Shown here one piece after another: positions 1 to 64,000 of a stretch of DNA of 64,000 bases. The stretch is from contig NZ_JACCFW010000001.1 of the NCBI RefSeq assembly GCF_013410455.1, positions 2,682,929-2,746,928 on the forward strand, written 5' to 3'. Under the pieces are notes generated by a model that made no database searches, was not told where the DNA came from, and saw only the letters and a list, made by a program, of their open reading frames with translations. Made by a program: the position numbers and the translations under genes. Origin of the DNA: Allobranchiibius huperziae (GTDB lineage Bacteria > Actinomycetota > Actinomycetes > Actinomycetales > Dermatophilaceae). The stretch's first letter is position 1, and every line of letters starts with the position of its first letter.

Positions 1-750
1 GCCGGAGGCCGATGTCGGGATTGTCACACCCGTGCCGCCGTTTCCGCCGCCGTTCGCACCGGTGCCGTTGTTGCCACCCGCGTTGCCGTTGTAGCGAGTG
101 GTGGGGCTTCCCGTGCCGGTGGCACCGTTTCCGCCGGCCCCACCCGTGGCGCCACTCGGAGCCGCTCCGCCGACCGCGGTGAGGGCGGTGCCACCGGCGG
201 TCGGGGTCAAGGTGACCGTTCCACCTGCGTTGGGGTTCGGTGTGGCGCTACCACCGGCGGTGCCGCTTGCGTTGTAGCCACTGGAGGATGCCGCCACCGC
301 GCCACCGCCCCCACCGGCGACGACGAACGGCTTGCCGGTGGAGTCCAGGATCGCCGTGCCGCCTCCACCACCGCGGCCGAGGTCGGCCGACGTCGATCCG
401 CCGTTGCCGTACCCCGCACCGCCCGTGCCCACACCCGCGGCACCACCGACACCGCCGACCACCACCGTGATCGTCGTGGCGGTACCGGGCAGGGTGATCG
501 TCCCCGAGATGGTCGCCCCCGAACCACCGGTCACCGCCGTACTAGCGTTGGCCCCACCAGCGCCGACGATCGTGTACGTCAATTTCGTCGTGCCCGCTGG
601 GATCGAATACTGGGTCGAGCCCACAGCGGGGGTCAGGGTGACGGGCGGACTTGCAGCCTCGGCGGGTGCGGCAGCGCCGATGGCGATGACCGGCACCGTC
701 CACGCGATGTGCCCCGCGATGACGCGCCGGGACGGGCCCGTGCGCTTCAT
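1..750 (-). CDS. Secreted glycine-rich protein, 3' end outside the window
   Basis: Open minus-strand frame running off the window edge (at least 250 residues). The start at 750 has an AGGAG box 9 nt upstream; an alternative ATG at 774 has a poorer site. The N-terminus (MKRTGPSRR, then a hydrophobic stretch ending near APAEA) reads as a Sec signal peptide with cleavage about residue 32. A short beta-type segment (VTLTP...YTIVGAGG) leads into a long Gly/Ala/Thr/Ser-rich region with many GG, GGAG and GGGGG runs, like the glycine-rich domain found in surface or secreted actinobacterial proteins. No enzymatic motif is visible. It may be a cell-surface or matrix protein, which would fit the EPS locus 3 kb away, but that is inference. 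The C-terminus, and so any sorting signal, is unseen. Confidence 0.72.
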   Translation of the reverse strand, partial: MKRTGPSRRVIAGHIAWTVPVIAIGAAAPAEAASPPVTLTPAVGSTQYSIPAGTTKLTYTIVGAGGANASTAVTGGSGATISGTITLPGTATTITVVVGGVGGAAGVGTGGAGYGNGGSTSADLGRGGGGGTAILDSTGKPFVVAGGGGGAVAASSSGYNASGTAGGSATPNPNAGGTVTLTPTAGGTALTAVGGAAPSGATGGAGGNGATGTGSPTTRYNGNAGGNNGTGANGGGNGGTGVTIPTSASG

Positions 751-1035
751 GCGAGTCGGCTCCTGCGTACTCATCCCGTAATTCCTAGAACTTTCTCTTT
801 ACCACACAGAATTTTTTCAGTGCGGATTCAGCTGATGTTCAGATCGCAACGCCGCATCTCTTGACCGCGACCAGACCAAAAATATACCAATGCCAGTCCA
901 ATCGGGCTCTTAGGCGTCCGCGAGTCGAGCGTTCATCGAGCAGTCACCGCCGAGGCGCTCTCGCCCGAGGAAACCGGTCACCATGCGCAGCCGTCGGGTC
1001 CAGCCGGATGGACCACGGACCCGGCCGGCACGTGA
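751..1035. other. Intergenic region, AT-richer than its surroundings
   Basis: Non-coding stretch between the start of the glycine-rich gene and the 3' end of the regulator gene. The part near 781-900 is clearly AT-richer than the neighbouring genes and must hold the promoter of the glycine-rich gene on the minus strand, although no convincing -35/-10 pair was found there. On the plus strand a good sigma-70-like pair is present (listed separately at 861-888). No gene is supported here. Confidence 0.5.
861..888 (+). promoter_or_regulatory. Orphan plus-strand promoter-like pair
   Basis: TTGACC at 861-866 and TATACC at 883-888, separated by 16 bp. It points into the 3' end of the minus-strand regulator gene. 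No plus-strand gene follows: the first ATG gives only a 7-codon frame. It could make an antisense RNA or be a chance match in an AT-rich patch. Confidence 0.3.
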
Positions 1036-2580
1036 TCACCCGGCCAGACCAAGGTGGCCGCTGCCCGGGGTCGGCGTGACGTCGGTGATGGCGGGTCCTG
1101 TGCGCCCCCACCACTCGGCCATGTACTGCACTTCGCTGCCGGCGATGCTCGGATTGGTGCGGAACCATTGCAGATCGGGATGGTTGCTCATCCCCGCGGC
1201 GAACACTGCCGCCGGTGCCAGCACCGGGTCGTCCGCCAGGCCTGCCAGGTCGACCTCGTCGGGTACGCACCCGGCGTGGGCGAGGGCCTGGAGCAGCGCG
1301 AACCGCTCGCCAGAGGTGACCATGAGCTCGACCAGTTGCTGCTGCTGCCCGGGGCGTGCGAGGTAGGTGAGCACGTGTGCCGCCGCTTGCGCCGCATACG
1401 GCTCGGCCGGGTCGACCATCTGCTGCACGGCAACGTCGGCCAGGACGTCCCGATAGGGACTGGCTGCCAGCATCAACAGCGAATGCTCCTGGCGTTCCAC
1501 GAAATCGGGCGACAGCGCCTCGCGCAGGAGACGATCCAACATCGGGTCGTCCAGCCCCGACTCCCGCAGTGCGGCAAGCCGGTAGCTGCTGAGGGCGGCC
1601 GGGCTCTGCACCCGAGCACCCGCGGCGGTCGGTGCCGGGTAGCGCCCCAGCCTGGCCACGACCTGCTGGGTGAGGGTCGCCGACAGACGCTGCGCGAGCA
1701 TGAACGCGGGTCGGCCGCGATCCATCCCATCGCTCGCGGCATGGATGATCGCGCGACTGAGGTCGGGGACCAGGTCCCCGGGAAGCGTGCCGCGGCAGAT
1801 CGAGTTGAGCAGACCGTAGGCCGCACCCCACTGCTGCTCGCCCTCGGACCGCTCGAAGAGGCCCACCAGCCAGCGGAGCACGGCAGGGTCGGCACTGGTG
1901 CCGAGGACGGCCACGACCCGGGCGGAACCACGGGCTCCCTGCTCGGAGGAGACGCGCTCGACCGAGTCGAGCAGAATCCGGCTCGCGTCACCATCGGCCA
2001 GCAGCGACCCCACTGTGTGCAGTCGAGTCGTCGATGCGTGGTGCACCGATCGCATTGCCTCGGACAGCAGTTGATCCACCCAACTGTTCAGCACCGACGG
2101 CGGGAGCACCGGCCCGGTCGGTCGCGTGATGACGTCGGCCACCTGCATCCAGTCGGTCCCGAGCATGGCACCGGCGGGCACCCTGGTCTCCCAGTCGCCG
2201 AGGGCAGCGCCGAGCTGCACGCGCGACATCGGTGCATGCGCTTCCGGTGCGATCGCCGGACCGAACATCCGGTCGATGCCACAGATGACCCCGACAAGAT
2301 GTCCGGCAGGCAGGCTCAACGCCGCTTCGTAGGCGCGGACCACCGAGAGCGGGACTCGTTCGGCACCGGTTTCGTAACGGCACAGGGTGCTGGGGCCCAG
2401 GTGACAACCCTGCGCTCGAAGCATCTCCAGGAACTTCCCTGCCGGGCCCGGCACTGTCGCGAGCCTGCTGAGCCGCAGCAGCCACGCGATGCGCGCCTGC
2501 GGGTCGACGCTGCGCCCACGCAGCGGTGTTCGGTCATACGGCATGGCGACCGGACGGCCACGCCCCGGAACCCAGCTCAT
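1036..2580 (-). CDS. XRE-type helix-turn-helix regulator with long alpha-helical C-terminal region
   Basis: Predicted protein of 514 residues. An N-terminal helix-turn-helix lies at about residues 30-95; it includes LGPSTLCRYETGAERVP, where STLCRYETG resembles the recognition helix of Cro/C1 regulators. About 400 residues of mostly helical, Leu/Ala-rich sequence follow with HEAT-like periodicity and no enzymatic motif. The ATG at 2580 (or GTG at 2583) overlaps the stop codon of the upstream ATP-grasp gene (GTGATGA), with GAGGGGG just upstream, so the pair should be cotranscribed and translationally coupled. Its place beside the EPS locus suggests control of that locus, but no target site was found. 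The long C-terminal part is unusual for an XRE regulator and may sense a protein or metabolite. Confidence 0.75.
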   Translation of the reverse strand: MSWVPGRGRPVAMPYDRTPLRGRSVDPQARIAWLLRLSRLATVPGPAGKFLEMLRAQGCHLGPSTLCRYETGAERVPLSVVRAYEAALSLPAGHLVGVICGIDRMFGPAIAPEAHAPMSRVQLGAALGDWETRVPAGAMLGTDWMQVADVITRPTGPVLPPSVLNSWVDQLLSEAMRSVHHASTTRLHTVGSLLADGDASRILLDSVERVSSEQGARGSARVVAVLGTSADPAVLRWLVGLFERSEGEQQWGAAYGLLNSICRGTLPGDLVPDLSRAIIHAASDGMDRGRPAFMLAQRLSATLTQQVVARLGRYPAPTAAGARVQSPAALSSYRLAALRESGLDDPMLDRLLREALSPDFVERQEHSLLMLAASPYRDVLADVAVQQMVDPAEPYAAQAAAHVLTYLARPGQQQQLVELMVTSGERFALLQALAHAGCVPDEVDLAGLADDPVLAPAAVFAAGMSNHPDLQWFRTNPSIAGSEVQYMAEWWGRTGPAITDVTPTPGSGHLGLAG

Positions 2581-3581
2581 CACGCCCCCTCGACGCGAGC
2601 CGTGCGACTACGCAGCTCGACGGGCGCACCCGGAGCATTCCCGTGCCGGCGTACGCCGGACGACGGCGGCGCGGGGTGATCCCGCAGGACCGCGTCGAGC
2701 ATCTCCGGGTTCAGGCCACTGTGCGGCCCGAAGCACGCCTGCACATCGAGCACCATCGGCAGTCCGTCCGCGCCGCGCCGGACTCCCACCTCGAGGGGGC
2801 CGGTCAGGCCGAGAGCGCGGACCGCGGCCCGTGCGACTCCCTCCACCCCGACGGCGTGATCGTCCCCGACCAGGGTCATCGTGGCCTCCGTGTCGTCCCG
2901 GACGGACTCCTCCAACACCGTCGAGAGCCGGCCCTTGCCGTCCAGCGGCCGATAGAGGACGACGGAGTATGCCGGTCCGGGGACGAACCGTTGCACGAAC
3001 CAGTCATCGCTCATGGCCGACCAGTCCACGTCGTCCGAGCCATTGAGGACCGTCGCCGCTTGCGCTCCGCTGGCCCAACGGGAGCGCAGCGTCAGCTGAC
3101 CGCCCATCGCGTCCAGCGCGTCCTCGGCGTCGGCGAAGTCGCTCGGGACGCCGAAATCGGGGACCCCCACTCCATGTGACCGCAGGCTCCACGCGGTCAG
3201 CAACCGGTCGTGCGCCGTACCGGTGGGCCCGGGCCCCGGGACGACGACATCGACGCCGAGTGAGAGTCGACCGACCGAGATCGCCGGTAGGGCGTCACTA
3301 CTCGCGGGTATGACGAGGTCGATGCCGTAGCGCTGCACGATCCGGGCCAGAGCGGGCAGGAAGCCGGGGTTCGTCGGCTCGGGCATGAGGTGGCACACCG
3401 CTGACGGGAGGCACATCGGCCGGCTGTCGGCGCAGTGCACCTGCAGGCCTCGGGTGGCCAGTTGCTCCACCAGGACATGTCCGGCAGCGCCCTCGGCGCC
3501 CGTGACGAGGATGCGGCGCCGTCCGGCCGTGAACTGCGGAGTCTCCCGCCCGTAATTCGCGTGCGGCTGATGCTCTGACAA
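2580..3581 (-). CDS. CarB-like ATP-grasp protein with N-terminal Rossmann region
   Basis: Predicted protein of 333 residues from a TTG start at 3581, chosen because AAGGGG lies 6 nt upstream. The frame is open to a GTG at 3656, but that start has only a poorly spaced GAAGG. The N-terminus carries a nucleotide-binding loop (RRILVTGAEGAAG); residues to about 110 resemble the pre-ATP-grasp domain of carbamoyl-phosphate-synthase-like proteins (IDLVIPASSDALP). The C-terminal half looks like an ATP-grasp fold (VQRFVPGPAYSVV, then LDVQACFGPHSGLN). In that last motif the usual Glu and Asn metal ligands (EINPR type) are replaced by Asp and Gln, so catalysis is uncertain. Cotranscribed with the XRE regulator downstream. 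The substrate is unknown; a ligase acting on an EPS or peptide precursor, or a sensor derived from one, is possible. Confidence 0.68.
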   Translation of the reverse strand: MSEHQPHANYGRETPQFTAGRRRILVTGAEGAAGHVLVEQLATRGLQVHCADSRPMCLPSAVCHLMPEPTNPGFLPALARIVQRYGIDLVIPASSDALPAISVGRLSLGVDVVVPGPGPTGTAHDRLLTAWSLRSHGVGVPDFGVPSDFADAEDALDAMGGQLTLRSRWASGAQAATVLNGSDDVDWSAMSDDWFVQRFVPGPAYSVVLYRPLDGKGRLSTVLEESVRDDTEATMTLVGDDHAVGVEGVARAAVRALGLTGPLEVGVRRGADGLPMVLDVQACFGPHSGLNPEMLDAVLRDHPAPPSSGVRRHGNAPGAPVELRSRTARVEGA

Positions 3582-4037
3582 TGCGTGCCCCTTGGAAGGT
3601 CCCGAAAGGGAATAGCGCCGCGGCCCATGTGGTCGTGGCGCACTGATCTGGCGCACCGACCTTCGGAGACCGGTGCGTTTTATGAGAGGAAGATCGCCGC
3701 CCCCAGGTGGCTCGGCTTCTTCAGGTCTTGATTGGCTGCGAACGTAAGCCCTTACCTTTTCCTGGTCAAGCGTTTACGTTTTATTTACCTTTCGTTGACT
3801 GCTACTTACCGCTGGTGAACAGCGTCAAGTGTGTGTTACCGCAGGTCAGCGGGCCGACACATGCCCGTGAGGCCTGCCGGACAATCCCAAGGAGATGATG
3901 ACCCCCTCCTGTCCAAGAGGTGGGGGTATTGCCGATTTTTTGCAGGGCTTCTTTCGCGCTCGCAACAGCTCGGCGCCGTATTGCAAGGCTCCCTAGTCTG
4001 CTCGCCACACGGCCACCCGGCACAGGACGGGAGACCT
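3582..4037. other. Divergent promoter region upstream of the EPS plus operon
   Basis: 456 bp without a supported gene. It separates the minus-strand ATP-grasp unit from the plus-strand EPS operon, so it must hold both promoters. It is AT-richer around 3730-3830. A hairpin followed by six T residues is present at 3901-3941. A TAGTCT at 3994-3999, 38 nt before the first EPS start codon, is a candidate -10 without a clear -35. A 34-codon frame begins at the ATG pair 3895/3898 next to AAGGAG, but the Shine-Dalgarno box touches the first ATG, so it is not annotated as a gene. Confidence 0.5.
3901..3941 (+). promoter_or_regulatory. Hairpin plus T-run in the EPS operon leader (possible attenuator)
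   Basis: ACCCCC at 3901-3906 pairs with GGGGGT at 3922-3927, with additional CCT/AGG pairing inside, and six T residues follow at 3936-3941. It lies about 100 nt before the first EPS gene. If transcription starts upstream of it, it could act as an attenuator. The T-run begins 8 nt after the stem, which is far for a standard intrinsic terminator. Confidence 0.35.
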
Positions 4038-4475
4038 ATGAGAGGAGTCGGCGTGAGGGGTTGCGTTGGCTATGCGCCGGGGGTGTACGACCTCTTCCAT
4101 GTCGGCCACCTCAACATCCTGCGGCGAGCCCGCGAGCGGTGTGACTACTTGATCGCGGGAGTCGTCTCCGACGAGATGGCCGAGCGGGCCAAGGGGCGGA
4201 CCCCGGTCGTCCCGACATCAGAACGGCTGGAGATCATCCAGCACATCGTCTTCGTCGACGAGGCGATCATCGAGACCGTCCCGCGCAAGTTGGACACCTG
4301 GCGCGAGCATCCGTTCGACGTCATCTTCAAGGGGGACGACTGGCGCGGTACCGCGAAGGGCGACCGGCTCGAGCAGGATTTCGCCGCGGTCGGAGTGACC
4401 GTGTGCTACCTGCCGTACACGATCCACACATCGAGCACGTTGCTGCGGGAGGCGTTGCACCATGCCGCGTCGTGA
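4038..4475 (+). CDS. Cytidylyltransferase-like nucleotidyltransferase
   Basis: Predicted protein of 145 residues, the usual size of the glycerol-3-phosphate / ethanolamine-phosphate cytidylyltransferase family. GVYDLFHVGHLNIL near residue 14 contains the HxGH nucleotide-binding signature, and YTIHTSSTLLR near the C-terminus occupies the place of the family's RTxGISTT motif. The family activates a phospho-alcohol with CTP to give a CDP-alcohol. ATG 4038 has GGGAG 4 nt upstream; GTG 4053 with GAGGAG 5 nt upstream is an equally good start. It is the first gene of the plus-strand EPS operon, and the next gene encodes a CDP-alcohol phosphotransferase, so the two probably form a CDP-alcohol supply-and-use pair. 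The alcohol (glycerol, inositol, ethanolamine or other) cannot be read from the sequence. Confidence 0.85.
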   Translation: MRGVGVRGCVGYAPGVYDLFHVGHLNILRRARERCDYLIAGVVSDEMAERAKGRTPVVPTSERLEIIQHIVFVDEAIIETVPRKLDTWREHPFDVIFKGDDWRGTAKGDRLEQDFAAVGVTVCYLPYTIHTSSTLLREALHHAAS

Positions 4476-4518
4476 GGCAGCGGCGAGCACCTCGGTCACA
4501 CCGGGCGGGGCGAGCTGA

Positions 4519-5286
4519 GTGTCCGTCGCACAGCGCAGCCCGGTGACCAGCCGCACACCCGACGAAACCCTGCGCCAGACGATCCAGCGGCTCTCCGGTG
4601 CGCAGAAGACCTCCAAGGGTGCGCCGGCCTACTCCCGGTTCGTCAATCGCAAGGCCGGCCGCCTGATCGCCGCGGTCGCCTACCACTGCCACCTCACGCC
4701 CAATGCCGTCACGCTGATCAGCGCGGGGTGGTCACTGGCGGGTATCGCGTTGCTCGTGTTCGGTTCACCGACAACGGCTCTCGGCATCGTCGTGACCCTG
4801 TGCCTGGCCATCGGGTACGCGTTCGACTCCGCCGACGGCCAGCTGGCCCGGCTCCGCGGCGGCGGCTCGCCCGCCGGCGAATGGCTGGACCACGTGGTCG
4901 ACAGCGGGAAGGTCTGCGCGCTGCACCTCGCGGTACTCGTGTCCTTCTATCGCGCCGGCGACTCTGCCCGCGAGCTGCTCGTCCCGTTGATGTGGACCTG
5001 GGTCGCCAGCGTGCTGTTCTTCGTCATCATCCTCAACGACCAGCTGCATCGAGCACGGGGCACCGCGCCGGCGAAGGATGCTGCGGCGCCCGTCCTGCGC
5101 AGTCTGCTCGTCGCGCCCACCGACTACGGCGTTCTGCTGCTGACCTTCGTGCTCATCGGGCAGCACCAGCTCTTCCTCTGGGTCTACGGACTCCTGCTGG
5201 TGGCGAACATCGCGTATCTGGCAGCCGGCCTGGCGAAGTGGTTCCGCGCGTTGTCGCACCCCGAGACCACGGGTGCGCCCGCATGA
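4519..5286 (+). CDS. CDP-alcohol phosphatidyltransferase family membrane enzyme
   Basis: Predicted protein of 255 residues with a GTG start. The diagnostic motif DxxDGxxARx8GxxxDxxxD is complete (DSADGQLARL, then GEWLDHVVD) at about residues 106-131, so the metal- and CDP-binding site should work. Several hydrophobic segments (around residues 65-100, 140-180 and 195-240) make it an integral membrane protein. The family moves a phospho-alcohol from a CDP-alcohol, or a phosphatidyl group onto an alcohol, with release of CMP. Beside a cytidylyltransferase in an EPS operon, its acceptor may be a lipid or the growing polysaccharide; this is inferred from context. It overlaps the next gene by ATGA (5283-5286). 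Confidence 0.88.
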   Translation: MSVAQRSPVTSRTPDETLRQTIQRLSGAQKTSKGAPAYSRFVNRKAGRLIAAVAYHCHLTPNAVTLISAGWSLAGIALLVFGSPTTALGIVVTLCLAIGYAFDSADGQLARLRGGGSPAGEWLDHVVDSGKVCALHLAVLVSFYRAGDSARELLVPLMWTWVASVLFFVIILNDQLHRARGTAPAKDAAAPVLRSLLVAPTDYGVLLLTFVLIGQHQLFLWVYGLLLVANIAYLAAGLAKWFRALSHPETTGAPA

Positions 5287-6476
5287 CCCCGACCCTGCTC
5301 ATCGCGAACCCTTCGGCGGATGTCTACGGCTCGGACCTGCAGATGCTCCAGACCGTATCGGCGATGCGCGGCCGAGGCTGGCGAGTGGTCGTGGCCATCC
5401 CCGGCAACGGACCGTTGGTGCCCCTCCTCACCGCACGCGGCGCGGAGGTCGAATTCCTTTCCTTCCCCGTGGTGCGCCGATCGAACATGTCCGCCGCCGG
5501 GATACTTGCTCTGGGCGTCGACGCCGCGCGGTCGCTGCCGGGCATGCGGCGCCTCTTGAAGTCCGTCGCTCCCGACGCCGTCTACGTGAACACAGTCACC
5601 ATCCCCTGGTGGATCACCGCGGCGCGATCCGGCCGAATCGGTGTGGTCTGCCACGTGCACGAAGCGGAGGCGGAGGATCGCCGAGCGATCAGAGTCGCAC
5701 TGAACACACCATTGCTCGCTGCCAATTCGCTCATCGCCATCAGTCCGTCGGTGGTGGATGCGACCGTTCGCGACGTGCCGGCGCTGAAGCGACGGACACA
5801 CCTGATCTACAACGGTGTCCCCCAGCCATCCGCCGAGCCCACCGCCGCCCCGGAACCACGGCCGTTCCGGCTGGTCGTCATCGGGCGCCTGTCGCCGCGC
5901 AAGGCGCCTCACATCGCACTGGAGGCTGTGGCTCAATTGCGTCGCGCCGGACGCGACGTCCGCCTGGAAGTCTGTGGGACGCCGTTCGCCGGGTACGAGT
6001 GGTACGAGGAGGAGCTCCGCGCCCGCGCCGAGGACGACGACCTCGCAGGCTCGGTGACCTTCTCCGGATACGTCTCACCCGTCTGGCCGGCACTCGCCCG
6101 ATCGCACGCCGTCCTCGCGCCGTCCCTGCGCGAACCCTTCGGAAACGCCGTGGTCGAAGCGCAATTCGCGTGCCGGCCGGTCATCGCCGCCGCCGCGATG
6201 GGACACCTCGAAACTGTTCAGCACGAGGCGACGGGCCTGTTGGTCCCCCCAGGGCAGGCCGATGCGATGGCTGCCTCAGCGGCTCGCCTGATGGATGACC
6301 CGGGCTTGGCGACGTCCCTGGCCCAGAGGGCGAGGGTCCGCGCTCTCGACCGGTTCACGGTCGACCGCTACGGCACCGAGGTTGCCGACCTCATCGGGGG
6401 CCTGTGCCGTGATCGCCGCCAAGCGCACAGGCACGTTGCGTCCACCCGACCACGAGAGGTCGTGCGTGGCGCATGA
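5283..6476 (+). CDS. Glycosyltransferase, GT4-like (GT-B fold)
   Basis: Predicted protein of 397 residues with no signal peptide. The N-terminal acceptor domain has a glycine/serine region (ADVYGSDLQML). The C-terminal GT1/GT4 domain starts at about residue 195 (RLVVIGRLSPRKAPHIALEA) and carries the EPFGNAVVE (Ex7E) motif that contacts the nucleotide-sugar. It probably adds one sugar to the EPS repeat unit on the cytoplasmic side. The ATG overlaps the preceding stop codon (ATGA), and its own stop overlaps the next start in the same way, so translation along the operon is coupled. Donor and acceptor sugars are not predictable. Confidence 0.9.
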   Translation: MTPTLLIANPSADVYGSDLQMLQTVSAMRGRGWRVVVAIPGNGPLVPLLTARGAEVEFLSFPVVRRSNMSAAGILALGVDAARSLPGMRRLLKSVAPDAVYVNTVTIPWWITAARSGRIGVVCHVHEAEAEDRRAIRVALNTPLLAANSLIAISPSVVDATVRDVPALKRRTHLIYNGVPQPSAEPTAAPEPRPFRLVVIGRLSPRKAPHIALEAVAQLRRAGRDVRLEVCGTPFAGYEWYEEELRARAEDDDLAGSVTFSGYVSPVWPALARSHAVLAPSLREPFGNAVVEAQFACRPVIAAAAMGHLETVQHEATGLLVPPGQADAMAASAARLMDDPGLATSLAQRARVRALDRFTVDRYGTEVADLIGGLCRDRRQAHRHVASTRPREVVRGA

Positions 6477-7648
6477 GTCACACGACAGCAGCCGGAGCGG
6501 TATCGCCGCCGACGGTCCGAATTCTGGGGACGCATGGAATCCCCGCCGCGTACGGCGGATTCGAGACCGCGGCCGAGAACGTAGCGCTCTACCTCCACGC
6601 CCACGGGTGGCGGGTGGTCGTCTACTGCCAGGAGCAGGGTGTCGGCCCGATGCGGGAGGACGTCTGGCGCGGCATCGAACGCGTCATCGTGCCGGTCGAC
6701 CGCGACGGATGGCTCGGCACCTCGACCTTCGACTGGATCACCGTGAGGCACGCGGCACGCCATCGTGACGTGTGTCTGACGTTCGGGTACAACACCGCGA
6801 TCTTCAACGTGCTGCAACGGATTCGTGGCATCCCCAACGTCATCAACATGGACGGCATCGAGTGGTCCCGCGCCCGGTGGGGGAAGTTGCGCCAGGCGAT
6901 CCTCTACACGAACGAGCGGATCGCGTGCGCCGTGGGCGATCACCTCATCGCCGACCACCCCTGCATCAACGATTACCTCGAGCGCAAGGCACCGGCACGC
7001 AAGATCTCGACGATCACCTACGGCGCCCACCGCGTCAGCGAGGCATCGACCGAGCCCGTGCTCGACATGGGGCTGACGCCCGGCAACTACCTCACGTTGA
7101 TCTGCCGCCCGATCCCGGAGAACTCGATCCTCGAGCTGGTGCAGGCGTTCTCGGCGAAGTCCCGCGGACATCAGTTGGCGATCTTCGGCAACTACACACC
7201 CGACACCGATCCCTACCACCGAGCCGTGATGGACGCGGCGAGCGACGAGGTGCGCTTCGTCGGTGCGATCTACGAGCCGGCGCAGGTCGCGGCGCTTCGC
7301 CTGCACAGCGCGATCTACCTGCACGGCCACACGGTCGGTGGCACGAACCCGTCGTTGGTCGAGGCCATGGCGGTGGGCAATCCCGTTGTGGCGCACGACA
7401 ATCCGTACAACCGTTGGGTAGCAGGCGACGGTGCGCTCTACTTCGACGACGTCGAGTCGGCGAGCAGCTGCATCACCGAGCTGCTCGACTCAGCCGACCT
7501 GCGCGAGTCGCTGTCGGCGGCGAGCCGAGCGCGGCACGCCCGTGAATTCACCTGGGAGCACGTCGCCGGCCAGTACGAGGCCGTCCTGCGGCAGTTCGCG
7601 ACGTCCCATGACAGATCCGCCAGGACGAGAGCAGGAGTAGGAACATGA
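6473..7648 (+). CDS. Glycosyltransferase with N-terminal DUF1972 domain
   Basis: Predicted protein of 391 residues. The N-terminus, ILGTHGIPAAYGGFETAAEN, is the signature of the DUF1972 domain of rhamnosyltransferase-type GT4 enzymes of bacterial EPS and antigen clusters. NVINMDGIEWSRARWG near residue 123 and GHTVGGTNPSLVEAMAVGNP near 283 fit the same family; the latter is the nucleotide-sugar-binding segment. Rhamnose transfer is common for the family but not proven here. It is linked to its neighbours by ATGA overlaps at 6473-6476 and 7645-7648. Confidence 0.9.
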   Translation: MSHTTAAGAVSPPTVRILGTHGIPAAYGGFETAAENVALYLHAHGWRVVVYCQEQGVGPMREDVWRGIERVIVPVDRDGWLGTSTFDWITVRHAARHRDVCLTFGYNTAIFNVLQRIRGIPNVINMDGIEWSRARWGKLRQAILYTNERIACAVGDHLIADHPCINDYLERKAPARKISTITYGAHRVSEASTEPVLDMGLTPGNYLTLICRPIPENSILELVQAFSAKSRGHQLAIFGNYTPDTDPYHRAVMDAASDEVRFVGAIYEPAQVAALRLHSAIYLHGHTVGGTNPSLVEAMAVGNPVVAHDNPYNRWVAGDGALYFDDVESASSCITELLDSADLRESLSAASRARHAREFTWEHVAGQYEAVLRQFATSHDRSARTRAGVGT

Positions 7649-8748
7649 AGATCGGTGTCGTCGGACTCGGCAAGATGGGGTTGTCCCACCTGTCGATGAT
7701 CAATGCGCATCCGGATGTCGAGGTCGCAGGCATCGTCGACTCGGCCGGTTACCTCCTGGACGTCCTCGGGAAGTACACCGGCATGCAGAGATTCAGCGAC
7801 TACGAGACCATGCTGGACACGGTCGAGTTGGACGCGGTCCTCATCGCCACCCCGACCCGCATGCACGAGCCGATGGTCCGCGCCGCGCTCGAACGAGACC
7901 TGCACGTGTTCTGCGAAAAGCCGCTCTGCCTGACATCGGCCGAATCCATCGCCCTCGGCGAACTCGCCGACGAACGTGGGCTGGTGACCCAGGTCGGCTA
8001 CCACAACAAGTTCGTCGGAGCGTTCCAGGAAGTACGAAATCTCCTCGACGCCAAAGCGATCGGACAGGTCACCCACGTACTGGCGGAGGCGTACGGGCCC
8101 GTCGTCCTCAGGGCGAAGGGGTCGACCTGGCGCAGCCGTAAGTCCGAGGGCGGCGGCTGCCTCTACGACTACGCGGCGCACCCGATCGATCTGCTGACGT
8201 GGTATCTCGGCGCACCGGTCGGCGTCGGCGGCTCCCAGCTGCGGCGCGTCTTCTCCGACCATACGGAGGACGAGGTGCTCGCGACCATGTACTTCGAGGA
8301 GGGAGTGAGCAGCCAGATCAGCGTCAACTGGTCGGACGAGTCCTGTCGCAAGATGACCACGAAGGTGACGATCTGGGGTACGGCCGGCCGCATCCAGGCC
8401 GACCGTCAGGAATGCCAGGTCTACCTGCGCGACACCGTCGAGCCCCCGCCCGGCTATCAACACGGCTGGAACACCAAGTACACCACCGAGTTGACCGACC
8501 CGACGTGGTTCTATCTGCGCGGGGAGGAGTACAGCGCGCAACTGGACTACTTCGTGCAGCGCGTCCGGGCAGGCAAGGTCGAAGGCGTCAACACGTTCCA
8601 GAGCGCCGCGGTCACCGACCGTGCCCTCGAGCTGATCTCACAGGACGCCGCCGTCGGGACCTCCCTGCGCGAGTTGCGCCCTGCGCAACCGACCCCAGCA
8701 ACGACCACCGATCGCATGAAGCGACGCATCTTCCGGAAGCAGCCATGA
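7645..8748 (+). CDS. Gfo/Idh/MocA family NAD(P)-dependent oxidoreductase
   Basis: Predicted protein of 367 residues. The N-terminal Rossmann fold starts KIGVVGLGKMGLSHL; HVFCEKPLCLTSAE near residue 90 contains the conserved EKP motif whose lysine is catalytic in the family. GGGCLYDYAAHPIDLLTWYLG near residue 172 carries the conserved DxxxH of the active site. Such enzymes oxidise or reduce hydroxyls on sugars, sugar nucleotides or inositols. In this EPS operon it probably modifies a sugar precursor or, with the two CDP-alcohol genes, a polyol. The short C-terminal tail (TTDRMKRRIFRKQP) is basic. Overlaps both neighbours by 4 nt. Confidence 0.9.
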   Translation: MKIGVVGLGKMGLSHLSMINAHPDVEVAGIVDSAGYLLDVLGKYTGMQRFSDYETMLDTVELDAVLIATPTRMHEPMVRAALERDLHVFCEKPLCLTSAESIALGELADERGLVTQVGYHNKFVGAFQEVRNLLDAKAIGQVTHVLAEAYGPVVLRAKGSTWRSRKSEGGGCLYDYAAHPIDLLTWYLGAPVGVGGSQLRRVFSDHTEDEVLATMYFEEGVSSQISVNWSDESCRKMTTKVTIWGTAGRIQADRQECQVYLRDTVEPPPGYQHGWNTKYTTELTDPTWFYLRGEEYSAQLDYFVQRVRAGKVEGVNTFQSAAVTDRALELISQDAAVGTSLRELRPAQPTPATTTDRMKRRIFRKQP

Positions 8749-9647
8749 CGACACAGATCGCCCCTTCGCCCGCCCACCGGACCGACCGGATGCCGCGACT
8801 GCTCTTCGGGGACAACCAGTTCTTCGGTGTGAACCACATGTCGGAGGAGAAGGCGCGCCAGCAGGCGATGCGCTTCCAGAACCTCGATTCCATCGTTCGG
8901 GTCCTCGACGCGGCATGTGACGAAGGCATCGACACCTTCATGTGCACCACGCACGACCGGATCGGCGAGATCTGCGCTCACGTGCGCGCAAACCCCGAGC
9001 GCTACGCGGACTTCACCTTCTACCCGTGCATGCCCTACGCGCACAAGTACGCCGATGCCGTCACCGAGGACGGCATGCTCGGGGCGATCCGCCGGTTCCT
9101 GCCCGAGGAGGGTCTGTTCAACGCCGCGTTCCGGGGTGGCCGCGCACTCGCGACCAAGGATGTCGAGGGCATCATCACGCTGCTCGTCGACGCCGAGATG
9201 GCAGCCTTCCGAGGTGTTCGCACCCCGGTGATCTGGCTGCAGAACGTGGTCGTCGATCTCCTCCTCGGACTCGACTTCAAGGACGCCTTCTCGATCTTCG
9301 ATGAGCACGTACGCACCCGGTACGGCGCCGAACCCGGCTACATCACGATGAACCTGCCGCGCGCGCTGGACATGTTCGACGACATCGGCCTGGTCAACCC
9401 CATCGTCTGCTCGAACATCAACAAGCTCGGATTCCGCATGTCGGGCGGGATCGAGGAGTACCAGGCCGCACTGCGCGACCGGCAGTTCCGAGCGGTCGCG
9501 ATGTCGGTCTTCGCGTCCGGCGCGATCCCGCCGCGTGAGGCCCTGGAGTGGGTGTGCAGCCAGCCGCAGATCGAGTCCATCGTCTTCGGAGCATCGAGTC
9601 GGGCGAACATCGCCCAGACCGCCGAACTCGTTGCGGAGTTCTGCTGA
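8745..9647 (+). CDS. Conserved EPS-cluster protein, barrel-like, function unknown
   Basis: Predicted protein of 300 residues; ATG 8745 overlaps the previous stop (ATGA). The frame is open far upstream, but that part is a shadow of the oxidoreductase gene. I do not recognise a named family. Striking segments are LLFGDNQFFGVNHMSEEKA near residue 21 and, at the C-terminus, AVAMSVFASGAIPPREALEW followed by SIVFGASSRANIAQT. This last part recalls the closing strands of aldo/keto-reductase barrels, where a VGASS-type loop binds the cofactor. A TIM-barrel oxidoreductase or aldolase acting after the Gfo/Idh/MocA enzyme is the best guess from context, but no catalytic Asp/Tyr/Lys/His tetrad was identified. 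No signal peptide or membrane segment. Confidence 0.8.
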   Translation: MTTQIAPSPAHRTDRMPRLLFGDNQFFGVNHMSEEKARQQAMRFQNLDSIVRVLDAACDEGIDTFMCTTHDRIGEICAHVRANPERYADFTFYPCMPYAHKYADAVTEDGMLGAIRRFLPEEGLFNAAFRGGRALATKDVEGIITLLVDAEMAAFRGVRTPVIWLQNVVVDLLLGLDFKDAFSIFDEHVRTRYGAEPGYITMNLPRALDMFDDIGLVNPIVCSNINKLGFRMSGGIEEYQAALRDRQFRAVAMSVFASGAIPPREALEWVCSQPQIESIVFGASSRANIAQTAELVAEFC

Positions 9648-9649
9648 CC

Positions 9650-11038
9650 ATGGCTGCGGGCACTGCATTCGCTTCGTCCCGGGCGCGGGGCCGCGGGCTG
9701 CTGCATCCTGAGCCGCTGAGGAGGCCGGCGTTCGACGTGAAGGCGGCGACCGTCCTGCGCGCCACACGGACTGCCTACCGCGAGCATCTGGCGCATGAGC
9801 GGATGGATCCGGAGGCGCTGCAAACGCTGCAGGATCAGCGGACGATCGCGCAGGCTTCGTTCGCCATGCAGCATTCGCGCTTCTACCGCGACCTCTACCG
9901 GTCCGCGGGATTCTCCATCGAGGACCTGCGAGACCCTGCAGCCTTCTGCCAACTGCCCACCATCGGCAAGGAGGACGTCCGCGAGCGCTTCGCCGACTTC
10001 CGGACGGATGAGGCCATCAGCGCGAACACGGCGCTGAACGTCACCGGCGGCAGCACGGGAGAACCCCTGCGGATTCTGCGTGATGTGCGGGTGCCGGCGC
10101 GGGCCCTGGAGTGGCAGTTGTTCCACTGGTGGGGCTTGGACCCGTCTGTGGATATTGCGATCGTGCAACGCCACACGAAATCCCAGAAGGATCGACTCCG
10201 CCACGCGGCGTCCTGGTGGCCGTCCGTACGGTTCCAGCTCGACGCGTTCCGGATGAACGAGGAGACGATCGGACAGTTCCTCGCGCAATGGCAGTCGGTC
10301 GAGCCTTCCTTGTTGATCGGCTACGCCGGTGCGATCAGCGAAGTAGCCGCAGAGCTCCTCGCGCGGGACATCCGTGTCCATCAGCCGCGAGCAGTCGCCA
10401 CGACCGCGGCCCCGCTGACCGACCCCCAGCGAGCCACCATCTCGGAGGCGTTCGACGCACCCGTCTACGACCACTACCGGTCATCGGAGGTGCCCTGGAT
10501 CGCGGGTGAGTGTGCCGCCCATGAGGGACTGCACGTCTTCGCCGACGTCCGCAAACTCGAGCTTCTCGACGAGACCGGCGTCCCCGTGGCCGCGGGCACC
10601 GTGGGTGACACCGTCGTCACCGACCTCAACAACAGGGTGTTCCCGCTCATCCGTTATCGACTCGGTGACCGAACCGCTGCGATCGACGCCCCGTGCGCGT
10701 GCGGTGTCACGCTCCCTCGGATCCAGCCCATCAGCGGGCGTCAGACCGACGCGTTGCGTCTGCCCGGTGGGCAGGTCGTGGCGGGTGAGGGCCTCGCGCA
10801 GATCTTCAGCCGACACCCTGGCGCGGTCCGACAGTTCCAGATACATCAGATCTCCGACCGCTCCGTGGTGCTGCGATGCGTATCGGCGCACCGGCCCGAC
10901 TCCGCGCGCGACATCCAGGTGGTCGCGTCGAACCTTCGAGAGCTCCTCGATCACCAGGTGAAGGTCGCCGTCGTGCTCGTCGACCGGATACCTCACGCGG
11001 GTGGGAAAGTCAGATGCGTGACCAGCGACGCGCGGTAG
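9650..11038 (+). CDS. CapK/PaaK-like adenylate-forming enzyme
   Basis: Predicted protein of 462 residues; ATG 9650 lies 2 nt after the previous stop. It resembles phenylacetate-CoA ligase and the CapK proteins of capsule clusters. LNVTGGSTGEPLRILRD near residue 128 is the ATP/AMP-binding loop, YDHYRSSEVPWIAGEC near residue 273 the adenine-binding Tyr/Glu region, and FPLIRYRLGD near residue 332 the conserved hinge segment. ACACGVTLPRI suggests a retained Cys pair. CapK-type enzymes in polysaccharide loci are thought to activate an acyl group for polymer modification, but their substrates are mostly unknown. It could acylate the EPS or charge a carrier; no carrier protein gene is seen. It overlaps the next glycosyltransferase by 25 nt. 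Confidence 0.87.
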   Translation: MAAGTAFASSRARGRGLLHPEPLRRPAFDVKAATVLRATRTAYREHLAHERMDPEALQTLQDQRTIAQASFAMQHSRFYRDLYRSAGFSIEDLRDPAAFCQLPTIGKEDVRERFADFRTDEAISANTALNVTGGSTGEPLRILRDVRVPARALEWQLFHWWGLDPSVDIAIVQRHTKSQKDRLRHAASWWPSVRFQLDAFRMNEETIGQFLAQWQSVEPSLLIGYAGAISEVAAELLARDIRVHQPRAVATTAAPLTDPQRATISEAFDAPVYDHYRSSEVPWIAGECAAHEGLHVFADVRKLELLDETGVPVAAGTVGDTVVTDLNNRVFPLIRYRLGDRTAAIDAPCACGVTLPRIQPISGRQTDALRLPGGQVVAGEGLAQIFSRHPGAVRQFQIHQISDRSVVLRCVSAHRPDSARDIQVVASNLRELLDHQVKVAVVLVDRIPHAGGKVRCVTSDAR

Positions 11039-12099
11039 CGGAGCTGGTGCGGGACTCGACCGCGACACCGTTGACGGTGCTGCAATCCGGGCCCCGACCG
11101 CTCCCGACCACCAATCCCTACAACATTCTGCTCGCCCAGAGTGTGGAAGCACGTGACGCCATCGACTACCGGTACTTCTCATGGAGAGAAGCGCTGCTGG
11201 GACGGCATGAGGTCTTCCACGCCCACTGGCCGGAGGCGATGCTGCAGGGCCGCACCCCGCTGAGATCGGTTGCTCGACAGGCCCTGTTCGCACTGCTCCT
11301 GGTCAAGTGGAAGGCGCGTCGAACGGCCGTCGTACGCACGGTGCACAACATCGGTCTGCCCCAGGGGATCTCGCGTCGAGAAACCCTGCTGCTGCACGCC
11401 TTCGAGCATCAGACCGTGCTCGGCATCTGCCTCAACGAGCACACCCCGGTACCCCACGCACGTGCTCGACATGTCATCCCCCATGGCCACTACCGCCCGT
11501 GGTACGACCGTTATCCCCACAGCACGGCACGGACCGGACACTTCGCCTACTTCGGAATGATCCGGCGGTACAAGGGGGTGGACGGTCTTGTGCGGGCATT
11601 CCAGGAGACGACCGATCCCGCCCTGAGTCTGACCGTCGCCGGCAAACCGTCGACGCCGGCGCTCGGCGCGGACCTGGAACGACTGGTCAGCACAGATCCT
11701 CGGATTAGCTTCGCCCCCGGCTTCCTGGAGAACCCCGACCTCGTCACCGCGATCACAGAAGCGGAGATGGTGGTCCTGCCGCATCCGGAGATGCACAACT
11801 CCGGAAGCGCTCTGGCCGCACTGTCACTGGACCGTCCCGTGCTGATCCAGGACAACGCGGTCAACCGCGATCTGCAGTCGGAGGTCGGCGCCGGCTGGGT
11901 CCACCTCTACGCCGGCAACCTCACGGGTACGGACCTGGTGGACGCACTCGAGGCGCTGCGCGCGAATCCGCCGAAGGGTCGCCCACGGCTGGAGACCCGT
12001 GAGTGGGACCTCTCCGCGGCCCTTCACGAGGACGCCTACCGTCACGCCGCATCCATCGTCAACGCGGGTCCTCGTTCCATGCGCCCGGGCCTGCGATGA
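11014..12099 (+). CDS. Glycosyltransferase, GT-B type
   Basis: Predicted protein of 361 residues. The start at 11014 is chosen because it follows GTGGGAAAG and gives a complete N-terminal domain; it lies 25 nt inside the end of the CapK-like gene. Features typical of GT4-like enzymes in EPS clusters are VFHAHWPEAML near residue 68, AVVRTVHNIGLPQG near 107, HVIPHGHYRPWY near 152 and FAYFGMIRRYKGVDGLVRAF near 178, where the second domain begins. EMHNSGSALAALSLDRPVL near 258 takes the place of the usual Ex7E region. Probably a cytoplasmic sugar transferase of EPS repeat-unit assembly. Ends in an ATGA overlap with the next gene. Confidence 0.84.
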   Translation: MRDQRRAVAELVRDSTATPLTVLQSGPRPLPTTNPYNILLAQSVEARDAIDYRYFSWREALLGRHEVFHAHWPEAMLQGRTPLRSVARQALFALLLVKWKARRTAVVRTVHNIGLPQGISRRETLLLHAFEHQTVLGICLNEHTPVPHARARHVIPHGHYRPWYDRYPHSTARTGHFAYFGMIRRYKGVDGLVRAFQETTDPALSLTVAGKPSTPALGADLERLVSTDPRISFAPGFLENPDLVTAITEAEMVVLPHPEMHNSGSALAALSLDRPVLIQDNAVNRDLQSEVGAGWVHLYAGNLTGTDLVDALEALRANPPKGRPRLETREWDLSAALHEDAYRHAASIVNAGPRSMRPGLR

Positions 12100-13103
12100 G
12101 CACGACCGAACAGCACACCGATCTTCGCACCGGCCGAGGACCAGGTCCGGTGCATCGTCCTCTCACTCTCGTGGTCGCGATACTCACCTTCCGCCGCTGT
12201 GAGGAGTTGCGCAGACATCTCCCCGAGGTCGCCAGACATGTCGAGTCTCTGACCGCCGCCTCGCCAGGACCGATCTCGGCATCCGTCCTCGTCGTCGACA
12301 ACGATCCGTCGGGGTCGGCCGGTCCCGTCGTCGAGGAGATGGGCCCGGCCGTGCGCTATGTGTGCGAGCCCGATCCGGGGATCGCAGCTGCCCGCAACCG
12401 CGCGGTCGACGAAGCGGCCGGAGCGGATCTCCTGGTGTTCATCGACGACGACGAACGACCGCTTCCAGGGTGGTTGCCCGCGTTGGTCGACACATGGGCG
12501 GTTCATCGCCCGGTGGCTGTTCCAGGACGGGTCCTCCCCCGGTATGCGTCTCCTCCTGAGACGTGGTTGATCGCGGGCGGGTTCTTCGACCGCCCGGTTC
12601 GGGCCTCGGGCACGCGTATGCCGACCGCCGCCGCGGGAAACCTCCTGATCGACCTACGGCAGCTGCGCTCCTCAGGTCTTCGCTTCGAGGAGCCCTTCGG
12701 CAGAACGGGCGGTGAGGACAGCCTGCTGGGCAGGCGCCTCGTTCAGCAGGGACTGCAGATCATCTGGTGTGCCGAGTCGGCGGTCGAGGACGTCATCCCA
12801 GCTGAACGTCTCACGAGGTCGTGGGTACTTCGCCGAGCGTGGTCACAGGGCAATCTGCAGAGCTTGATCGACGTGCGTCTCGCGGCGGGTCGGTGGCGAC
12901 GGGCGTACGTGACCGCCTACCGGCTCGCGGCAGGGTGCGCCCTCATCGGCAGGGGGATGCCGCGAGTAGTCATCGGCTACGCGTGTCGGAGGAAGCGTCT
13001 TCAGGCGCAAGGGGCGGGCGCGTCGTTCCGAGGGATGGGCATGATCGCCGGAGCCTGCGGACGTCGGTTCGAGCAGTACGCACGATCTGACGCACCCACC
13101 TGA
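12096..13103 (+). CDS. Glycosyltransferase family 2 (GT-A fold)
   Basis: Predicted protein of 335 residues. VAILTFRRCEELRRHL near residue 30 opens the nucleotide-binding fold. VVDNDPSGSAG, then DPGIAAARNRAVDEA and LLVFIDDDERPLPGWL near 112, give the family's donor site and metal-binding Asp cluster. GGEDSLLGRRLVQQG near 205 holds the ED catalytic-base motif of GT2 enzymes. A hydrophobic C-terminal stretch (residues 275-305) may associate with the membrane. It is the last gene of the plus EPS operon and converges on the Wzy-like gene with a 31-nt gap. Confidence 0.9.
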   Translation: MSTTEQHTDLRTGRGPGPVHRPLTLVVAILTFRRCEELRRHLPEVARHVESLTAASPGPISASVLVVDNDPSGSAGPVVEEMGPAVRYVCEPDPGIAAARNRAVDEAAGADLLVFIDDDERPLPGWLPALVDTWAVHRPVAVPGRVLPRYASPPETWLIAGGFFDRPVRASGTRMPTAAAGNLLIDLRQLRSSGLRFEEPFGRTGGEDSLLGRRLVQQGLQIIWCAESAVEDVIPAERLTRSWVLRRAWSQGNLQSLIDVRLAAGRWRRAYVTAYRLAAGCALIGRGMPRVVIGYACRRKRLQAQGAGASFRGMGMIAGACGRRFEQYARSDAPT

Positions 13104-13134
13104 CGACCCCAGGCTTGCAGCCAGGTATCACGCG

Positions 13135-14466
13135 TCATGGTTGTTCGCGACGTGCGCGCGCCACCACCGGAGCGCTGCCCAGGAGCAGCGTCAGCGTCGG
13201 CGCTGCTGTCCACAGGGGCGTGCCCAGCAGATCCCAGACAGTGACGCACGAGAGGAACAGCACCAGCGCATTGACCCGGCTCCCGGAGATGGCCGCCGTC
13301 AGGAATCGGAGAGCGACGACCGCGATGATTCCTGCGAGGACCAAACCGAGGATCCCGTAAGGCGCCCACAGATCAGCCGTGATGCTGTGCAGTTCGAACT
13401 GACCCGAATAGAACATGTACTTGTCGAGGCCGCCGAGCCGCGGGTCCGCACCGATGGCTTGCATGGCGTTCTCGGCGATCGAGATGTCGTGCATGTTGGG
13501 CTGGACGCCCATTCCGTAGCCGAGCGGATGCTCCATCAACAGGCTCTTGAACCCCACCAGCTCGGGACGGCCGCCCAGGAGCAGCGATCCTGAACGGTTG
13601 AGTTGCAGGACGGTGCGCTGCTCGGTCTCGGCTCCCAGATATCCCCGGAGGATCAGAGTCTGGCCGAGAGTCAGGATCGCTGCCAGAACGACGACGAGCA
13701 GACCGGCCTTCGCGAATGACGCGCGAAGGTCGTCCCCCCACGTGTATCGACCCGCGCACAACAGGAGGGCGCCGGTCACGATGTACGTCGCGAAGAGTGA
13801 CCTGGAGTCGGTGCCCGCAGCGACCGCCATCAAACCACCGAGCGCTGCGAGTTGGGGCCACTTCATGCGCGTGGCCACGGCGATGCTGAGCACCACGATC
13901 GTCACGGGGGTCGCGTAGCCGAACTTCCACGATCCCGTCGAGTAGACGAAGGTCATCCTCGGCACGCTCATCAGACTGCCCAGACCGAAGCACAGCCCCA
14001 CCAACCACAACGGCAGGATCGTCCGGGCCCAGAGGACGGTGCACACCCCGAGGAGAATCCCCCCGAGAAGGGCAGCCGCAGCGATCTGTGCGCGGCCCAC
14101 CACGACATGGTCGACCGCGGTCGATCGGCTGAGGAACAACCCAGCGACCATGGCGGCCATTCCGCACGCGAGCGCCCATTTGGCTCCCCAGTACCGGCCG
14201 AGCGTGGGGAGCGACAGCGGAAGCAGGAGGAATGCGAGCACGTCCCCACTGGTGACCCCGTAGTGCACCGTCAGCCGCAGTCCCAGCAGGAAGAGGCAGA
14301 GCACCGCAAGGACCTGCTCGACGAGGACGGTCCTGTTGACGATCTCGGTGTCACGTTCGCGACCGGCGCTCGAGCCCGCCCCGCCCTGTGTCGACCCCGC
14401 CGGGGCGTCCGTCTCCCCTCGCGGCTCGTCCACGCGGCCCCGGGGGAATGCTGTGCTGTGCGACAC
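13135..14466 (-). CDS. O-antigen polymerase (Wzy)-like membrane protein
   Basis: Predicted protein of 443 residues from a GTG start. About 45 hydrophilic N-terminal residues are followed by roughly ten to twelve hydrophobic helices. A long extracytoplasmic loop (about residues 275-350) contains RPELVGFKSLLMEHPLGYGMGVQPN; ExxxxxPxxGxG in this place is the loosely conserved pattern of Wzy/WaaL polymerase-ligase proteins. It would join lipid-linked repeat units on the outer face of the membrane. It is the last gene of the minus-strand EPS operon, 12 nt after the phosphatase gene. Wzy proteins diverge strongly, so the call rests on topology, loop and context. Confidence 0.8.
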   Translation of the reverse strand: MSHSTAFPRGRVDEPRGETDAPAGSTQGGAGSSAGRERDTEIVNRTVLVEQVLAVLCLFLLGLRLTVHYGVTSGDVLAFLLLPLSLPTLGRYWGAKWALACGMAAMVAGLFLSRSTAVDHVVVGRAQIAAAALLGGILLGVCTVLWARTILPLWLVGLCFGLGSLMSVPRMTFVYSTGSWKFGYATPVTIVVLSIAVATRMKWPQLAALGGLMAVAAGTDSRSLFATYIVTGALLLCAGRYTWGDDLRASFAKAGLLVVVLAAILTLGQTLILRGYLGAETEQRTVLQLNRSGSLLLGGRPELVGFKSLLMEHPLGYGMGVQPNMHDISIAENAMQAIGADPRLGGLDKYMFYSGQFELHSITADLWAPYGILGLVLAGIIAVVALRFLTAAISGSRVNALVLFLSCVTVWDLLGTPLWTAAPTLTLLLGSAPVVARARREQP

Positions 14467-14478
14467 GTCGGACCGACC

Positions 14479-15153
14479 TCAGACGCCGTTGTAGATCGGC
14501 GAACACTCCACGCAGCTGACGTCCGTGCTGCTGACGAGGAGAGGCTCTCGGTCGTGGCGCTCGGTCACCTGCTCGAAGGCTCGGGCGATCGGCTCCACAC
14601 TCCGCGCGATCCGCTCGAGCACCTTCCTGCACTCACGGCGCGACATGCGCGCTGGGTCCTGGATGTCGTCGTCCCTCCCGGGAGCCCGGACCGCGCCTCG
14701 TGCGCGGGAGGCGTCCTCACGCAACTGCCGAAGAGCGTCGGACGGTGTTGCTCCGCAGCTGTTCGAGCGGCACGAGCTGCGGTACGTCAGCGCGTCATCC
14801 AAGAGACGTGCGAACTCCGGCACCGTGAAGACCTTTCGCACGACCGAGGGACACATGGAGACGACTTCGGAGCGGTGCACGCGCGTCATCACGAGAATGA
14901 GGTCGGCCTCCAGCAACATCGCGGCGGTCAGCCTGGTCGAGCGGAAGGTTGCTGCGCCGTCTGACAGATCCGCGGGAAGCTTCTGTTGCATGGCCGCGAC
15001 CATCTCGGAACCCTTCAGCGCACGGGTACCTGCACTGACGACCGAGATCGCGAGCGCATCCTGCAACGACGACCTCAGCAGGAGCGCTGTGGCGGGAGAC
15101 CTGCAGATGTTCGCGGTGCACACCACCAGGACCTTGAAGCAGTCGCTCGCCAC
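14479..15153 (-). CDS. Low-molecular-weight protein tyrosine phosphatase
   Basis: Predicted protein of 224 residues with a GTG start, 1 nt after the stop of the BY-kinase gene. VCTANICRSPA at residues 10-20 is the CX5R(S) active-site loop, with the catalytic Cys at 11. DDIQDPARMS near residue 165 supplies the general-acid Asp. At 224 residues it is longer than the usual 150: there is a Ser/Cys-rich insertion (RSSCRSNSCG near 125) and about 50 extra C-terminal residues. In EPS systems this phosphatase removes phosphate from the tyrosine kinase and so controls chain length and export. Sitting directly behind the kinase gene fits that role. Confidence 0.9.
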   Translation of the reverse strand: MASDCFKVLVVCTANICRSPATALLLRSSLQDALAISVVSAGTRALKGSEMVAAMQQKLPADLSDGAATFRSTRLTAAMLLEADLILVMTRVHRSEVVSMCPSVVRKVFTVPEFARLLDDALTYRSSCRSNSCGATPSDALRQLREDASRARGAVRAPGRDDDIQDPARMSRRECRKVLERIARSVEPIARAFEQVTERHDREPLLVSSTDVSCVECSPIYNGV

Positions 15154-15154
15154 G

Positions 15155-16648
15155 TCATCTCACCCCCCTGCGGACACTTGCCTGCACGGTCGCGCCGGTA
15201 CGGACGCTCGGCTTCCCGACGAGCTCGACAGGAAGCTCGGGCGAGTCCAGTTCAGGAGCATCCGCCTGAGGTACCGCTGTGGTGTGCCGGCCCGATTCCG
15301 CGCCGCCGTACGTGCGGTCACGACCTGACCGGAAGCGCTTCCTCGCCAGGACCACCCCGAGCAGTTTGGCGCCCCCCTGCTCCAGCGCACGGACACTCTC
15401 GGCCAGTCGCGACTGCGAGACGGATCCCGCACCCGCCACGAGCACCGCCCCGGAGGTGAGGTGGGCGATCAGAGCAGCGTCGGTCACGGGACCGAGCGGC
15501 GGACAGTCCAGGATCACGATGTCGTAGTCGTCGGCCAGACATTGCACGAGCACCGCCATCTGCGACGAGCTCAACAGCTGCCCGGGGTTCGGGGGCACGG
15601 CGCCGGAGGGCAGCACGAACAGCTTGTTGTCGGCGCCCGACGGCTGTACGACGTCCTCGAAGGCGGACAGCCCGGACAGGATGGACGAGAGGCCGGCACT
15701 CCCTTCGATGCCGAGTCGTTGCGCCACCGCCGGTTTGCGCAGGTCGGCGTCGATCAGGAGGACTCGGTCGCCGGCCTCGGCGCACGCGAAAGCGAGGTTG
15801 AGCGCCGTGGTCGTCTTCCCCTCCGATTCCTCGCTCGAGGTGATGACCACGGAACTGCGCCCGCTCCCGACCTGCATGAACCTCAGGTTCGTCCTCAACT
15901 TGCGGTACGACTCCGCACGCCCACTCAACGGAACGTCGCGCACCGGCAGCTGAGCTCCTCCGGACCACCGAGACCGCCGTGGCATCGTCACCTCGCCGAG
16001 CACCGGCTTGTCGACGACCTCGCTGAGATCGGCGGCGCACCGCACCTTGTCGTCGAGCTTGTCCCGCAGCACCCCGATCGCGAAGGCGAGGATCAGGCCA
16101 CCGAGGAAGCCGGCCGCGATGTTCCGTTTCGTCGCCGGCACGGCCGGTTTCGTGGGGACCCGCGCCGCACCGACCGCGTAGACGTCCACTGTCGGGCGCC
16201 CGCGAGAGTCCTTGGGCGACAGGCTCTTCGCGGTCACACCCAGGACGTCGGTGACCTTGTTCGCGATCGCTGCCGCGTGCTGTGGAGACCGGTCGGACGC
16301 ACTGATGTGGATGATCACCGTGCCTGCGGCGACACTCGTGGACACTTCACGAGCGAGCTGTGCTTCGGTCGCGGGGAACGGGAGCATCGTCGCAACCTCC
16401 CCCAGTACCCGGGGGCTGGTCGCGAGCATCGCGTACGACTCCATCTGGGCCTGCGTGTAGGACGACCCCTGCGACAGATCGACCGCGCTGTTCCCGTACG
16501 ACAGCGAGAAGTACACGCTGGCGCTGGAACGGTACATAGGTGTCGTCGTCACCGACCACAGCAGCGCGGCGATCACACACGTGGCGAGCAGGCCCAGCAT
16601 GATGCGCCAACGCCGTCGAACGATCTGGGCATAGGTGTGAATCGTCAT
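15155..16648 (-). CDS. Polysaccharide co-polymerase / BY-type tyrosine kinase (Wzz-CpsD fusion)
   Basis: Predicted protein of 497 residues. A Wzz-type region with membrane helices at about residues 16-36 and 178-195 encloses an extracytoplasmic domain. The cytoplasmic kinase domain follows: Walker A TSSEESEGKTTT near 275, Walker A' VLLIDADLRKP near 303 and Walker B DIVILDCPPLG near 383. It should control EPS chain length through cycles of autophosphorylation with the phosphatase encoded next. Odd point: the C-terminal tail lacks the tyrosine cluster typical of BY-kinases; only one Tyr (RTYGG) is present in the last 60 residues. Signalling may therefore use few sites or a different residue. 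It lies 22 nt after the flippase gene. Confidence 0.9.
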   Translation of the reverse strand: MTIHTYAQIVRRRWRIMLGLLATCVIAALLWSVTTTPMYRSSASVYFSLSYGNSAVDLSQGSSYTQAQMESYAMLATSPRVLGEVATMLPFPATEAQLAREVSTSVAAGTVIIHISASDRSPQHAAAIANKVTDVLGVTAKSLSPKDSRGRPTVDVYAVGAARVPTKPAVPATKRNIAAGFLGGLILAFAIGVLRDKLDDKVRCAADLSEVVDKPVLGEVTMPRRSRWSGGAQLPVRDVPLSGRAESYRKLRTNLRFMQVGSGRSSVVITSSEESEGKTTTALNLAFACAEAGDRVLLIDADLRKPAVAQRLGIEGSAGLSSILSGLSAFEDVVQPSGADNKLFVLPSGAVPPNPGQLLSSSQMAVLVQCLADDYDIVILDCPPLGPVTDAALIAHLTSGAVLVAGAGSVSQSRLAESVRALEQGGAKLLGVVLARKRFRSGRDRTYGGAESGRHTTAVPQADAPELDSPELPVELVGKPSVRTGATVQASVRRGVR

Positions 16649-16670
16649 CGCGAACAGTCCCCTTCGACAT

Positions 16671-18212
16671 TCATTGCGCTAACTTCCCCTTCCGGCGAAC
16701 AACCGACTGAACGGTGTGAACGATGTCCTCGACGTCGCGGCGCACGGCCGGCGCGAGCGCCGCCGCGCCCGCGATGGCGGCCACGCACGCGCAGGCGCTC
16801 AACAAGATCTGTGTGAGGGGCGCCAACGGCACCACCGAGCAGGTGACGAAGCCGGCTGCGCCGCACAGGACAGCCATGGCGGTCACGCGCGTTGCATCAC
16901 GGACCATCGCGCGGACCGGACACTGCGTCTTGCGTGCGGCGAACCAGAGCGAGAACGGCCACTTGATGGCGGCGGAGACGGCGTACCCGGTCGCGACGCC
17001 CACCACGCCCCACCTGCTGCCAATCACCAGGCACGCGATGCGGATTCCCGTTTCGACGTACGAGAGCTTGACGAGCTGGCCGGTGATCTCCCGCGACAGG
17101 TAGATCCAGAAGCAGGCGAAGGAGAACGTCTGGACAGCGCCCGCGACGGCGAGCATCCGGAAGATCGGGACGACCCCGCTCCATCGGTCTCCGAGGACCA
17201 GGACGATGACCGGCCTCGCCGCTCCGGCCAGGAACGCGATGGGAAGGACGAGCAGGTAGCCGAGGGCCAGCTGGCCGCGAAGCACATATCGGTCGTGCCG
17301 AACCGAATCGTCCCGCAGCCGCGACAGCACCGGGAGCGCAACGCTGGTGGTCGGTGAACGCACCTGGCCGAGAGGTGCCATCAGGAGCTGGAATCCCCGG
17401 TTGTACAGACCGAGCGGTCTCGCCCCGAACCGCGTCCCGATGATGAAGGAGTCGGCGTTGCTGCCTACGTACTGGATGAGCTGGGCGCTGACGTAATGCC
17501 ACCCGAAACGCAGCAGATGCCTCATCGGTTCGTGACGCGACGGTTTGCCGGGGATCCACCGCGAGACGCCGACGACGATCATGAGTCCGATCACCGCCTG
17601 CCCCAACTGTTGGGCGACCAGGGCCCAGTAGCCGGCCCCCCACACCGCGAGCAGCACAGCGAGGGCGGCCGCCAGCATCACCGAGACGACATCGGTCGCG
17701 GCCAGGACGCCGAATCGCATGTTCCGATTCAGGTCAGCGCGGTACTGGGTCGCCAGACCGTCGAACAGGAAGACGAACGACAGCACCATGGCGATCCGCC
17801 GCAGTTCGGGCTGCCCGTAGATCAGTGCGATCAACGGCGCCCCGGCGATGATGACAACGGTGAGTGACGCGCCCAGCCCGGTATTGATCCAGAACAGATT
17901 GCTGCGTTGCCCGGCCGACAGGGTCCGCGCCTGGACCGCCGCGTAGGACAGACCGAAATCGCGAAAGATCTCGGCCACCCCCACGATGGCGACCACCATG
18001 GCGAGCAGACCGTAGTCGCGGGGACTCAGGATCCGGGCCAGCGCGACGACCCCGGTCATCTGGATCAGGATGCGCACGACCTGGCCGCCCACAGTGACGA
18101 TGGCGCCTCGTGCCGCGCGTTCGCCCAGCCCCTGGGAGGGGATCCTCGTCTCGTAACCACCTCCCTCCTCCTCGTCCACCTCAGGAGGAGGGAGCTCACT
18201 GACCCCGGTCAC
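16671..18212 (-). CDS. Wzx-type lipopolysaccharide/EPS flippase (MVF superfamily)
   Basis: Predicted protein of 513 residues from a GTG at 18212. The frame is open to 18302, but that would overlap the preceding gene and add no conserved sequence. After a charged N-terminus (DEEEGGGYETR) come about 12 to 14 transmembrane helices. Signature stretches are GGQVVRILIQMTGVVALARILSPRDYG near the first helix and NADSFIIGTRFGARPLGLYNRGFQL in the middle, both typical of the WzxC/RfbX group. It should flip undecaprenyl-linked repeat units across the membrane for the Wzy-like protein. The start codon choice is uncertain: only a weak AGG lies upstream. Confidence 0.9.
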   Translation of the reverse strand: MTGVSELPPPEVDEEEGGGYETRIPSQGLGERAARGAIVTVGGQVVRILIQMTGVVALARILSPRDYGLLAMVVAIVGVAEIFRDFGLSYAAVQARTLSAGQRSNLFWINTGLGASLTVVIIAGAPLIALIYGQPELRRIAMVLSFVFLFDGLATQYRADLNRNMRFGVLAATDVVSVMLAAALAVLLAVWGAGYWALVAQQLGQAVIGLMIVVGVSRWIPGKPSRHEPMRHLLRFGWHYVSAQLIQYVGSNADSFIIGTRFGARPLGLYNRGFQLLMAPLGQVRSPTTSVALPVLSRLRDDSVRHDRYVLRGQLALGYLLVLPIAFLAGAARPVIVLVLGDRWSGVVPIFRMLAVAGAVQTFSFACFWIYLSREITGQLVKLSYVETGIRIACLVIGSRWGVVGVATGYAVSAAIKWPFSLWFAARKTQCPVRAMVRDATRVTAMAVLCGAAGFVTCSVVPLAPLTQILLSACACVAAIAGAAALAPAVRRDVEDIVHTVQSVVRRKGKLAQ

Positions 18213-18258
18213 TGGCGACTGCCTGCGATCCCGTCTCGGTGGTGCATCCCACGTCGGT

Positions 18259-21200
18259 TCATGAATCGTTCCACTTCGAGATCGCGTGGAGCTTCTTCGC
18301 ATTCTCCTTCGTCACGGTCTGCATCCACTGCAGCTTCACGCCCTTGGCCATCGCCTTCATGGCCTGCTGGTTGATCGTGGTCGCGTCGTAGACCCGCAGA
18401 CCGTCGAACGAGACGGTGACCGGGACGGTGGTCGCGTTACCGGAAAGGTAGGCGGCAAGCCCCGGACTGCCGGCTGTCTGCAACCCTGCCGTGGAATCCG
18501 TCGCCTGCACCTGCCACGTGCTCGGTTCCGGAGTGCCGTCGGCCCAGACCTTCGCCCGCAGTGTTGTGGGGGTGGTGCCCGTTGCGTCGAAGCGCACATC
18601 GAAGGTCTTGCCAGGTGAAGCCGTTAGACCGGAGATCGCCTGAAGCGGCACCGTCGCGACCTCGGTGGTGCCGGACATCCGACTGATCGCGAGGAACACC
18701 TGGCCGTCGTTCCTGATCCACACCTTCGCCCGGTAGTCGCCCACACCGGCCACACGACGGCCGAGAACGTATACGTACAGGCTTCCCGTGCTCTGCATGG
18801 TGTCGGAGGAGAACTGCACGCGTACATCCGACTGAGTCGTCGAGACCGCATTGGCGTACGCGCTCGGACCGGTCCCGGCCTGGGTGATCTTCATCCGCCC
18901 GACCCCGCCGCCGACCGACAGCCCCGAGCCGCTGGAGCTCCACGCCCCGCCGCTGTCCAGAGAACCCCACCCGCTGGCTACCGTGCGACCGAAGTCGTCC
19001 GCCGCGAGGGTGGTGGGTGGCGCCTGGGCGACGGTCACGGCATGGGACACGGAGTTGGTCGCGCCCTGGTTGTCGGTCACCGTTAGCGTCACGGTGTAGG
19101 TGCCCGCGGACGTGTACGCGTGCGTCGGATTCACGCCCGTACCGGCGGTGCTGTTGTCACCGAAGTTCCACGAGTACGACGCCACCGTGCCATCCGGATC
19201 GGTAGACCCCGACCCGTCGAAGGACCCCGTCAGGTTGTTCACCGACGAGGTGAACGCCGCCACCGGAGGCTGATTCACCGGCGGTGCCGTCACCGTGATG
19301 CTGTGCGTCACCGAGTTGGTCGCGCCCTGGTTGTCGGTCACCGTCAACGTCACGTTGTACGTCCCGGCGGACGTGTACGCGTGCGTCGGATTCACGCCCG
19401 TACCGGCGGTGCTGTTGTCACCGAAGTTCCACGAGTACGACGCCACCGTGCCATCCGGATCGGTAGACCCCGACCCGTCGAAGGACCCCGTCAGGTTGTT
19501 CACCGACGAGGTGAACGCCGCCACCGGAGGCTGATTCACCGGCGGTGCCGTCACCGTGATGCTGTGCGTCACCGAGTTGGTCGCACCCTGGTTGTCCGTC
19601 ACCGTCAGCGTCACGGTGTACGTACCTGCGGAGAGGTACGCGTGCGTCGGGTTCACGCCCGTACCCGCGGTGCTGTTGTCACCGAAGTTCCACGAGTACG
19701 AGGCCACCGTCCCATCCGGATCACTCGAACCAGACCCGTCGAACGACGCGTTCAGGTTGTTCACCGACGACGTGAACGCCGCCACCGGAGGCTGATTCAC
19801 CGGCGGCGCGGTCACCGTGACGGTGTGCGACACGGAGTTGGTCGCACCCTGGTTGTCCGTCACCGTCAGCGTCACGGTGTACGTACCTGCGGAGAGGTAC
19901 GCGTGCGTCGGGTTCACGCCCGTACCCGCGGTGCTGTTGTCACCGAAGTTCCACGAGTACGAGGCCACCGTCCCATCCGGATCACTCGAACCAGACCCGT
20001 CGAACGACGCGTTCAGGTTGTTCACCGACGACGTGAACGCCGCCACCGGAGGCTGGTTCGGGAGGGTTCCACCGCCTGCGAGGTAATGCGCCTGGACGGT
20101 GCTCGCACTGAGCTCGCTGGAGTACACGGCCACTTCGTCGATGGTGCCGGCGAAGTAGTTGCTGCCGGCCCACGAGCTGTCGCCGCCCACACGCCAGTAC
20201 CCCGTGTAGCTCTGCGCTTGCGTCTGAGAACCGCTGGCAACGTACTGCCCGTCGACGTAGAGGTTCATGCCGTCCGGGCCCTGGGTGGCGACCATGTGGT
20301 GCCACTTGCCGTCGTTGTAGGAGTTGGGCGAGGTGATGATGGTGGCCGAGCCGGGATAGACGCCGAAGTTCAGCCGGCCGTCCGGCGTCATGTAGACGTG
20401 ACGGTCGTAGTTGCCGCTGTTCCCGCTCTGCTGGTCACCGAACCCGATGAGCTTGCCACCGGACGTGGTGGTGGTGTTGAACCACAGCTCCTCGGAGTAG
20501 ACCGTCGGGTTACTGACCGGGTCGCTGGAGCCGATGGTGCCATCCGTGCCGTTGAAGGTCACAGCGGTGCCCTGGGAGCCGAGCGCGCCCGGCTGACCCA
20601 GCGTGACGCCGCCCGAGTAGACACCAGTCTCCCCATTGGCGCTCGCGTCGGCCGCGGTCGATCCCGCCGTGTCGTCCAGCCGCCAGTAGAGATCGGGGTT
20701 GGAGTTGTAGACGGCCTTGCCGTAGGCATCGGTCGGGGTCGTCGGGGTCGGCAGACTGCCGCCACCGTCGGTGTAGTGCGTCTGGACCTGCGCCAGGCTG
20801 AGCGCGGCAGGGTAGATCGCCACGTCGCCGATGGTGCCCGCGAAGTAGTTGCTGCTCGGCTGGTTGGTCCACCCGCTGAGGTTGTCGCCACCGATCTTCC
20901 AGTAGCCGGTGTAGCTCTGCGCGGAGGTGACGCCGGCGTTGGCGGCCACCTTCTTGCCGTCGACGTAGAGGGCGATGCCCGCGGTCGGGTCCATGGAGGC
21001 GACGATGTAGTGCCAGGCTCCGTCGTTGTAGGTGTTCTTGCTCTGGATCGTCTGGACGGACCCGGGGTAGACACCCCAGATGATGTGTCCGGCGTTGTCC
21101 ATGTAGACGTGCCGGTCATAGCTGCCGCTGGTCCCGGTGTTCGAGTCGCCGTAGCCGACGATCTTGCCGCCGCTGGTCGTGGTGGTCTTGATCCACGCCT

Positions 21201-23124
21201 CCACACTCAGCGCCGGAGTCGTCGCGACCGTGGAGTTCGTCGCTGCGAACCCGTTGGAGCTCCCGCCGAAGGTCGAGGCCGTCGTGGAGTCACCGCTGAT
21301 GGGACCTGCCGCCCCGCGAGTGACATCCGACTGAGCGGTCGCGTCGTTGAACCCCGCACTGTCGTAGATCGTGCTGCCGCTCGGCTCCCCCAGCGTCCAG
21401 AAGTCGCTCGCCCCGTCCTTCGCGACGTCCTGTGCGTACGGGCTGGGAGAACCACTACTGGCCGTGACCGAATTGGTCGTCGGCAAGGTGTAGGTGTTAC
21501 CGAGCGAATCCGAGGCGGTGATCTTGTAGGTGTACGCCTTCCCGCCGACGAGACCGGTATCGCGATATCCCATCTGCGGGCAGTTCCAGTACTGGTTGCT
21601 CTGGATCGTCGTGTAGATCGGCGCCGCCGTGCCCGACCGGTACACGTTGTAGGTCAGATTCGCGTTGTCCGGGTCGGTCGCCGCCTGCCAGGAGACCCGT
21701 GCGGATCCGCCGGCCATCGCGAGCGCAGAAGGAGTCGGCGCGGCGTAACAGGCTGTCGGCCCCATCTTGTTGGGGGCCTTGCTCCGCACCGCGAATCGCA
21801 CGAGCCCGTACTGGGCCTTGCCGTTGACGGAGGGGAACTCACCGCCGATGGACAGATAGTTGCCGTTACCGGTGATCGACCAGCCGGACTGCTTCTGCGC
21901 CGTGTAGGAACCGAAGAGGAAGTTCGGGTACCACGTGAGGATCTTGGCGTACTGGTAGGCGCTGTAGTTCCACCCGTACTGATCGGGTCCCCGGTCGTAG
22001 TTGCCCGACGACGTCGTCGAGAACGCCAAAGCGTGCTTCTGGTTGATGCTCCAGTCGCTGAGCTGGGTCAGCCCACCGATCATCTCGCAGTTGTGCACGT
22101 GACTGACGGTGTAGAGCGCCCCGTTCATGGGAAAGGTGTTGTAGGTGTCGCCCTGGCAGTCGTTCAGCCAGTTGATCGATCCGTCTGCAGGGTTCAGTGA
22201 GAATTCGCCCTCGAAGGATGCGCCGGACCCGAACGCGTAGCCCGAACCGTAGATGGACGTGCCGTCCGTGCTGAGACCCATGATCGCGCCGTGCACCGCG
22301 TCAGGGATCTTCGTCGACGCAGCCCATGGAACCAAGCTTCCGGTGACCGGATCGACAGCCGCCAAGCCGTCGACCTCCTGACCGTTCAGCGTCACGAACT
22401 GGCCGCCGATGACGACCTTGGACTGATCCGGGGTCATGATCATCGTCCACGGAACGTAGTTGTCCGTCACCGGCGCCCAAGGCAGTCGGGCGCCGTTCGT
22501 GATGCTCATGGCGGCCAGGTGATGGCGGTAGACGCCGTCGTCATAATCGAACGCGCCACCGGCGTACACCGCGCTGGATGAGACGGTAATGGCCTTGACC
22601 TCACCGCTCAGATTGGGGCTGAAGCTGGGGACGAGCGCACCGCTCGCGACGTCGAACGCAGCGATGTGACCCCGGGGTTGGCCGTCGACCGTCGTGAAGT
22701 CGCCGCCCACGTAGATGCGTGAGTTGTCGGGGGACTTGGTGATGACCAGTGCCTGCGCGTTGAGGGTGTGGTTGAACGACGTGATGAGGTTTCCGGTGGT
22801 GATGTCGTACGCGATCAGGTTGCCCACATTGACCGATCCGGGTCCCCCCACCGCGACGCCCGGCGGACGCGCCTGGGAGAACTCGCCCGCGACGTACACG
22901 GTGTTGCCGATGGTGACCTGACTCCACACGACGCCGTTGATCTGCCAGGTCGGCAGGGCGTCGTCGCTCACGGTCGCGGGGGTGCCCGCCGGCGGATCCG
23001 TGTCGGCTCGCGCCGAGGTCGCGCTCGAGACGATCACCATCCCGAAGGTGAGCAGCACCATCGCGGTCGCCATCGCGATCAGGCGAGTCAACCGCTGCGA
23101 CAGGGTGGTTCGTAGTGCGGTCAT
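18259..23124 (-). CDS. Giant secreted propeller / LamG / PKD protein in the EPS operon
   Basis: Predicted protein of 1621 residues. ATG 23124 has AGGAG 5 nt upstream and gives a clean signal peptide ending SARA at residue 40; the frame is open to a GTG at 23220 that overlaps the previous stop, but that would bury the signal. Domain order: beta-propeller-like repeats (about 50-440; pieces such as VYVGGDFTTVDGQ), an FN3-like segment (465-560), two LamG/concanavalin-like domains (590-800 and 830-1018), four PKD domains (1023-1370; each PVAAF...SYSWNFGDN) and a further LamG-like C-terminal domain. It ends in a short Lys-rich tail. No LPxTG motif is present. PKD and LamG domains bind proteins or glycans, so it may be an EPS-matrix or adhesion protein exported with the polymer. 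Placement between the lipoprotein and flippase genes supports a link to the polymer. Confidence 0.9.
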   Translation of the reverse strand: MTALRTTLSQRLTRLIAMATAMVLLTFGMVIVSSATSARADTDPPAGTPATVSDDALPTWQINGVVWSQVTIGNTVYVAGEFSQARPPGVAVGGPGSVNVGNLIAYDITTGNLITSFNHTLNAQALVITKSPDNSRIYVGGDFTTVDGQPRGHIAAFDVASGALVPSFSPNLSGEVKAITVSSSAVYAGGAFDYDDGVYRHHLAAMSITNGARLPWAPVTDNYVPWTMIMTPDQSKVVIGGQFVTLNGQEVDGLAAVDPVTGSLVPWAASTKIPDAVHGAIMGLSTDGTSIYGSGYAFGSGASFEGEFSLNPADGSINWLNDCQGDTYNTFPMNGALYTVSHVHNCEMIGGLTQLSDWSINQKHALAFSTTSSGNYDRGPDQYGWNYSAYQYAKILTWYPNFLFGSYTAQKQSGWSITGNGNYLSIGGEFPSVNGKAQYGLVRFAVRSKAPNKMGPTACYAAPTPSALAMAGGSARVSWQAATDPDNANLTYNVYRSGTAAPIYTTIQSNQYWNCPQMGYRDTGLVGGKAYTYKITASDSLGNTYTLPTTNSVTASSGSPSPYAQDVAKDGASDFWTLGEPSGSTIYDSAGFNDATAQSDVTRGAAGPISGDSTTASTFGGSSNGFAATNSTVATTPALSVEAWIKTTTTSGGKIVGYGDSNTGTSGSYDRHVYMDNAGHIIWGVYPGSVQTIQSKNTYNDGAWHYIVASMDPTAGIALYVDGKKVAANAGVTSAQSYTGYWKIGGDNLSGWTNQPSSNYFAGTIGDVAIYPAALSLAQVQTHYTDGGGSLPTPTTPTDAYGKAVYNSNPDLYWRLDDTAGSTAADASANGETGVYSGGVTLGQPGALGSQGTAVTFNGTDGTIGSSDPVSNPTVYSEELWFNTTTTSGGKLIGFGDQQSGNSGNYDRHVYMTPDGRLNFGVYPGSATIITSPNSYNDGKWHHMVATQGPDGMNLYVDGQYVASGSQTQAQSYTGYWRVGGDSSWAGSNYFAGTIDEVAVYSSELSASTVQAHYLAGGGTLPNQPPVAAFTSSVNNLNASFDGSGSSDPDGTVASYSWNFGDNSTAGTGVNPTHAYLSAGTYTVTLTVTDNQGATNSVSHTVTVTAPPVNQPPVAAFTSSVNNLNASFDGSGSSDPDGTVASYSWNFGDNSTAGTGVNPTHAYLSAGTYTVTLTVTDNQGATNSVTHSITVTAPPVNQPPVAAFTSSVNNLTGSFDGSGSTDPDGTVASYSWNFGDNSTAGTGVNPTHAYTSAGTYNVTLTVTDNQGATNSVTHSITVTAPPVNQPPVAAFTSSVNNLTGSFDGSGSTDPDGTVASYSWNFGDNSTAGTGVNPTHAYTSAGTYTVTLTVTDNQGATNSVSHAVTVAQAPPTTLAADDFGRTVASGWGSLDSGGAWSSSGSGLSVGGGVGRMKITQAGTGPSAYANAVSTTQSDVRVQFSSDTMQSTGSLYVYVLGRRVAGVGDYRAKVWIRNDGQVFLAISRMSGTTEVATVPLQAISGLTASPGKTFDVRFDATGTTPTTLRAKVWADGTPEPSTWQVQATDSTAGLQTAGSPGLAAYLSGNATTVPVTVSFDGLRVYDATTINQQAMKAMAKGVKLQWMQTVTKENAKKLHAISKWNDS
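19020..20055 (-). repeat. Four tandem 261-bp PKD repeats
   Basis: The same landmark (CCACCGGAGG on the plus strand) recurs at 19260, 19521, 19782 and 20043, an exact period of 261 bp or 87 codons. The two upstream-coded units share NLNASFDGSGSSDPDG and YLSAGTY; the two later units share NLTGSFDGSGSTDPDG and YTSAGTY. The array therefore looks like two pairs of near-identical copies. In-frame recombination between units could change the copy number. Confidence 0.95.
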
Positions 23125-23216
23125 CGTCGCTCCTGAACACTGTGATGCGGGGTGAGGGGTCGTCACCGGGTGGGCCGAGTGGGTGGGTGTGACGGCCGGA
23201 CGGGGGGTCTGCTCAG

Positions 23217-23954
23217 TCACGTCACTTTTCCTCTGAACGTCGCAAGCTGGTGGAGCCCGTCGAGATCGACGGTCATGGTGACCTGGCTCAGATCCGCTGC
23301 CGGCACCGAGAACCCGTACACGGCGTTCCCGGACTTGCCCGGTTGAACGGTGCTGGCGAAATCGACCGAGTTCTGGTCGTAGACGAGGTGGGCGAGGCGG
23401 GCCGGTGAGCCGTAACTGACGGTCACGACCACGGCGTCGAACGACAACGGCTTCTTGGTGCCGTTGGTCAACGTCACGTAGAAATCGGTGACCGGCCGGC
23501 CGGGGAACACGCCCGGCCCCTGACCGGTGACCTTGCTCTGGGTCATCCGGGTGATCCTGAGCCGCAGCCCGTCCGCGTACTCGACGGGCTGGGTGAAGGG
23601 CCTGGCTCCACCGATCGCGGAGATACTCGGCCGCACCTTCCGGCCGCTGCGCTCGACCGGTACGACCGCCGATGATGCGAGCGGGTCGCTCGGGATCGCG
23701 GTGCTCGCGCCCTTGGGCAGCTTCTGCTGGGTCGAGGCCTGCGACGTGTCATCCTGCGGGCCGGCTGTCGGGGTCGACGTCAGCCCCGCGACGGCGTTCG
23801 GCACACCGGACGCGGTCGACCCCGGCCGGTCGGCCGCGCCGTCGTGCGCGGAGCTCGCGCATCCCGTCACGGCGACACCGAGTGCCACACAGGCGACGGC
23901 GATCAAGGATCCTCGACGTCCTCGTCCGGAGTGACTCAGCGTTTCTGATGCCAT
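23217..23954 (-). CDS. Putative lipoprotein of the EPS operon
   Basis: Predicted protein of 245 residues. The N-terminus has basic residues (GRGRRGS), a hydrophobic core and the lipobox VTGC at about residues 29-32, so it should be lipid-anchored on the outer face of the membrane. A Ser/Thr/Pro-rich linker to about residue 110 leads to a beta-sandwich-like domain (DFYVTLTNGTKKPLSFDAVVVTVSYG) resembling the immunoglobulin-like DUF4352 group. The start overlaps the preceding stop as TGATG, and its own stop is 92 nt before the chosen start of the giant secreted protein. It may help export or anchoring of the EPS or of that protein; no known partner domain was recognised. Confidence 0.8.
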   Translation of the reverse strand: MASETLSHSGRGRRGSLIAVACVALGVAVTGCASSAHDGAADRPGSTASGVPNAVAGLTSTPTAGPQDDTSQASTQQKLPKGASTAIPSDPLASSAVVPVERSGRKVRPSISAIGGARPFTQPVEYADGLRLRITRMTQSKVTGQGPGVFPGRPVTDFYVTLTNGTKKPLSFDAVVVTVSYGSPARLAHLVYDQNSVDFASTVQPGKSGNAVYGFSVPAADLSQVTMTVDLDGLHQLATFRGKVT

Positions 23955-25555
23955 CAGTAGGCTCCCGTTCCACGTATCACGGCACGCACCGTGCGCCAGA
24001 GGATCTGCACGTCGAGGAACATCGACCAGTTGTCGACGTACCGGAGGTCGAGTCGAAGCGACTCGTCCCAGGACAGGTCGCTGCGCCCGCTCACCTGCCA
24101 GAGTCCCGTCAGCCCCGGCTTGACCCGAAGTCGTCGGACCGCGTCCGCGCCATAGCCGTCGACCTCGGACCGCAGGGGTGGCCGCGGGCCCACGATCGAC
24201 ATGTCGCCGTGCATGACGTTGACCAGCTGTGGCAGCTCATCGAGTGAGAACCGCCGCAGCACCTTGCCGATCGGGGTGACCCGAGGGTCGTGCCGACGCT
24301 TGAAGAGCACCCCGTTGCCGTCGTCGCCATCGATGCGCACCATCGCCAGTTGGTGCTCGGCGTCGGGCACCATCGAGCGGAACTTCAACATGGTGAAGTC
24401 CTTTCCATCGATCCCCACCCGCGTCTGCCGGTAGAACACCTGGCCGCCGTCGCGGACCTTGATGAACACGGCGACGAGCAGGAGCAGGGGTGACAGGAGA
24501 ACGACCAGCAGCCCCCCGACCACCCGGTCGAAGAGCGCCTTGCTCGCCGCGTTGAGACCGTGCAGTGCCGGTCGCTCGATGTGCAGTAACGACAGATTCG
24601 CCGCCGGCCGGATCGACATGCGCGGTCCGGTCACCTCGACCACCCCGGGAGACACGACCAGCTCGATACCGAGGTCGTCCAGCTCCCAGGACAGGCGTCG
24701 CAGTTCGATCCCGTCGAGGTCGGAGGGGCTGGCCACCACGACGACGTTCGCGGCGTACTTGCGCGCGACCTGGACCGTCTCGTGCACCGACCCCTCCCGA
24801 TGGACGCCGCCGACCGTGTCGACGGTGTCCCCGGTGCAGATCGCGACGGGACGGATGCCGTGCTGGGTCTCGCGGTGCAGGTCGGCGACCAGGTTGCGCA
24901 CGGCATGGTCCTGCCCTGCCACCACGGCACGCTGACACGCGAGTCCCTGCCACCTGGCCCGGTAGAGCTGCCTGCGCAGCGCGAACCGCGCCACGAGCGA
25001 CGTGCCCAGGAGTGTCGGGAAGTAGACGAGGACGAAGAAGCGCGACAGGTAGGGACGGTCGACGTAGATCGCGTAGGACACGAACGCCGACAACGCCAGC
25101 AGGCGGATCGCAGCGGAGATCAGCGCCCGGTACTCCTCGGCTCCGATCCCGAGATAGCGACGCTCGTAGCCGTGGCACACCGTGACCGTGCCCACCCAGG
25201 CGAACGGGCTGAGAACGAGGAGCACCACGTACGGCAGCGGGATGGGATCGCGCAGTGGGACCGCCCCGGAGACCGCCACGGCGGCGACGCCGCACACGAT
25301 CGCGCAGAGCACATCGACCACGAGCGTCGCCGCGAGATACGGCCTCGACCAGTCCTGGGCGCGCGCACGCTCGATGGGAACGGCGAGCGCGGTGCCTGCG
25401 CCCCACGCCCCGGCGACCGCCGGCCCGTCCACTGTGACGGGCGCCGGCGCGGGCATCGGGATCGGGGAGACCGCTTCGAGGTCGCTCACGGAAGGGTGCA
25501 CGACGCCCGAATCTGCGAAATCGGTCACGACCCTCCCATCAGGTGGTCCGAACAT
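23954..25555 (-). CDS. Polyprenyl-phosphate sugar-phosphate transferase (EPS initiating enzyme)
   Basis: Predicted protein of 533 residues from ATG 25555; the frame is open further upstream to 25714, but no conserved sequence supports that. Four to five hydrophobic helices lie in the first half (roughly residues 80-210), followed by a Rossmann-like cytoplasmic region. A further helix at about 345-370 leads into the catalytic domain: KALFDRVVGGLLVVLLSPLL, then GQVFYRQTRVGIDGKDFTMLKFRSM, SLDELPQLVNVMHGDMSIVGPRP and KPGLTGLWQVSGRSDLSWDE. These are the hallmark blocks of the WbaP/CpsE family, which moves a sugar phosphate from a UDP-sugar to undecaprenyl phosphate. It is the first gene of the minus EPS operon and commits the repeat unit to the lipid carrier. 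Confidence 0.94.
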   Translation of the reverse strand: MFGPPDGRVVTDFADSGVVHPSVSDLEAVSPIPMPAPAPVTVDGPAVAGAWGAGTALAVPIERARAQDWSRPYLAATLVVDVLCAIVCGVAAVAVSGAVPLRDPIPLPYVVLLVLSPFAWVGTVTVCHGYERRYLGIGAEEYRALISAAIRLLALSAFVSYAIYVDRPYLSRFFVLVYFPTLLGTSLVARFALRRQLYRARWQGLACQRAVVAGQDHAVRNLVADLHRETQHGIRPVAICTGDTVDTVGGVHREGSVHETVQVARKYAANVVVVASPSDLDGIELRRLSWELDDLGIELVVSPGVVEVTGPRMSIRPAANLSLLHIERPALHGLNAASKALFDRVVGGLLVVLLSPLLLLVAVFIKVRDGGQVFYRQTRVGIDGKDFTMLKFRSMVPDAEHQLAMVRIDGDDGNGVLFKRRHDPRVTPIGKVLRRFSLDELPQLVNVMHGDMSIVGPRPPLRSEVDGYGADAVRRLRVKPGLTGLWQVSGRSDLSWDESLRLDLRYVDNWSMFLDVQILWRTVRAVIRGTGAY

Positions 25556-25934
25556 GGGTGATGCCAAGCCCTTACGGCTGGTCAAGTTCGAAAGAGCATT
25601 CCACCTACGGCCCGATGGGAGCGCAGCTCTGCTATGATCCGCGGCCGCTTGCAAAATATCGCGTATGGAGGTCCCCGGCGCCGCTCGGTGTGGTATGCGC
25701 CCACTTCGGGCCACACAGGGTGCGGCTCGCGATTTAGGGAGCGAGGGGAAGATGGAGGAGCCGCAGAGCCACTCGGCCTCCTCCTACGATGCGCGTCGGC
25801 GCAGTGCGGGCCCATTCGAGAGGTGTGGTGACCGCAGCGCCGACAACCCTCCTGGGCCGACGCAGGCGAACGTCTGAAGTGACCGCATCGCCGACAACCC
25901 CCACACGGCCGACGTTGGCCGACCTAGGAAAGTT
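25556..25934. other. Intergenic region upstream of the EPS minus operon, with direct repeat
   Basis: 379 bp without a convincing gene. It must contain the promoter of the sugar-phosphate transferase operon on the minus strand; a GATATT around 25655-25660 is a possible -10, but no -35 is clear. On the plus strand TGCTATGAT at 25630-25638 is an extended -10 match that leads into no good gene; the 70-codon frame from 25665 lacks recognisable features. A 35-nt imperfect direct repeat is listed separately. Confidence 0.5.
25828..25913. repeat. Imperfect direct repeat, period 51 bp
   Basis: GTGACCGCAGCGCCGACAAC starting at 25828 recurs as GTGACCGCATCGCCGACAAC at 25879, followed in both copies by a C-rich stretch and GGCCGACG. 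The copies are about 35 nt each. It lies upstream of the EPS minus operon and downstream of the epimerase gene; a tandem protein-binding site or a decayed repeat are both possible. Confidence 0.6.
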
Positions 25935-26858
25935 TCAGTTGGTCCACCACGTGACGGTGGCCGCAAGGCCCTCGTCGAGGGACTCGGGCTCGATGTCGGG
26001 GAAGAGTTGCAGCAGAGTGTCGTTGGCAGCTCGCGAGTGCTTCACGTCGCCGATCCGACCGGGCACGTGCTCCACCTGCGGATGTGCGCCGGCGGCACGC
26101 CCGATGGCCGACACCAGGTCGTTGATCGAGGTCTGCGTGCTGTAGGCGAGGTTGACCGGCTCGGGGTGCCAGACGCCGCGTTCGACCGCGGCCAGCAGCA
26201 CCCGGCACACCGTCGCGACGAAGAGGAAGTCGCGGGTCTGCTCCCCGTCGCCCTCGATGCGCAGGGGGCGCCCGGCCAGGGTCGCGTCGAGGAAGGCCGG
26301 GATCACGGCGGCGTACGCGTGATCGGCCCGCTGGCCCGGCCCGTAGACGTTGAACGGGCGGAAGACCAGCGTCTGCAGGCCGTAGGACTGCTGCGCGGCC
26401 AGCAGGTACTGCTCCCCGCTCAGCTTGCTCGCGCCGTAGGGCGACATCGGCCGCACCCAGTCGCGCTCGCCGATCGGGGTGGCCGGGTTCGCGCCGTACA
26501 CCGCGGAGGAGGAGAAGAACACCACGTGCCGGACACCGGCGGCGCGTGCCGCCTCGATCAGGCCGACGGTGCCGGTGACGTTGACCTCGTTGCAGCGCAC
26601 CGGATCTTGCACGCTGGAGGGCACGCTTCCGATCGCCCCGAGGTGCACGATGTGCTCGACGCCCGCGACCGCACCGGCCAGCACCTCGGGGTCGGTCAAC
26701 GACCCGATGACCACCTCGGCCTGGACGTCACCCAGGTTGTCGCGCAACCCCGTCGAAAGGTCGTCGAGCACCCGCACGGTGTGCCCCGCCGCGAGCGCCG
26801 CCCGGGTGAAGTTGGAGCCGATGAAGCCCGCTCCCCCGGTGACCAGGATCGTTGCCAA
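25935..26858 (-). CDS. NAD-dependent epimerase/dehydratase (sugar-nucleotide epimerase type)
   Basis: Predicted protein of 307 residues, usual for extended SDR sugar-nucleotide epimerases. ILVTGGAGFIGSNF at the N-terminus is the NAD-binding GxxGxxG loop; SSSAVYG near residue 116 and YGASK near 141 supply the Ser and the Tyr-x-x-x-Lys catalytic residues. FRPFNVYGPGQ and a GDGEQTRDF motif are typical of UDP-glucose 4-epimerase-like enzymes. It starts with TTG four bases after the icd stop, so it may be cotranscribed with icd, yet its product (such as UDP-galactose or UDP-GalNAc) would feed the EPS locus beside it. Exact sugar unknown. Confidence 0.9.
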   Translation of the reverse strand: MATILVTGGAGFIGSNFTRAALAAGHTVRVLDDLSTGLRDNLGDVQAEVVIGSLTDPEVLAGAVAGVEHIVHLGAIGSVPSSVQDPVRCNEVNVTGTVGLIEAARAAGVRHVVFFSSSAVYGANPATPIGERDWVRPMSPYGASKLSGEQYLLAAQQSYGLQTLVFRPFNVYGPGQRADHAYAAVIPAFLDATLAGRPLRIEGDGEQTRDFLFVATVCRVLLAAVERGVWHPEPVNLAYSTQTSINDLVSAIGRAAGAHPQVEHVPGRIGDVKHSRAANDTLLQLFPDIEPESLDEGLAATVTWWTN

Positions 26859-26862
26859 CGGC

Positions 26863-28083
26863 TCAGCCGGCCATGGCCTTCTGCAGGTTCTCGTCGATCG
26901 CGCCGAGGAACTCCTGCGTCGTCAGGTAGGGCTGGTCCTTGCCGATCAGCAGGGCCAGGTCCTTGGTCATCTTGCCCTCTTCGACGGTCTCGATGCAGAC
27001 GCGCTCGAGGGTGTCGGCGAAGGCGGTGACCTGCGGGGTCTCGTCCATCTTGCCGCGGTAGGAGATGCCGCGGGTCCAGGCGAAGATCGACGCGATCGGG
27101 TTGGTCGACGTCGGCTTGCCCTGCTGGTGCTGCCGGTAGTGCCGGGTGACCGTGCCGTGCGCGGCCTCCGCCTCGACGGTCTTGCCGTCGGGGGTCATCA
27201 GCACCGAGGTCATCAGGCCGAGGGAGCCGAATCCCTGCGCCACCGTGTCGGACTGGACGTCACCGTCGTAGTTCTTGCAGGCCCACAGGTAGCCGCCCTC
27301 CCACTTCAGGGACGCCGCGACCATGTCGTCGATCAGCCGGTGCTCGTAGGTGATGCCCAGCGCGTCGAACTTCGCCTTGAACTCGTTGTCGAAGATGCGC
27401 TGGAAGATGTCCTTGAACTGACCGTCGTAGGCCTTGAGGATCGTGTTCTTGGTCGACAGGTAGACCGGCACCTTGCGGTCCAGGCCGTAGGTGAGCGAGG
27501 CGCGCGCGAAGTCCTCGATCGACTTGTTGTAGTTGAACATCCCCATTGCGACGCCGCCGTCGTCGCCGTACTTGGCGACCTCGTACGTCGTCTCCTTGCC
27601 GCCACCCTCGGGCGTGAAGGTGATGGTCACGGTGCCGGCGCCGGGCACCTTGAAGTTCTGCGCCTTGTACTGGTCGCCGTGCGCGTGACGGCCGATGATG
27701 ATCGGCTTGGTCCAGCCCGGCACCAGCCGCGGGATGTTGCTGATGATGATCGGCTCGCGGAAGATCACGCCGCCGAGGATGTTGCGGATCGTCCCGTTGG
27801 GGCTGCGCCACATCTCCTTGAGACCGAACTCCTCGACGCGCGCCTCGTCCGGGGTGATCGTCGCGCACTTCACGCCGACGCCGTACTGCTTGACGGCGTT
27901 CGCGGAGTCGACGGTCACCTGGTCGTTGGTCGCGTCCCGGTTCTCGATGCCCAGGTCGTAGTACTTCAGGTCCACGTCCAGATAGGGATGGATCAATCGG
28001 TCCTTGATGAACTGCCAGATGATGCGCGTCATCTCATCACCGTCGAGTTCGACGATGGGGTTCTTGACCTTGATCTTCTCCAT
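26863..28083 (-). CDS. icd: NADP-dependent isocitrate dehydrogenase
   Basis: Predicted protein of 406 residues, the length of homodimeric type II NADP-IDH. Conserved blocks: [19 protein letters not shown] at the N-terminus, the [12 protein letters not shown] phosphate-binding loop near residue 94, [30 protein letters not shown] and [20 protein letters not shown] with the metal-binding Asp residues, and [11 protein letters not shown] near 308. It oxidises isocitrate to 2-oxoglutarate with NADP+ in the TCA cycle. ATG 28083 has GAGGAG 11 nt upstream. The epimerase gene starts 4 nt after it. Confidence 0.97.
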
Positions 28084-28196
28084 GCGGGCGGTAGCTCCTC
28101 GAGGGACGGTGTGTCGTCGGGCGGCCCGTCGCGGATGGGAACTGGGCCGCCCTGCGAGAGTATCGCGGGGCGGCCCGTTGGCCGGAATCGGTGGGG

Positions 28197-28589
28197 TTAG
28201 CCCACGGTATGGACCGCGTCGGCGACGATGGTGAGGACGATCCGTTGCTGGTCGCGACCGCCGTACCAGGGATAGGGCCGACCGGTGTAGCGCTGCGACA
28301 GCGCCTCGATGTGCTCGACCGCGCCATCGGTGCTCATGGACACGACCCGTCCGCGCACCTCGAAGTATCGCCACGGCTGCTGAGGGTCGGAGACGGCCAC
28401 TGCCACCCGGGGATCGCGCTGCACGTTGCGGACCTTCTGGAAACCGACGACCGTGTTGACCAGGACGTGTTCGCCGTCGGTGTCGACCCACGTCTGGGTG
28501 ATCTGCGGGCCGCCGTCCGGCATGAGCGTGGTGACGAAACACGGGCTGGGCGCACGCAGCAGAGCGAGCAGTTCAGCGGGCAGGTCCAT
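28197..28589 (-). CDS. PPOX-class (pyridoxamine-oxidase-like) F420/flavin oxidoreductase
   Basis: Predicted protein of 130 residues, the size of single-domain split-barrel proteins. [20 protein letters not shown] near residue 18 and [19 protein letters not shown] near 48 are typical of the PPOX family, whose actinobacterial members often use F420 and sometimes FMN or heme. [11 protein letters not shown] continues the barrel. Substrate unknown. It is divergent from mdh, with a 188-nt region between the two starts, and lies 113 nt upstream of icd on the same strand. Confidence 0.85.
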
Positions 28590-28777
28590 GTCGGCTCCTC
28601 GGCGGGGTGTCGTCCTGGGGTCAGCCTAGGGACGGGCGCGTCCGTCGTCCGGCATCCCCTCTCGGCCATCGCCCGCAGGCCGTTTCGGCCCGCAAACCCG
28701 CGCTGCTACCGTCGAAGTCATTCACTGGGCGCGCCCTTCTGCGCGTGCCCGCCGTCCACACGAAGGGGTTCCCACCC

Positions 28778-29767
28778 GTGAGCACCACGCCCGTCAAGGT
28801 CGCCGTCACCGGCGCCGCCGGCCAGATCGGCTACAGCCTGCTTTTCCGCATCGCGAGCGGCGCGCTCTTCGGGGCCGACACCCCGGTCGAGCTGCGGCTG
28901 CTGGAGATCACCCCGGCGCTGAAGGCGCTGGAGGGCGTGGTCATGGAGCTGGACGACTGTGCGTTCCCGACGCTCGCCGGCGTGCAAATCGGCGACGACC
29001 CCAACACGATCTTCGACGGCGTGAACCACGCGCTGCTGGTGGGCGCCCGTCCGCGCGGACCCGGCATGGAGCGCGGCGACCTGCTCGAGGCGAACGGCGG
29101 CATCTTCGCCCCGCAGGGCAAGGCACTGAACTCCGTTGCGGCAGATGACATCCGGGTCACCGTGACCGGCAACCCGGCCAACACCAACGCGCTCATCGCC
29201 ATGTCGAACGCCCCCGACATCCCCAAGGAGCGCTTCTCCGCGCTGACCCGTCTGGACCACAACCGCGCCATCTCGCAGCTGGCCGCCAAGACCGGCGCAT
29301 CCGTGACCGACATCAAGAAGATGACGATCTGGGGCAACCACTCCGCCACCCAGTACCCCGACCTCTTCCACACGCTCGTCGGTGGCCGCGTCGCCGCCGA
29401 GGTGGTGAACGACCAGCAGTGGCTGGAGTCGACCTACATCCCGACCGTCGCCAAGCGCGGCGCAGCGATCATCGACGCGCGCGGCTCGTCCTCGGCCGCG
29501 TCCGCCGCGTCGGCGACCATCGACCACGTGCACGACTGGGCCGCCGGCACCCCCGCCGACGACTGGGTGTCGATGTCGGTCTGCTCCGACGGTTCGTACG
29601 GCGTGCCCGAGGGCCTCATCTCCTCCTTCCCTGTCACCGTCGCCAACGGCACGTGGTCGATCGTCCAGGGCCTGGAGATCGACGACTTCTCCCGCGGCAG
29701 GATCGACGCCACCGTCAAGGAGCTCGGCGAGGAGCGCGACGCGGTCAAGGGTCTCGGCCTGATCTGA
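28778..29767 (+). CDS. mdh: Malate dehydrogenase
   Basis: Predicted protein of 329 residues; GTG 28778 has GAAGGGG 9 nt upstream. [19 protein letters not shown] is the NAD-binding loop of the cytosolic-type (group MDH1-like) malate dehydrogenases. [20 protein letters not shown] near residue 90 is the mobile active-site loop with the substrate-binding Arg residues, LTRLDHNRA near 155 holds the catalytic Asp, and [12 protein letters not shown] near 186 the catalytic His. It oxidises malate to oxaloacetate in the TCA cycle, next to icd and not far from gltA. A strong hairpin follows the gene. Confidence 0.97.
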
Positions 29768-29784
29768 CCCACCGCTCCACGACG

Positions 29785-29816
29785 AAGGCCCGGCGCGAGC
29801 GATCGCGCCGGGCCTT
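29785..29816. terminator. Hairpin terminator between convergent mdh and DUF3017 gene
   Basis: Perfect 14-bp stem: AAGGCCCGGCGCGA at 29785-29798 and its complement at 29803-29816, with a 4-nt loop and TCGTAT after it. It lies between two genes that face each other and can act on both strands; the T-tract is short. Confidence 0.85.
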
Positions 29817-29829
29817 TCGTATATGCGTC

Positions 29830-30087
29830 TCAGATCTTGACGACGGCGAAGATCACGACGACCGCCAGCGCGAAACTGCACAGCGTCAGGACATCGACCA
29901 TCCGCGAGCGCACGGCGAGGCCGTCGGTGACCGACGCGGGCAGGAGACGCAGGAACGCGGCGAGCAGGAGCACGACCGCGAGCGCGTACCCGCCGGCACG
30001 CAACGACCCGAAGTAGGCGATGAGCAACGCCACGACGCTGGCCAGCGCGATGGTCCACCAGGCGGGACCGAGGCGCGCGGGCTTCAT
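29830..30087 (-). CDS. DUF3017 small membrane protein
   Basis: Predicted protein of 85 residues with three hydrophobic segments (about residues 10-28, 33-50 and 62-84) and a short basic N-terminus ([11 protein letters not shown]). This size and topology, together with placement behind folD, match the actinobacterial DUF3017 family. Function unknown. The start overlaps the folD stop codon (30084-30087, ATGA), so it is translated with folD. Confidence 0.85.
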
Positions 30088-30938
30088 CGAAGCCGGCGCT
30101 CGGCCGCCTCGACGACGTTGACCAGCAGCATCGCGCGCGTCATCGGCCCGACACCCCCGGGGTTCGGCGACACGTGACCGGCGACCTCGGCGACATCGGC
30201 CGCGACGTCGCCGGCGATCTTGCCGTCGACCCGCGAGACACCGACGTCCAGGACGGCCGCGCCCGGCTTGACCATGTCGGCGGTGACCAGGTCGGGCACC
30301 CCCGCGGCGGCCACGACGACGTCCGCGGTGCGCACGATCGAGGCCAGGTCACGCGTGCCGGTGTGGCACAGCGTGGCCGTGGAGTTCTCGGTACGGCGGG
30401 TCAGCAGCAGCCCTAGCGGCCGGCCCACGGTCAGCCCGCGCCCGATGACCACCACGTGCGCGCCGGCGAGCGGCACCTCGTAGCGGCGCAGCAGCTCGAT
30501 GACGCCGATCGGCGTGCACGGCAGGGGGCCGCTCTCCCCGAGGACGAGCTTGCCCAGGTTGAACGGGTGCAGCCCGTCGATGTCCTTGTCGGGGTCGACT
30601 CGCGACAACAGCGCGAATTCGTCCAGACCCGTGGGCTGTTGGACCAGAAACCCGGTGCAGTCGGGGTCGGCGTTGAGCTCGTCGATGACGGCTTCGACCT
30701 CGGCCTGCGTGGCGCCGGCGGGCAGGTCGCGACGGATGGAGTTGATGCCGATCTTGGCGCAGTCGCGGTGCTTGGCGCCGACGTACCAGTGGCTGCCCGG
30801 GTCATCGCCGACGAGGACGGTACCGAGCCCCGGAGTGACGCCGCGCGCCTTCAGGGCCTCGACGCGCACCCGCAACTCGTCCATGATCGTCGCCAGGGTG
30901 GCCTTGCCGTCCATCACGATCGCCGTCACGGCGGACAT
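30084..30938 (-). CDS. folD: Methylenetetrahydrofolate dehydrogenase / cyclohydrolase
   Basis: Predicted protein of 284 residues, full length for FolD. Signatures: a [14 protein letters not shown] segment holding the active-site Tyr and Lys near residue 52, [14 protein letters not shown] near 95 and [18 protein letters not shown] near 165 in the NADP-binding region. The C-terminus has [18 protein letters not shown]. It interconverts 5,10-methylene-, methenyl- and 10-formyl-tetrahydrofolate for purine synthesis; purN and purH, which use 10-formyl-THF, lie 1 to 3 kb away. It is divergent from the GNAT gene at 31000 and leads the DUF3017 gene. Confidence 0.96.
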
Positions 30939-30999
30939 CCTCGCACGGGCGCCTAGGCGAGCGGGGTCTGGTCACGGGCGCCCGGTAACGTCACCGATC

Positions 31000-31458
31000 G
31001 TGAGCTGGACCGTCCGCACCGTGGCCTACACCGATCCCGACGCGCAGACCCTCATCCGCGAGCTCGACGACGACATGACCGCGCGGTACGGCGGCGTCGA
31101 TGCGACGCCGGTGGCGCCCGACCAGTTCGCGCCGCCCGTCGGCACGTTCGTGGTCGCCGCCGACGAACGCGGCCTGATCGGCTGCGCCGGGCTGCGTGCG
31201 GCGAGCGCCGGCGACGTGGAGCTGAAGCGGATGTACGTGCGTGCGTCGCGGCGTCGCGAGGGGCACGCGGCGCGCCTGCTCGGCGTACTGGAGGAACGGT
31301 CGCGGGCCCTGGGGTTCACCCGGCTGATCCTCGAGACCGGGACGGCGCAGCCGGAGGCGATGGCGCTCTACGAACGCCTCGGCTACGACGCGATCCCCGG
31401 CTTCGGCTACTACAAGGACGAGCCGCTCTCCCGCTGTTACGCCAAGCGCCTCACCTGA
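31000..31458 (+). CDS. GNAT family N-acetyltransferase
   Basis: Predicted protein of 152 residues from GTG 31000. There is no Shine-Dalgarno box, but GGTAACGT just upstream could be a -10 for a leaderless transcript. LKRMYVRASRRREGHAARLL near residue 77 contains the acetyl-CoA-binding R-x-x-G/A-x-A-like motif A, and LILETGTAQPEAMALYERLGY near 107 the later strand and helix of the fold. The substrate is unknown. It converges on the YjbQ gene with a 10-nt gap. Confidence 0.85.
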   Translation: MSWTVRTVAYTDPDAQTLIRELDDDMTARYGGVDATPVAPDQFAPPVGTFVVAADERGLIGCAGLRAASAGDVELKRMYVRASRRREGHAARLLGVLEERSRALGFTRLILETGTAQPEAMALYERLGYDAIPGFGYYKDEPLSRCYAKRLT

Positions 31459-31468
31459 GCGGCCGGCT

Positions 31469-31873
31469 TCAGCCGGGCAGCACCGACAGACGCACCTGGC
31501 GGACGGGGTTGTCGACGTTGAGGTCGACCAGGCAGATGCTCTGCCAGGTGCCGAGCGCCAACTGACCGTCGACGATCGGCACCGTCGCGTACGGCGGGAT
31601 CAGCGCCGGCATCACATGCGAGCGCCCGTGGCCCTTGCTGCCGTGCTGATGGATCCACCGGTTGTCGGCGGGCAACAGGTCCCGCAGCGCGTGCAGCAGG
31701 TCCTCGTCGCTGCCCGCGCCGGTCTCCAGGATCGCGACGCCGGCCGTGGCGTGCGGGACGAAGACGTGCAGCAGTCCCGAGTCCACCCCGCGCAGGACTC
31801 CCTCGCACTGCCGGGTGATGTCCAGGACGACCTCGCCATCGCCGGTGCGGATCTCGATCGTCTCGGTCTGCAT
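31469..31873 (-). CDS. YjbQ/UPF0047 family protein
   Basis: Predicted protein of 134 residues, standard for the family; ATG 31873 is chosen because the family begins here, although the frame is open further upstream inside purH. GLLHVFVPHATAGVAILE near residue 33, DEDLLHALRDLLP, and HGSKGHGRSHVMPALIPP near 76 carry the conserved His and Glu residues, and LGTWQSICLVDL near 106 closes the fold. Family members have been linked to a thiamine-phosphate synthase activity; their true role is unclear. It starts 16 nt after the purH stop, so it probably lies in the purN-purH operon. Confidence 0.9.
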   Translation of the reverse strand: MQTETIEIRTGDGEVVLDITRQCEGVLRGVDSGLLHVFVPHATAGVAILETGAGSDEDLLHALRDLLPADNRWIHQHGSKGHGRSHVMPALIPPYATVPIVDGQLALGTWQSICLVDLNVDNPVRQVRLSVLPG

Positions 31874-31889
31874 GACCCCATCCTCCCGC

Positions 31890-33500
31890 TCAGTGCGCGA
31901 AGTGGCGGGTGCCCGTGAAGTACATCGCGATGCCCGCCGCCTGCGCCGCGTCGATGACCGACTGGTCGCGCATCGACCCGCCCGGTGCCACGACCGCGAT
32001 GACGCCGGCGTCGATGAGCACCTGCAGCCCGTCCGGGAACGGGAAGAACGCGTCGGATGCGGCGACCGCGCCGCGCGCCCGCTCGGCGCCCGCACGGTTC
32101 ACCGCGAGGTAGCAGGAGTCGACCCGGTTGACCTGGCCCATGCCGATGCCGACGGATGCGCCGTTGCGCGCCAACATGATCGCGTTGGACTTGACCGCCC
32201 TGATCGCGCGCCACGCGAACTGCAGGTCGCGCGCGATGTCCTCCTCGACCGGATCGCCGGACACCAGCCGCCACGAGGCGAACTGGTCGCCTCCGACGAC
32301 CTTGCCGGCGTCGTCGTGCACGATCGCGTCGACGTTGTCGGAGTGCTGCATGAGCATGCCGCCGGAGATGTGCCGGATCTCGCCCACCTGCTCACGCGGG
32401 TCGGCCAGCAGCAGCCGGATGTTCTTCTTGCCCTTCAGGATCTCCAGCGCCTCGGGATCGAAACCGGGCGCGACGACGACCTCGGTGAAGATGTCCTTCA
32501 CCGTGTCCGCCATCTCGGCCGTGACGTCGCGGTTGGTGGCGATGACCCCGCCGAACGCCGACGTCGGGTCGCAGTCGTGTGCTCGCCGGTGCGCATCGGC
32601 GATGTCGCTGCCCACCGCGATCCCGCACGGGTTGGCGTGCTTGATGATCGCCACCGTCGGCGCCCCGCCATGGTCGTACGCCGCCCGGTGAGCCGCGTCG
32701 GCGTCGACGTAGTTGTTGAAGGACATCTCCTTGCCGTGCAGCAGTTCCCCCTGTGCCAGACCCGGCGAGGGCAGGAAACCGTCGTAGTAGAGCGCCGCCG
32801 CCTGGTGCGGGTTCTCGCCGTACCGCAGCGCGCGCGCCTTGTCGTACGTCGCGCCGACCCACGCCGGGAAGCCCTCACCGTCGCTGGTGTCGGTGAGCAC
32901 ATTGCCCATCCACGACGCCACGGCCACGTCATATGTCGCGGTGTGCACGAACGCCTCCGCCGCGAGCCTCTGACGCTCGCCCAGCGTGAACCCGCCCGCG
33001 CGGACGGCCGCCAGCACCTCGTCGTACGTCGTGGGGTCCGTCACCACGGCGACCGAGCGGTGGTTCTTGGCCGCACCGCGCACCATGGACGGGCCGCCGA
33101 TGTCGATCTGCTCGACACACTCGGCCTCGCTCGCGCCGGAGCCGACCGTGTCGGTGAACGGGTAGAGATTGGAGATCAGCAGGTCGAACGGCTCGATCTC
33201 CAGATCGGCCAGTTGCGCCACATGCGAGGGGTTCTCGATGTCGGCCAGCAGCCCTGCGTGAACCTTCGGGTGCAATGTCTTGACCCGCCCGTCCAGGCAC
33301 TCGGGGAAGCCGGTCAGGTCCTCGACCGCCGTCACCGGCACGCCGAGGTCGGCGATCAGGCGCGCGGAACCGCCGGTCGAGACGAGCGCGACGCCCGCAT
33401 CGTGCAGGCCGCGCACCAGCGCCTCGAGACCGGTCTTGTCGTAGACCGACACCAACGCCCGGCGGATGGGGCGTCGGCGTTCGTTCGCGTGCTGTGTCAC
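31890..33500 (-). CDS. purH: Bifunctional AICAR formyltransferase / IMP cyclohydrolase
   Basis: Predicted protein of 536 residues with a GTG start that overlaps the purN stop by 4 nt. The N-terminal IMP cyclohydrolase domain has [32 protein letters not shown] and [15 protein letters not shown]. The AICAR formyltransferase domain has [16 protein letters not shown] near residue 230, [16 protein letters not shown], and the catalytic [12 protein letters not shown] near 290. It catalyses the last two steps of IMP synthesis. Confidence 0.97.
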
Positions 33501-34117
33501 GGGATCTGGACCTTTCGTCCGTTGACGGTGAAACCTTCGCGGGCCATCCGGCCCACGTAGTCCACGAGCTGGGGGCGCTCGACGGACTTGATGCGCTCGG
33601 TGAGCGCGTCGACCGTGTCGTCGCCGTGCACCGGCACGGTGGCCTGGGCCACGATCGCGCCGGTGTCGACGCCCTCGTCGACCACGAAGAGGGTGGCGCC
33701 CGATACCTTCACGCCGTACTCCAGCGCATCGGCGGGGCCGTGGATGCCGGGGAAGCTGGGCAGCAGCGCGTTGTGGCTGTTGAGGTAGCGACCGCCGTAC
33801 CGCGCCAGGAACCGCTCGCCCACCAGCTTCAGGAAGCCCGCGGACACCACCAGGGCCGGGTCGTACGCCGCGACCATGTCGGCCAGTTCGGCGTCCCAGG
33901 CCTGCCGGTCGGGGAAGTCGCGCACCCGGCAGACGAAGGTCGCGATCCCGGCGCGTTCGGCACGGGCGAGGCCCTCGATGTCGGGGCGGTCGGCGCCGAC
34001 GGCCGCGATCCGCACGCCGTACGCGGGGTCGGCGGTCGCGTCGATCAGGGCCTGCAGGAGGGTGCCAGACCCGGAGACGAGCACCACGATGGACACCGGT
34101 GCAGCGGCTACGGACAC
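33497..34117 (-). CDS. purN: Phosphoribosylglycinamide formyltransferase
   Basis: Predicted protein of 206 residues from GTG 34117; a later GTG in the same frame is possible. [19 protein letters not shown] is the N-terminal phosphate-binding loop. [22 protein letters not shown] near residue 115 holds the catalytic Asn and His, and [19 protein letters not shown] near 140 the conserved Asp of the formyl-folate site. It transfers a formyl group from 10-formyl-THF to GAR in purine synthesis. The stop overlaps the purH start, as in many actinobacteria. Confidence 0.95.
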
Positions 34118-34179
34118 GATGAGCAGGCTACCGGGTGGCGTGGGGGCCTCCCGACCGCGCACCAGCGCGGGCGATCGCC

Positions 34180-35409
34180 TCAGACGTGCGAGCGGCGCAC
34201 CCTGATGTAGTGCAGGGCGGCGGCAGCGACGAGCGCTCCGACCACGAACTCGAGCGCGAAGAGGGGCAGGACGACCAGGCCCACCTGAGCGCGGGCCAGC
34301 GGCGCACCGCTGACGTGCGCCCCGGCGATCCAGGCGAGCAGCGACATCCCCACCGTCAGCAGGCCGGCGGCGCTCGCCGCGGCCGTCAGCTTGGTGCGCA
34401 GCCCCGACAGGGTGCTGAGCGCCCCGGCGGCGCGGGCCCCCGCGTAACCACCGGCCAGGACGACGACGAGCGGCACCACCCGCAGGTACACCGGGAACGC
34501 GCCGGGGTCGGGGATCGCACCGAGCACCGGGATGCTGGGCAGCAGACCGGTGTGCACGGCACCGGATGAGACCGTGGCGGTGCCGAGGTGGACGCTCGCG
34601 CCGCTGGTCCACCCGGTGATGAGCACGATCATGTTCGGCACGCTGGCCAGCTGCGCCAGCGCCAGGATCACGGTGCCGACCGCGCCCGGGCCGAGCAGCC
34701 CGTTGACCTGGCCGATCCGCGACGTGTGGGTCGCGACGAGGAGCACGAGCACCAGGGTGGCGACCGCGAAGAGCGCGAGTGCGGCCTCGCACGCGGGGCG
34801 CACACCACGGCGTACGCCGTCCGGCACCCGCTCCCACCAGTCCGCGCACACGGCGTACGCCGGGGCGTCGGGCTCGGCGCGCAGGGCCCAGCCGAAGCCG
34901 GCCGCCGCCACCACGATGGCGCCGGGGACGACCGTGAGGAAACGGGGTGTCGCCGTGCCGGTCGCACCGAGCAGGGCCAGTAGCAGACCGGCGATCAGGT
35001 ATCCGCCGATGAAGAGGGCCACGGGGTGCCACCAGCGACCGGCGTCGCGCCCCTCGTGCTCGACCTCGCGCAGAAGGGCCTTGGCACCGGCGCGGGCGCA
35101 CCAGAGCGCGAGCGCGGTGAAGATCAGGGGGGCGAATGTGACTACGTGCGTGACGCTGCCGGCCGGTGCGCGCAGCGACCCGTGATGGGCCAGCACCCAC
35201 CCGTCGCCGGCGACGGACATCGCGTCCAGCCAGCTCACGCTGCTGCGCGAGTCGGCGGTCCAGGCGACGAGCGAGGGGACGAGGAGCACGAGCGCGAGCA
35301 CGACGGCGCCGACCGCGCCGTACACCAGGGCCAGACCGCCGAGGCGGCGGTTGAAACGGCCTGCCGGGCGCAGGACGGTCACGTTGCGGTCGCGTTGGAG
35401 CACACTCAT
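34180..35409 (-). CDS. DUF6350 / PerM-like polytopic membrane protein
   Basis: Predicted protein of 409 residues with about nine to ten hydrophobic helices and a basic N-terminus. It contains LITGWTSGASVHLG (near residue 265) in the middle. The DUF6350 family, with mycobacterial PerM as its studied member, is found directly upstream of purN-purH in actinobacteria, as here (62-nt gap to purN). PerM has been connected with cell division under stress; whether that holds here is unknown. The TAGGGC-like element only a few bases before the ATG suggests a leaderless transcript. Confidence 0.83.
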   Translation of the reverse strand: MSVLQRDRNVTVLRPAGRFNRRLGGLALVYGAVGAVVLALVLLVPSLVAWTADSRSSVSWLDAMSVAGDGWVLAHHGSLRAPAGSVTHVVTFAPLIFTALALWCARAGAKALLREVEHEGRDAGRWWHPVALFIGGYLIAGLLLALLGATGTATPRFLTVVPGAIVVAAAGFGWALRAEPDAPAYAVCADWWERVPDGVRRGVRPACEAALALFAVATLVLVLLVATHTSRIGQVNGLLGPGAVGTVILALAQLASVPNMIVLITGWTSGASVHLGTATVSSGAVHTGLLPSIPVLGAIPDPGAFPVYLRVVPLVVVLAGGYAGARAAGALSTLSGLRTKLTAAASAAGLLTVGMSLLAWIAGAHVSGAPLARAQVGLVVLPLFALEFVVGALVAAAALHYIRVRRSHV

Positions 35410-35495
35410 GGTGGCCCTATGCTCGCCGCTCGCGGGCGTCGGATGGGTGCGGCGCGCCGACGGTTCCCAGGGACGCGGAGGAGCCCGGACATGGA

Positions 35496-35527
35496 ACGAG
35501 CGACGCAGGTCACCCTGCGTCGCTCGT
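35496..35527. terminator. Perfect 14-bp hairpin downstream of gltA
   Basis: ACGAGCGACGCAGG at 35496-35509 pairs exactly with 35514-35527 around a 4-nt loop. It lies 21 nt beyond the gltA stop codon and upstream of the DUF6350 gene on the same strand, so it should separate the two transcripts. No T-run follows on the gltA strand. Confidence 0.75.
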
Positions 35528-35548
35528 CCTATCTGAAAACCGCTGTGG

Positions 35549-36841
35549 CTAGCGGGCGTCCATCTCGGTGAAGTGACGCTCGGTCTCGCCGACGTAGATC
35601 TGGCGCGGGCGGCCGATCTTGGTGGCCGGGTCCTCGATCATCTCGCGCCACTGGGCGATCCAGCCCGGCAGGCGACCGATGGCGAAGAGCACCGTGAACA
35701 TCTCGGTCGGGAAGCCCATGGCCTTGTAGATCAGGCCGGTGTAGAAGTCGACGTTCGGGTAGAGCTTGCGCGACACGAAGTAGTCGTCCTTGAGGGCGAT
35801 CTCCTCGAGACGGATGGCGATGTCGAGCAGCGGGTCGTCGACGCCCATCTTCTCCATGACCTCGTGCGCGAACTTCTTGGCGATCGCGGCGCGCGGGTCG
35901 TAGTTCTTGTACACGCGGTGCCCGAAGCCCATGAGCTTCACGCCGTCTTCCTTGTTCTTGACCTTGTTCATGAAGGTCTCGACGTCGTCGCCGCTCTCGT
36001 GGATCTCGCCCAGCATCTCCAGGACGGCCGAGTTCGCGCCGCCGTGCAGCGGACCGGACAGCGCGTGGATGCCGGCCGAGATGGAGGCGAACAGGTGCGC
36101 CTGCGCCGAACCGACCAGTCGCACCGTGGAGGTGGAGCAGTTCTGCTCGTGGTCGGCATGCAGGATGAAGAGCATGTCCAGCGCCTTGGCGATGGTGGGG
36201 TCCACGTCGTACGGCTCGGCGGGGAAGCCGAACGTCATGCGCAGGAAGTTCTCGACCAGGTTGAGGCTGTTGTCCGGGTAGAGCAGCGGCTGACCCTGGC
36301 TCTTCTTGTGCGCGTACGCCGCGATCGTCGGCAGCTTGGCCATCAGGCGGATCGTCGACAGCTCGATCTGGTCGGGGTCCTTGATGGAGAGGCTGTCCTG
36401 GTAGAAGGTGCCGAGCGCGGAGACCGCGGCCGACAGCACCGACATCGGGTGCGCGTCGCGCGGGAACGCCGCGAGGAGGTCCTTGAGGTCCTCGTGCAGC
36501 ATCGTGTGCCGGGAGATGCGGGAGCGGAACGCGTCCAGCTGCTCAGCGGTCGGCAGCTCGCCGTAGATGAGCAGGTAGGAGACCTCGATGAAGGTCGACT
36601 TCTCCGCGAGCTCGTCGATGGGGTAGCCGCGGTAGCGCAGAATGCCCGCGTCACCGTCGATGTAGGTGATCTCGGACTGGCAGGACGCGGTGTTGACGAA
36701 GCCGACGTCGAGCGTGACGTTGCCGGTCTCCTTCAACAGAGCGGCGATGTCGTATCCGGAGCTGCCTTCTTTGGCCGGGACGAGCTTGAAGTCCAGCTTG
36801 GTGTCGCCGGCCGAGAAAGTGGCCGTGCCCTGATCCGTCAT
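35549..36841 (-). CDS. gltA: Citrate synthase (type II-like)
   Basis: Predicted protein of 430 residues, full length. SCQSEITYIDGDAGILRYRGYPIDELA near residue 53 is the typical N-terminal block. LFILHADHEQNCSTSTVRLVGS near 222, GPLHGGANSAVLEML near 258 and MGFGHRVYKNYDPRA near 300 carry the catalytic and citrate-binding His and Arg residues; the catalytic Asp lies in LEEIALKDDYFVSRKLYPNVDF near 358. It condenses oxaloacetate with acetyl-CoA. An inverted repeat (TGAGG / CCTCA, 14-nt spacing) lies about 75-100 nt upstream near 36914-36937 and could be an operator. Confidence 0.97.
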   Translation of the reverse strand: MTDQGTATFSAGDTKLDFKLVPAKEGSSGYDIAALLKETGNVTLDVGFVNTASCQSEITYIDGDAGILRYRGYPIDELAEKSTFIEVSYLLIYGELPTAEQLDAFRSRISRHTMLHEDLKDLLAAFPRDAHPMSVLSAAVSALGTFYQDSLSIKDPDQIELSTIRLMAKLPTIAAYAHKKSQGQPLLYPDNSLNLVENFLRMTFGFPAEPYDVDPTIAKALDMLFILHADHEQNCSTSTVRLVGSAQAHLFASISAGIHALSGPLHGGANSAVLEMLGEIHESGDDVETFMNKVKNKEDGVKLMGFGHRVYKNYDPRAAIAKKFAHEVMEKMGVDDPLLDIAIRLEEIALKDDYFVSRKLYPNVDFYTGLIYKAMGFPTEMFTVLFAIGRLPGWIAQWREMIEDPATKIGRPRQIYVGETERHFTEMDAR

Positions 36842-36993
36842 GTGCCATCCGTCCTTGTTGTTCCTGGGCGCGTGCTGCGCGCGTCTGGGCGCGTCGAACG
36901 CACCCGAAATTGAGGCATCTTGGACGGTACCTCAGGTCGAGAACACCCCCGGACCGACCCCCAGCCGCAAAAAGCGCGTTGTTTGTGGCCCTG

Positions 36994-38103
36994 TCAACCC
37001 ACGCTGAGACGCTGTACGGCGGCGGCGATCCGCTCGTCCGTGGCGGTGAGTGCGATCCGTACGTGCTGCTCCCCCGCTGCGCCGTAGAAGTCGCCGGGCG
37101 CCGCGAGGATCCCGCGTTCGGCGAGGCCCTGGATGCTGTCGCGGCAGGGCCGGTCCTGCGTCGCCCAGAGGTAAAGACCCGCTTCAGAGCTGTCGATTCG
37201 CCATCCCGCCCCCTCCAGCGCGGCGCGCAGGGAGGTACGCCGCGCGACGTACACCCGCTTCTGCGCGGCGACCGCGTCGTGGGCAGTCAGACCCGCGATC
37301 AGGGCCCGCTGGATCGGCCACGGCACGATCATCCCGGCGTGCTTGCGCACCTGCACCAGGCGGTCGACGAGGCGGGGGTCGCCGGCCGCGAACGCGGCTC
37401 GGTAGCCCGCCAGATTGCTCTGTTTGGACAGCGAATACACCGCCAGCAGGCCGGAGTGATCTCCGCCACATACGCGGTCGTCGAGGATGCTCGGGGTCGT
37501 CGGACCCTCGGCATCGTCGCGCCAGTCGAGCTCGGCGTAGCACTCGTCGCTGGCCACCACCACGTCGTGCTCACGCGCCCAGGCGACCACCTTCGCCAGG
37601 TGCTCGATGGGCAGCACGCGACCGTCGGGGTTGCCGGGAGTGTTGAGCCACAGCAGTTTCGGAGGCATTGGGCCGAACGTCAGGGTGCTGTCCGAGGCGA
37701 CCGGGGTGGCGCCGGCGAGGCGCGCGCCCACGTCGTACGTCGGGTAGGCGATCCGCGGGATGCCGACCACGTCACCCGCGCCCAAGCCCAGCAGGGTCGG
37801 GAGCCAGGCGACGAACTCCTTGCTGCCGATGGTCGGCAGCACCCCGTCCGGATCGACGCCGGTGGCGTGCCGCCGGGCGGCGAACCACGCCGCCACGGCC
37901 TCCCGCAGGTCGGGGGTGCCCCACACCTGCGGGTAGCCGGGCGCGTCCGCCGCGTCGCGCAACGCCTGCTGCACTGGCTCCGGGGTGGGGTCGACCGGCG
38001 TACCGACCGACAGGTCCACCACGCCGCCGGGGTGGGCGGACGCGGTGGCCTTGGCCTGCGCGAGCGAGTCCCAGGGGAAATCGGGCAGCGAGGCGATGCT
38101 CAC
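36994..38103 (-). CDS. dapC: Succinyldiaminopimelate transaminase (DapC-type aminotransferase)
   Basis: Predicted protein of 369 residues, fold-type I PLP enzyme with a GTG start. LDLSVGTPVDPTP-like N-terminal substrate region, LLWLNTPGNPDGRVLP near residue 150 with the conserved Asn and Pro, VVASDECYAELDW near 182 with the PLP-binding Asp and Tyr, and the PLP lysine in YSLSKQSNLAGYRAAF near 223. HVRIALTATDERI near the end has the substrate carboxylate-binding Arg. It transaminates N-succinyl-2-amino-6-oxopimelate in lysine/diaminopimelate synthesis. It lies 6 nt behind fdxA, the usual actinobacterial gene pair. Confidence 0.93.
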   Translation of the reverse strand: MSIASLPDFPWDSLAQAKATASAHPGGVVDLSVGTPVDPTPEPVQQALRDAADAPGYPQVWGTPDLREAVAAWFAARRHATGVDPDGVLPTIGSKEFVAWLPTLLGLGAGDVVGIPRIAYPTYDVGARLAGATPVASDSTLTFGPMPPKLLWLNTPGNPDGRVLPIEHLAKVVAWAREHDVVVASDECYAELDWRDDAEGPTTPSILDDRVCGGDHSGLLAVYSLSKQSNLAGYRAAFAAGDPRLVDRLVQVRKHAGMIVPWPIQRALIAGLTAHDAVAAQKRVYVARRTSLRAALEGAGWRIDSSEAGLYLWATQDRPCRDSIQGLAERGILAAPGDFYGAAGEQHVRIALTATDERIAAAVQRLSVG

Positions 38104-38109
38104 GGGTTC

Positions 38110-38436
38110 TTACTCGTCGTGCTCTTGGATCGGCAGATCGGCGATGACCGGGTGGTCCTTGTTGATCATGCCCATCTTGGCGGCGCCGCCGGGGCTGCCG
38201 AGGTCGTCGAAGAACTCGACGTTGGCCTTGTAGTAGTCGGCCCACTGCTCGGGGACGTCGTCCTCGTAGTAGATGGCCTCGACGGGGCAGACCGGCTCGC
38301 ACGCACCGCAGTCGACGCACTCGTCCGGGTGGATGTAGAGCGAGCGTTCACCCTCGTAGATGCAGTCGACGGGACACTCTTCGATGCACGCCTTGTCCTT
38401 CAGGTCGACACACGGCTGAGCGATCACGTAGGTCAT
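38110..38436 (-). CDS. fdxA: 7Fe (3Fe-4S/4Fe-4S) ferredoxin
   Basis: Predicted protein of 108 residues. [21 protein letters not shown] and [20 protein letters not shown] carry the two cluster sites; the first Cys series has the wider spacing of a 3Fe-4S site and the second is a standard CxxCxxCxxxCP. The C-terminal helical tail with [10 protein letters not shown] is typical of FdxA. It is an electron carrier for cytochromes P450 and other redox enzymes. ATG 38436 is chosen; longer in-frame starts are shadows of the GNAT gene on the other strand. Divergent from that gene, sharing a -10 region. Confidence 0.95.
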
Positions 38437-38502
38437 TGCGGGCAGACCCTTCCTGCATGTGGTGGGGCGCGGACGCCATCGGGCGCGTCCTTCGGCTCGA
38501 CT

Positions 38503-38508
38503 TAGTAT
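38503..38508. promoter_or_regulatory. Shared -10-like element between fdxA and the GNAT gene
   Basis: TAGTAT on the plus strand lies 9 nt before the GNAT ATG, and overlaps CATACT on the minus strand facing fdxA. The position would give a nearly leaderless GNAT mRNA. No clear -35 on either side. Confidence 0.35.
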
Positions 38509-38517
38509 GACGGCCCG

Positions 38518-39594
38518 ATGCCTGAGCCTCCCAACCAGCCTGACCTCACCCGCACCCTGACGGTGGGGATGCGGGTGGTGTTGCGGCACCGGCTCGACGG
38601 CGGGCTGACCGATGCGCTGGGTCCGCTGGTGTCCGCGGACGACACGACGCTCGTCGTACAGACCCGGCGCGGGCGCGTCACGGTCGCGCGCGTCGACGTG
38701 GTCGCGGCCAAGGAGGTGCCCCCTGCCGCAGTACGCCGGGGCGCGCCGCACCTGGCGCCGTCGATGGCGGATCTGCAGGAGCTGATGGTGGCGGGGATGC
38801 CGCCGCTGCGCTCGGAGTGGCTCGGCCGGTGGTTGCTGCGGGAGGCGTCGGGGTACACCGGTCGCGCCAATTCCGTTCTGCCGCTGGGTGATCCGGGCGT
38901 GCCGTTGTCCGATGCTCTCGCCTTCGTCGCCTCTTGGTATGCCGACCGCGGCGGAGTGCCGCTGCTGCAGGTCTACGGCCCGTCGGGCTTCTCCGTCGCC
39001 GACGACGCGGTCGGTGGCGCGGCGATCGATGCCGGGTGGACGGCCTTCCAGCGCACGCTGGTGATGACGGGTTCGGTGGACGCGCTGGCCGTCGGTGGCG
39101 GGTCCTCTACGGCGACGGTCGCGGACCGGCCGGACGACGCCTGGTGGTCCGGCGCGGCACCGCGCGAACAGGAGCACCGCGCCACGGCGACGGCGATCTT
39201 CGACCAGATACCGGACGCCGCGTACCTCACGCTCCGCGCGGATGCCATCCGTCCCGAGGTCTCGGGCGGTGCGGATGCCGGCCGTCCCGAGGTCACGGCC
39301 GGCGAGGTGGTCGCGGTCGGGCGCACGGCCTTCGCGCACGCGTGGGCCGGGGTGCTCTCGGTGCACGTGCCGCCGGCGTACCGGCGCCGCGGTCTGGCCC
39401 GCCAGGTGATGACGCTGGCTGCGCGCGAGGCACGGGCGCGCGGCATCCGCTCGATGTACCTGCAGGTCTCGCAGGACAACACACCAGCGGTGCAGCTCTA
39501 CGAATCGCTCGGCTTCGCGATCCACCACGAGTACTACTACCTCCGCGCCCCCACCGCCCCACGAGCTGCACGAGCCGCACGCGCCCCACGCTGA
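38518..39594 (+). CDS. GNAT family N-acetyltransferase with N-terminal beta domain
   Basis: Predicted protein of 358 residues. Residues 12-70 form a small beta domain ([20 protein letters not shown], then [19 protein letters not shown]) as seen in the mycobacterial Rv0428c group. The C-terminal GNAT domain has [20 protein letters not shown] near residue 280, with the R-x-x-G-x-A acetyl-CoA loop, and [21 protein letters not shown] near 313. A tandem 11-residue duplication ([11 protein letters not shown] / [11 protein letters not shown]) sits just before the acetyl-CoA loop. Substrate unknown. The C-terminus is Ala/Arg-rich, and its stop codon lies at the start of a 66-bp dispersed repeat. Confidence 0.85.
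39238..39303 (+). repeat. In-frame 33-bp tandem duplication inside the GNAT gene
   Basis: Two 33-bp units, 39238-39270 and 39271-39303, differ at only a few positions and both contain CCGTCCCGAGGTC. They encode the ADA-RPEV 11-residue repeat. Confidence 0.9.
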
Positions 39595-39655
39595 CGGCGT
39601 TCGCGACCGTTGACGGCGTTCGAACGCCGTCAACGAACGGGAAGACCGTCAGGGT
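39590..39655. repeat. 66-bp palindromic repeat, copy 1
   Basis: Begins CTGACGG (39591) and ends CCGTCAG (39652), giving inverted ends, and contains a central 22-bp palindrome of TGACGGCGTTC and its complement. A second copy, about 88% identical by eye, lies at 40636-40701 in the same orientation. Copy 1 starts in the GNAT stop codon and ends inside the last codons of the AbiEi-like gene. Confidence 0.9.
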
Positions 39656-40577
39656 GGGAGACCCAGGGCCGGCCCGGCACCGGTTCGAGGCCCGCCTGCA
39701 CCAGGATCTGGCGCAATCGAGCTGGCTCGAACGCGTCGTCCCAGATCCAGCGGACCACCCGATGAGTGCGTCGGATCGCGTCTTCGCGGAGCTTCTCCCG
39801 CCAGACGACCTCTTCGGCAGCGCCCCCTGAGAAACCGTCGGCGCGGTACTTCACTCGTCCGTCGAACTCGCCGATCAGATCACCCCATCCGAAGTCGCCG
39901 TAGGCCGCGCGGCGTTCGCCGTCGAGGAGGCGCACTTGCAGTTCGGGTTGCGGGAACCCCATCTCGAACATCCGCGCTCTGCTGAGCGACTCGCCTTCGG
40001 AGCCGCTGCGGTGGTCTGCGAGGCTCACGACTCGCTGCGCCTGCCGGCGTCCTATCGCGCGGGATGGGAGGGCAGCGATTTCGGCGGTCAGCTGGGCCCG
40101 GACGCACTTCCCTTCGCGCAGCGCCGCGTCCGCGGTCACCAGGGCCGAACAGAACAGCGTGCTGCGCGCGAGGTCGACGACAGTGCGCGCGACCGACGTC
40201 ACCGGCAACCCCGAGACGTAGTCGGCGGGCGGCACCTCGTGCACGCGATGCCGCCGCACGAGCGCGCTGGAACCGGCGGCGTCCGATGACACGGTGACAT
40301 CGACGTGTTGAGGCCACGCGCCCACGATCGGCAGCCCCCACAAGGCCGCGGCGGCATGGAAGGAGAACAGGGGGTGCGGCCGCTTGTACATCTTCGCCGC
40401 CGTGGCATGCACCAGGGTCAGGTGCCGCTGGCCGCCGTACATGCCGTCCCACTCGTCCGACTCCACGTAGCTTCCCCGACGGATGCGGCGCAGTGTCGAA
40501 CCGTCCAAGGGGTCCTCGCGGGCGCGGGTGAGCTCGACAGCATGGACGATCAGCGATCGTGGGTCCGCCTTGGGCAT
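39630..40577 (-). CDS. AbiEi-like / DUF559 (Vsr-type nuclease fold) protein
   Basis: Predicted protein of 315 residues. The N-terminal half ([35 protein letters not shown], then [13 protein letters not shown] near residue 125) resembles the AbiEi antitoxin-type winged-helix proteins common in actinobacteria. The C-terminal part ([20 protein letters not shown] near residue 225) has the Asp-x(n)-Glu-x-Asp/Lys pattern of PD-(D/E)xK nucleases of the DUF559/Vsr group. These genes often occur singly, without a toxin partner, and none is seen here. The gene is bracketed by two copies of a 66-bp repeat, one of which encodes its last residues, so it looks like an inserted accessory gene. Confidence 0.78.
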
Positions 40578-40635
40578 CCCCCGACGGTGGCACTTCTGCG
40601 TACCCGACGTCCGAAGTTGTCCACAGGGCGTCCAG

Positions 40636-40701
40636 GCTGACGGCGTTGGCGTTCATTGACGGTGTTCGAACGCCGTCACCGAACGCAAAGACCGTCAGGG
40701 T
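40636..40701. repeat. 66-bp palindromic repeat, copy 2
   Basis: Same orientation and length as copy 1 at 39590-39655, with about eight differences, including TTCAT for ACCGT in the left part and GTGTTCGAACGCC for GCGTTCGAACGCC in the centre. It lies between the start of the AbiEi-like gene and the end of the MFS gene. Confidence 0.9.
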
Positions 40702-40725
40702 CGCGGAAGGAAGCGCGGCGGGGCG

Positions 40726-41949
40726 TCAGGTGGTGCGGGGGGTGAGGCGGCGCAGGGAGGACTCCCCCACCACGACCGCCGCGAGCAGCACCACCCCGAG
40801 CCCCGCGCCGAGCAGGCAGACGCCCGACCAGTGGTAGGTGGAGGCGACCCTCGTGGCGACCCACGAGCCGGCGGCACCGCCGACGAAGTAGGCCGTCATG
40901 TACGCCGCGTTGACCCGCGCTCGCGCGTCTCCGGCGAGGGAGTAGATGCGGCTCTGGTTGGTCACCTGCAGCGACTGGCAGGCGAGATCCAGCAGCACCA
41001 CACCGATCAGCAGCGCGATGAGCGACGCCCGCCCCCCGGCGAGCAGCGCCCACGACACCAGGAAGAGCAGCGCGGCGCCGACCGAGGCGTAGAGCTGGTG
41101 ACCGCCGTCGGCGAGCCGTCCGATGAGGGGCGCGGCCAGCGCACCGGCGACACCGGCCAGCCCGAAGAGGCCGATGACGCCCTCGGAGTAGTGATACGGC
41201 GACCCCGACAGGAGCCCGGTGATCGCGGTCCAGAGCACGCTGAACTGGGCGAAATTCAGTGCGCCGTAGAGCATCCGACGCCGCAGTATCGGCTCGGTGC
41301 GCACCAGCCGCGCGACCGACCCGAGCAGTCCGCCGTACGACGTCCGCACCGTCGGCGGGCTGTCCGGCAGCCCTCGCCAGAGCCCGGCCGCGAGCAGCAG
41401 CACGAGTGCTGCGGCGACGAGGTAGACCGAGCGCCAGCCGCCGACCTCGGCGAGCAGCCCCGCCAAGGTGCGGGCCAGCAGGATGCCGATGAGCAGCCCG
41501 CTCATGACGGTCCCGACGACAGAGCCGCGGTCGTCGTCGGAGGCGAGCGCGGCCGCGAGCGGCACGACCACCTGGGCGACGACCGAGAGCAGCCCCACGA
41601 TCAGGAGCATCACGAGCAGCCAGGCCTCGTTCTGGGCGAACGCGGTCAGCACCAGAGCCACAGCGGTCGCCAGCGTCATGCCGACGATGAGCCGCCGCCG
41701 TTCCAGCAGGTCGCCGAGGGGCAGCACGAAGAGCAGGCCCGCGGCGTACCCGAGCTGGGTGACCGTCACGAGGATCCCCACCGCACCGGACGCGATGTGC
41801 AGATCGCGTCCGATCAGGTCGAGCAACGGCTGGCTGTAGTAGAGGTTGGCCACCGACACGCCGGCGGCGAGAGCCATCAGCAGGACGAGCGGCCGCGACA
41901 GCTGCGATCCGCCGGTGGCGGTCGTCTCAGCGGGGGCGGCGGTGGGCAC
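40726..41949 (-). CDS. MFS transporter (drug/sugar efflux type, 12 TM)
   Basis: Predicted protein of 407 residues from a GTG start, with 12 hydrophobic helices. SVANLYYSQPLLDLIGRDL near residue 33 followed by GDLLERRRLIVGMTLA near 80, the loop 2-3 motif A of the major facilitator superfamily, resembles the YnfM/AraJ-like exporters. The partner half carries GRLADGGHQLYASVG in the place of the second motif A. Substrate unknown. It sits 91 nt behind VanW on the same strand and may have its own promoter. Confidence 0.88.
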   Translation of the reverse strand: MPTAAPAETTATGGSQLSRPLVLLMALAAGVSVANLYYSQPLLDLIGRDLHIASGAVGILVTVTQLGYAAGLLFVLPLGDLLERRRLIVGMTLATAVALVLTAFAQNEAWLLVMLLIVGLLSVVAQVVVPLAAALASDDDRGSVVGTVMSGLLIGILLARTLAGLLAEVGGWRSVYLVAAALVLLLAAGLWRGLPDSPPTVRTSYGGLLGSVARLVRTEPILRRRMLYGALNFAQFSVLWTAITGLLSGSPYHYSEGVIGLFGLAGVAGALAAPLIGRLADGGHQLYASVGAALLFLVSWALLAGGRASLIALLIGVVLLDLACQSLQVTNQSRIYSLAGDARARVNAAYMTAYFVGGAAGSWVATRVASTYHWSGVCLLGAGLGVVLLAAVVVGESSLRRLTPRTT

Positions 41950-42040
41950 GGCCTGGCTCCTGACGGTCGAGGTGGGTCATCGCCTTGCGCAACCGGTTCG
42001 GCTGCCGATGTGTTCCACCGAGCCGGTGAGGAGCGGCGCC

Positions 42041-43720
42041 TCAGCCGCAGACGACCAGGTCCGCCGGCTGGTAGGTCGTGGTGAGCGACTCGTTCTTGAC
42101 GACCTTGCCACCTCGCTTGACCACCCGGGTCACGGTGACCTTGAATCCGGGCACCGCCGGCTGCGGGAGGCAGCCGGGCGTCTTGATGTGCTGCACTCCG
42201 GCCTTCTTGATGTCGAACTGCGGCCCGGTGGTGCTCGTGACGGAGAAGACCGATGTGCCGTAGAGGCGCATCACCGAGTAGTTGGACTCGGTACGCGCCT
42301 CGATGACGATGCCGTGACCGGTGTCGTTGGTCCACTTGTTGTCGATGGTCGGGACCGACAGCGTGGCCTCGCGGCCCATCGGGTAGCGCGAGATCCAGTA
42401 GGAGTGCGCCTGGTGGGTGTCCTCCTGCACCCCCGCGAAGAAGGTCGCGTTGTACATCGTGGTCGACACCTGCGACAGCCCGCCGCCGGTGCCGAGCACG
42501 TCGCGACCGTCCTGCAGCACCGGTGCGTCGACGTAACCGTTGGCCTTCGTGATCGGCGAGAGGGCGGCCAGCAGGCTGAACTGCTCGCCGGGCGCGACGT
42601 AGGTGCCGTTGAGCTTGGAGAGACCGTTCTTGATGTTGATCGTGCGGGCGGCGTTCTGCGCGCCGAGCGGGTAGCGCGACCGGAACTCGCTGATCACGGT
42701 GGTGCTGATCTGCGACGGGTCGACCGTGACGCCCTTCTGCGGGACGACCGAGGCGGTGACGGTACGTCGGCCGGCCTGCAGCGCCGCGATCAGCGCGGCA
42801 CCGGTCTTGACCGGATCGACGGCGGTGCCGTTCTCGCCCGCGATGACCTTCTTGGTCGGCACGATGTCGTTCATCTCGACCTTGGCGTTGCGCGCGGGCG
42901 TCGCCAGCTGAGCGCCCAGCGTGCTCATCAGGGTCGCCATCGCGGACGGGATGATCGCCAGTTTCAGCGAGTTGCCGCTCGGCACCGTCTTCAGCACCTC
43001 GGACAGCTGGGCCGGGGTGATGCTCACCTGCTGCGAGCCGTTGACGAGGGTCACCGGACCGGACAGCGCCGCGGTGGCGGGTCCGGCGGCGAACGCGTCG
43101 ACGGTCTTGTCGGTCAGCACCGGCGACTGCCGGGTCAGCGTGGCGGTGTACGACGTCCGACCGGGCCACCCCGCCGCGATGCTGGTGGCGAGCGAGGCGG
43201 CGTCGACCCCGCGACCGGGCTGGGCGTGGGTGACCTTGACCTTGCCGCCCAGGAGTTTCACCGTCCCCGGCGCCGGCGCGCCCTTGATGGAGGCGCTCGC
43301 GGCGGCGATCGCCGCTTGCAGCTTCGCCTTGTCGACGGTGGTCTTGAGCTGGCGGGTGGGACCGCCGGTGTAGCGCTTCCACAGTGCGCTGGGGGACAGC
43401 GTGAAACCGGTCAGGCCGTTCAGGGCTCCGGTGGGGTCGTATGCCAGGCCCGCGCTCGCCGGGGTGATCTGCAGAGTGCGGCCGGCAGCGGTGAACGTGA
43501 CCGGCTTGCGCTCGGCGGCCGCGACGTGAGCGGCCAGGCGCTGCTCGGCGGCGGCCTTGCTCTGCCCCCCGACGACGACTCCGTCCACGGTGGTACCGCT
43601 CGGCACCCAGTCGGTGTGGACGACCGCGACCCCGGCGTACGCCGCGAGCGCGACGACGAGCACTCCGATCCCGCCGACCAGTCCCCAGCCCTTACGGGAT
43701 CGCCCCGAACCCTCGCTCAC
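42041..43720 (-). CDS. VanW family protein with peptidoglycan-binding-like domains
   Basis: Predicted protein of 559 residues from GTG 43720, which overlaps the flavin reductase stop by 4 nt; longer starts would lie inside that gene. A short cytoplasmic tail (SEGSGRSRKGWG) and one membrane anchor (about residues 14-34) precede two extracytoplasmic repeats of the YoaR/PG_binding_4 type (VDGVVVGGQSKAAAEQRLAA begins the first). The VanW domain at about 380-510 has YVAPGEQFSLL and GGGLSQVSTTMYNATFFAG. The function is unknown; VanW genes accompany some vancomycin-resistance operons, but most chromosomal members are not resistance genes. Last gene of the MFS-typA-mshB string. Confidence 0.92.
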   Translation of the reverse strand: MSEGSGRSRKGWGLVGGIGVLVVALAAYAGVAVVHTDWVPSGTTVDGVVVGGQSKAAAEQRLAAHVAAAERKPVTFTAAGRTLQITPASAGLAYDPTGALNGLTGFTLSPSALWKRYTGGPTRQLKTTVDKAKLQAAIAAASASIKGAPAPGTVKLLGGKVKVTHAQPGRGVDAASLATSIAAGWPGRTSYTATLTRQSPVLTDKTVDAFAAGPATAALSGPVTLVNGSQQVSITPAQLSEVLKTVPSGNSLKLAIIPSAMATLMSTLGAQLATPARNAKVEMNDIVPTKKVIAGENGTAVDPVKTGAALIAALQAGRRTVTASVVPQKGVTVDPSQISTTVISEFRSRYPLGAQNAARTINIKNGLSKLNGTYVAPGEQFSLLAALSPITKANGYVDAPVLQDGRDVLGTGGGLSQVSTTMYNATFFAGVQEDTHQAHSYWISRYPMGREATLSVPTIDNKWTNDTGHGIVIEARTESNYSVMRLYGTSVFSVTSTTGPQFDIKKAGVQHIKTPGCLPQPAVPGFKVTVTRVVKRGGKVVKNESLTTTYQPADLVVCG

Positions 43721-44238
43721 GGATGTGCTCCAAACCGTCCTCGGTAGTAGGTGAGGGCATCCTGCGGCCGCTCGGCGTCCCGCATGGCGACCACCGCTCC
43801 GACGACCAGGGTGTGATCCCCGGCGGCGTGCGCGTCGACCGTGCGGCACTCCAGCTGAGCCAGGGCGTCGTCCACCAGGGCGACCCCCGTCGCCCCGCCA
43901 CGAGTATGCGGCACCCGGTCGAGCTGATCATGTAACGGACGCCCGCGGGTCGCCAGCCACGCCGCGGTGCTGCGCGCGCTGGCCGGCAGGATGCTGATCC
44001 CCCACACGCCCGCCTCGATGATCGCGTCGTGGAAGCGCGCCTCCTGCTCGACGCTGGCCACCACGAGCACCGGGTCGAGGGACACCGACATGACCGCGCT
44101 GGCGGTCATCGCGTGATCGAGGCCGCCGGCGTACGTCGTGAGGACGGTGACGCCCGTGACCAGTCGCCCGATCACCCGGCGGTAGTAGTCGGGGTCGACG
44201 CCCTGCACCGCTCCGGTGCCCGGCTGCTCGGCGGTCAT
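43717..44238 (-). CDS. Flavin reductase family protein
   Basis: Predicted protein of 173 residues, the length of the HpaC/DIM6 split-barrel flavin reductases. YYRRVIGRLVTGVTVLTTYAG near residue 18, MTASAVMSVSLDPVLVVASV near 44 and the segment GVWGISILPASARSTAAWLA near 78 build the FMN-binding barrel. HTLVVGAVVAM near 142 is typical of the C-terminal strand. It would reduce FMN or FAD with NAD(P)H, or act with a monooxygenase that is not encoded here. It overlaps mshB upstream (ATGA, 44235-44238) and VanW downstream (GTGA). Confidence 0.9.
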   Translation of the reverse strand: MTAEQPGTGAVQGVDPDYYRRVIGRLVTGVTVLTTYAGGLDHAMTASAVMSVSLDPVLVVASVEQEARFHDAIIEAGVWGISILPASARSTAAWLATRGRPLHDQLDRVPHTRGGATGVALVDDALAQLECRTVDAHAAGDHTLVVGAVVAMRDAERPQDALTYYRGRFGAHP

Positions 44239-45101
44239 ACCGGCAACCCCTGTCGCGGCGTCGCCTGCGCGGCGATGAGTTCCCCTGTCGCAGCATCGAT
44301 CTCGGCGAACCCCTCACGCCCGGAGAGGACGGCGACGATGTCATTGGAGAGGGCGTAGTAGTGACCGTCGTGGACCGTGACCTGGGTGCGATGGCACCGC
44401 AGCGCCTCGGCCTGCGTCTCGATGCACGACTGATCGACCACCTCATGGGTCACCTGCCCATCCGGGACCACCGACGGGGGGAACGGATCATCCAGGCCGA
44501 GGGTGGTGCAGCCCTCGATGGAGGACTCGAGGCACATCTGGCGGTCTTGCTGCGCCCACGATCGCGGGGTGAGGGTGGCGAACAGACGCGGACGTTGTCC
44601 GGCAGCCAACGATCCGACCCCGGAGACGACCGCCCGGTGCACCTGGATGTGATCGGGGTGGGCGTACCCGCCGTGCTCGTCGTAGGTCACGACCACGTCC
44701 GGCGCCAGCTCGCGTACGACGCCCGCCACGGCTGCGCCCACGACCTCGACCGGCGCGGCAGCGAATGCCCGCGGGTGCCGGGACGCCGGAGATCCCGCCA
44801 TCCCCGAGTCCCGCCAGTCACCGGGCAGGAACCGTGACGATGTGACGCCGAGCGTCTTCATTGCACACGCGAGCTCCGCACGGCGTACGTCGGCCAGCGG
44901 GTCCGCGACGTCGTCCGGACGGGGCTGCCCTGCCGGCAACTCCAGGTGGGCGAGGTCGGCCGGGATGACCTCGCCCTCCTCGCCCAGGGTCGCGGTCAGC
45001 ACGTGCACCTCGTGCCCCTCGCGCACGTGATGCGCGATCGCGATCCCGTTGGCGAGCGTCTCGTCGTCGGGATGCGCGTGCACGAAGAGCAGGCGTGCCA
45101 T
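44235..45101 (-). CDS. mshB: Mycothiol biosynthesis deacetylase
   Basis: Predicted protein of 288 residues. LLFVHAHPDDETLANG at the N-terminus is the zinc-binding His-Pro-Asp-Asp motif of the LmbE/PIG-L deacetylases, and GGYAHPDHIQVHRAV near residue 145 supplies the third zinc His. The length and the segments VLTATLGEEGEVIP and FLPGDWRDSGMAGSPASRHP fit MshB. It removes the acetyl group from GlcNAc-inositol during synthesis of mycothiol, the thiol that replaces glutathione in actinobacteria. It begins 6 nt after the typA stop and overlaps the flavin reductase gene. Confidence 0.93.
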   Translation of the reverse strand: MARLLFVHAHPDDETLANGIAIAHHVREGHEVHVLTATLGEEGEVIPADLAHLELPAGQPRPDDVADPLADVRRAELACAMKTLGVTSSRFLPGDWRDSGMAGSPASRHPRAFAAAPVEVVGAAVAGVVRELAPDVVVTYDEHGGYAHPDHIQVHRAVVSGVGSLAAGQRPRLFATLTPRSWAQQDRQMCLESSIEGCTTLGLDDPFPPSVVPDGQVTHEVVDQSCIETQAEALRCHRTQVTVHDGHYYALSNDIVAVLSGREGFAEIDAATGELIAAQATPRQGLPV

Positions 45102-45107
45102 CGAGGC

Positions 45108-46997
<1,890 letters not shown>

Positions 46998-47005
46998 GAT
47001 GTCGA

Positions 47006-48463
47006 TTATCTCAGGGAAACGGGGCGTTTCTGACCACGCACCATCGGTGGCCGCCCACGACCACCGGCGATCCTGCCGGCGAGCAGCAGCCCGAGAAGGG
47101 CCATCAGCACGGGCACGCTGAGCAGCGTGACGAAGGTCGCAGGCCGCAACTGCGCGCGGTACGCCGCGATCCAGGCGCCTCCGATCGCCGTCACGACGCT
47201 GCCCGCGAGCGAGGACGCCAGGTAGATCGCGGACTGGTAGCGGCCCTGCTCCTGCACCGGGGCGAGGGCCAGCGAGGCCACGGACAGGGCGGGCACGACG
47301 GTGCCGATCCCCAGGCCGGCCACGGCCCAGGCGATCAGGGGCAGCGCCACCGGCACCGTGGGGACCGCGAGCGCGACCGTGCCGGCGAGACCGGCGGTCA
47401 TGGCGGCGAAACCGGCGCGCACCCGCAGGGTCGGCGACGTCCGGGCCTGAATCTTGTCGCGGCCGTGCACCCACGACCCCGCGGCCCAGAAGACGCCGGT
47501 GATGGTCAGCGTGATGCCGGTCGTCGCCGGCCCGAAGCCGCGCACGCGGGTCAGCGTGAGCGGTAGGAAGCCGCCCGATATCCCGAACCCCGCGCTCGTG
47601 AGGGCGCGCAACGCCACGACCGCCGGCATACCGCGTGCGGCGCGCAACGTGCCCGCCGGCAGCGCTCGCCGGGTGAGGACGAGCAGGGCGGGCAGGGACG
47701 CGAGCATCAGTGCGGCACCGAACCACTCCGCGGGGCCGCCGAGCAGGGCTCCGGCGAGGACCAGGATCGCGGCCACCAGCGAGCAGCCCGCCCCCGCACG
47801 CACCAGACGTTTCCGGTCGTCCGGCCAGGCGCCCGACGGGTCCGACAAGCCCCGTGCCGGGCCGCGCAGAGCAGGAGAGAGGAGCGCGTACGCGGGCAGC
47901 AGGAGCAGCGCGGTGACCGTGAAGGCCCAGCGCCAGCCGAGGGATTGGGCGATCAGACCCGACACCGGAGGTCCGACGACCGAGGGCAGCACCCACGCCA
48001 CGGCCATCGCACCGAACATCCTGGGACGGAGCACCTCCGGGAGGGCCTGCGCCAGCAGCACCGTGACGCCGATGTCCAGCCCGGCCTCGGACACCCCGGA
48101 CACCCACCGCGTGCCCACCAGCACCAGCATCGTGGGGGCCAGCGCCGAGCCCAGCTGCCCGACGACGAAGAGCGCCGCGGACCGGCGCAGCAGCCAGGAC
48201 GGTCCGCGGCGGTCCACGATCACCCCGAAGAGCGCGACCGCCGCGATGTAGGCCACCATCGGCGCCGCGCCGGCCGCGCCGAAGAGTGCCAGGCCGTGCA
48301 GCTGGGTCGAGGCCGCGGGCAGCACCGTGCCGGTGGCGCGGTCGGCGTACGCACCGAGCGTCACCATCGCCAGACCGCCTGCGGTGACCGGCAGCCTGCC
48401 GCGTGACCAGAGACCGGTGGTGAGAGCGGCGTCCGGCGCTTCGTCGATCGTCTCGGATGTCAC
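47006..48463 (-). CDS. MFS transporter under SoxR-type control
   Basis: Predicted protein of 485 residues from GTG 48463. About 14 hydrophobic helices; IAAVALFGVIVDRRGPSWLLRRSA near residue 85 is MFS motif A, and VSGVSEAGLDIGVTVLL with the following GAMAVAWVLPSVVGPPVSGLI resembles the drug:H+ antiporter (motif C) region. Divergent from soxR with 64 nt between the start codons; a SoxR-box promoter with its -10 ending 7 nt before the GTG would give a leaderless mRNA. The likely role is export of redox-active compounds. typA follows after 8 nt. Confidence 0.9.
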   Translation of the reverse strand: MTSETIDEAPDAALTTGLWSRGRLPVTAGGLAMVTLGAYADRATGTVLPAASTQLHGLALFGAAGAAPMVAYIAAVALFGVIVDRRGPSWLLRRSAALFVVGQLGSALAPTMLVLVGTRWVSGVSEAGLDIGVTVLLAQALPEVLRPRMFGAMAVAWVLPSVVGPPVSGLIAQSLGWRWAFTVTALLLLPAYALLSPALRGPARGLSDPSGAWPDDRKRLVRAGAGCSLVAAILVLAGALLGGPAEWFGAALMLASLPALLVLTRRALPAGTLRAARGMPAVVALRALTSAGFGISGGFLPLTLTRVRGFGPATTGITLTITGVFWAAGSWVHGRDKIQARTSPTLRVRAGFAAMTAGLAGTVALAVPTVPVALPLIAWAVAGLGIGTVVPALSVASLALAPVQEQGRYQSAIYLASSLAGSVVTAIGGAWIAAYRAQLRPATFVTLLSVPVLMALLGLLLAGRIAGGRGRPPMVRGQKRPVSLR

Positions 48464-48470
48464 AGACCAT

Positions 48471-48501
48471 ATGTTCTTAGTTAAAGTCGACTTGAAGTCA
48501 A
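48471..48501 (-). promoter_or_regulatory. SoxR box and promoter of the MFS-typA-mshB string
   Basis: On the minus strand: -35 TTGACT (48501-48496), a 19-bp spacer, and a weak -10 GAACAT (48476-48471). The spacer is longer than the usual 17 bp, as in MerR-family promoters, and contains the dyad TCAAGTCGACTTTAA, close to the known SoxR core CCTCAAGTTAACTTGAGG. The AAGTCGACTT palindrome is at 48484-48493. Confidence 0.75.
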
Positions 48502-48527
48502 GGGGTGGCCTGAACCGGAGGGACACG

Positions 48528-49016
48528 ATGGACACGCGCGACGAACTGAGCATCGGACAGGTAGCCGAGCGCAGCGGATTCGCCGCTTCGGCGGTTCGCT
48601 ACTACGAGTCCGAGGGGCTGCTGCAATCCACCCGCGATGCCGGCGGACGACGGCGCTTCCGGCGTTCGGTGCTGCGCCGCCTCGCGTTCATCCGGGCGGC
48701 GAGCAACGTCGGATGCTCCCTGGAGGAGATCCGCGAGGAGCTCGATCGGCTGCCGAGCGGCCGCACCCCCACCAAGGCCGACTGGCAACGCATCTCACGG
48801 CACTGGCGTACCCGGCTCGACGAGCGCATCGAAGCGCTGCAGAAGCTGCGCGACGGCTTGGACTCCTGCATCGGGTGCGGCTGCCTGTCCCTCGGGACGT
48901 GCCGGATGTCCAACCCGCAGGACACCGCCGCGTCCGACGCCCGCGCGCCCGGCGCGGCGTTCCTGCCGGCGGCCCTGCGGCGGCCGGGCGGTTCCCCTTC
49001 CTCTGCAAAGGTGTAA
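48528..49016 (+). CDS. soxR: Redox-sensitive transcriptional activator SoxR
   Basis: Predicted protein of 162 residues; ATG 48528 follows CGGAGGGACACG. LSIGQVAERSGFAASAVRYYESEGLL is the MerR-family winged helix, followed by a dimerisation helix. CIGCGCLSLGTC at about residues 114-125 is the CX2CXCX5C [2Fe-2S] site that defines SoxR. Oxidised or nitrosylated clusters switch on target promoters by DNA untwisting. In actinobacteria SoxR usually responds to redox-cycling compounds and controls efflux and modifying enzymes. The divergent MFS gene is the obvious target. A C-terminal tail of about 30 residues follows the cluster site. Confidence 0.96.
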   Translation: MDTRDELSIGQVAERSGFAASAVRYYESEGLLQSTRDAGGRRRFRRSVLRRLAFIRAASNVGCSLEEIREELDRLPSGRTPTKADWQRISRHWRTRLDERIEALQKLRDGLDSCIGCGCLSLGTCRMSNPQDTAASDARAPGAAFLPAALRRPGGSPSSAKV

Positions 49017-49039
49017 TGATGTAATCAAGTAATCATTAC
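49013..49039 (+). promoter_or_regulatory. AT-rich operator upstream of the ribbon-helix-helix-like gene
   Basis: GTAATGAT (49013-49020) and ATCATTAC (49032-49039) form a perfect 8-bp inverted repeat around 11 nt. The sequence also reads as three direct GTAAT steps (49013, 49021, 49029). It ends 13 nt before the ATG and overlaps any promoter, just before the GAGGAGG ribosome site. Strong contrast with the GC-rich surroundings. Confidence 0.65.
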
Positions 49040-49052
49040 CGAGGAGGACACC

Positions 49053-49622
49053 ATGAACCACTCCCGTACCGGTGGACGCGGCCGCTCCGGCGGCTGGCAG
49101 CAGGCGGACCTGCCGTCCGCCGATGACGCGGCCGGCTGGTTCGCCGGCCGCCTGCCGAACGACCTCTACACCGGGGCCCCCACCGTCACCGTCGACCGCG
49201 ACGAGATCGTCGTTGTCGGTGACATCGATGCCCCCGACCTGCCCGAAGGCACCGATGCGGCAGCCACCGAAGCAGCCGTCTCCGGTCGGATCACGCGCTT
49301 CCGGGAAGAGACGCGGGGCGCGCGGATGGCCCTGGCGGACGAGGCGCAGGCCCGCTACCGGCGCAAGGTCGCGTGGGGAGCCCGGATCGGCGACACCGAG
49401 GTCGTCTTCACCAACATCGCCGTCCCGGTCATGACGCGCCTGCGGCAGGACGAACGCCGCGTGCTCGACACCCTGGTGGACGCCGGGGTCGCCCGATCCC
49501 GCGCGGACGCCCTGTCCTGGGCCGTGAAGCTCGTCGGCGAGCACAGCCAGGAGTGGCTGGCGGAGCTGCGCGAGGCCATGACGGCGGTCGACGACCTGCG
49601 GGCCAAGGGTCCGCAGGTCTGA
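49053..49622 (+). CDS. Conserved protein with C-terminal ribbon-helix-helix-like region
   Basis: Predicted protein of 189 residues with a strong GAGGAGG site. The N-terminus is Gly/Arg-rich. Residues 24-85 contain a conserved-looking segment (WFAGRLPNDLYTGAPTVTVDRDEIVVVGD), then a helical stretch with RFREETRGARMALADEAQARYRRKVAWGA split by charged residues. The C-terminal part (TNIAVPVMTRLRQDERRVLD, then AGVARSRADALSWAVKLVGE) has the strand-helix-helix look of ribbon-helix-helix DNA-binding proteins. With the inverted repeat at 49013-49039, self-regulation is likely. I recognise it as a type widespread in actinobacteria but know of no function. It is convergent with the MMPL gene, with a REP-like palindrome between them. 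Confidence 0.78.
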   Translation: MNHSRTGGRGRSGGWQQADLPSADDAAGWFAGRLPNDLYTGAPTVTVDRDEIVVVGDIDAPDLPEGTDAAATEAAVSGRITRFREETRGARMALADEAQARYRRKVAWGARIGDTEVVFTNIAVPVMTRLRQDERRVLDTLVDAGVARSRADALSWAVKLVGEHSQEWLAELREAMTAVDDLRAKGPQV

Positions 49623-49640
49623 GAGACCGACGACGCTGAC

Positions 49641-49692
49641 GGTTTGCGTCGGTGGCCAGGGCTGCAGCCCTGGCCACAGACGCACAACCCCC
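49641..49692. repeat. REP-like palindrome, copy A
   Basis: A 40-nt near-perfect hairpin at 49645-49684 (TGCGTC ... GACGCA around GTGGCCAGGGCTGCAGCCCT) with a single mismatch, preceded by GGTT and followed by CAACCCCCAC, which extends the pairing. It lies between two convergent genes, so it can serve as a bidirectional terminator. A second copy is at 53925-53976. Confidence 0.9.
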
Positions 49693-49712
49693 ACCCGTGT
49701 CTCCGTGCGGTC

Positions 49713-51845
49713 TCAGCGGACGAGGACCGGGGTAGCGGCGGCCGGGTCTCGCTGGCCAGTACGACGGTCGCCCCGGCTCCACGCGCGTTCCCCGAGGAGG
49801 CACAGCGCGGCAGGCAGCAGCACCAGTCGCACGATGGTGGCGTCCACCAGGATCGCGACCGAGAGCCCGACGCCTATCTCCTTCATCTCCACCAGCCCAG
49901 AGAAGGCGAACACCGAGAACACCGACACCATCACGACCGCGGCGCTGGTGACCACGCCGGCGGTCTGCTCCAGGCCGAGGCGCACGGCGATCCGGACCGG
50001 CACCCCCGCACGCACGTGTTCGCGGACCCGGCTCAGCACGAAGACGTGGTAGTCCATCGACAGACCGGTGAGCACGGCGAGCAGGAACGTCGGGATCCAC
50101 GTGATGATCCCGCCGGTGGAGTGGAAGTCCAACGGACCTGCGCCCCACCCGCGCTGGAAGACTAGTGTCACGACACCGAACGCCGCGCCGACCGACACCA
50201 GGTTGAGCGCTGTGGTGAGCACCGCCAGCACCGCGTTGCGGAAGACGACGCCCATCATCACCAGCACCAGCCCGAGCACCACGATCAGCACCCGCCACAG
50301 CGCGATGTCCGCGTGCCGGATCGTGTCGTAGGACTGCGCCACATCACCGCCGACCGCCCAGGTGGCACCGGTCGGCCGGACCGCCTGCGGCACCACCGTC
50401 TCCCGCAACCGGAGGACCTGCTCGCCCGCCCGGGAGCTTCCCTGCGCGGCCGAGGTCGCGACAGTCGCCACCGCCGTACGGCGATCGACCGAGACCACGA
50501 CCCCGGCGGGTGACCAGTCACCGGTGGCCGCGGCACGGCGTTCCACGGCCTGCGCAGTGCTGCCCGCGTCCGCGCCGCTCACGACGACCCGTGCCAGGTT
50601 GCCGTGGCTCGGATACTTCGCCTGGATCTGCTGCATCGTGCGCACCTGCGTGATGCTGTGCGGCAGCGCTTCCAGCGAGTCGGTCTGCAGGCGCATCCCG
50701 AGGGCCGGCGCGGCGAGCGCCACCATGACGGCACCCCCACAGATCAGCGCGGCCGCCGGTCGGCGTAGCACCGGGCGCAGCAGCCGACCGCTCACGGCAC
50801 CGGTCGGGATACGCCGGGAGACCCTCCACCACAACGGGATCCGCGGACGGTCCACCCACTTGCCGAGGAGGGTCAACATGGCGGGGAGCACCGTGAGCGA
50901 GCCCAGCACCGCGATCACCACGACCAGCAGTGCGCCCGTGCCGAGGCTGTCGAACGTCGTATCGCGCGCTGCGTAGAGGCCGCCCATGCTGATCGCGACC
51001 GCCAGACCCGAGACCACGATCGAGTGGCCTGAGGTCTCGCCCGCGACGCGGATCGCGTCGGCCCGGGTCGCGCCTTTGTCACGCTCGGCGCGTTCGCGTT
51101 TGAGATAGAAGAGCGAGTAGTCGACGCCGACCGCCATCCCGATGAGGAGGATCATGCTCGAGACCGTCGGCTCCATCGGGATGATCAGCGAGATCGGTCC
51201 CATCAGACCCATCGTGGCGAAGACGCTCGTGATTGCCAGGACGACCGGCAGCCCCGCCGCGATCAGCGCGGCGAAGACGATCACCATGATCACCAGTGTG
51301 ATCGGCAGGCTGATGAGCTCCGCCGACCCGAGATCCTTACCCACCCGGTCGTTCACGGCCTTGTTCACCGAGACGTCCCCCGCCTCGTCGATGCGCAGAC
51401 CCGGGTACGCCGTGCGGGCGGACTTCGCGACCTGCGCGATGCCGCGCACGTCGGCGTCGCGGCCGCGCACAGTCGCCGCCAGGAGCAGCGCCGTGCCGTC
51501 CTTGGACAGGACCGGCGGCGCCACGGACGCGACGACGGGCTGGGTCGCGAGCCGGTCGCGCACGTCGGACGCGGCTCTCAGGGCCACCGGCCGGTCGAGA
51601 GCACCACGCGGGGACCCGATCAGCACGTACTCCTGGTCGGGCGCGTCCAGACCGGCCGCCGCGATCATCGCCGCTGCCCGGCCGGACTGCCCCACCCGGT
51701 AGTCGGCGTCCTTGGTCTGATGGGTGCTGATGGCCGATCCGAGGCCCACGGCCATCACCACCATGAGCGCCCAGACGCCGACGGCGCGCCACGGATGCCC
51801 CGCACTCCAGCGGCCCAGTCGTTGGGCCGCACCGATCCGTGCCAT
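49713..51845 (-). CDS. MMPL/RND family transporter
   Basis: Predicted protein of 710 residues with 11 to 12 hydrophobic helices in two halves, each with a large extracytoplasmic loop after its first helix. GMAVGVDYSLFYLKRERAE near residue 236 and GLSMDYHVFVLSRVREHV near 590 are the paired GxxxDY motifs of the MMPL family (proton relay in helices 4 and 10). It may export lipids or drugs and, in this window, could be controlled by the divergent two-component system. No mycolic acid genes are nearby, so trehalose-lipid export is not suggested. Confidence 0.92.
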   Translation of the reverse strand: MARIGAAQRLGRWSAGHPWRAVGVWALMVVMAVGLGSAISTHQTKDADYRVGQSGRAAAMIAAAGLDAPDQEYVLIGSPRGALDRPVALRAASDVRDRLATQPVVASVAPPVLSKDGTALLLAATVRGRDADVRGIAQVAKSARTAYPGLRIDEAGDVSVNKAVNDRVGKDLGSAELISLPITLVIMVIVFAALIAAGLPVVLAITSVFATMGLMGPISLIIPMEPTVSSMILLIGMAVGVDYSLFYLKRERAERDKGATRADAIRVAGETSGHSIVVSGLAVAISMGGLYAARDTTFDSLGTGALLVVVIAVLGSLTVLPAMLTLLGKWVDRPRIPLWWRVSRRIPTGAVSGRLLRPVLRRPAAALICGGAVMVALAAPALGMRLQTDSLEALPHSITQVRTMQQIQAKYPSHGNLARVVVSGADAGSTAQAVERRAAATGDWSPAGVVVSVDRRTAVATVATSAAQGSSRAGEQVLRLRETVVPQAVRPTGATWAVGGDVAQSYDTIRHADIALWRVLIVVLGLVLVMMGVVFRNAVLAVLTTALNLVSVGAAFGVVTLVFQRGWGAGPLDFHSTGGIITWIPTFLLAVLTGLSMDYHVFVLSRVREHVRAGVPVRIAVRLGLEQTAGVVTSAAVVMVSVFSVFAFSGLVEMKEIGVGLSVAILVDATIVRLVLLPAALCLLGERAWSRGDRRTGQRDPAAATPVLVR

Positions 51846-51938
51846 GACTCCTCCTGCGATTGGAATGGGTTGTCGTCACAGGGTTTCGCCGGACGGGCGC
51901 GGCGTCAGGAGAGCCAGCACCCGCACGGGGGTGTAGCT

Positions 51939-51981
51939 GGGTGCACCCCCGAGGTCTGCAGGTCGGGAACCTGAGTGCACC
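51939..51981. promoter_or_regulatory. Paired GTGCACC elements between the MMPL and sensor kinase genes
   Basis: The palindrome GGGTGCACCC lies at 51939-51948 and a second GTGCACC at 51975-51981, 34 bp apart, in the 169-bp divergent region. They are candidates for response-regulator binding controlling one or both genes. Confidence 0.35.
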
Positions 51982-52014
51982 GCCGTGCGGCCCGGATTCG
52001 GCGACGATGGTCGG

Positions 52015-53283
52015 ATGAACCGACGACCCGGCCTCCTCGCGTCGATCGGGCTCAACCTCGCAAGCCTGGTGATGACGCTGCCGGCTCTCGCACTCCTGGG
52101 GCTGACCGTGGCGGGCATCGCATCGTCCGTGGCGATCGTCGGCCTGTTCGTCCTGACCGTGACCCTGGTGCTCCTGCGACAGCTCGCCGGGGTGCAGCGC
52201 CGCCTGGTCAGCGCGGGCCTCGGCGAACCGGTCGCCCGCGCGTACTCCGACACGCGGGGCCTGTCACCGGTCGCCCGGGTCCGCCGCTGGTTGACCGACC
52301 GAGCGCGGTGGGCCGACGCCGCGTGGGCGCTCTTCACCTGCACCGTCGGCGCGATCGTCTCGGTCGTCGCGCTGGCCGTCGTCCTCTACCCGGTCTGGAG
52401 CATCACGTGGTACTTCCTGTGGCGATCGCTCCCGGCGGACCTCCCGCAGCCGTATCACTTCCTGCACGTCGCGGACCCGGCGCGCGGAGCCATCTTCACC
52501 GTCGTGAGCGTGCTGGCAGGGATTGCCGGGATGCGTTGGCTCACACCGGCCCTCACCCGGTGGCGTCTCCTGATGGACGCATCGATCATCGCCGACTCGC
52601 GCACCGCGGCCCTCGAGGAACGGGTCGAAAGGGTGACCGCTTCGCGCACCAGCACCGTCGACGCGGCGGCCGCCGAGCTGCGCCGCATCGAGCGTGACCT
52701 GCATGACGGCCCGCAGGCCCGGCTGGCCGCTCTGGGCATGGAGCTGGGTCTGGCCGAGCAACTCGCGCTGCGGGATCCGCAGGCGGCGGCCGGCCTGATC
52801 GCCGAAGCACGCGCGAACGCGCACACGGCGCTCGCCGACATCCGATCGGTCGTGCGTGGCATCTATCCACCGGTGCTCGCCGATCGCGGCTACCCGAGTG
52901 CGATCAGCGCGTTGGTCGCAGACCTCCCACTCGCGGTCTCCCTCGATCTCGAACCAGGCGAACGCCTTTCGCCGCCTCTGGAGTCGGCGCTCTACTTCGC
53001 CACCAGCGAATGCCTGGCCAACATCCTGAAGCACGCGCACGCCGGCCAGGCGTGGGTCTGCCTGCGGCGCACCCCCCGAGCGATCCGCGTCGAGGTCGGC
53101 GACGACGGGGTCGGTGGCGCGGCTGCCGACGGGGCGGGTCTGCGCGGTGTCGCACGGCGGCTCACGGCGTTCGACGGCATGATGAGCGTGACCAGCCCGC
53201 CCGGCGCGGGCACGAGGATCGAGATGGAGGTGCCGTGCGAGCCGTCGTCGGGGAGGACAACGCGCTCCTTCGCGACGGACTGA
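52015..53283 (+). CDS. Two-component sensor histidine kinase (NarL-type partner)
   Basis: Predicted protein of 422 residues. Four hydrophobic helices in the N-terminal half (about 8-35, 38-58, 105-130 and 155-180) form the sensor and membrane part. The dimerisation/phosphoacceptor segment RRIERDLHDGPQARLAALGM near residue 223 is of the HisKA_3 type with the phosphorylated His. The ATPase domain has TSECLANILKHAHAGQAWV near 327 (N box), VGDDGVGGA (G1) and GLRGVARRLTAFDG near 373. ATG 52015 is chosen; an in-frame GTG at 51985 is possible. It overlaps the response regulator by 49 nt. Confidence 0.92.
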   Translation: MNRRPGLLASIGLNLASLVMTLPALALLGLTVAGIASSVAIVGLFVLTVTLVLLRQLAGVQRRLVSAGLGEPVARAYSDTRGLSPVARVRRWLTDRARWADAAWALFTCTVGAIVSVVALAVVLYPVWSITWYFLWRSLPADLPQPYHFLHVADPARGAIFTVVSVLAGIAGMRWLTPALTRWRLLMDASIIADSRTAALEERVERVTASRTSTVDAAAAELRRIERDLHDGPQARLAALGMELGLAEQLALRDPQAAAGLIAEARANAHTALADIRSVVRGIYPPVLADRGYPSAISALVADLPLAVSLDLEPGERLSPPLESALYFATSECLANILKHAHAGQAWVCLRRTPRAIRVEVGDDGVGGAAADGAGLRGVARRLTAFDGMMSVTSPPGAGTRIEMEVPCEPSSGRTTRSFATD

Positions 53284-53879
53284 CTCGCATCCTCACTGCG
53301 TACGACATCGACGTCGTGCAGGCCGTAGACAACGCGCCGGCCCTGTCCCGAGCACTGCTCACCGAGCGACCCGACATCGCGATCGTCGACGTCCGGATGC
53401 CGCCGACCTTCACAGATGACGGACTGAGAGTCGCCATCGAGGCGCGCGCTCAGCTGCCCGACCTGCCGGTGCTGGTGCTCTCGCAGTACGTCGAGCAGCT
53501 CTACGCACAGGAGCTGCTCGACTCCGGCTCGGGCGGGGTCGGCTATCTGCTGAAGGACCGCGTCTCCGACGTCGCGGGGTTCATCGACACCGTACGGAGG
53601 GTGGCCGCCGGTGGGACCGTGCTGGATCCCGACGTGGTGCGCCATCTATTGACCCGGCAACGGGCAGGGACCCCGGTCGACCGGCTCACCGCCCGCGAGC
53701 GCGAGGTCCTGGAACTGATGGCCCAAGGCCGCTCGAACGCGGCGATCGCGGGTGCACTCTTCGTGACCGAACGATCGGTCAGTAAACACACCAACTCGAT
53801 CTTCACGAAGCTCGATCTGCCCATCGACGCCGACGACAACCGGCGGGTCCTGGCGGTGCTCACCTACCTGCGCGGCTGA
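53235..53879 (+). CDS. NarL/FixJ-type response regulator
   Basis: Predicted protein of 214 residues; GTG 53235 has GGAGG 4 nt upstream and lies within the end of the kinase gene. RAVVGEDNALLRDGL carries the acidic pair, AIVDVRMPPTFTDDGL the phosphoacceptor Asp near residue 53, and GVGYLLKDRVSDVAGF the conserved Lys. The C-terminal LuxR-type helix-turn-helix is LTAREREVLELMAQGRSNAAI followed after a break by VTERSVSKHTNSIFTKLDLP. The pair probably controls the divergent MMPL transporter. A REP-like palindrome follows the gene. Confidence 0.94.
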   Translation: MRAVVGEDNALLRDGLTRILTAYDIDVVQAVDNAPALSRALLTERPDIAIVDVRMPPTFTDDGLRVAIEARAQLPDLPVLVLSQYVEQLYAQELLDSGSGGVGYLLKDRVSDVAGFIDTVRRVAAGGTVLDPDVVRHLLTRQRAGTPVDRLTAREREVLELMAQGRSNAAIAGALFVTERSVSKHTNSIFTKLDLPIDADDNRRVLAVLTYLRG

Positions 53880-53924
53880 ACCGGCGCCCCACCCCGTCGG
53901 CGCCGAGCGCACGACGAGGTGCGC

Positions 53925-53976
53925 GGTTTGCGTTTGTGGCCAGGGCTGCAGCCCTGGCCACCGACGCACAACCCCC
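53925..53976. repeat. REP-like palindrome, copy B
   Basis: Second copy of the element at 49641-49692: the hairpin 53929-53968 has the same GTGGCCAGGGCTGCAGCCCT core, with GGTTTGCGTT before it and GACGCACAACCCCCAC after it. It too lies between convergent genes (response regulator and Nudix hydrolase). Confidence 0.9.
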
Positions 53977-53994
53977 ACACCGACGCCAAACGGG

Positions 53995-54438
53995 TCAGTG
54001 CAGCAGAGCCCTGATCGCGTCCACGATGGGCAGGTCCGCGGGCAGCCACGGGACGTCGTACAACTGGGCCGGCGTCAGCCAGCGGACCTGGTCGTGATCG
54101 ACCAGCCGCATGGTGCCGGTGGTGATCCGCGCGAAGCGCACCTGCATCACGAAACCCGGCTTCAGGGGCCAGCCGGTGGCGTCGTCCAGGGCGACCGGGC
54201 CGGTCACCTGCGCGCCGAGCTCGACGGTGACGTCCAACTCCTCGGCGAGCTCACGATGCAGGGCCGCCTCGAGCGACTCGTCGTGCTCCACCTTGCCGCC
54301 GGGGAACTCCCACCCGCCCGCGAGCGCGCTGGGCGCCGTACGCCGGGCCGCCAAGAGGACCGTGGGGTGCGTCAGGTCGTCGACGATCGCCGCGCCGACC
54401 ACCAACCGGGTGATCGGCTGTGCAGCCGCGTCGGTCAC
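53995..54438 (-). CDS. Nudix hydrolase, MutT-like (deoxy)nucleoside triphosphate pyrophosphohydrolase
   Basis: Predicted protein of 147 residues from GTG 54438, which overlaps the stop of the upstream MFS gene by 4 nt; the frame is open far upstream, but that is a shadow of the MFS gene. The Nudix box is complete: GGKVEHDESLEAALHRELAE followed by EL, with the metal-binding Glu residues. GWEFPGGKVE and QVRWLTPAQLYDVPWLPAD are typical of MutT/CTP-type sanitising hydrolases. It would hydrolyse damaged nucleotides to monophosphates. Confidence 0.9.
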   Translation of the reverse strand: MTDAAAQPITRLVVGAAIVDDLTHPTVLLAARRTAPSALAGGWEFPGGKVEHDESLEAALHRELAEELDVTVELGAQVTGPVALDDATGWPLKPGFVMQVRFARITTGTMRLVDHDQVRWLTPAQLYDVPWLPADLPIVDAIRALLH

Positions 54439-56033
54439 GTCGCGATGTGCGCGGGAGTGCGATCCGCGGAACCGGCGCCAGCGCGCGTACTCGCAGCGCT
54501 CGACCCACGCGCGGCGTGCGCTCCCCGGCGGGCGTGCGGGTTGGTGAAGAACGCGACCGCGACGATCGCCACCACCGCCAGCAGCGCCGGCAGATAGAGC
54601 GACTCGCCCATCGCCCGGGCGAACCCGGACTGGACGGCCGCGGGCAGCGATTTGCCGGGAGTCTGCGCGCCGCCCGAGAGCGCAGCGCCGCGGGCACCGA
54701 AGTGCGACGTCAGCCGGGACTCCATCAGCGAGGCGATCGCCGCACTGCCGAGGACCGCACCCACCTGACGGGTCGTGTTGTAGACACCCGCACCGGCACC
54801 GGCGTTCTGCGGCGGGAGCATCCGGGTGGCCGTCACCGACAGCGGTGCCCACATGAAGGCGTTGGCGAGGCCGAGGACCACCATCGGAAGCAGCAGGGCC
54901 CAGATGTGCGTGCCGGGTCGCAGGATGTACCCCAGCCACGCCACCGCCACGCAGAGGCAGGTGAGGCCGAAGCCCGCGATCAGGCTCGGGTGGTACCTGT
55001 CGACCAACTTGCCCACGACCGGCGACAGCAGCAACGTCACCAGGGCCATCGGGACGAGCAGCAGCGCGGCCCTCGTCGGCGTCAGGCCGCGGACGGCCTG
55101 CGCGTAGAGCATGAACGGGAAGACCATGGCGGTGATCACGAACCCGACCACGGAGATCCCGACGTTGGCGAGGCTGAAGTTGCGGTCGGTGAAGAGCACC
55201 AGCGGCACGAGCGGCTCGGCCTTGTTGAAGCGCTGCCACACCACGAATCCGGCGAGGACGAGCACGCCGAGGACGATCAGCAGGGGCACCGAGATGATCC
55301 CGGTGATGGTGCCCCAGTGGTATTCGTGGCCCTCCTGGATCCCGAAGACCAGCAGGAACATGCCGACCCCCGACAACCCCACCCCGAGCCAGTCGAAGCG
55401 GTGGCTGTGCACCGGCAGGCTCGGCACCAGCCACATGGCCAGCCCGAACCCGATGACCCCCACCGGGACGTTGATGAAGAAGATCCACTCCCAGCTGAGC
55501 TGGTCGACCAGCACCCCGCCGAGGATCGGGCCCGCGAGCGTCGCGACACCGGCGACCGCGCCCCAGAAGCCCATGGCCTGACCGCGGCGTTCGGCGGGGA
55601 AGATCCGGGTGATGACCGACATGGTCTGCGGCGCGAGCAGCGCGGCCCCGAGGCCCTGGAAGACCCGCGCCACGATCAACGTGCCGATGCTGCCGGTCAG
55701 GCCGCACCACAGCGACGCCAGCGTGAAGATCGCCAGGCCCACCAGGTAGACGTTCTTCGGTCCGTAGCGGTCACCGAGCCGGCCGGTGATGAGCAGCGGC
55801 ACGGCGTACGCGAGCAGATAGGCACTGGTCACCCACACCACGTCGTTGATGTCGCTGTGCAGGCTGCTGATGATGTCGGGCGTCGCCACCGACACGATCG
55901 TGGAGTCGACCAGGATCATGAAGAAGCCGACGCACAGCGCGATCAGGGCAGGCCAGGGGCTGAACCCCTCGGCGTCGGCCTGACGGCGTGTCTGGCTCTT
56001 GGTGAGCGTGATCTGGTCTGGCGTGTCTGCCAC
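54435..56033 (-). CDS. DHA2-family MFS drug transporter (EmrB/QacA type, 14 TM)
   Basis: Predicted protein of 532 residues with 14 hydrophobic helices. FFMILVDSTIVSVATPDI is the helix-1 D1 motif of the DHA2 family; ITGRLGDRYGPKNVYLVGL near residue 82 is motif A, and GFWGAVAGVATLAGPILGGVLVD is the antiporter motif C, broken up here only by family variation. A Lys/Arg-rich N-terminus and a disordered C-terminus. It probably exports drugs with proton antiport. TATTCT at 56112-56117 (minus strand) is a candidate -10. Coupled to the Nudix gene by a GTGA overlap. Confidence 0.93.
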   Translation of the reverse strand: MADTPDQITLTKSQTRRQADAEGFSPWPALIALCVGFFMILVDSTIVSVATPDIISSLHSDINDVVWVTSAYLLAYAVPLLITGRLGDRYGPKNVYLVGLAIFTLASLWCGLTGSIGTLIVARVFQGLGAALLAPQTMSVITRIFPAERRGQAMGFWGAVAGVATLAGPILGGVLVDQLSWEWIFFINVPVGVIGFGLAMWLVPSLPVHSHRFDWLGVGLSGVGMFLLVFGIQEGHEYHWGTITGIISVPLLIVLGVLVLAGFVVWQRFNKAEPLVPLVLFTDRNFSLANVGISVVGFVITAMVFPFMLYAQAVRGLTPTRAALLLVPMALVTLLLSPVVGKLVDRYHPSLIAGFGLTCLCVAVAWLGYILRPGTHIWALLLPMVVLGLANAFMWAPLSVTATRMLPPQNAGAGAGVYNTTRQVGAVLGSAAIASLMESRLTSHFGARGAALSGGAQTPGKSLPAAVQSGFARAMGESLYLPALLAVVAIVAVAFFTNPHARRGAHAARGSSAASTRAGAGSADRTPAHIAT

Positions 56034-56242
56034 GTGCCGCTCCTCCCGTGCTACCCCTGCGGTACGCCGTGACGGGCGAGGGCCACCGCCGTACGGCGCT
56101 CATGCCGTTCCAGAATATTCGATCGCCGCGCGCAGGGCGGTCTCCGGCCGTGAGGGAAGAGCAGCCTCACCTGCGTGGACAGCACCGCGGGGCGCAGGCA
56201 CCGTAAAGGCAGAAGAACACTTCCCTGCAGGAGGAACCGACC

Positions 56243-57025
56243 ATGACCGACGCCGAGCGCCTGGCCTCCCCCGGCGGCGCGCACCTGCCCGACGACAGCG
56301 CCACGAACGATTCCCCGGCGTACGAGCCCCACCCCGACGAGCCGCACGACGCGAGCATGGCCGGCCGGCTGAACTGGCTGCGCGCGGGCGTGCTCGGCGC
56401 GAACGACGGCATCGTCAGCGTCGCGGGCATCGTCGTGGGCGTCGCCGGCGCGACGGCCGGCAGGCAGCCCATCGTGGTCGCGGGCGTCGCCGGACTGGTC
56501 GCGGGTGCGCTCAGCATGGCGGCCGGCGAGTACGTCTCGGTCAGCACCCAGCGCGACACCGAGCAGGCGTTGCTGGAGAAGGAACGCACCGAGCTGCGCG
56601 AGATGCCGGAGGAGGAGCTCGAGGAGCTGACCGGCATGTACGAGAGCAAGGGGCTGCCCCGGTCGCTCGCCGAGCAGGTCGCCCATCACCTCACCGAGCA
56701 CGACGCACTCGGCGCGCACGCCGAGGTCGAGCTCGGGATAGACCCCGACGAGCTCACCAACCCCTGGCACGCCGCGTTCGCGTCGCTGGCGGCGTTCTTC
56801 GTCGGTGCGCTGCTGCCCTTCATCGCGATCCTCGTGCCGGGTCACTCCTGGCGGGTGCCGGTGACGTTCGTCGCCGTGCTGATCGCGCTGGCGGTCACCG
56901 GCAGGGTCAGCGCCGACCTCGGCGGGGCGCCGCGGCGGGCCGCCGTCCTGCGCAACGTGGGCGGTGGAGCGGTCGCGATGGTCATCACCTACGCGGTGGG
57001 CCACCTGGTCGGCGGAGTGATCTGA
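56243..57025 (+). CDS. VIT1/CCC1 family (iron/manganese) transporter
   Basis: Predicted protein of 260 residues; ATG 56243 has a GGAGG box 7 nt upstream. After about 40 hydrophilic residues, LNWLRAGVLGANDGIVSVAG is the family's first helix with the metal-path Asp, and GALSMAAGEYVSVSTQRDTE near residue 90 carries the conserved MAxGEY motif. A cytoplasmic acidic helical region (residues 105-165, EERTEL- and MPEEELEEL-like) matches the metal-binding domain of the family. Three more helices follow. It moves Fe(II) or Mn(II) out of the cytosol. Divergent from the DHA2 transporter. Confidence 0.93.
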   Translation: MTDAERLASPGGAHLPDDSATNDSPAYEPHPDEPHDASMAGRLNWLRAGVLGANDGIVSVAGIVVGVAGATAGRQPIVVAGVAGLVAGALSMAAGEYVSVSTQRDTEQALLEKERTELREMPEEELEELTGMYESKGLPRSLAEQVAHHLTEHDALGAHAEVELGIDPDELTNPWHAAFASLAAFFVGALLPFIAILVPGHSWRVPVTFVAVLIALAVTGRVSADLGGAPRRAAVLRNVGGGAVAMVITYAVGHLVGGVI

Positions 57026-57049
57026 CCTTCGCCGCACGGGCGGGGCGGG

Positions 57050-57457
57050 TCAGCCCCGCGGGTCGAGCAGGCCGGCGTCCTGCGGCGCCCACGCCGGGTC
57101 CGAGCCCAGATCGACGATGCGGTTGGTCTCGTCGACGAAGACCACGCTCGGGGTCATGAGGGCAGCCTCGGCGTCGTCGTACTGGCCGTAGCCGATCACG
57201 ATGACCAGGTCGCCGGGACTCACGAGTCGGGCGGCCGCCCCGTTGATGCCGATCCGGCCCTCGCCGGCCGGGCCCTCGATGACGTACGTCGAGAGGCGGT
57301 TGCCGTTGTCGATGTCGACGATGTCGACCTTCTCCCCCTCGAGCAGGTCGGCCGCGCGCATCAGGTCGGCCGACACCGTCAACGACCCGACATAGTGCAG
57401 GTCGGCGTGCGTCACCGTGGCCCGGTGGATCTTCGATTTCATCATCGTGCGCTGCAT
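57050..57457 (-). CDS. panD: Aspartate 1-decarboxylase
   Basis: Predicted protein of 135 residues from ATG 57457 (a GTG at 57463 is possible). [20 protein letters not shown] is the family N-terminus with the catalytic Lys. [12 protein letters not shown] holds the Gly-Ser bond that cleaves itself to make the pyruvoyl group. [20 protein letters not shown] near residue 72 and the short C-terminal region complete the fold. It makes beta-alanine for pantothenate and coenzyme A. Convergent with the VIT1-family gene (24-nt gap) and divergent from the small unknown gene at 57529. Confidence 0.96.
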
Positions 57458-57528
57458 GCCCACGATTGTCCCCGACCCGCCCCCAGCATCCGGCCGGGGA
57501 CCGGTGCACGGTCATAGTTGAGGTCACC

Positions 57529-58158
57529 ATGAGCAGAGCGCGTTTCCACGGGACCATCACCGGTATCGGCACGACCAGCGGAGTGCGGGTGGTCGTCGGC
57601 CAATGGCGCGACACGCCGTACGGCAGCTTCGACGACGTGATGCTCCAGACCAGTGAGGGGCACCGCCGGCTGCTGGCGCCGACGGCTCAGGTCGCCGAAT
57701 TCATCGAGCAGACCTACGAGTTCGACGAAGTGAGCATCACCCCCGTGACGGTGGTGACCGACGGCGAGACGGTCCGGCTCACCGCCGACGACCTGTCGAT
57801 CGCGTGGACCGTCGGGCGGCGTACGGCGATCGGCAGGCTGCTGCGTGCCGTGCCCGCGCGCCTCGCGACGGCTCCCGCGTGGAGTCGGCTGATCGACCCG
57901 GTGGCCCGCGTCGTGATGCGCGGGGTCCGCACCGCGGGCACGGCGCGCGCCGGCCGGCGGGAGTTCTACGGAGCCCGCGACATGCACGAGCTCGTGCGCG
58001 CGTCGGGTGAGTACGCCGGCCGCGACCTGGGTGATCTGGCGCCGGTCAGCCCGGCGGTGTCGTTCGGGTTCGGTTCTGCGCCGGCGCGCCCGGCGGTGAC
58101 CACGATCGTGACCACGGTGATCGAGCGGTCAGCGCAGCCCCAGCCACAGGCCCAGTGA
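57529..58158 (+). CDS. Hypothetical protein
   Basis: Predicted protein of 209 residues; ATG 57529 has GAGG 5 nt upstream and CATAGT as a possible -10 close before it. The N-terminal 90 residues look like a beta domain (ARFHGTITGIGTTSGVRVVV, then GSFDDVMLQTSEGHRRLLAP). The middle (WTVGRRTAIGRLLRAVPARL) is basic and helical, and the C-terminus is Pro/Ala/Gln-rich. No membrane segment, signal peptide or known motif. Its last 30 bases overlap the 3' end of crcB on the other strand. Confidence 0.75.
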   Translation: MSRARFHGTITGIGTTSGVRVVVGQWRDTPYGSFDDVMLQTSEGHRRLLAPTAQVAEFIEQTYEFDEVSITPVTVVTDGETVRLTADDLSIAWTVGRRTAIGRLLRAVPARLATAPAWSRLIDPVARVVMRGVRTAGTARAGRREFYGARDMHELVRASGEYAGRDLGDLAPVSPAVSFGFGSAPARPAVTTIVTTVIERSAQPQPQAQ

Positions 58159-58503
58159 CGCCAACGCGACCCCGCCGAGCAGCGTCCCCAGCCCGCTCCA
58201 CAGCGCCGGCCCGCGCCGGCCGTCCTGCAGGAGTCGGGCGGTCTCGAAACTGGCCGTGCTGAACGTGGTGTAACCGCCGAGGACGCCGGTGCCGAGCACG
58301 GCGAGGGCGTCGGACCCGAGCGCGCCGCGTTGCGCCAGACCGGCCAGCACCCCGAGTGCGAGGCACCCGGTGAGGTTGACCAGGATCGTGCCGACCGGGA
58401 TGTGCGTCCGCACCCGTGCCTTGATCAGCCCATCGACGACGAACCGCAGCACCGCCCCGACGCCCCCTCCCACACACAGGAGCAGGTAGGTGCCGACACT
58501 CAC
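58129..58503 (-). CDS. crcB: CrcB/Fluc fluoride exporter subunit, second of the pair
   Basis: Predicted protein of 124 residues with four hydrophobic helices. GGVGAVLRFVVDGLI near the N-terminus has the conserved Gly-Arg, VNLTGCLALGVLAG the Asn of the pore, and GVLGGYTTFSTASFETA the signature GxxGxxTTFSTF-like segment (here STAS). It forms, alone or with the neighbouring CrcB, the dual-topology fluoride channel. The start overlaps the stop of the first crcB gene (58500-58503, ATGA). Confidence 0.95.
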   Translation of the reverse strand: MSVGTYLLLCVGGGVGAVLRFVVDGLIKARVRTHIPVGTILVNLTGCLALGVLAGLAQRGALGSDALAVLGTGVLGGYTTFSTASFETARLLQDGRRGPALWSGLGTLLGGVALASLGLWLGLR

Positions 58504-58991
58504 CGGTGCACCCGCTGCGCCGCGGTGATCCCCGCGAACGACGCGAGCAGACCCACGCCGAGCGTCAGCCCGCAGTAGCCGACCGCCATCCCCGGCTCGC
58601 TGTCCCGGATCAACTGGGCGGCCCCGTCCGCGAAGGTGCTGTAGGTCGTGAAGCCGCCAAGCACGCCGGTCCCGAGAAGCAACCGGACGGTCCGCCGGCG
58701 TCCGTGATCGGGGCCGCGGCCGGCGAGCAACTGCACCAACGCGCCGAGCAGGAACGCCCCGGACACGTTGATCGCCAGGATCGTCCAGTTGACCCGGTCA
58801 GCGGGGGTGGGGAACCACAGGCTCATCGCCTCGCGGATGCCTGTCCCGACGAAACCCCCGAGCGCGACGTACGCCGCGTACCTCGCGCGCAGGTGCACCG
58901 GACGCCCGTCGTCGTTGACGTCGACATCGGGGTCCTCGGGCAGCCAGGGGTTCCGCAGAGCCGCCCGGGCGGCGTCGGCGGGTCTGCTCAT
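58500..58991 (-). CDS. crcB: CrcB/Fluc fluoride exporter subunit, first of the pair
   Basis: Predicted protein of 163 residues; ATG 58991 overlaps the stop of the MHS transporter gene (ATGA). A longer hydrophilic N-terminus (about 45 residues, SRPADAARAAL to RPVHLRARY) precedes the four helices. GGFVGTGIREAM holds the conserved Arg, INVSGAFLLGALVQLL the pore Asn, and GVLGGFTTYSTFADGA the TTxSTF signature. It probably pairs with the following CrcB as a heterodimeric fluoride channel. Confidence 0.95.
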   Translation of the reverse strand: MSRPADAARAALRNPWLPEDPDVDVNDDGRPVHLRARYAAYVALGGFVGTGIREAMSLWFPTPADRVNWTILAINVSGAFLLGALVQLLAGRGPDHGRRRTVRLLLGTGVLGGFTTYSTFADGAAQLIRDSEPGMAVGYCGLTLGVGLLASFAGITAAQRVHR

Positions 58992-60451
58992 ACCGCGGAA
59001 CCACCCGCGCCAGGACTCCCGGCGGCGGCCAGCACCGGCACCTCGTCGTCCTCGACCAGGCCCTTGATCTCCGAGCGTTCCTCGACCGCCGGTGCCGAAC
59101 CCCACAGGTGGCGCGCGTTCGACTCGGGCAGCAGGTAGACCGCGACGGCGCCGATCACGCCGGTGGCGATCAGGTAGTACGCCGGCCAGTCGAGGTCGCC
59201 GGTCGCGCTGACCAGCGCTCCGACGACCAGCGCCGTGGTGCCGCCGAAGAGGGAGATGGCGACGTTGAACCCGATCGACAGTCCGCCCGCGCGTAACGGG
59301 GTGGGGAAGAGCGACGGCAGCGTGGAGGGCATGGTGGAACTGAAGCAGATGAGCAATAGGCCCATGATCAGAAGGCCCAAGAACGACGAGATCGAGGACC
59401 CTGCGCGAGCCAGCACCACGGCCGGCAGCGAGAGCACGATCAGCCCGATCGCGCCGGTCAGCGCGATGGGCTTACGGCCGATCCGGTCCGAGAGACGCCC
59501 GAACATCGGGATGAAGACCAGCAGCACCGCGATCACGACGATCTGCAGGATCTGCGAGGTCAGGTCGGAGAGACCGCCGCCGGTCTTGTCCGGGGCGGTG
59601 GTCGTCAGGTACGTCGGCATGTAGGACGTCAGCATGTAGTTGGGGATGTTCCACGCGAGCACCAGCGCCACGCACACCAGCAGCGAGGGCCACAGCTTGA
59701 AGATCGCGCCGAGCTCGCCGCCCGTGCTGCGCTCCTTCTCCTCCTTGTCGGCCTTGGCCTCCATCGCGGCGTACGCCGGGGTGTCGGCGAGGCGGGACCG
59801 CAGGTAGACCCCGATCAGGCCGAGGGGAAGGGCCACGAAGAACGGGATGCGCCAGCCCCAGGTCAGCAGCTGGTGCTCCGAGAGCACGCCGCCCGCGACC
59901 GTGACGAGCGTCGCGCCGAGCAGGTAGCCGGTGAAGGTGCCGAACTCCAGCCAGCTGCCGAGGAATCCGCGTTTGCGGTCCGGCGCGTACTCGGCGATGA
60001 AGGTCATCGCGTTGCCGTACTCACCACCGGTGGAGAAGCCCTGGATGAGCCGAGCGACCAGCAACATGAACGGCGCCCACAGCCCGATCGAGCTCTCGCT
60101 GGGGATGACGCCGATGACGAAGGTGCCGGCGGCCATCATGATCATGGTCGTGGCGAGGACCTTGTTGCGACCGATCCGGTCGGCGAGCGGGCCGAAGAAC
60201 AGGCCACCGAAGGGGCGAACCAGGAAGGCCACCGCGAACAATCCGAAGGTCAGGATCGTCCCCGTGGTCTTCGGAAGGTCGTCGAAGAAGACCTTCTGGA
60301 TCGTGGGTTCGAAGTAGGCGTAGACGCCGAAGTCGTACCACTCGGTGATGTTGCCGATGGCCGCGGCGCCGATGGCCCGGCGGACCGTCGAGTTGTCGGT
60401 CACCGTCACCTCGTCGGCGGTCCACTGCTGTTCGTCGCCCAGCTGAATCAT
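58988..60451 (-). CDS. MHS-family MFS transporter (metabolite:H+ symporter type)
   Basis: Predicted protein of 487 residues, 12 helices. GNITEWYDFGVYAYFEPTI near residue 33 is the family's first helix, and RPFGGLFFGPLADRIGRNKV near 79 contains MFS motif A. RLIQGFSTGGEYGNAMTFIAEYAP near 133 and RGFLGSWLEFGTFTGYLLG match proline/betaine, shikimate, citrate and haloacid symporters. A charged insertion (KADKEEKERSTGGE) lies in the central loop. The gene starts the operon that continues into two crcB genes with ATGA overlaps. Substrate unknown. Confidence 0.93.
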   Translation of the reverse strand: MIQLGDEQQWTADEVTVTDNSTVRRAIGAAAIGNITEWYDFGVYAYFEPTIQKVFFDDLPKTTGTILTFGLFAVAFLVRPFGGLFFGPLADRIGRNKVLATTMIMMAAGTFVIGVIPSESSIGLWAPFMLLVARLIQGFSTGGEYGNAMTFIAEYAPDRKRGFLGSWLEFGTFTGYLLGATLVTVAGGVLSEHQLLTWGWRIPFFVALPLGLIGVYLRSRLADTPAYAAMEAKADKEEKERSTGGELGAIFKLWPSLLVCVALVLAWNIPNYMLTSYMPTYLTTTAPDKTGGGLSDLTSQILQIVVIAVLLVFIPMFGRLSDRIGRKPIALTGAIGLIVLSLPAVVLARAGSSISSFLGLLIMGLLLICFSSTMPSTLPSLFPTPLRAGGLSIGFNVAISLFGGTTALVVGALVSATGDLDWPAYYLIATGVIGAVAVYLLPESNARHLWGSAPAVEERSEIKGLVEDDEVPVLAAAGSPGAGGSAV

Positions 60452-60496
60452 CTGGTCCTCTCACATAGGCAACCTTCGACGTTACCCGTGGGTCCC

Positions 60497-60510
60497 ATTC
60501 TCTTGAGAAT
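60497..60510. promoter_or_regulatory. Operator-like inverted repeat upstream of the MHS-crcB operon
   Basis: ATTCTC-TT-GAGAAT, a perfect 6+6 dyad with a 2-nt centre, 46 nt before the MHS transporter start codon. It may bind a regulator of the transporter-crcB operon. Confidence 0.4.
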
Positions 60511-60784
60511 CGAGTGAGCGCGATCGAGACGGCCGATCGGGCCCTGCGCGGGGTGCGCTGAGGCAGGGATCACACCGCTCCCGTGGCGTATATCCCCTGC
60601 TTCATCACCGCGGCCGGCTCCCTGCAACGAAGGGGAATTCGCCGTCGTTCCCTCTACCCACGCGCCTACCGCGGGGACCTCACCCGCCGACCGCAGGACC
60701 TCGACCGGTACTAGGAGCACGACGCCGATGAGGTGGACCTGAGCACGAGACCACCGCTGAACGCGTGACCAACTTCACCTCATA

Positions 60785-60834
60785 CGAGTGTCCGCAGTTC
60801 CGTGCGTACGTGCACACGGAACTGCGGACACTCG
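60785..60834. terminator. Perfect 20-bp hairpin downstream of the M6 protease gene
   Basis: CGAGTGTCCGCAGTTCCGTG at 60785-60804 pairs exactly with 60815-60834 around a 10-nt loop. It lies 12 nt beyond the protease stop codon. No T-run is present on the gene's strand, so termination may depend on the stem only; the perfect 20-bp dyad could also be a protein-binding or REP-type site. Confidence 0.75.
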
Positions 60835-60846
60835 ACGTCGGACCGG

Positions 60847-63192
60847 TTACCGCCTGCGCATCGATCCGGTCGGGAACGACACCGCCAGGGAGTAGCCGTC
60901 ACCCTGCTTCGAGGACACCTTGATCCGGGTGCCCGACCCAGCGACCTTCACCGACCCGGCCGGGTTGGCCGCGTAGTAGTAGGCGTTGGGGTTGGTGTCG
61001 TCGAACGTCGACACGGCCGGCCGCGACGGCACCTTCGCCGCCAGACCCTGCTTGTGCAGGGTGAAGGCGTCGGTTCGGTCCAGGCCGAACGTCGCGTCGT
61101 ACGGCTGGATCCTGTTGTTCACCGCGACCCCGTCCGGCCACACCATCGGGGCGGCGTGCGCGTCGACGGGCAGCACCAGTCCCCCACCGGGGTGGGCCGA
61201 GGTGTTGTTGTCCTTGAACTCGTTGTTGACGTACCAGATGAGCACGCCGTCCTGGTAGGGGAAGTGCTCGACCACGTCGGGGCGGCGGGGTCCGAAACCG
61301 AAGTTGTACGGGCCCTGCTTGAGCGTGGTGTCGTATCCGCTGTAGCGGCGCGACTCGGCCAGGTAGTAGTTGGTCGCCACGCGGGTGTCGGTGCCGTTCA
61401 TCCGGGTGAACCCCGCAGGTGTCCAGACCGAGCTCGCCGACTCCGCGCCGTCCGTGGTCGTGGTGGTGCCGACCGTCGTGGCGATGTCGTCGAGGAACGC
61501 GCCGGCGCCGTTCGTGCCGCCGTCGGTCTGGTAGAGGAAGCGGAAGGTGAGCTTCTTGCCGGCGTACGGCGTGAGGTCGTAGGAGATCGTGCTCCACCCC
61601 GTGCTGGTGCCGGTCACCGGCGTGCCCACGTTGGTCCAGGTGGCGCCGCCGTCGGTCGAGACCTGCCCGTAGAGGTAGTCGTAGTCGGCCTCGATGTCGT
61701 ACCAGGCCGACGCAGAGATCTTCCCGGACGTCGCCCCGGTCAGGTCGACCGACCGCGTGAGGCTGTTGTTGAGGTCGTCGTCGCGCCCCGACCACCACTC
61801 GTACGAGCCCGTCTTCGGGGTGTTGTACTTCGTGGCGATCGTCTTGTCCGGCAACGAGATCGCCAGGGTCTGCGGCTTGCTCGCGCTGTCCTGGTCGGCC
61901 GGGCCGAGCGAGACCTTGCCGGAGTTGCCGTAGCGCACGGTCTGGGTGTCGGACCAGCCGAGCTGGGTCTTCTCCCACGCGCCCATGTAACCAGGGGTGG
62001 TCCCGATCGCGTTGCCGCCGTGATTGAGCCACGAGCCGCTGTTCATCAGGCTCCAGAACGACACGCTGTTGGTGCTGGTGTTTGTGGTGTCGTAGAGGTC
62101 GGGCAGGCCCAGGTCGGGGCCGTACTCGTGCGCGAAGACGCCGAGGCCGCCGTTCTCCGGCTCGGTGGTGTAGTCACGGATCCAGATGCCGGTGTTGCCG
62201 ATCTGGGTGCCGCCGTTGAGGTTGCCGGTCGGGCCGGCCTTGCCGGCGCCGGTCTGCACGGCCCAGCGGTGGGACCAGATGGCGTCCGCGCCCTGCGCGC
62301 CGCCGCCGGCCTCCTCACCCTCGCCGGCGTGGATCGCCTGGAAGTGGTCGATGTAGCCGTCGGGCTCGTTGAAGTCGCCGTCGTGGTCGTAGTCGTAGCG
62401 GTCCCAGACGTCGTACTTCTTCAGCTCGGTCTTGATCTGCGCGTCGGTCTTGCCGGCCGACTTCTGCGCGGTGTACCAACTCGTGGCCGTGTCGCCGATG
62501 TAGGACCAGTAGCGGTCGGCCTCCGAGCCGGTGTTGGAGCCGTAGCGCGCCTCGTTGTAGGGCACGGTCACCCAATCGGACACGTCGCCCTGGGCCTTGT
62601 AGCGGCCCTGGGACTGGGACTTGTAGAAGTTCGAGAAGCTCTCGCCCGTGGTCCCGAACATCATGTTCTTGTAGTGCGCCTGGTTGAAGTCCTTCTCCCA
62701 GTACGTGGAGTTGTCGTCCGACGCGGTGCCGTCGATGGTGCGGTCCGGCTCGGGGATCTGGTTGTGCCGGGGTCCCGCTCCGCCGCCGGCGGTGGGGTCG
62801 GTCTTGGTGCCGAAGTCGGTCAGCACCGTGAAGATGTTGGCGGTCTGCTGCGGGTCGTACTCGACGTACTTGGGCTTCGCTGCCTTCGCGTTCCTGCCGC
62901 GCGCCTTCTGCTGAGCGGCCGTCGGCTTGCCGTCGTCGACGACGATCACCCGCTTGCCGTTCACAGTGGCGGTCTTGGCCTCGCCCTTGATCAGCTGGTC
63001 GACCGCGGTACGCCGCAGCTCGGCCTGCTTGCTCTGCAGGGGATCCGGCTTGTTGTCCGGACGGACCACGGTGCTGGGCGATGTGCCGCCCGACGTCGGG
63101 GCGCCTCCCGCCGATGCCGCGTAGGTCACTCCCGGGGCCAGCGCCAGGGCCGTCGCGGCCAGGGCTCCCGTCATGAGCACGGTTCGCTTCAC
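60847..63192 (-). CDS. Secreted immune inhibitor A-like M6 peptidase with altered zinc motif
   Basis: Predicted protein of 781 residues from GTG 63192 with GGAGG 4 nt upstream. The N-terminus (KRTVLMTGALAATALALAPG) is a signal peptide, cleaved near TYAASA. The propeptide-like region to about 125 leads to the M6 catalytic region. The expected zinc site HExxH..GxPD reads HEYGPDLGLPD near residue 362: the second His is Pro (codon CCC at 62122-62124). The first His, the Glu and the GLPD segment are intact. The rest of the protein, with Bacillus InhA-like beta domains (SSWYDIEADYDYLY-type and FLDDIATTVG segments), looks normal. Ends with a basic tail SMRRR. The protease may be inactive or use another ligand. 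Confidence 0.9.
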   Translation of the reverse strand: MKRTVLMTGALAATALALAPGVTYAASAGGAPTSGGTSPSTVVRPDNKPDPLQSKQAELRRTAVDQLIKGEAKTATVNGKRVIVVDDGKPTAAQQKARGRNAKAAKPKYVEYDPQQTANIFTVLTDFGTKTDPTAGGGAGPRHNQIPEPDRTIDGTASDDNSTYWEKDFNQAHYKNMMFGTTGESFSNFYKSQSQGRYKAQGDVSDWVTVPYNEARYGSNTGSEADRYWSYIGDTATSWYTAQKSAGKTDAQIKTELKKYDVWDRYDYDHDGDFNEPDGYIDHFQAIHAGEGEEAGGGAQGADAIWSHRWAVQTGAGKAGPTGNLNGGTQIGNTGIWIRDYTTEPENGGLGVFAHEYGPDLGLPDLYDTTNTSTNSVSFWSLMNSGSWLNHGGNAIGTTPGYMGAWEKTQLGWSDTQTVRYGNSGKVSLGPADQDSASKPQTLAISLPDKTIATKYNTPKTGSYEWWSGRDDDLNNSLTRSVDLTGATSGKISASAWYDIEADYDYLYGQVSTDGGATWTNVGTPVTGTSTGWSTISYDLTPYAGKKLTFRFLYQTDGGTNGAGAFLDDIATTVGTTTTTDGAESASSVWTPAGFTRMNGTDTRVATNYYLAESRRYSGYDTTLKQGPYNFGFGPRRPDVVEHFPYQDGVLIWYVNNEFKDNNTSAHPGGGLVLPVDAHAAPMVWPDGVAVNNRIQPYDATFGLDRTDAFTLHKQGLAAKVPSRPAVSTFDDTNPNAYYYAANPAGSVKVAGSGTRIKVSSKQGDGYSLAVSFPTGSMRRR

Positions 63193-63364
63193 GTTTCCTC
63201 CTGGGTGTCGCCGGCCGCGGGATGTAGCGGCGGGCGCCGTCAGTGTCGGCTGACGCACCCGTCATCCAGAAGGGCTGCGACGCCCTCGAAGGCGGAAACT
63301 GACAGAGAGTTGATCTTTTCCTGACTGTTTCCTGTGTACTCGCCGGTACTTCGGAGCGAGCCGG

Positions 63365-63994
63365 TCAGAGCCGGCTCAGCAGGACACGCAGGTCACGCTC
63401 GGCGATCAGGCGGTGCTCCCACTCCTCGTGGATCACCGCCCGCAGGCACCGCCGGACCTCGTACCGACCTGGCGGCGGGTAGCCCGGGCCGGTCACGTCG
63501 GTGTCGCTCGCGAGATGCTCGTCGGTGAGCCCGGCGAACAGCGCCCGCATCTCGGCCATCCGGTCCGCACGCAGAGCGAGCAGCTGCTCCAGCGTCGGGC
63601 GCGCCGTGCGGTCGTTCGGCACCCCGTGGTCGTTCGGGTCGTGTTCGTCGTGTGGCAGGCCGAGGGGGTCGAAGGGTGACGGGTCATGCAGGACAGCGTG
63701 TTTCGCCCACCCGTCGACGACGAAGACCAGATGCCGCAACGTCTCGATGAAGGACCACTCGTCGTCGACCCGCTCGTGCAGTTGGTCCGGCGGGAGACTC
63801 TGCGCGAGCGCGACGGTCGATGCCCAGCACGCCTCGATCACCCCCCACGCCTCCCGGAAACCGTCCGCGTCCGTCGGCCGCAGCTTCACGCGCTCCGGAT
63901 AGCGCCGGTCCAGCTCGGCCTCGACGAACGGCGTGACGTCGACGCCGTTCACGGTCAGATTGCGCACCAGGCCGTCCAGCTCGAGATCGGTCAT
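63365..63994 (-). CDS. DinB-family (DfsB/Mst-like) four-helix protein
   Basis: Predicted protein of 209 residues. The DinB_2-like bundle includes the helix EAWGVIEACWASTVALAQSL near residue 48, then WSFIETLRHLVFVVDGWAKHAV near 80 with its conserved His, and the last helix CLRAVIHEEWEHRLIAERD near 182 with a HxxxE/H pair. The three His residues in these positions form the metal site of the superfamily, which includes mycothiol-dependent enzymes. mshB in this window shows that mycothiol is made, so a thiol-transferase role is possible but not shown. The gene ends near the window edge, complete. Confidence 0.85.
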   Translation of the reverse strand: MTDLELDGLVRNLTVNGVDVTPFVEAELDRRYPERVKLRPTDADGFREAWGVIEACWASTVALAQSLPPDQLHERVDDEWSFIETLRHLVFVVDGWAKHAVLHDPSPFDPLGLPHDEHDPNDHGVPNDRTARPTLEQLLALRADRMAEMRALFAGLTDEHLASDTDVTGPGYPPPGRYEVRRCLRAVIHEEWEHRLIAERDLRVLLSRL

Positions 63995-64000
63995 GTCGAC

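Follow-up and report, generated by a model that had tools for sequence, protein, structure and literature searches.

A Wzx/Wzy exopolysaccharide locus of Allobranchiibius huperziae is a mosaic that includes a common CDP-alcohol enzyme pair

In A. huperziae, one arm of a Wzx/Wzy exopolysaccharide (EPS) locus, that on the plus strand, had been predicted to hold five unusual enzymes acting together; it is a mosaic of three separable parts, namely a cytidylyltransferase (cyt) with a CDP-alcohol phosphotransferase (cdpT), a Gfo/Idh/MocA oxidoreductase (Gfo) with a barrel-like protein (barrel), and a CapK-like ligase. The cyt-cdpT pair is a common component of surface-polymer clusters in related bacteria and the other unusual enzymes are optional; pair, barrel and ligase occur together in only two of 198 genomes of the order, that of the window (the whole stretch of DNA analysed, 64,000 nucleotides) and one other, and a single five-enzyme unit is rejected on this count. 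To our knowledge, little is known about what anchors or decorates the exopolysaccharides of actinobacteria. Our preferred reading, to which we give a probability a little above one half (about 0.55), is of a three-part Wzx/Wzy locus in which a CDP-activated alcohol phosphate would pass to a membrane or glycan acceptor and a rare sugar would be made by Gfo and an aldo-keto-reductase (AKR)-fold partner.

Organisation of the locus

The nine genes of the arm, all on the plus strand from 4038 (or 4053) to 13103, are real and their frames correctly read, and everything originally listed there (cytidylyltransferase, CDP-alcohol phosphotransferase, Gfo, barrel, CapK-like enzyme and four glycosyltransferases) is present within an EPS locus that runs from about 4038 to 26858. 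They are mostly joined by ATGA overlaps, as had been stated, these being found from the gene coordinates at five of the eight junctions (5283, 6473, 7645, 8745 and 12096); at the remaining junctions the genes stand 43 and 2 bases apart or, in one case, overlap by 25 bases. Alternative overlapping reading frames at 5273 and 6295 were rejected as wrong frames with no family match. The genes are as follows.

4038..4475 (ATG 4038 or GTG 4053), plus: cyt, HxGH cytidylyltransferase (PF01467)
4519..5286, plus: cdpT, CDP-alcohol phosphotransferase with GExxDHxxD extension (PF01066, motif, model)
5283..6476, plus: GT1, family 4-type glycosyltransferase (PF00534, 9.1e-30)
6473..7648, plus: GT2, DUF1972/Cps2T-type glycosyltransferase, opening the GT-Gfo-AKR cassette (PF09314, 2.5e-14)
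7645..8748, plus: Gfo/Idh/MocA oxidoreductase (PF01408, 2e-26, EKP motif)
8745..9647, plus: barrel, predicted divergent AKR-fold protein, strict Gfo partner (no family; model)
9650..11038, plus: CapK/PaaK-like adenylate-forming ligase (NF045666, 2.5e-35, below cut-off; PDB 4r1l, 2.3e-22)
11014..12099, plus: GT3, glycosyltransferase group 1 (PF13692, 3.8e-6)
12096..13103, plus: GT4, family 2 glycosyltransferase (PF00535, 1.5e-10)
13135..14466, minus: probable Wzy polymerase
14479..15153, minus: low-molecular-weight tyrosine phosphatase (PF01451, 8.6e-14)
15155..16648, minus: Wzz/tyrosine-kinase-type chain-length protein (PF02706, PF13614)
16671..18302, minus: Wzx flippase (PF13440, 2e-74)
18259..23220, minus: LamG/PKD protein with a signal-like hydrophobic N-terminal start, co-occurring with the CDP pair
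23217..23954, minus: small lipoprotein-like protein (no Pfam family)
23954..25714, minus: initiating sugar-phosphate transferase (PF02397, 4.3e-67)
25935..26858, minus: NAD-dependent epimerase/dehydratase, probably where the locus ends (PF01370, 5e-60)

Beyond the epimerase, the next gene encodes an isocitrate/isopropylmalate dehydrogenase. With its flippase (PF13440), initiating transferase (PF02397) and chain-length protein (PF02706) the locus has the make-up of a Wzx/Wzy pathway, and the candidate Wzy is hydrophobic and rightly placed, without a Pfam family; the reading as an EPS locus that includes a CDP-alcohol branch is upheld. An LCP anchoring enzyme within the locus was considered and rejected, all four LCP matches of the genome lying outside the window.

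The CDP-alcohol pair across the order

In a survey of 198 genomes of the window's order, counted without regard to relatedness and with cut-offs placed at visible score gaps (above 100 bits for cdpT, above 130 for cyt), both genes occur in 51, that is in 51 of the 53 genomes holding either. The pair is spread over 12 families, with the two genes on the same contig and within 30 kb in 50 of the 51, and adjacent (within 1.5 kb) in only 21. These counts bear out the suggestion that little-studied actinobacteria may often have such a locus, and the premise that Wzx/Wzy systems usually lack the CDP pair fails in this order, a relative of the window's Wzx or Wzz/kinase protein being found in 14 of 20 pair loci examined. 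These 20 were picked by us from 52 cdpT genomes, none with the barrel, and we positioned the stretches manually; each of cdpT and cyt was detected in 18, relatives of GT1 in 14, of GT4 in 13 and of the candidate Wzy in five. The CapK-like ligase is rare (four of 198 genomes at a cut-off of 1e-30, set beforehand); it has no Pfam family, and its NCBIfam matches, to DVU_1553/PaaK-type ligases from 2.5e-35, are all below curated cut-offs.

When the genomes were scanned with residues 1-880 of the LamG/PKD protein, at a threshold of 1e-30 set beforehand, it was found alongside cdpT in 43 of the 52 cdpT genomes, at most 30 kb away in 40 of the 43, and no match at this threshold was found in nine; strong cdpT is absent from eight of 51 LamG/PKD genomes. 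Matches to this protein in the 20-locus set may rest on common domains.

Signatures of the two CDP-alcohol enzymes

The cdpT protein matches PF01066 (7.9e-8, 33.3 bits against a cut-off of 22) and has the complete DxxDGxxAR...GxxxDxxxD motif of CDP-alcohol phosphotransferases, in an extended form, GExxDHxxD, that is kept in 29 of 29 aligned sequences (28 of 29 fetched relatives and the window); the one relative outside the alignment, L127, fails the generic motif, with S for A, yet has the Glu-His pair. The extension was found in none of 29 other actinobacterial PF01066 loci examined, these being the highest-scoring members and mostly canonical lipid enzymes, with four of the 29 having the Glu without the His, and in none of the three other PF01066 copies of the host genome. 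An extended Glu/His motif is proposed for CHPT1/CEPT1 in the part of PMC10182977 available to us, which describes it as absent from most bacterial enzymes and activity as nearly lost on mutation of either residue.

An AlphaFold2 model of cdpT (255 aa, pLDDT 89.7) has about six long helices, and the nearest solved folds among the matches listed are AF2299 and IPCT-DIPPS (Z 17.9-19.1, AF2299 at 19.1), with PIP synthases at about 16 and cholinephosphotransferases at 11-14; NCBIfam matches to archaetidylinositol-phosphate and PIP synthases are both below cut-off. In action the enzyme may be CEPT1-like, yet we do not file it under CHPT1/CEPT1 because of its 255 residues and about six modelled helices, in place of the ten transmembrane segments of that group.

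The cyt protein has the HxGH motif and matches PF01467 (2.5e-15). A profile of 30 cyt relatives matches enzymes of several substrate classes, namely ethanolamine-phosphate cytidylyltransferase (3elb), TagD (1coz) and the Fom1 domain (5x3d), and TagD is its best full-length single-domain match among solved enzymes (66 bits); cyt does not reach the cut-off of the TagD equivalog TIGR01518 (60.4 against 165.4 bits), and its HldE-domain match (2.4e-15) is likewise below the NCBIfam cut-off. A phosphonate donor was rejected because the genome gives no match to PEP mutase; this is weak evidence, since the same model gave no hit over its cut-off in 14 controls either.

A probable Gfo-AKR sugar cassette

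GT2, Gfo and the barrel form a probable sugar cassette. Gfo scores 93.5 bits against PF01408 (cut-off 24), and its relatives keep EKP in 82 of 82, the GxGKMG start in 78 and a DxxxH pattern in 79; the NCBIfam models listed for it, with IolG and UDP-GlcNAc 3-dehydrogenase among the likenesses, are all below cut-off, as is the match of GT2 to NF046071 (2.1e-43). Gfo lies directly upstream of the barrel in all 86 barrel loci, a set made up of six loci and the best 80 of 235 from a scan, in which L012 and L059 share one genome, a few more are nearly identical copies and several lie on short contigs. Of these 86 loci (including the best 80 of 235, some of them short contigs), 20 have cdpT and 66 lack it, and seven have relatives of the small lipoprotein-like protein; the 20 with cdpT belong to the window's order or are labelled actinobacterial, except for one Acidobacteria MAG.

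Neighbouring genes were tallied by model, so that overlapping models (Cps2T with DUF1972, RmlB with GalE) are not additive. Upstream of Gfo, the neighbouring gene is a Cps2T match in 28 of 70 loci, a DUF354 match in 17 and a WecG match in six (L012, L037, L060, L063, L022 and L027 were left out, and a reading frame was found in 70 of 80). Downstream of the barrel, it is a WecB match in 10 of 32 loci and fits overlapping RmlB/GalE-type models in five of 32, the 32 being those of 55 plus-strand reading frames labelled non-actinobacterial, minus L023 and L082.

The barrel has no Pfam family at 0.01, no NCBIfam family and no PDB sequence match, and the 12 families listed for 42 of its members (E up to 1) do not include PF00248. 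Its model (pLDDT 77), which among the matches listed resembles the AKR YghZ (Z 17.5, rmsd 3.0, 227 residues aligned), points to a divergent AKR fold. AKRs have a catalytic Asp-Tyr-Lys-His tetrad; an invariant MCTTH stands at the DTAxxY position of the host's AKRs in a local alignment of only 40 C-terminal columns (E 0.005), and no sign of the usual catalytic motif is seen in the sequence comparison. A tree built from 76 barrel proteins (those of 75 named loci and of the window) requires five label changes for Pseudomonadota and five for Actinomycetota, with two and three, respectively, forced by the starred branches alone; horizontal transfer is likely but not proved, because bins may contain foreign contigs. 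Gfo and its partner are a strictly paired, unannotated and probable sugar module found across phyla, and no open-licence paper was found that links at least three of Gfo, exopolysaccharide, aldo-keto reductase and glycosyltransferase.

Proposed mechanism and its alternatives

In our preferred reading, cyt would join a small alcohol phosphate, at a guess glycerol-3-phosphate or ethanolamine phosphate, with CTP to give a CDP-alcohol, from which the membrane enzyme cdpT would transfer the phospho-alcohol to a neutral hydroxyl, its Glu-His pair acting as the base in the way suggested for choline phosphotransferases of eukaryotes. The acceptor would be the lipid carrier, a lipid anchor, the first sugar or the LamG/PKD surface protein, and is probably a constant component, since the pair is retained even as several of the sugar genes change. 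Relatives of GT1 and GT4 are also frequent in the loci examined (14 and 13 of 20), and constancy of the pair alone is no proof of a constant acceptor. In the cassette, Gfo would oxidise a sugar or nucleotide sugar to a keto product, which the AKR-fold partner would reduce or epimerise, and the adjoining glycosyltransferase would add the resulting sugar. The CapK-like ligase would adenylate a carboxylate that serves as an optional acyl group. What we infer of substrates, acceptor and order of steps goes beyond the observed genes, motifs, predicted folds and co-occurrence. More tentative, and on balance doubtful, is a widespread actinobacterial surface-polymer system in which a Kennedy-type pair would build a constant phospho-alcohol link from a variable Wzx/Wzy polymer to a membrane anchor or the LamG/PKD protein.

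The original prediction derived the phospho-alcohol from the oxidoreductase branch, such that Gfo, with the barrel, would make a special alcohol phosphate for cyt and cdpT to attach to the polymer. Although the genes are overlap-joined in one arm and five of the seven barrel genomes of the order also have strong cdpT, the barrel is missing from 46 of the 51 pair genomes, cdpT is found in only 20 of the 86 barrel loci (including the best 80 of 235), and a nucleotide-sugar enzyme often follows the barrel in the 32 non-actinobacterial loci. Because the two pairs mostly occur apart, which the prediction itself had named as counting against it, the oxidoreductase branch is an unlikely source, and the scheme as a whole is very improbable.

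The sub-cut-off NCBIfam matches to archaetidylinositol-phosphate and PIP synthases, the PIP synthase folds at Z of about 16 and the sub-cut-off HldE-domain match of cyt would suit a different division of labour, with cdpT as a PIP-synthase-like lipid enzyme using CDP-diacylglycerol and an alcohol phosphate, and cyt making an unrelated nucleotide sugar for a glycosyltransferase in the manner of HldE. We consider this unlikely given that 51 of the 53 genomes with either cdpT or cyt have both, that the host's three other PF01066 copies lack the Glu-His pair and that the nearest solved folds listed are AF2299 and IPCT-DIPPS. Decidedly improbable is a teichoic-acid-like backbone, in which CDP-glycerol would give a poly(glycosyl-glycerol-phosphate): TagD is the best full-length single-domain solved match of the cyt profile, but no TagF-type CDP-glycerol glycerophosphotransferase family was found among the 17 locus proteins scanned, and Wzx and an initiating sugar transferase are present instead.

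Comparison with known systems

IPCT-DIPPS, by its structure title an enzyme of the CDP-inositol branch, carries a fused NTP-transferase domain. This archaeal enzyme and AF2299 are the nearest cdpT folds listed, and the former, again by its title, likewise couples a cytidylyltransferase to a CDP-alcohol phosphotransferase; here, however, the two are separate genes and cyt is of the HxGH type, and the aligned segment of AF2299, GAWLDGVLD, lacks the Glu-His pair. A Bacteroidetes cluster of NTP transferase, CDP-alcohol phosphatidyltransferase and HAD protein, proposed for inositol lipids in the part of PMC9246714 available to us, is also a bacterial pairing of a cytidylyl-type enzyme with a CDP-alcohol enzyme and a proposed polar CDP donor, but is there described for lipid synthesis, next to an inositol-phosphate synthase and not in an EPS locus. 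A few search terms in the open-licence literature, including the available parts of PMC13390465, PMC10156783, PMC10182977, PMC12419801 and PMC9246714, returned no description of this type of locus.

Gfo shares PF01408 and the EKP motif with Gfo/Idh/MocA sugar dehydrogenases such as IolG and UDP-GlcNAc 3-dehydrogenase, and differs in its strict pairing with an AKR-fold partner. The cyt-cdpT pair has its counterpart in the eukaryotic Kennedy branch, where ethanolamine/choline-phosphate cytidylyltransferase and CHPT1/CEPT1 are the same two kinds of enzyme with the same motif, D1xxD2G1xxAR...G2ExxD3HxxD4 (PMC10182977, in the part available), whereas cdpT, of 255 residues and about six modelled helices against ten transmembrane segments, is encoded in an EPS locus. 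As a conserved bacterial CDP-alcohol phosphotransferase of a single domain that bears the Glu-His signature of eukaryotes, cdpT offers a testable pair, present in 51 of the 198 genomes sampled from the order, and a simple model of the way in which choline/ethanolamine phosphotransferases operate.

Gene content of the locus

The original prediction described nine plus-strand genes at 4038-13103, all of which are present and match that description. A minus-strand arm follows them, and an isocitrate/isopropylmalate dehydrogenase gene marks the end of the locus within this 3.7 Mb genome.

Features of the exopolysaccharide locus
4038-13103, plus strand: cytidylyltransferase (cyt), CDP-alcohol phosphotransferase (cdpT), glycosyltransferases GT1 and GT2, Gfo/Idh/MocA oxidoreductase (Gfo), unrecognised protein (the barrel), CapK-like ligase, GT3, GT4
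Then, minus strand: probable Wzy, tyrosine phosphatase, Wzz/kinase, Wzx, LamG/PKD protein (18259-23220, 1653 residues), small lipoprotein-like protein (23217-23954), initiating sugar transferase, epimerase

The nearest named relative by locus proteins is Allobranchiibius sp. CTAmp26, with 84-95% identity across the six proteins from cyt to the barrel and no CapK match found in the 20.9-kb stretch covered. Two genes directly before the locus (1036-3656, minus strand), without a Pfam family over the cut-off, keep the same position in Allobranchiibius (79-89%). Of 86 barrel loci (six plus the best 80 of 235), seven encode a relative of the small lipoprotein-like protein, whose gene adjoins that of the initiating transferase.

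The CDP pair and the oxidoreductase as separate parts

Across 198 genomes of the order, cdpT and cyt are each strongly matched in 52 and occur together in 51, while the barrel is present in seven and CapK, at a cut-off of 1e-30, in four; the pair is accompanied by the barrel in 5 of the 51 genomes and by both barrel and CapK in two. In the same 86 barrel loci, Gfo lies directly upstream of the barrel without exception (86/86), with CapK in seven, cyt in 12 and cdpT in only 20. The prediction had stated that it would be refuted if the pair were found mostly apart from the other genes; as cdpT is in only 20 of 86 barrel loci and the barrel in 5 of 51 pair genomes, this is what was found for the link between pair and oxidoreductase. 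The observed gene set is right, whereas the single five-enzyme system is not.

The pair itself is spread over 12 families of the order. Its two genes lie within 30 kb of each other in 50 of the 51 genomes, but only 21 genomes place them within 1.5 kb; they are therefore retained in one locus despite reshuffled gene order. The LamG/PKD protein, queried with its amino-terminal 880 residues, is matched in 51 of the 198 genomes, 43 of which also hold cdpT, and in 40 of these 43 the match lies within 30 kb of it. Among the 20 of 52 cdpT loci that were fetched, relatives were found of LamG/PKD in 19, GT1 in 14, GT4 in 13, Wzz/kinase in 12 and Wzx in seven. Separate copies of the LamG/PKD protein, two or more, occur in several genomes. 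An Actinomyces oris plasmid is alike in make-up, carrying cytidyltransferase, sugar transferase, flippase, CDP-alcohol phosphatidyltransferase, DUF1972 and LamG genes.

By its NCBIfam matches, each under the curated cut-off, and its resemblance to PDB entries, the CapK-like ligase counts as an adenylate-forming enzyme. Acyl decoration of the polymer, also proposed originally, is possible but finds no support, no acyltransferase family being listed among the 17 locus proteins scanned.

The Gfo-barrel pair as a probable sugar cassette

The barrel family (42 members from several phyla, 72% mean column identity) has no PF00248 match, aligns with the host's aldo-keto reductases (AKRs) by sequence over only one C-terminal stretch of 40 columns, and is labelled hypothetical in three annotated plasmid records. 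Its structure model (pLDDT 77) nevertheless adopts an AKR fold, with Z 17.5 to YghZ. The segments GDNQFFG and MCTTH are invariant across the 42 members, the latter appearing, from the alignment, to stand where the canonical DTAxxY segment belongs. One genome scan found barrel relatives encoded by 235 of 267 pattern-matched stretches, and a 39% relative on a Bacteroides plasmid likewise adjoins Gfo.

Among the genes preceding Gfo in 70 loci, 28 match Cps2T, 17 DUF354 (which we take to be glycosyltransferase-like) and six WecG. The gene following the barrel matches WecB in 10 of 32 non-actinobacterial loci and overlapping RmlB/GalE-type models in five, with a WecB/TagA/CpsF transferase gene directly after it in two alphaproteobacterial plasmids. 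These flanking matches thus point to a sugar cassette of the Gfo-barrel pair with an adjacent transferase, in which Gfo would oxidise, its AKR-fold partner would reduce or epimerise, and the adjacent enzyme would carry out transfer. On the alphaproteobacterial plasmids L223 and L222, the Gfo, barrel and WecB/TagA/CpsF-type genes lie near exosortase genes (XrtE, XrtD).

The CDP pair and its eukaryote-like motif

Matches to the cyt profile include ethanolamine-phosphate cytidylyltransferase at 2.1e-27, TagD at 2.6e-17 and, at 1.9e-13, the cytidylyltransferase domain of Fom1, whose PDB title is phosphoenolpyruvate phosphomutase. The likely substrate is therefore some small phospho-alcohol, of several possible. 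From CDP, cdpT would move this phospho-alcohol onto a neutral hydroxyl. As the GT2-Gfo-AKR and CapK genes vary but the pair is retained, we favour, with low confidence, a constant component as the acceptor.

The cdpT motif reads DxxDGxxAR...GEWLDHVVD. According to the study describing this extended motif, its Glu and His are highly conserved in eukaryotic enzymes and missing from most bacterial ones, and alanine in place of either almost abolishes activity (PMC10182977); a source on human CEPT1 proposes His155 or His197 as base (PMC10156783). All 29 aligned cdpT sequences, the one from this locus included, carry the Glu-His motif, which is missing from the host's three other PF01066 proteins and from all 29 actinobacterial PF01066 control loci (Glu in four, His in none). 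The control loci were those that scored best for the family, hence for the most part canonical lipid enzymes. For the cdpT structure model (pLDDT 89.7), AF2299 is the closest match (Z 19.1, rmsd 2.8, 214 aligned) and IPCT-DIPPS the next (17.9); PIP synthases score about 16 and cholinephosphotransferases 11-14. Two things are noteworthy: this widespread CDP pair, which carries a eukaryote-like catalytic signature within exopolysaccharide loci, and, as a separate matter, the Gfo-AKR sugar module, which is unannotated and whose two genes are strictly paired.
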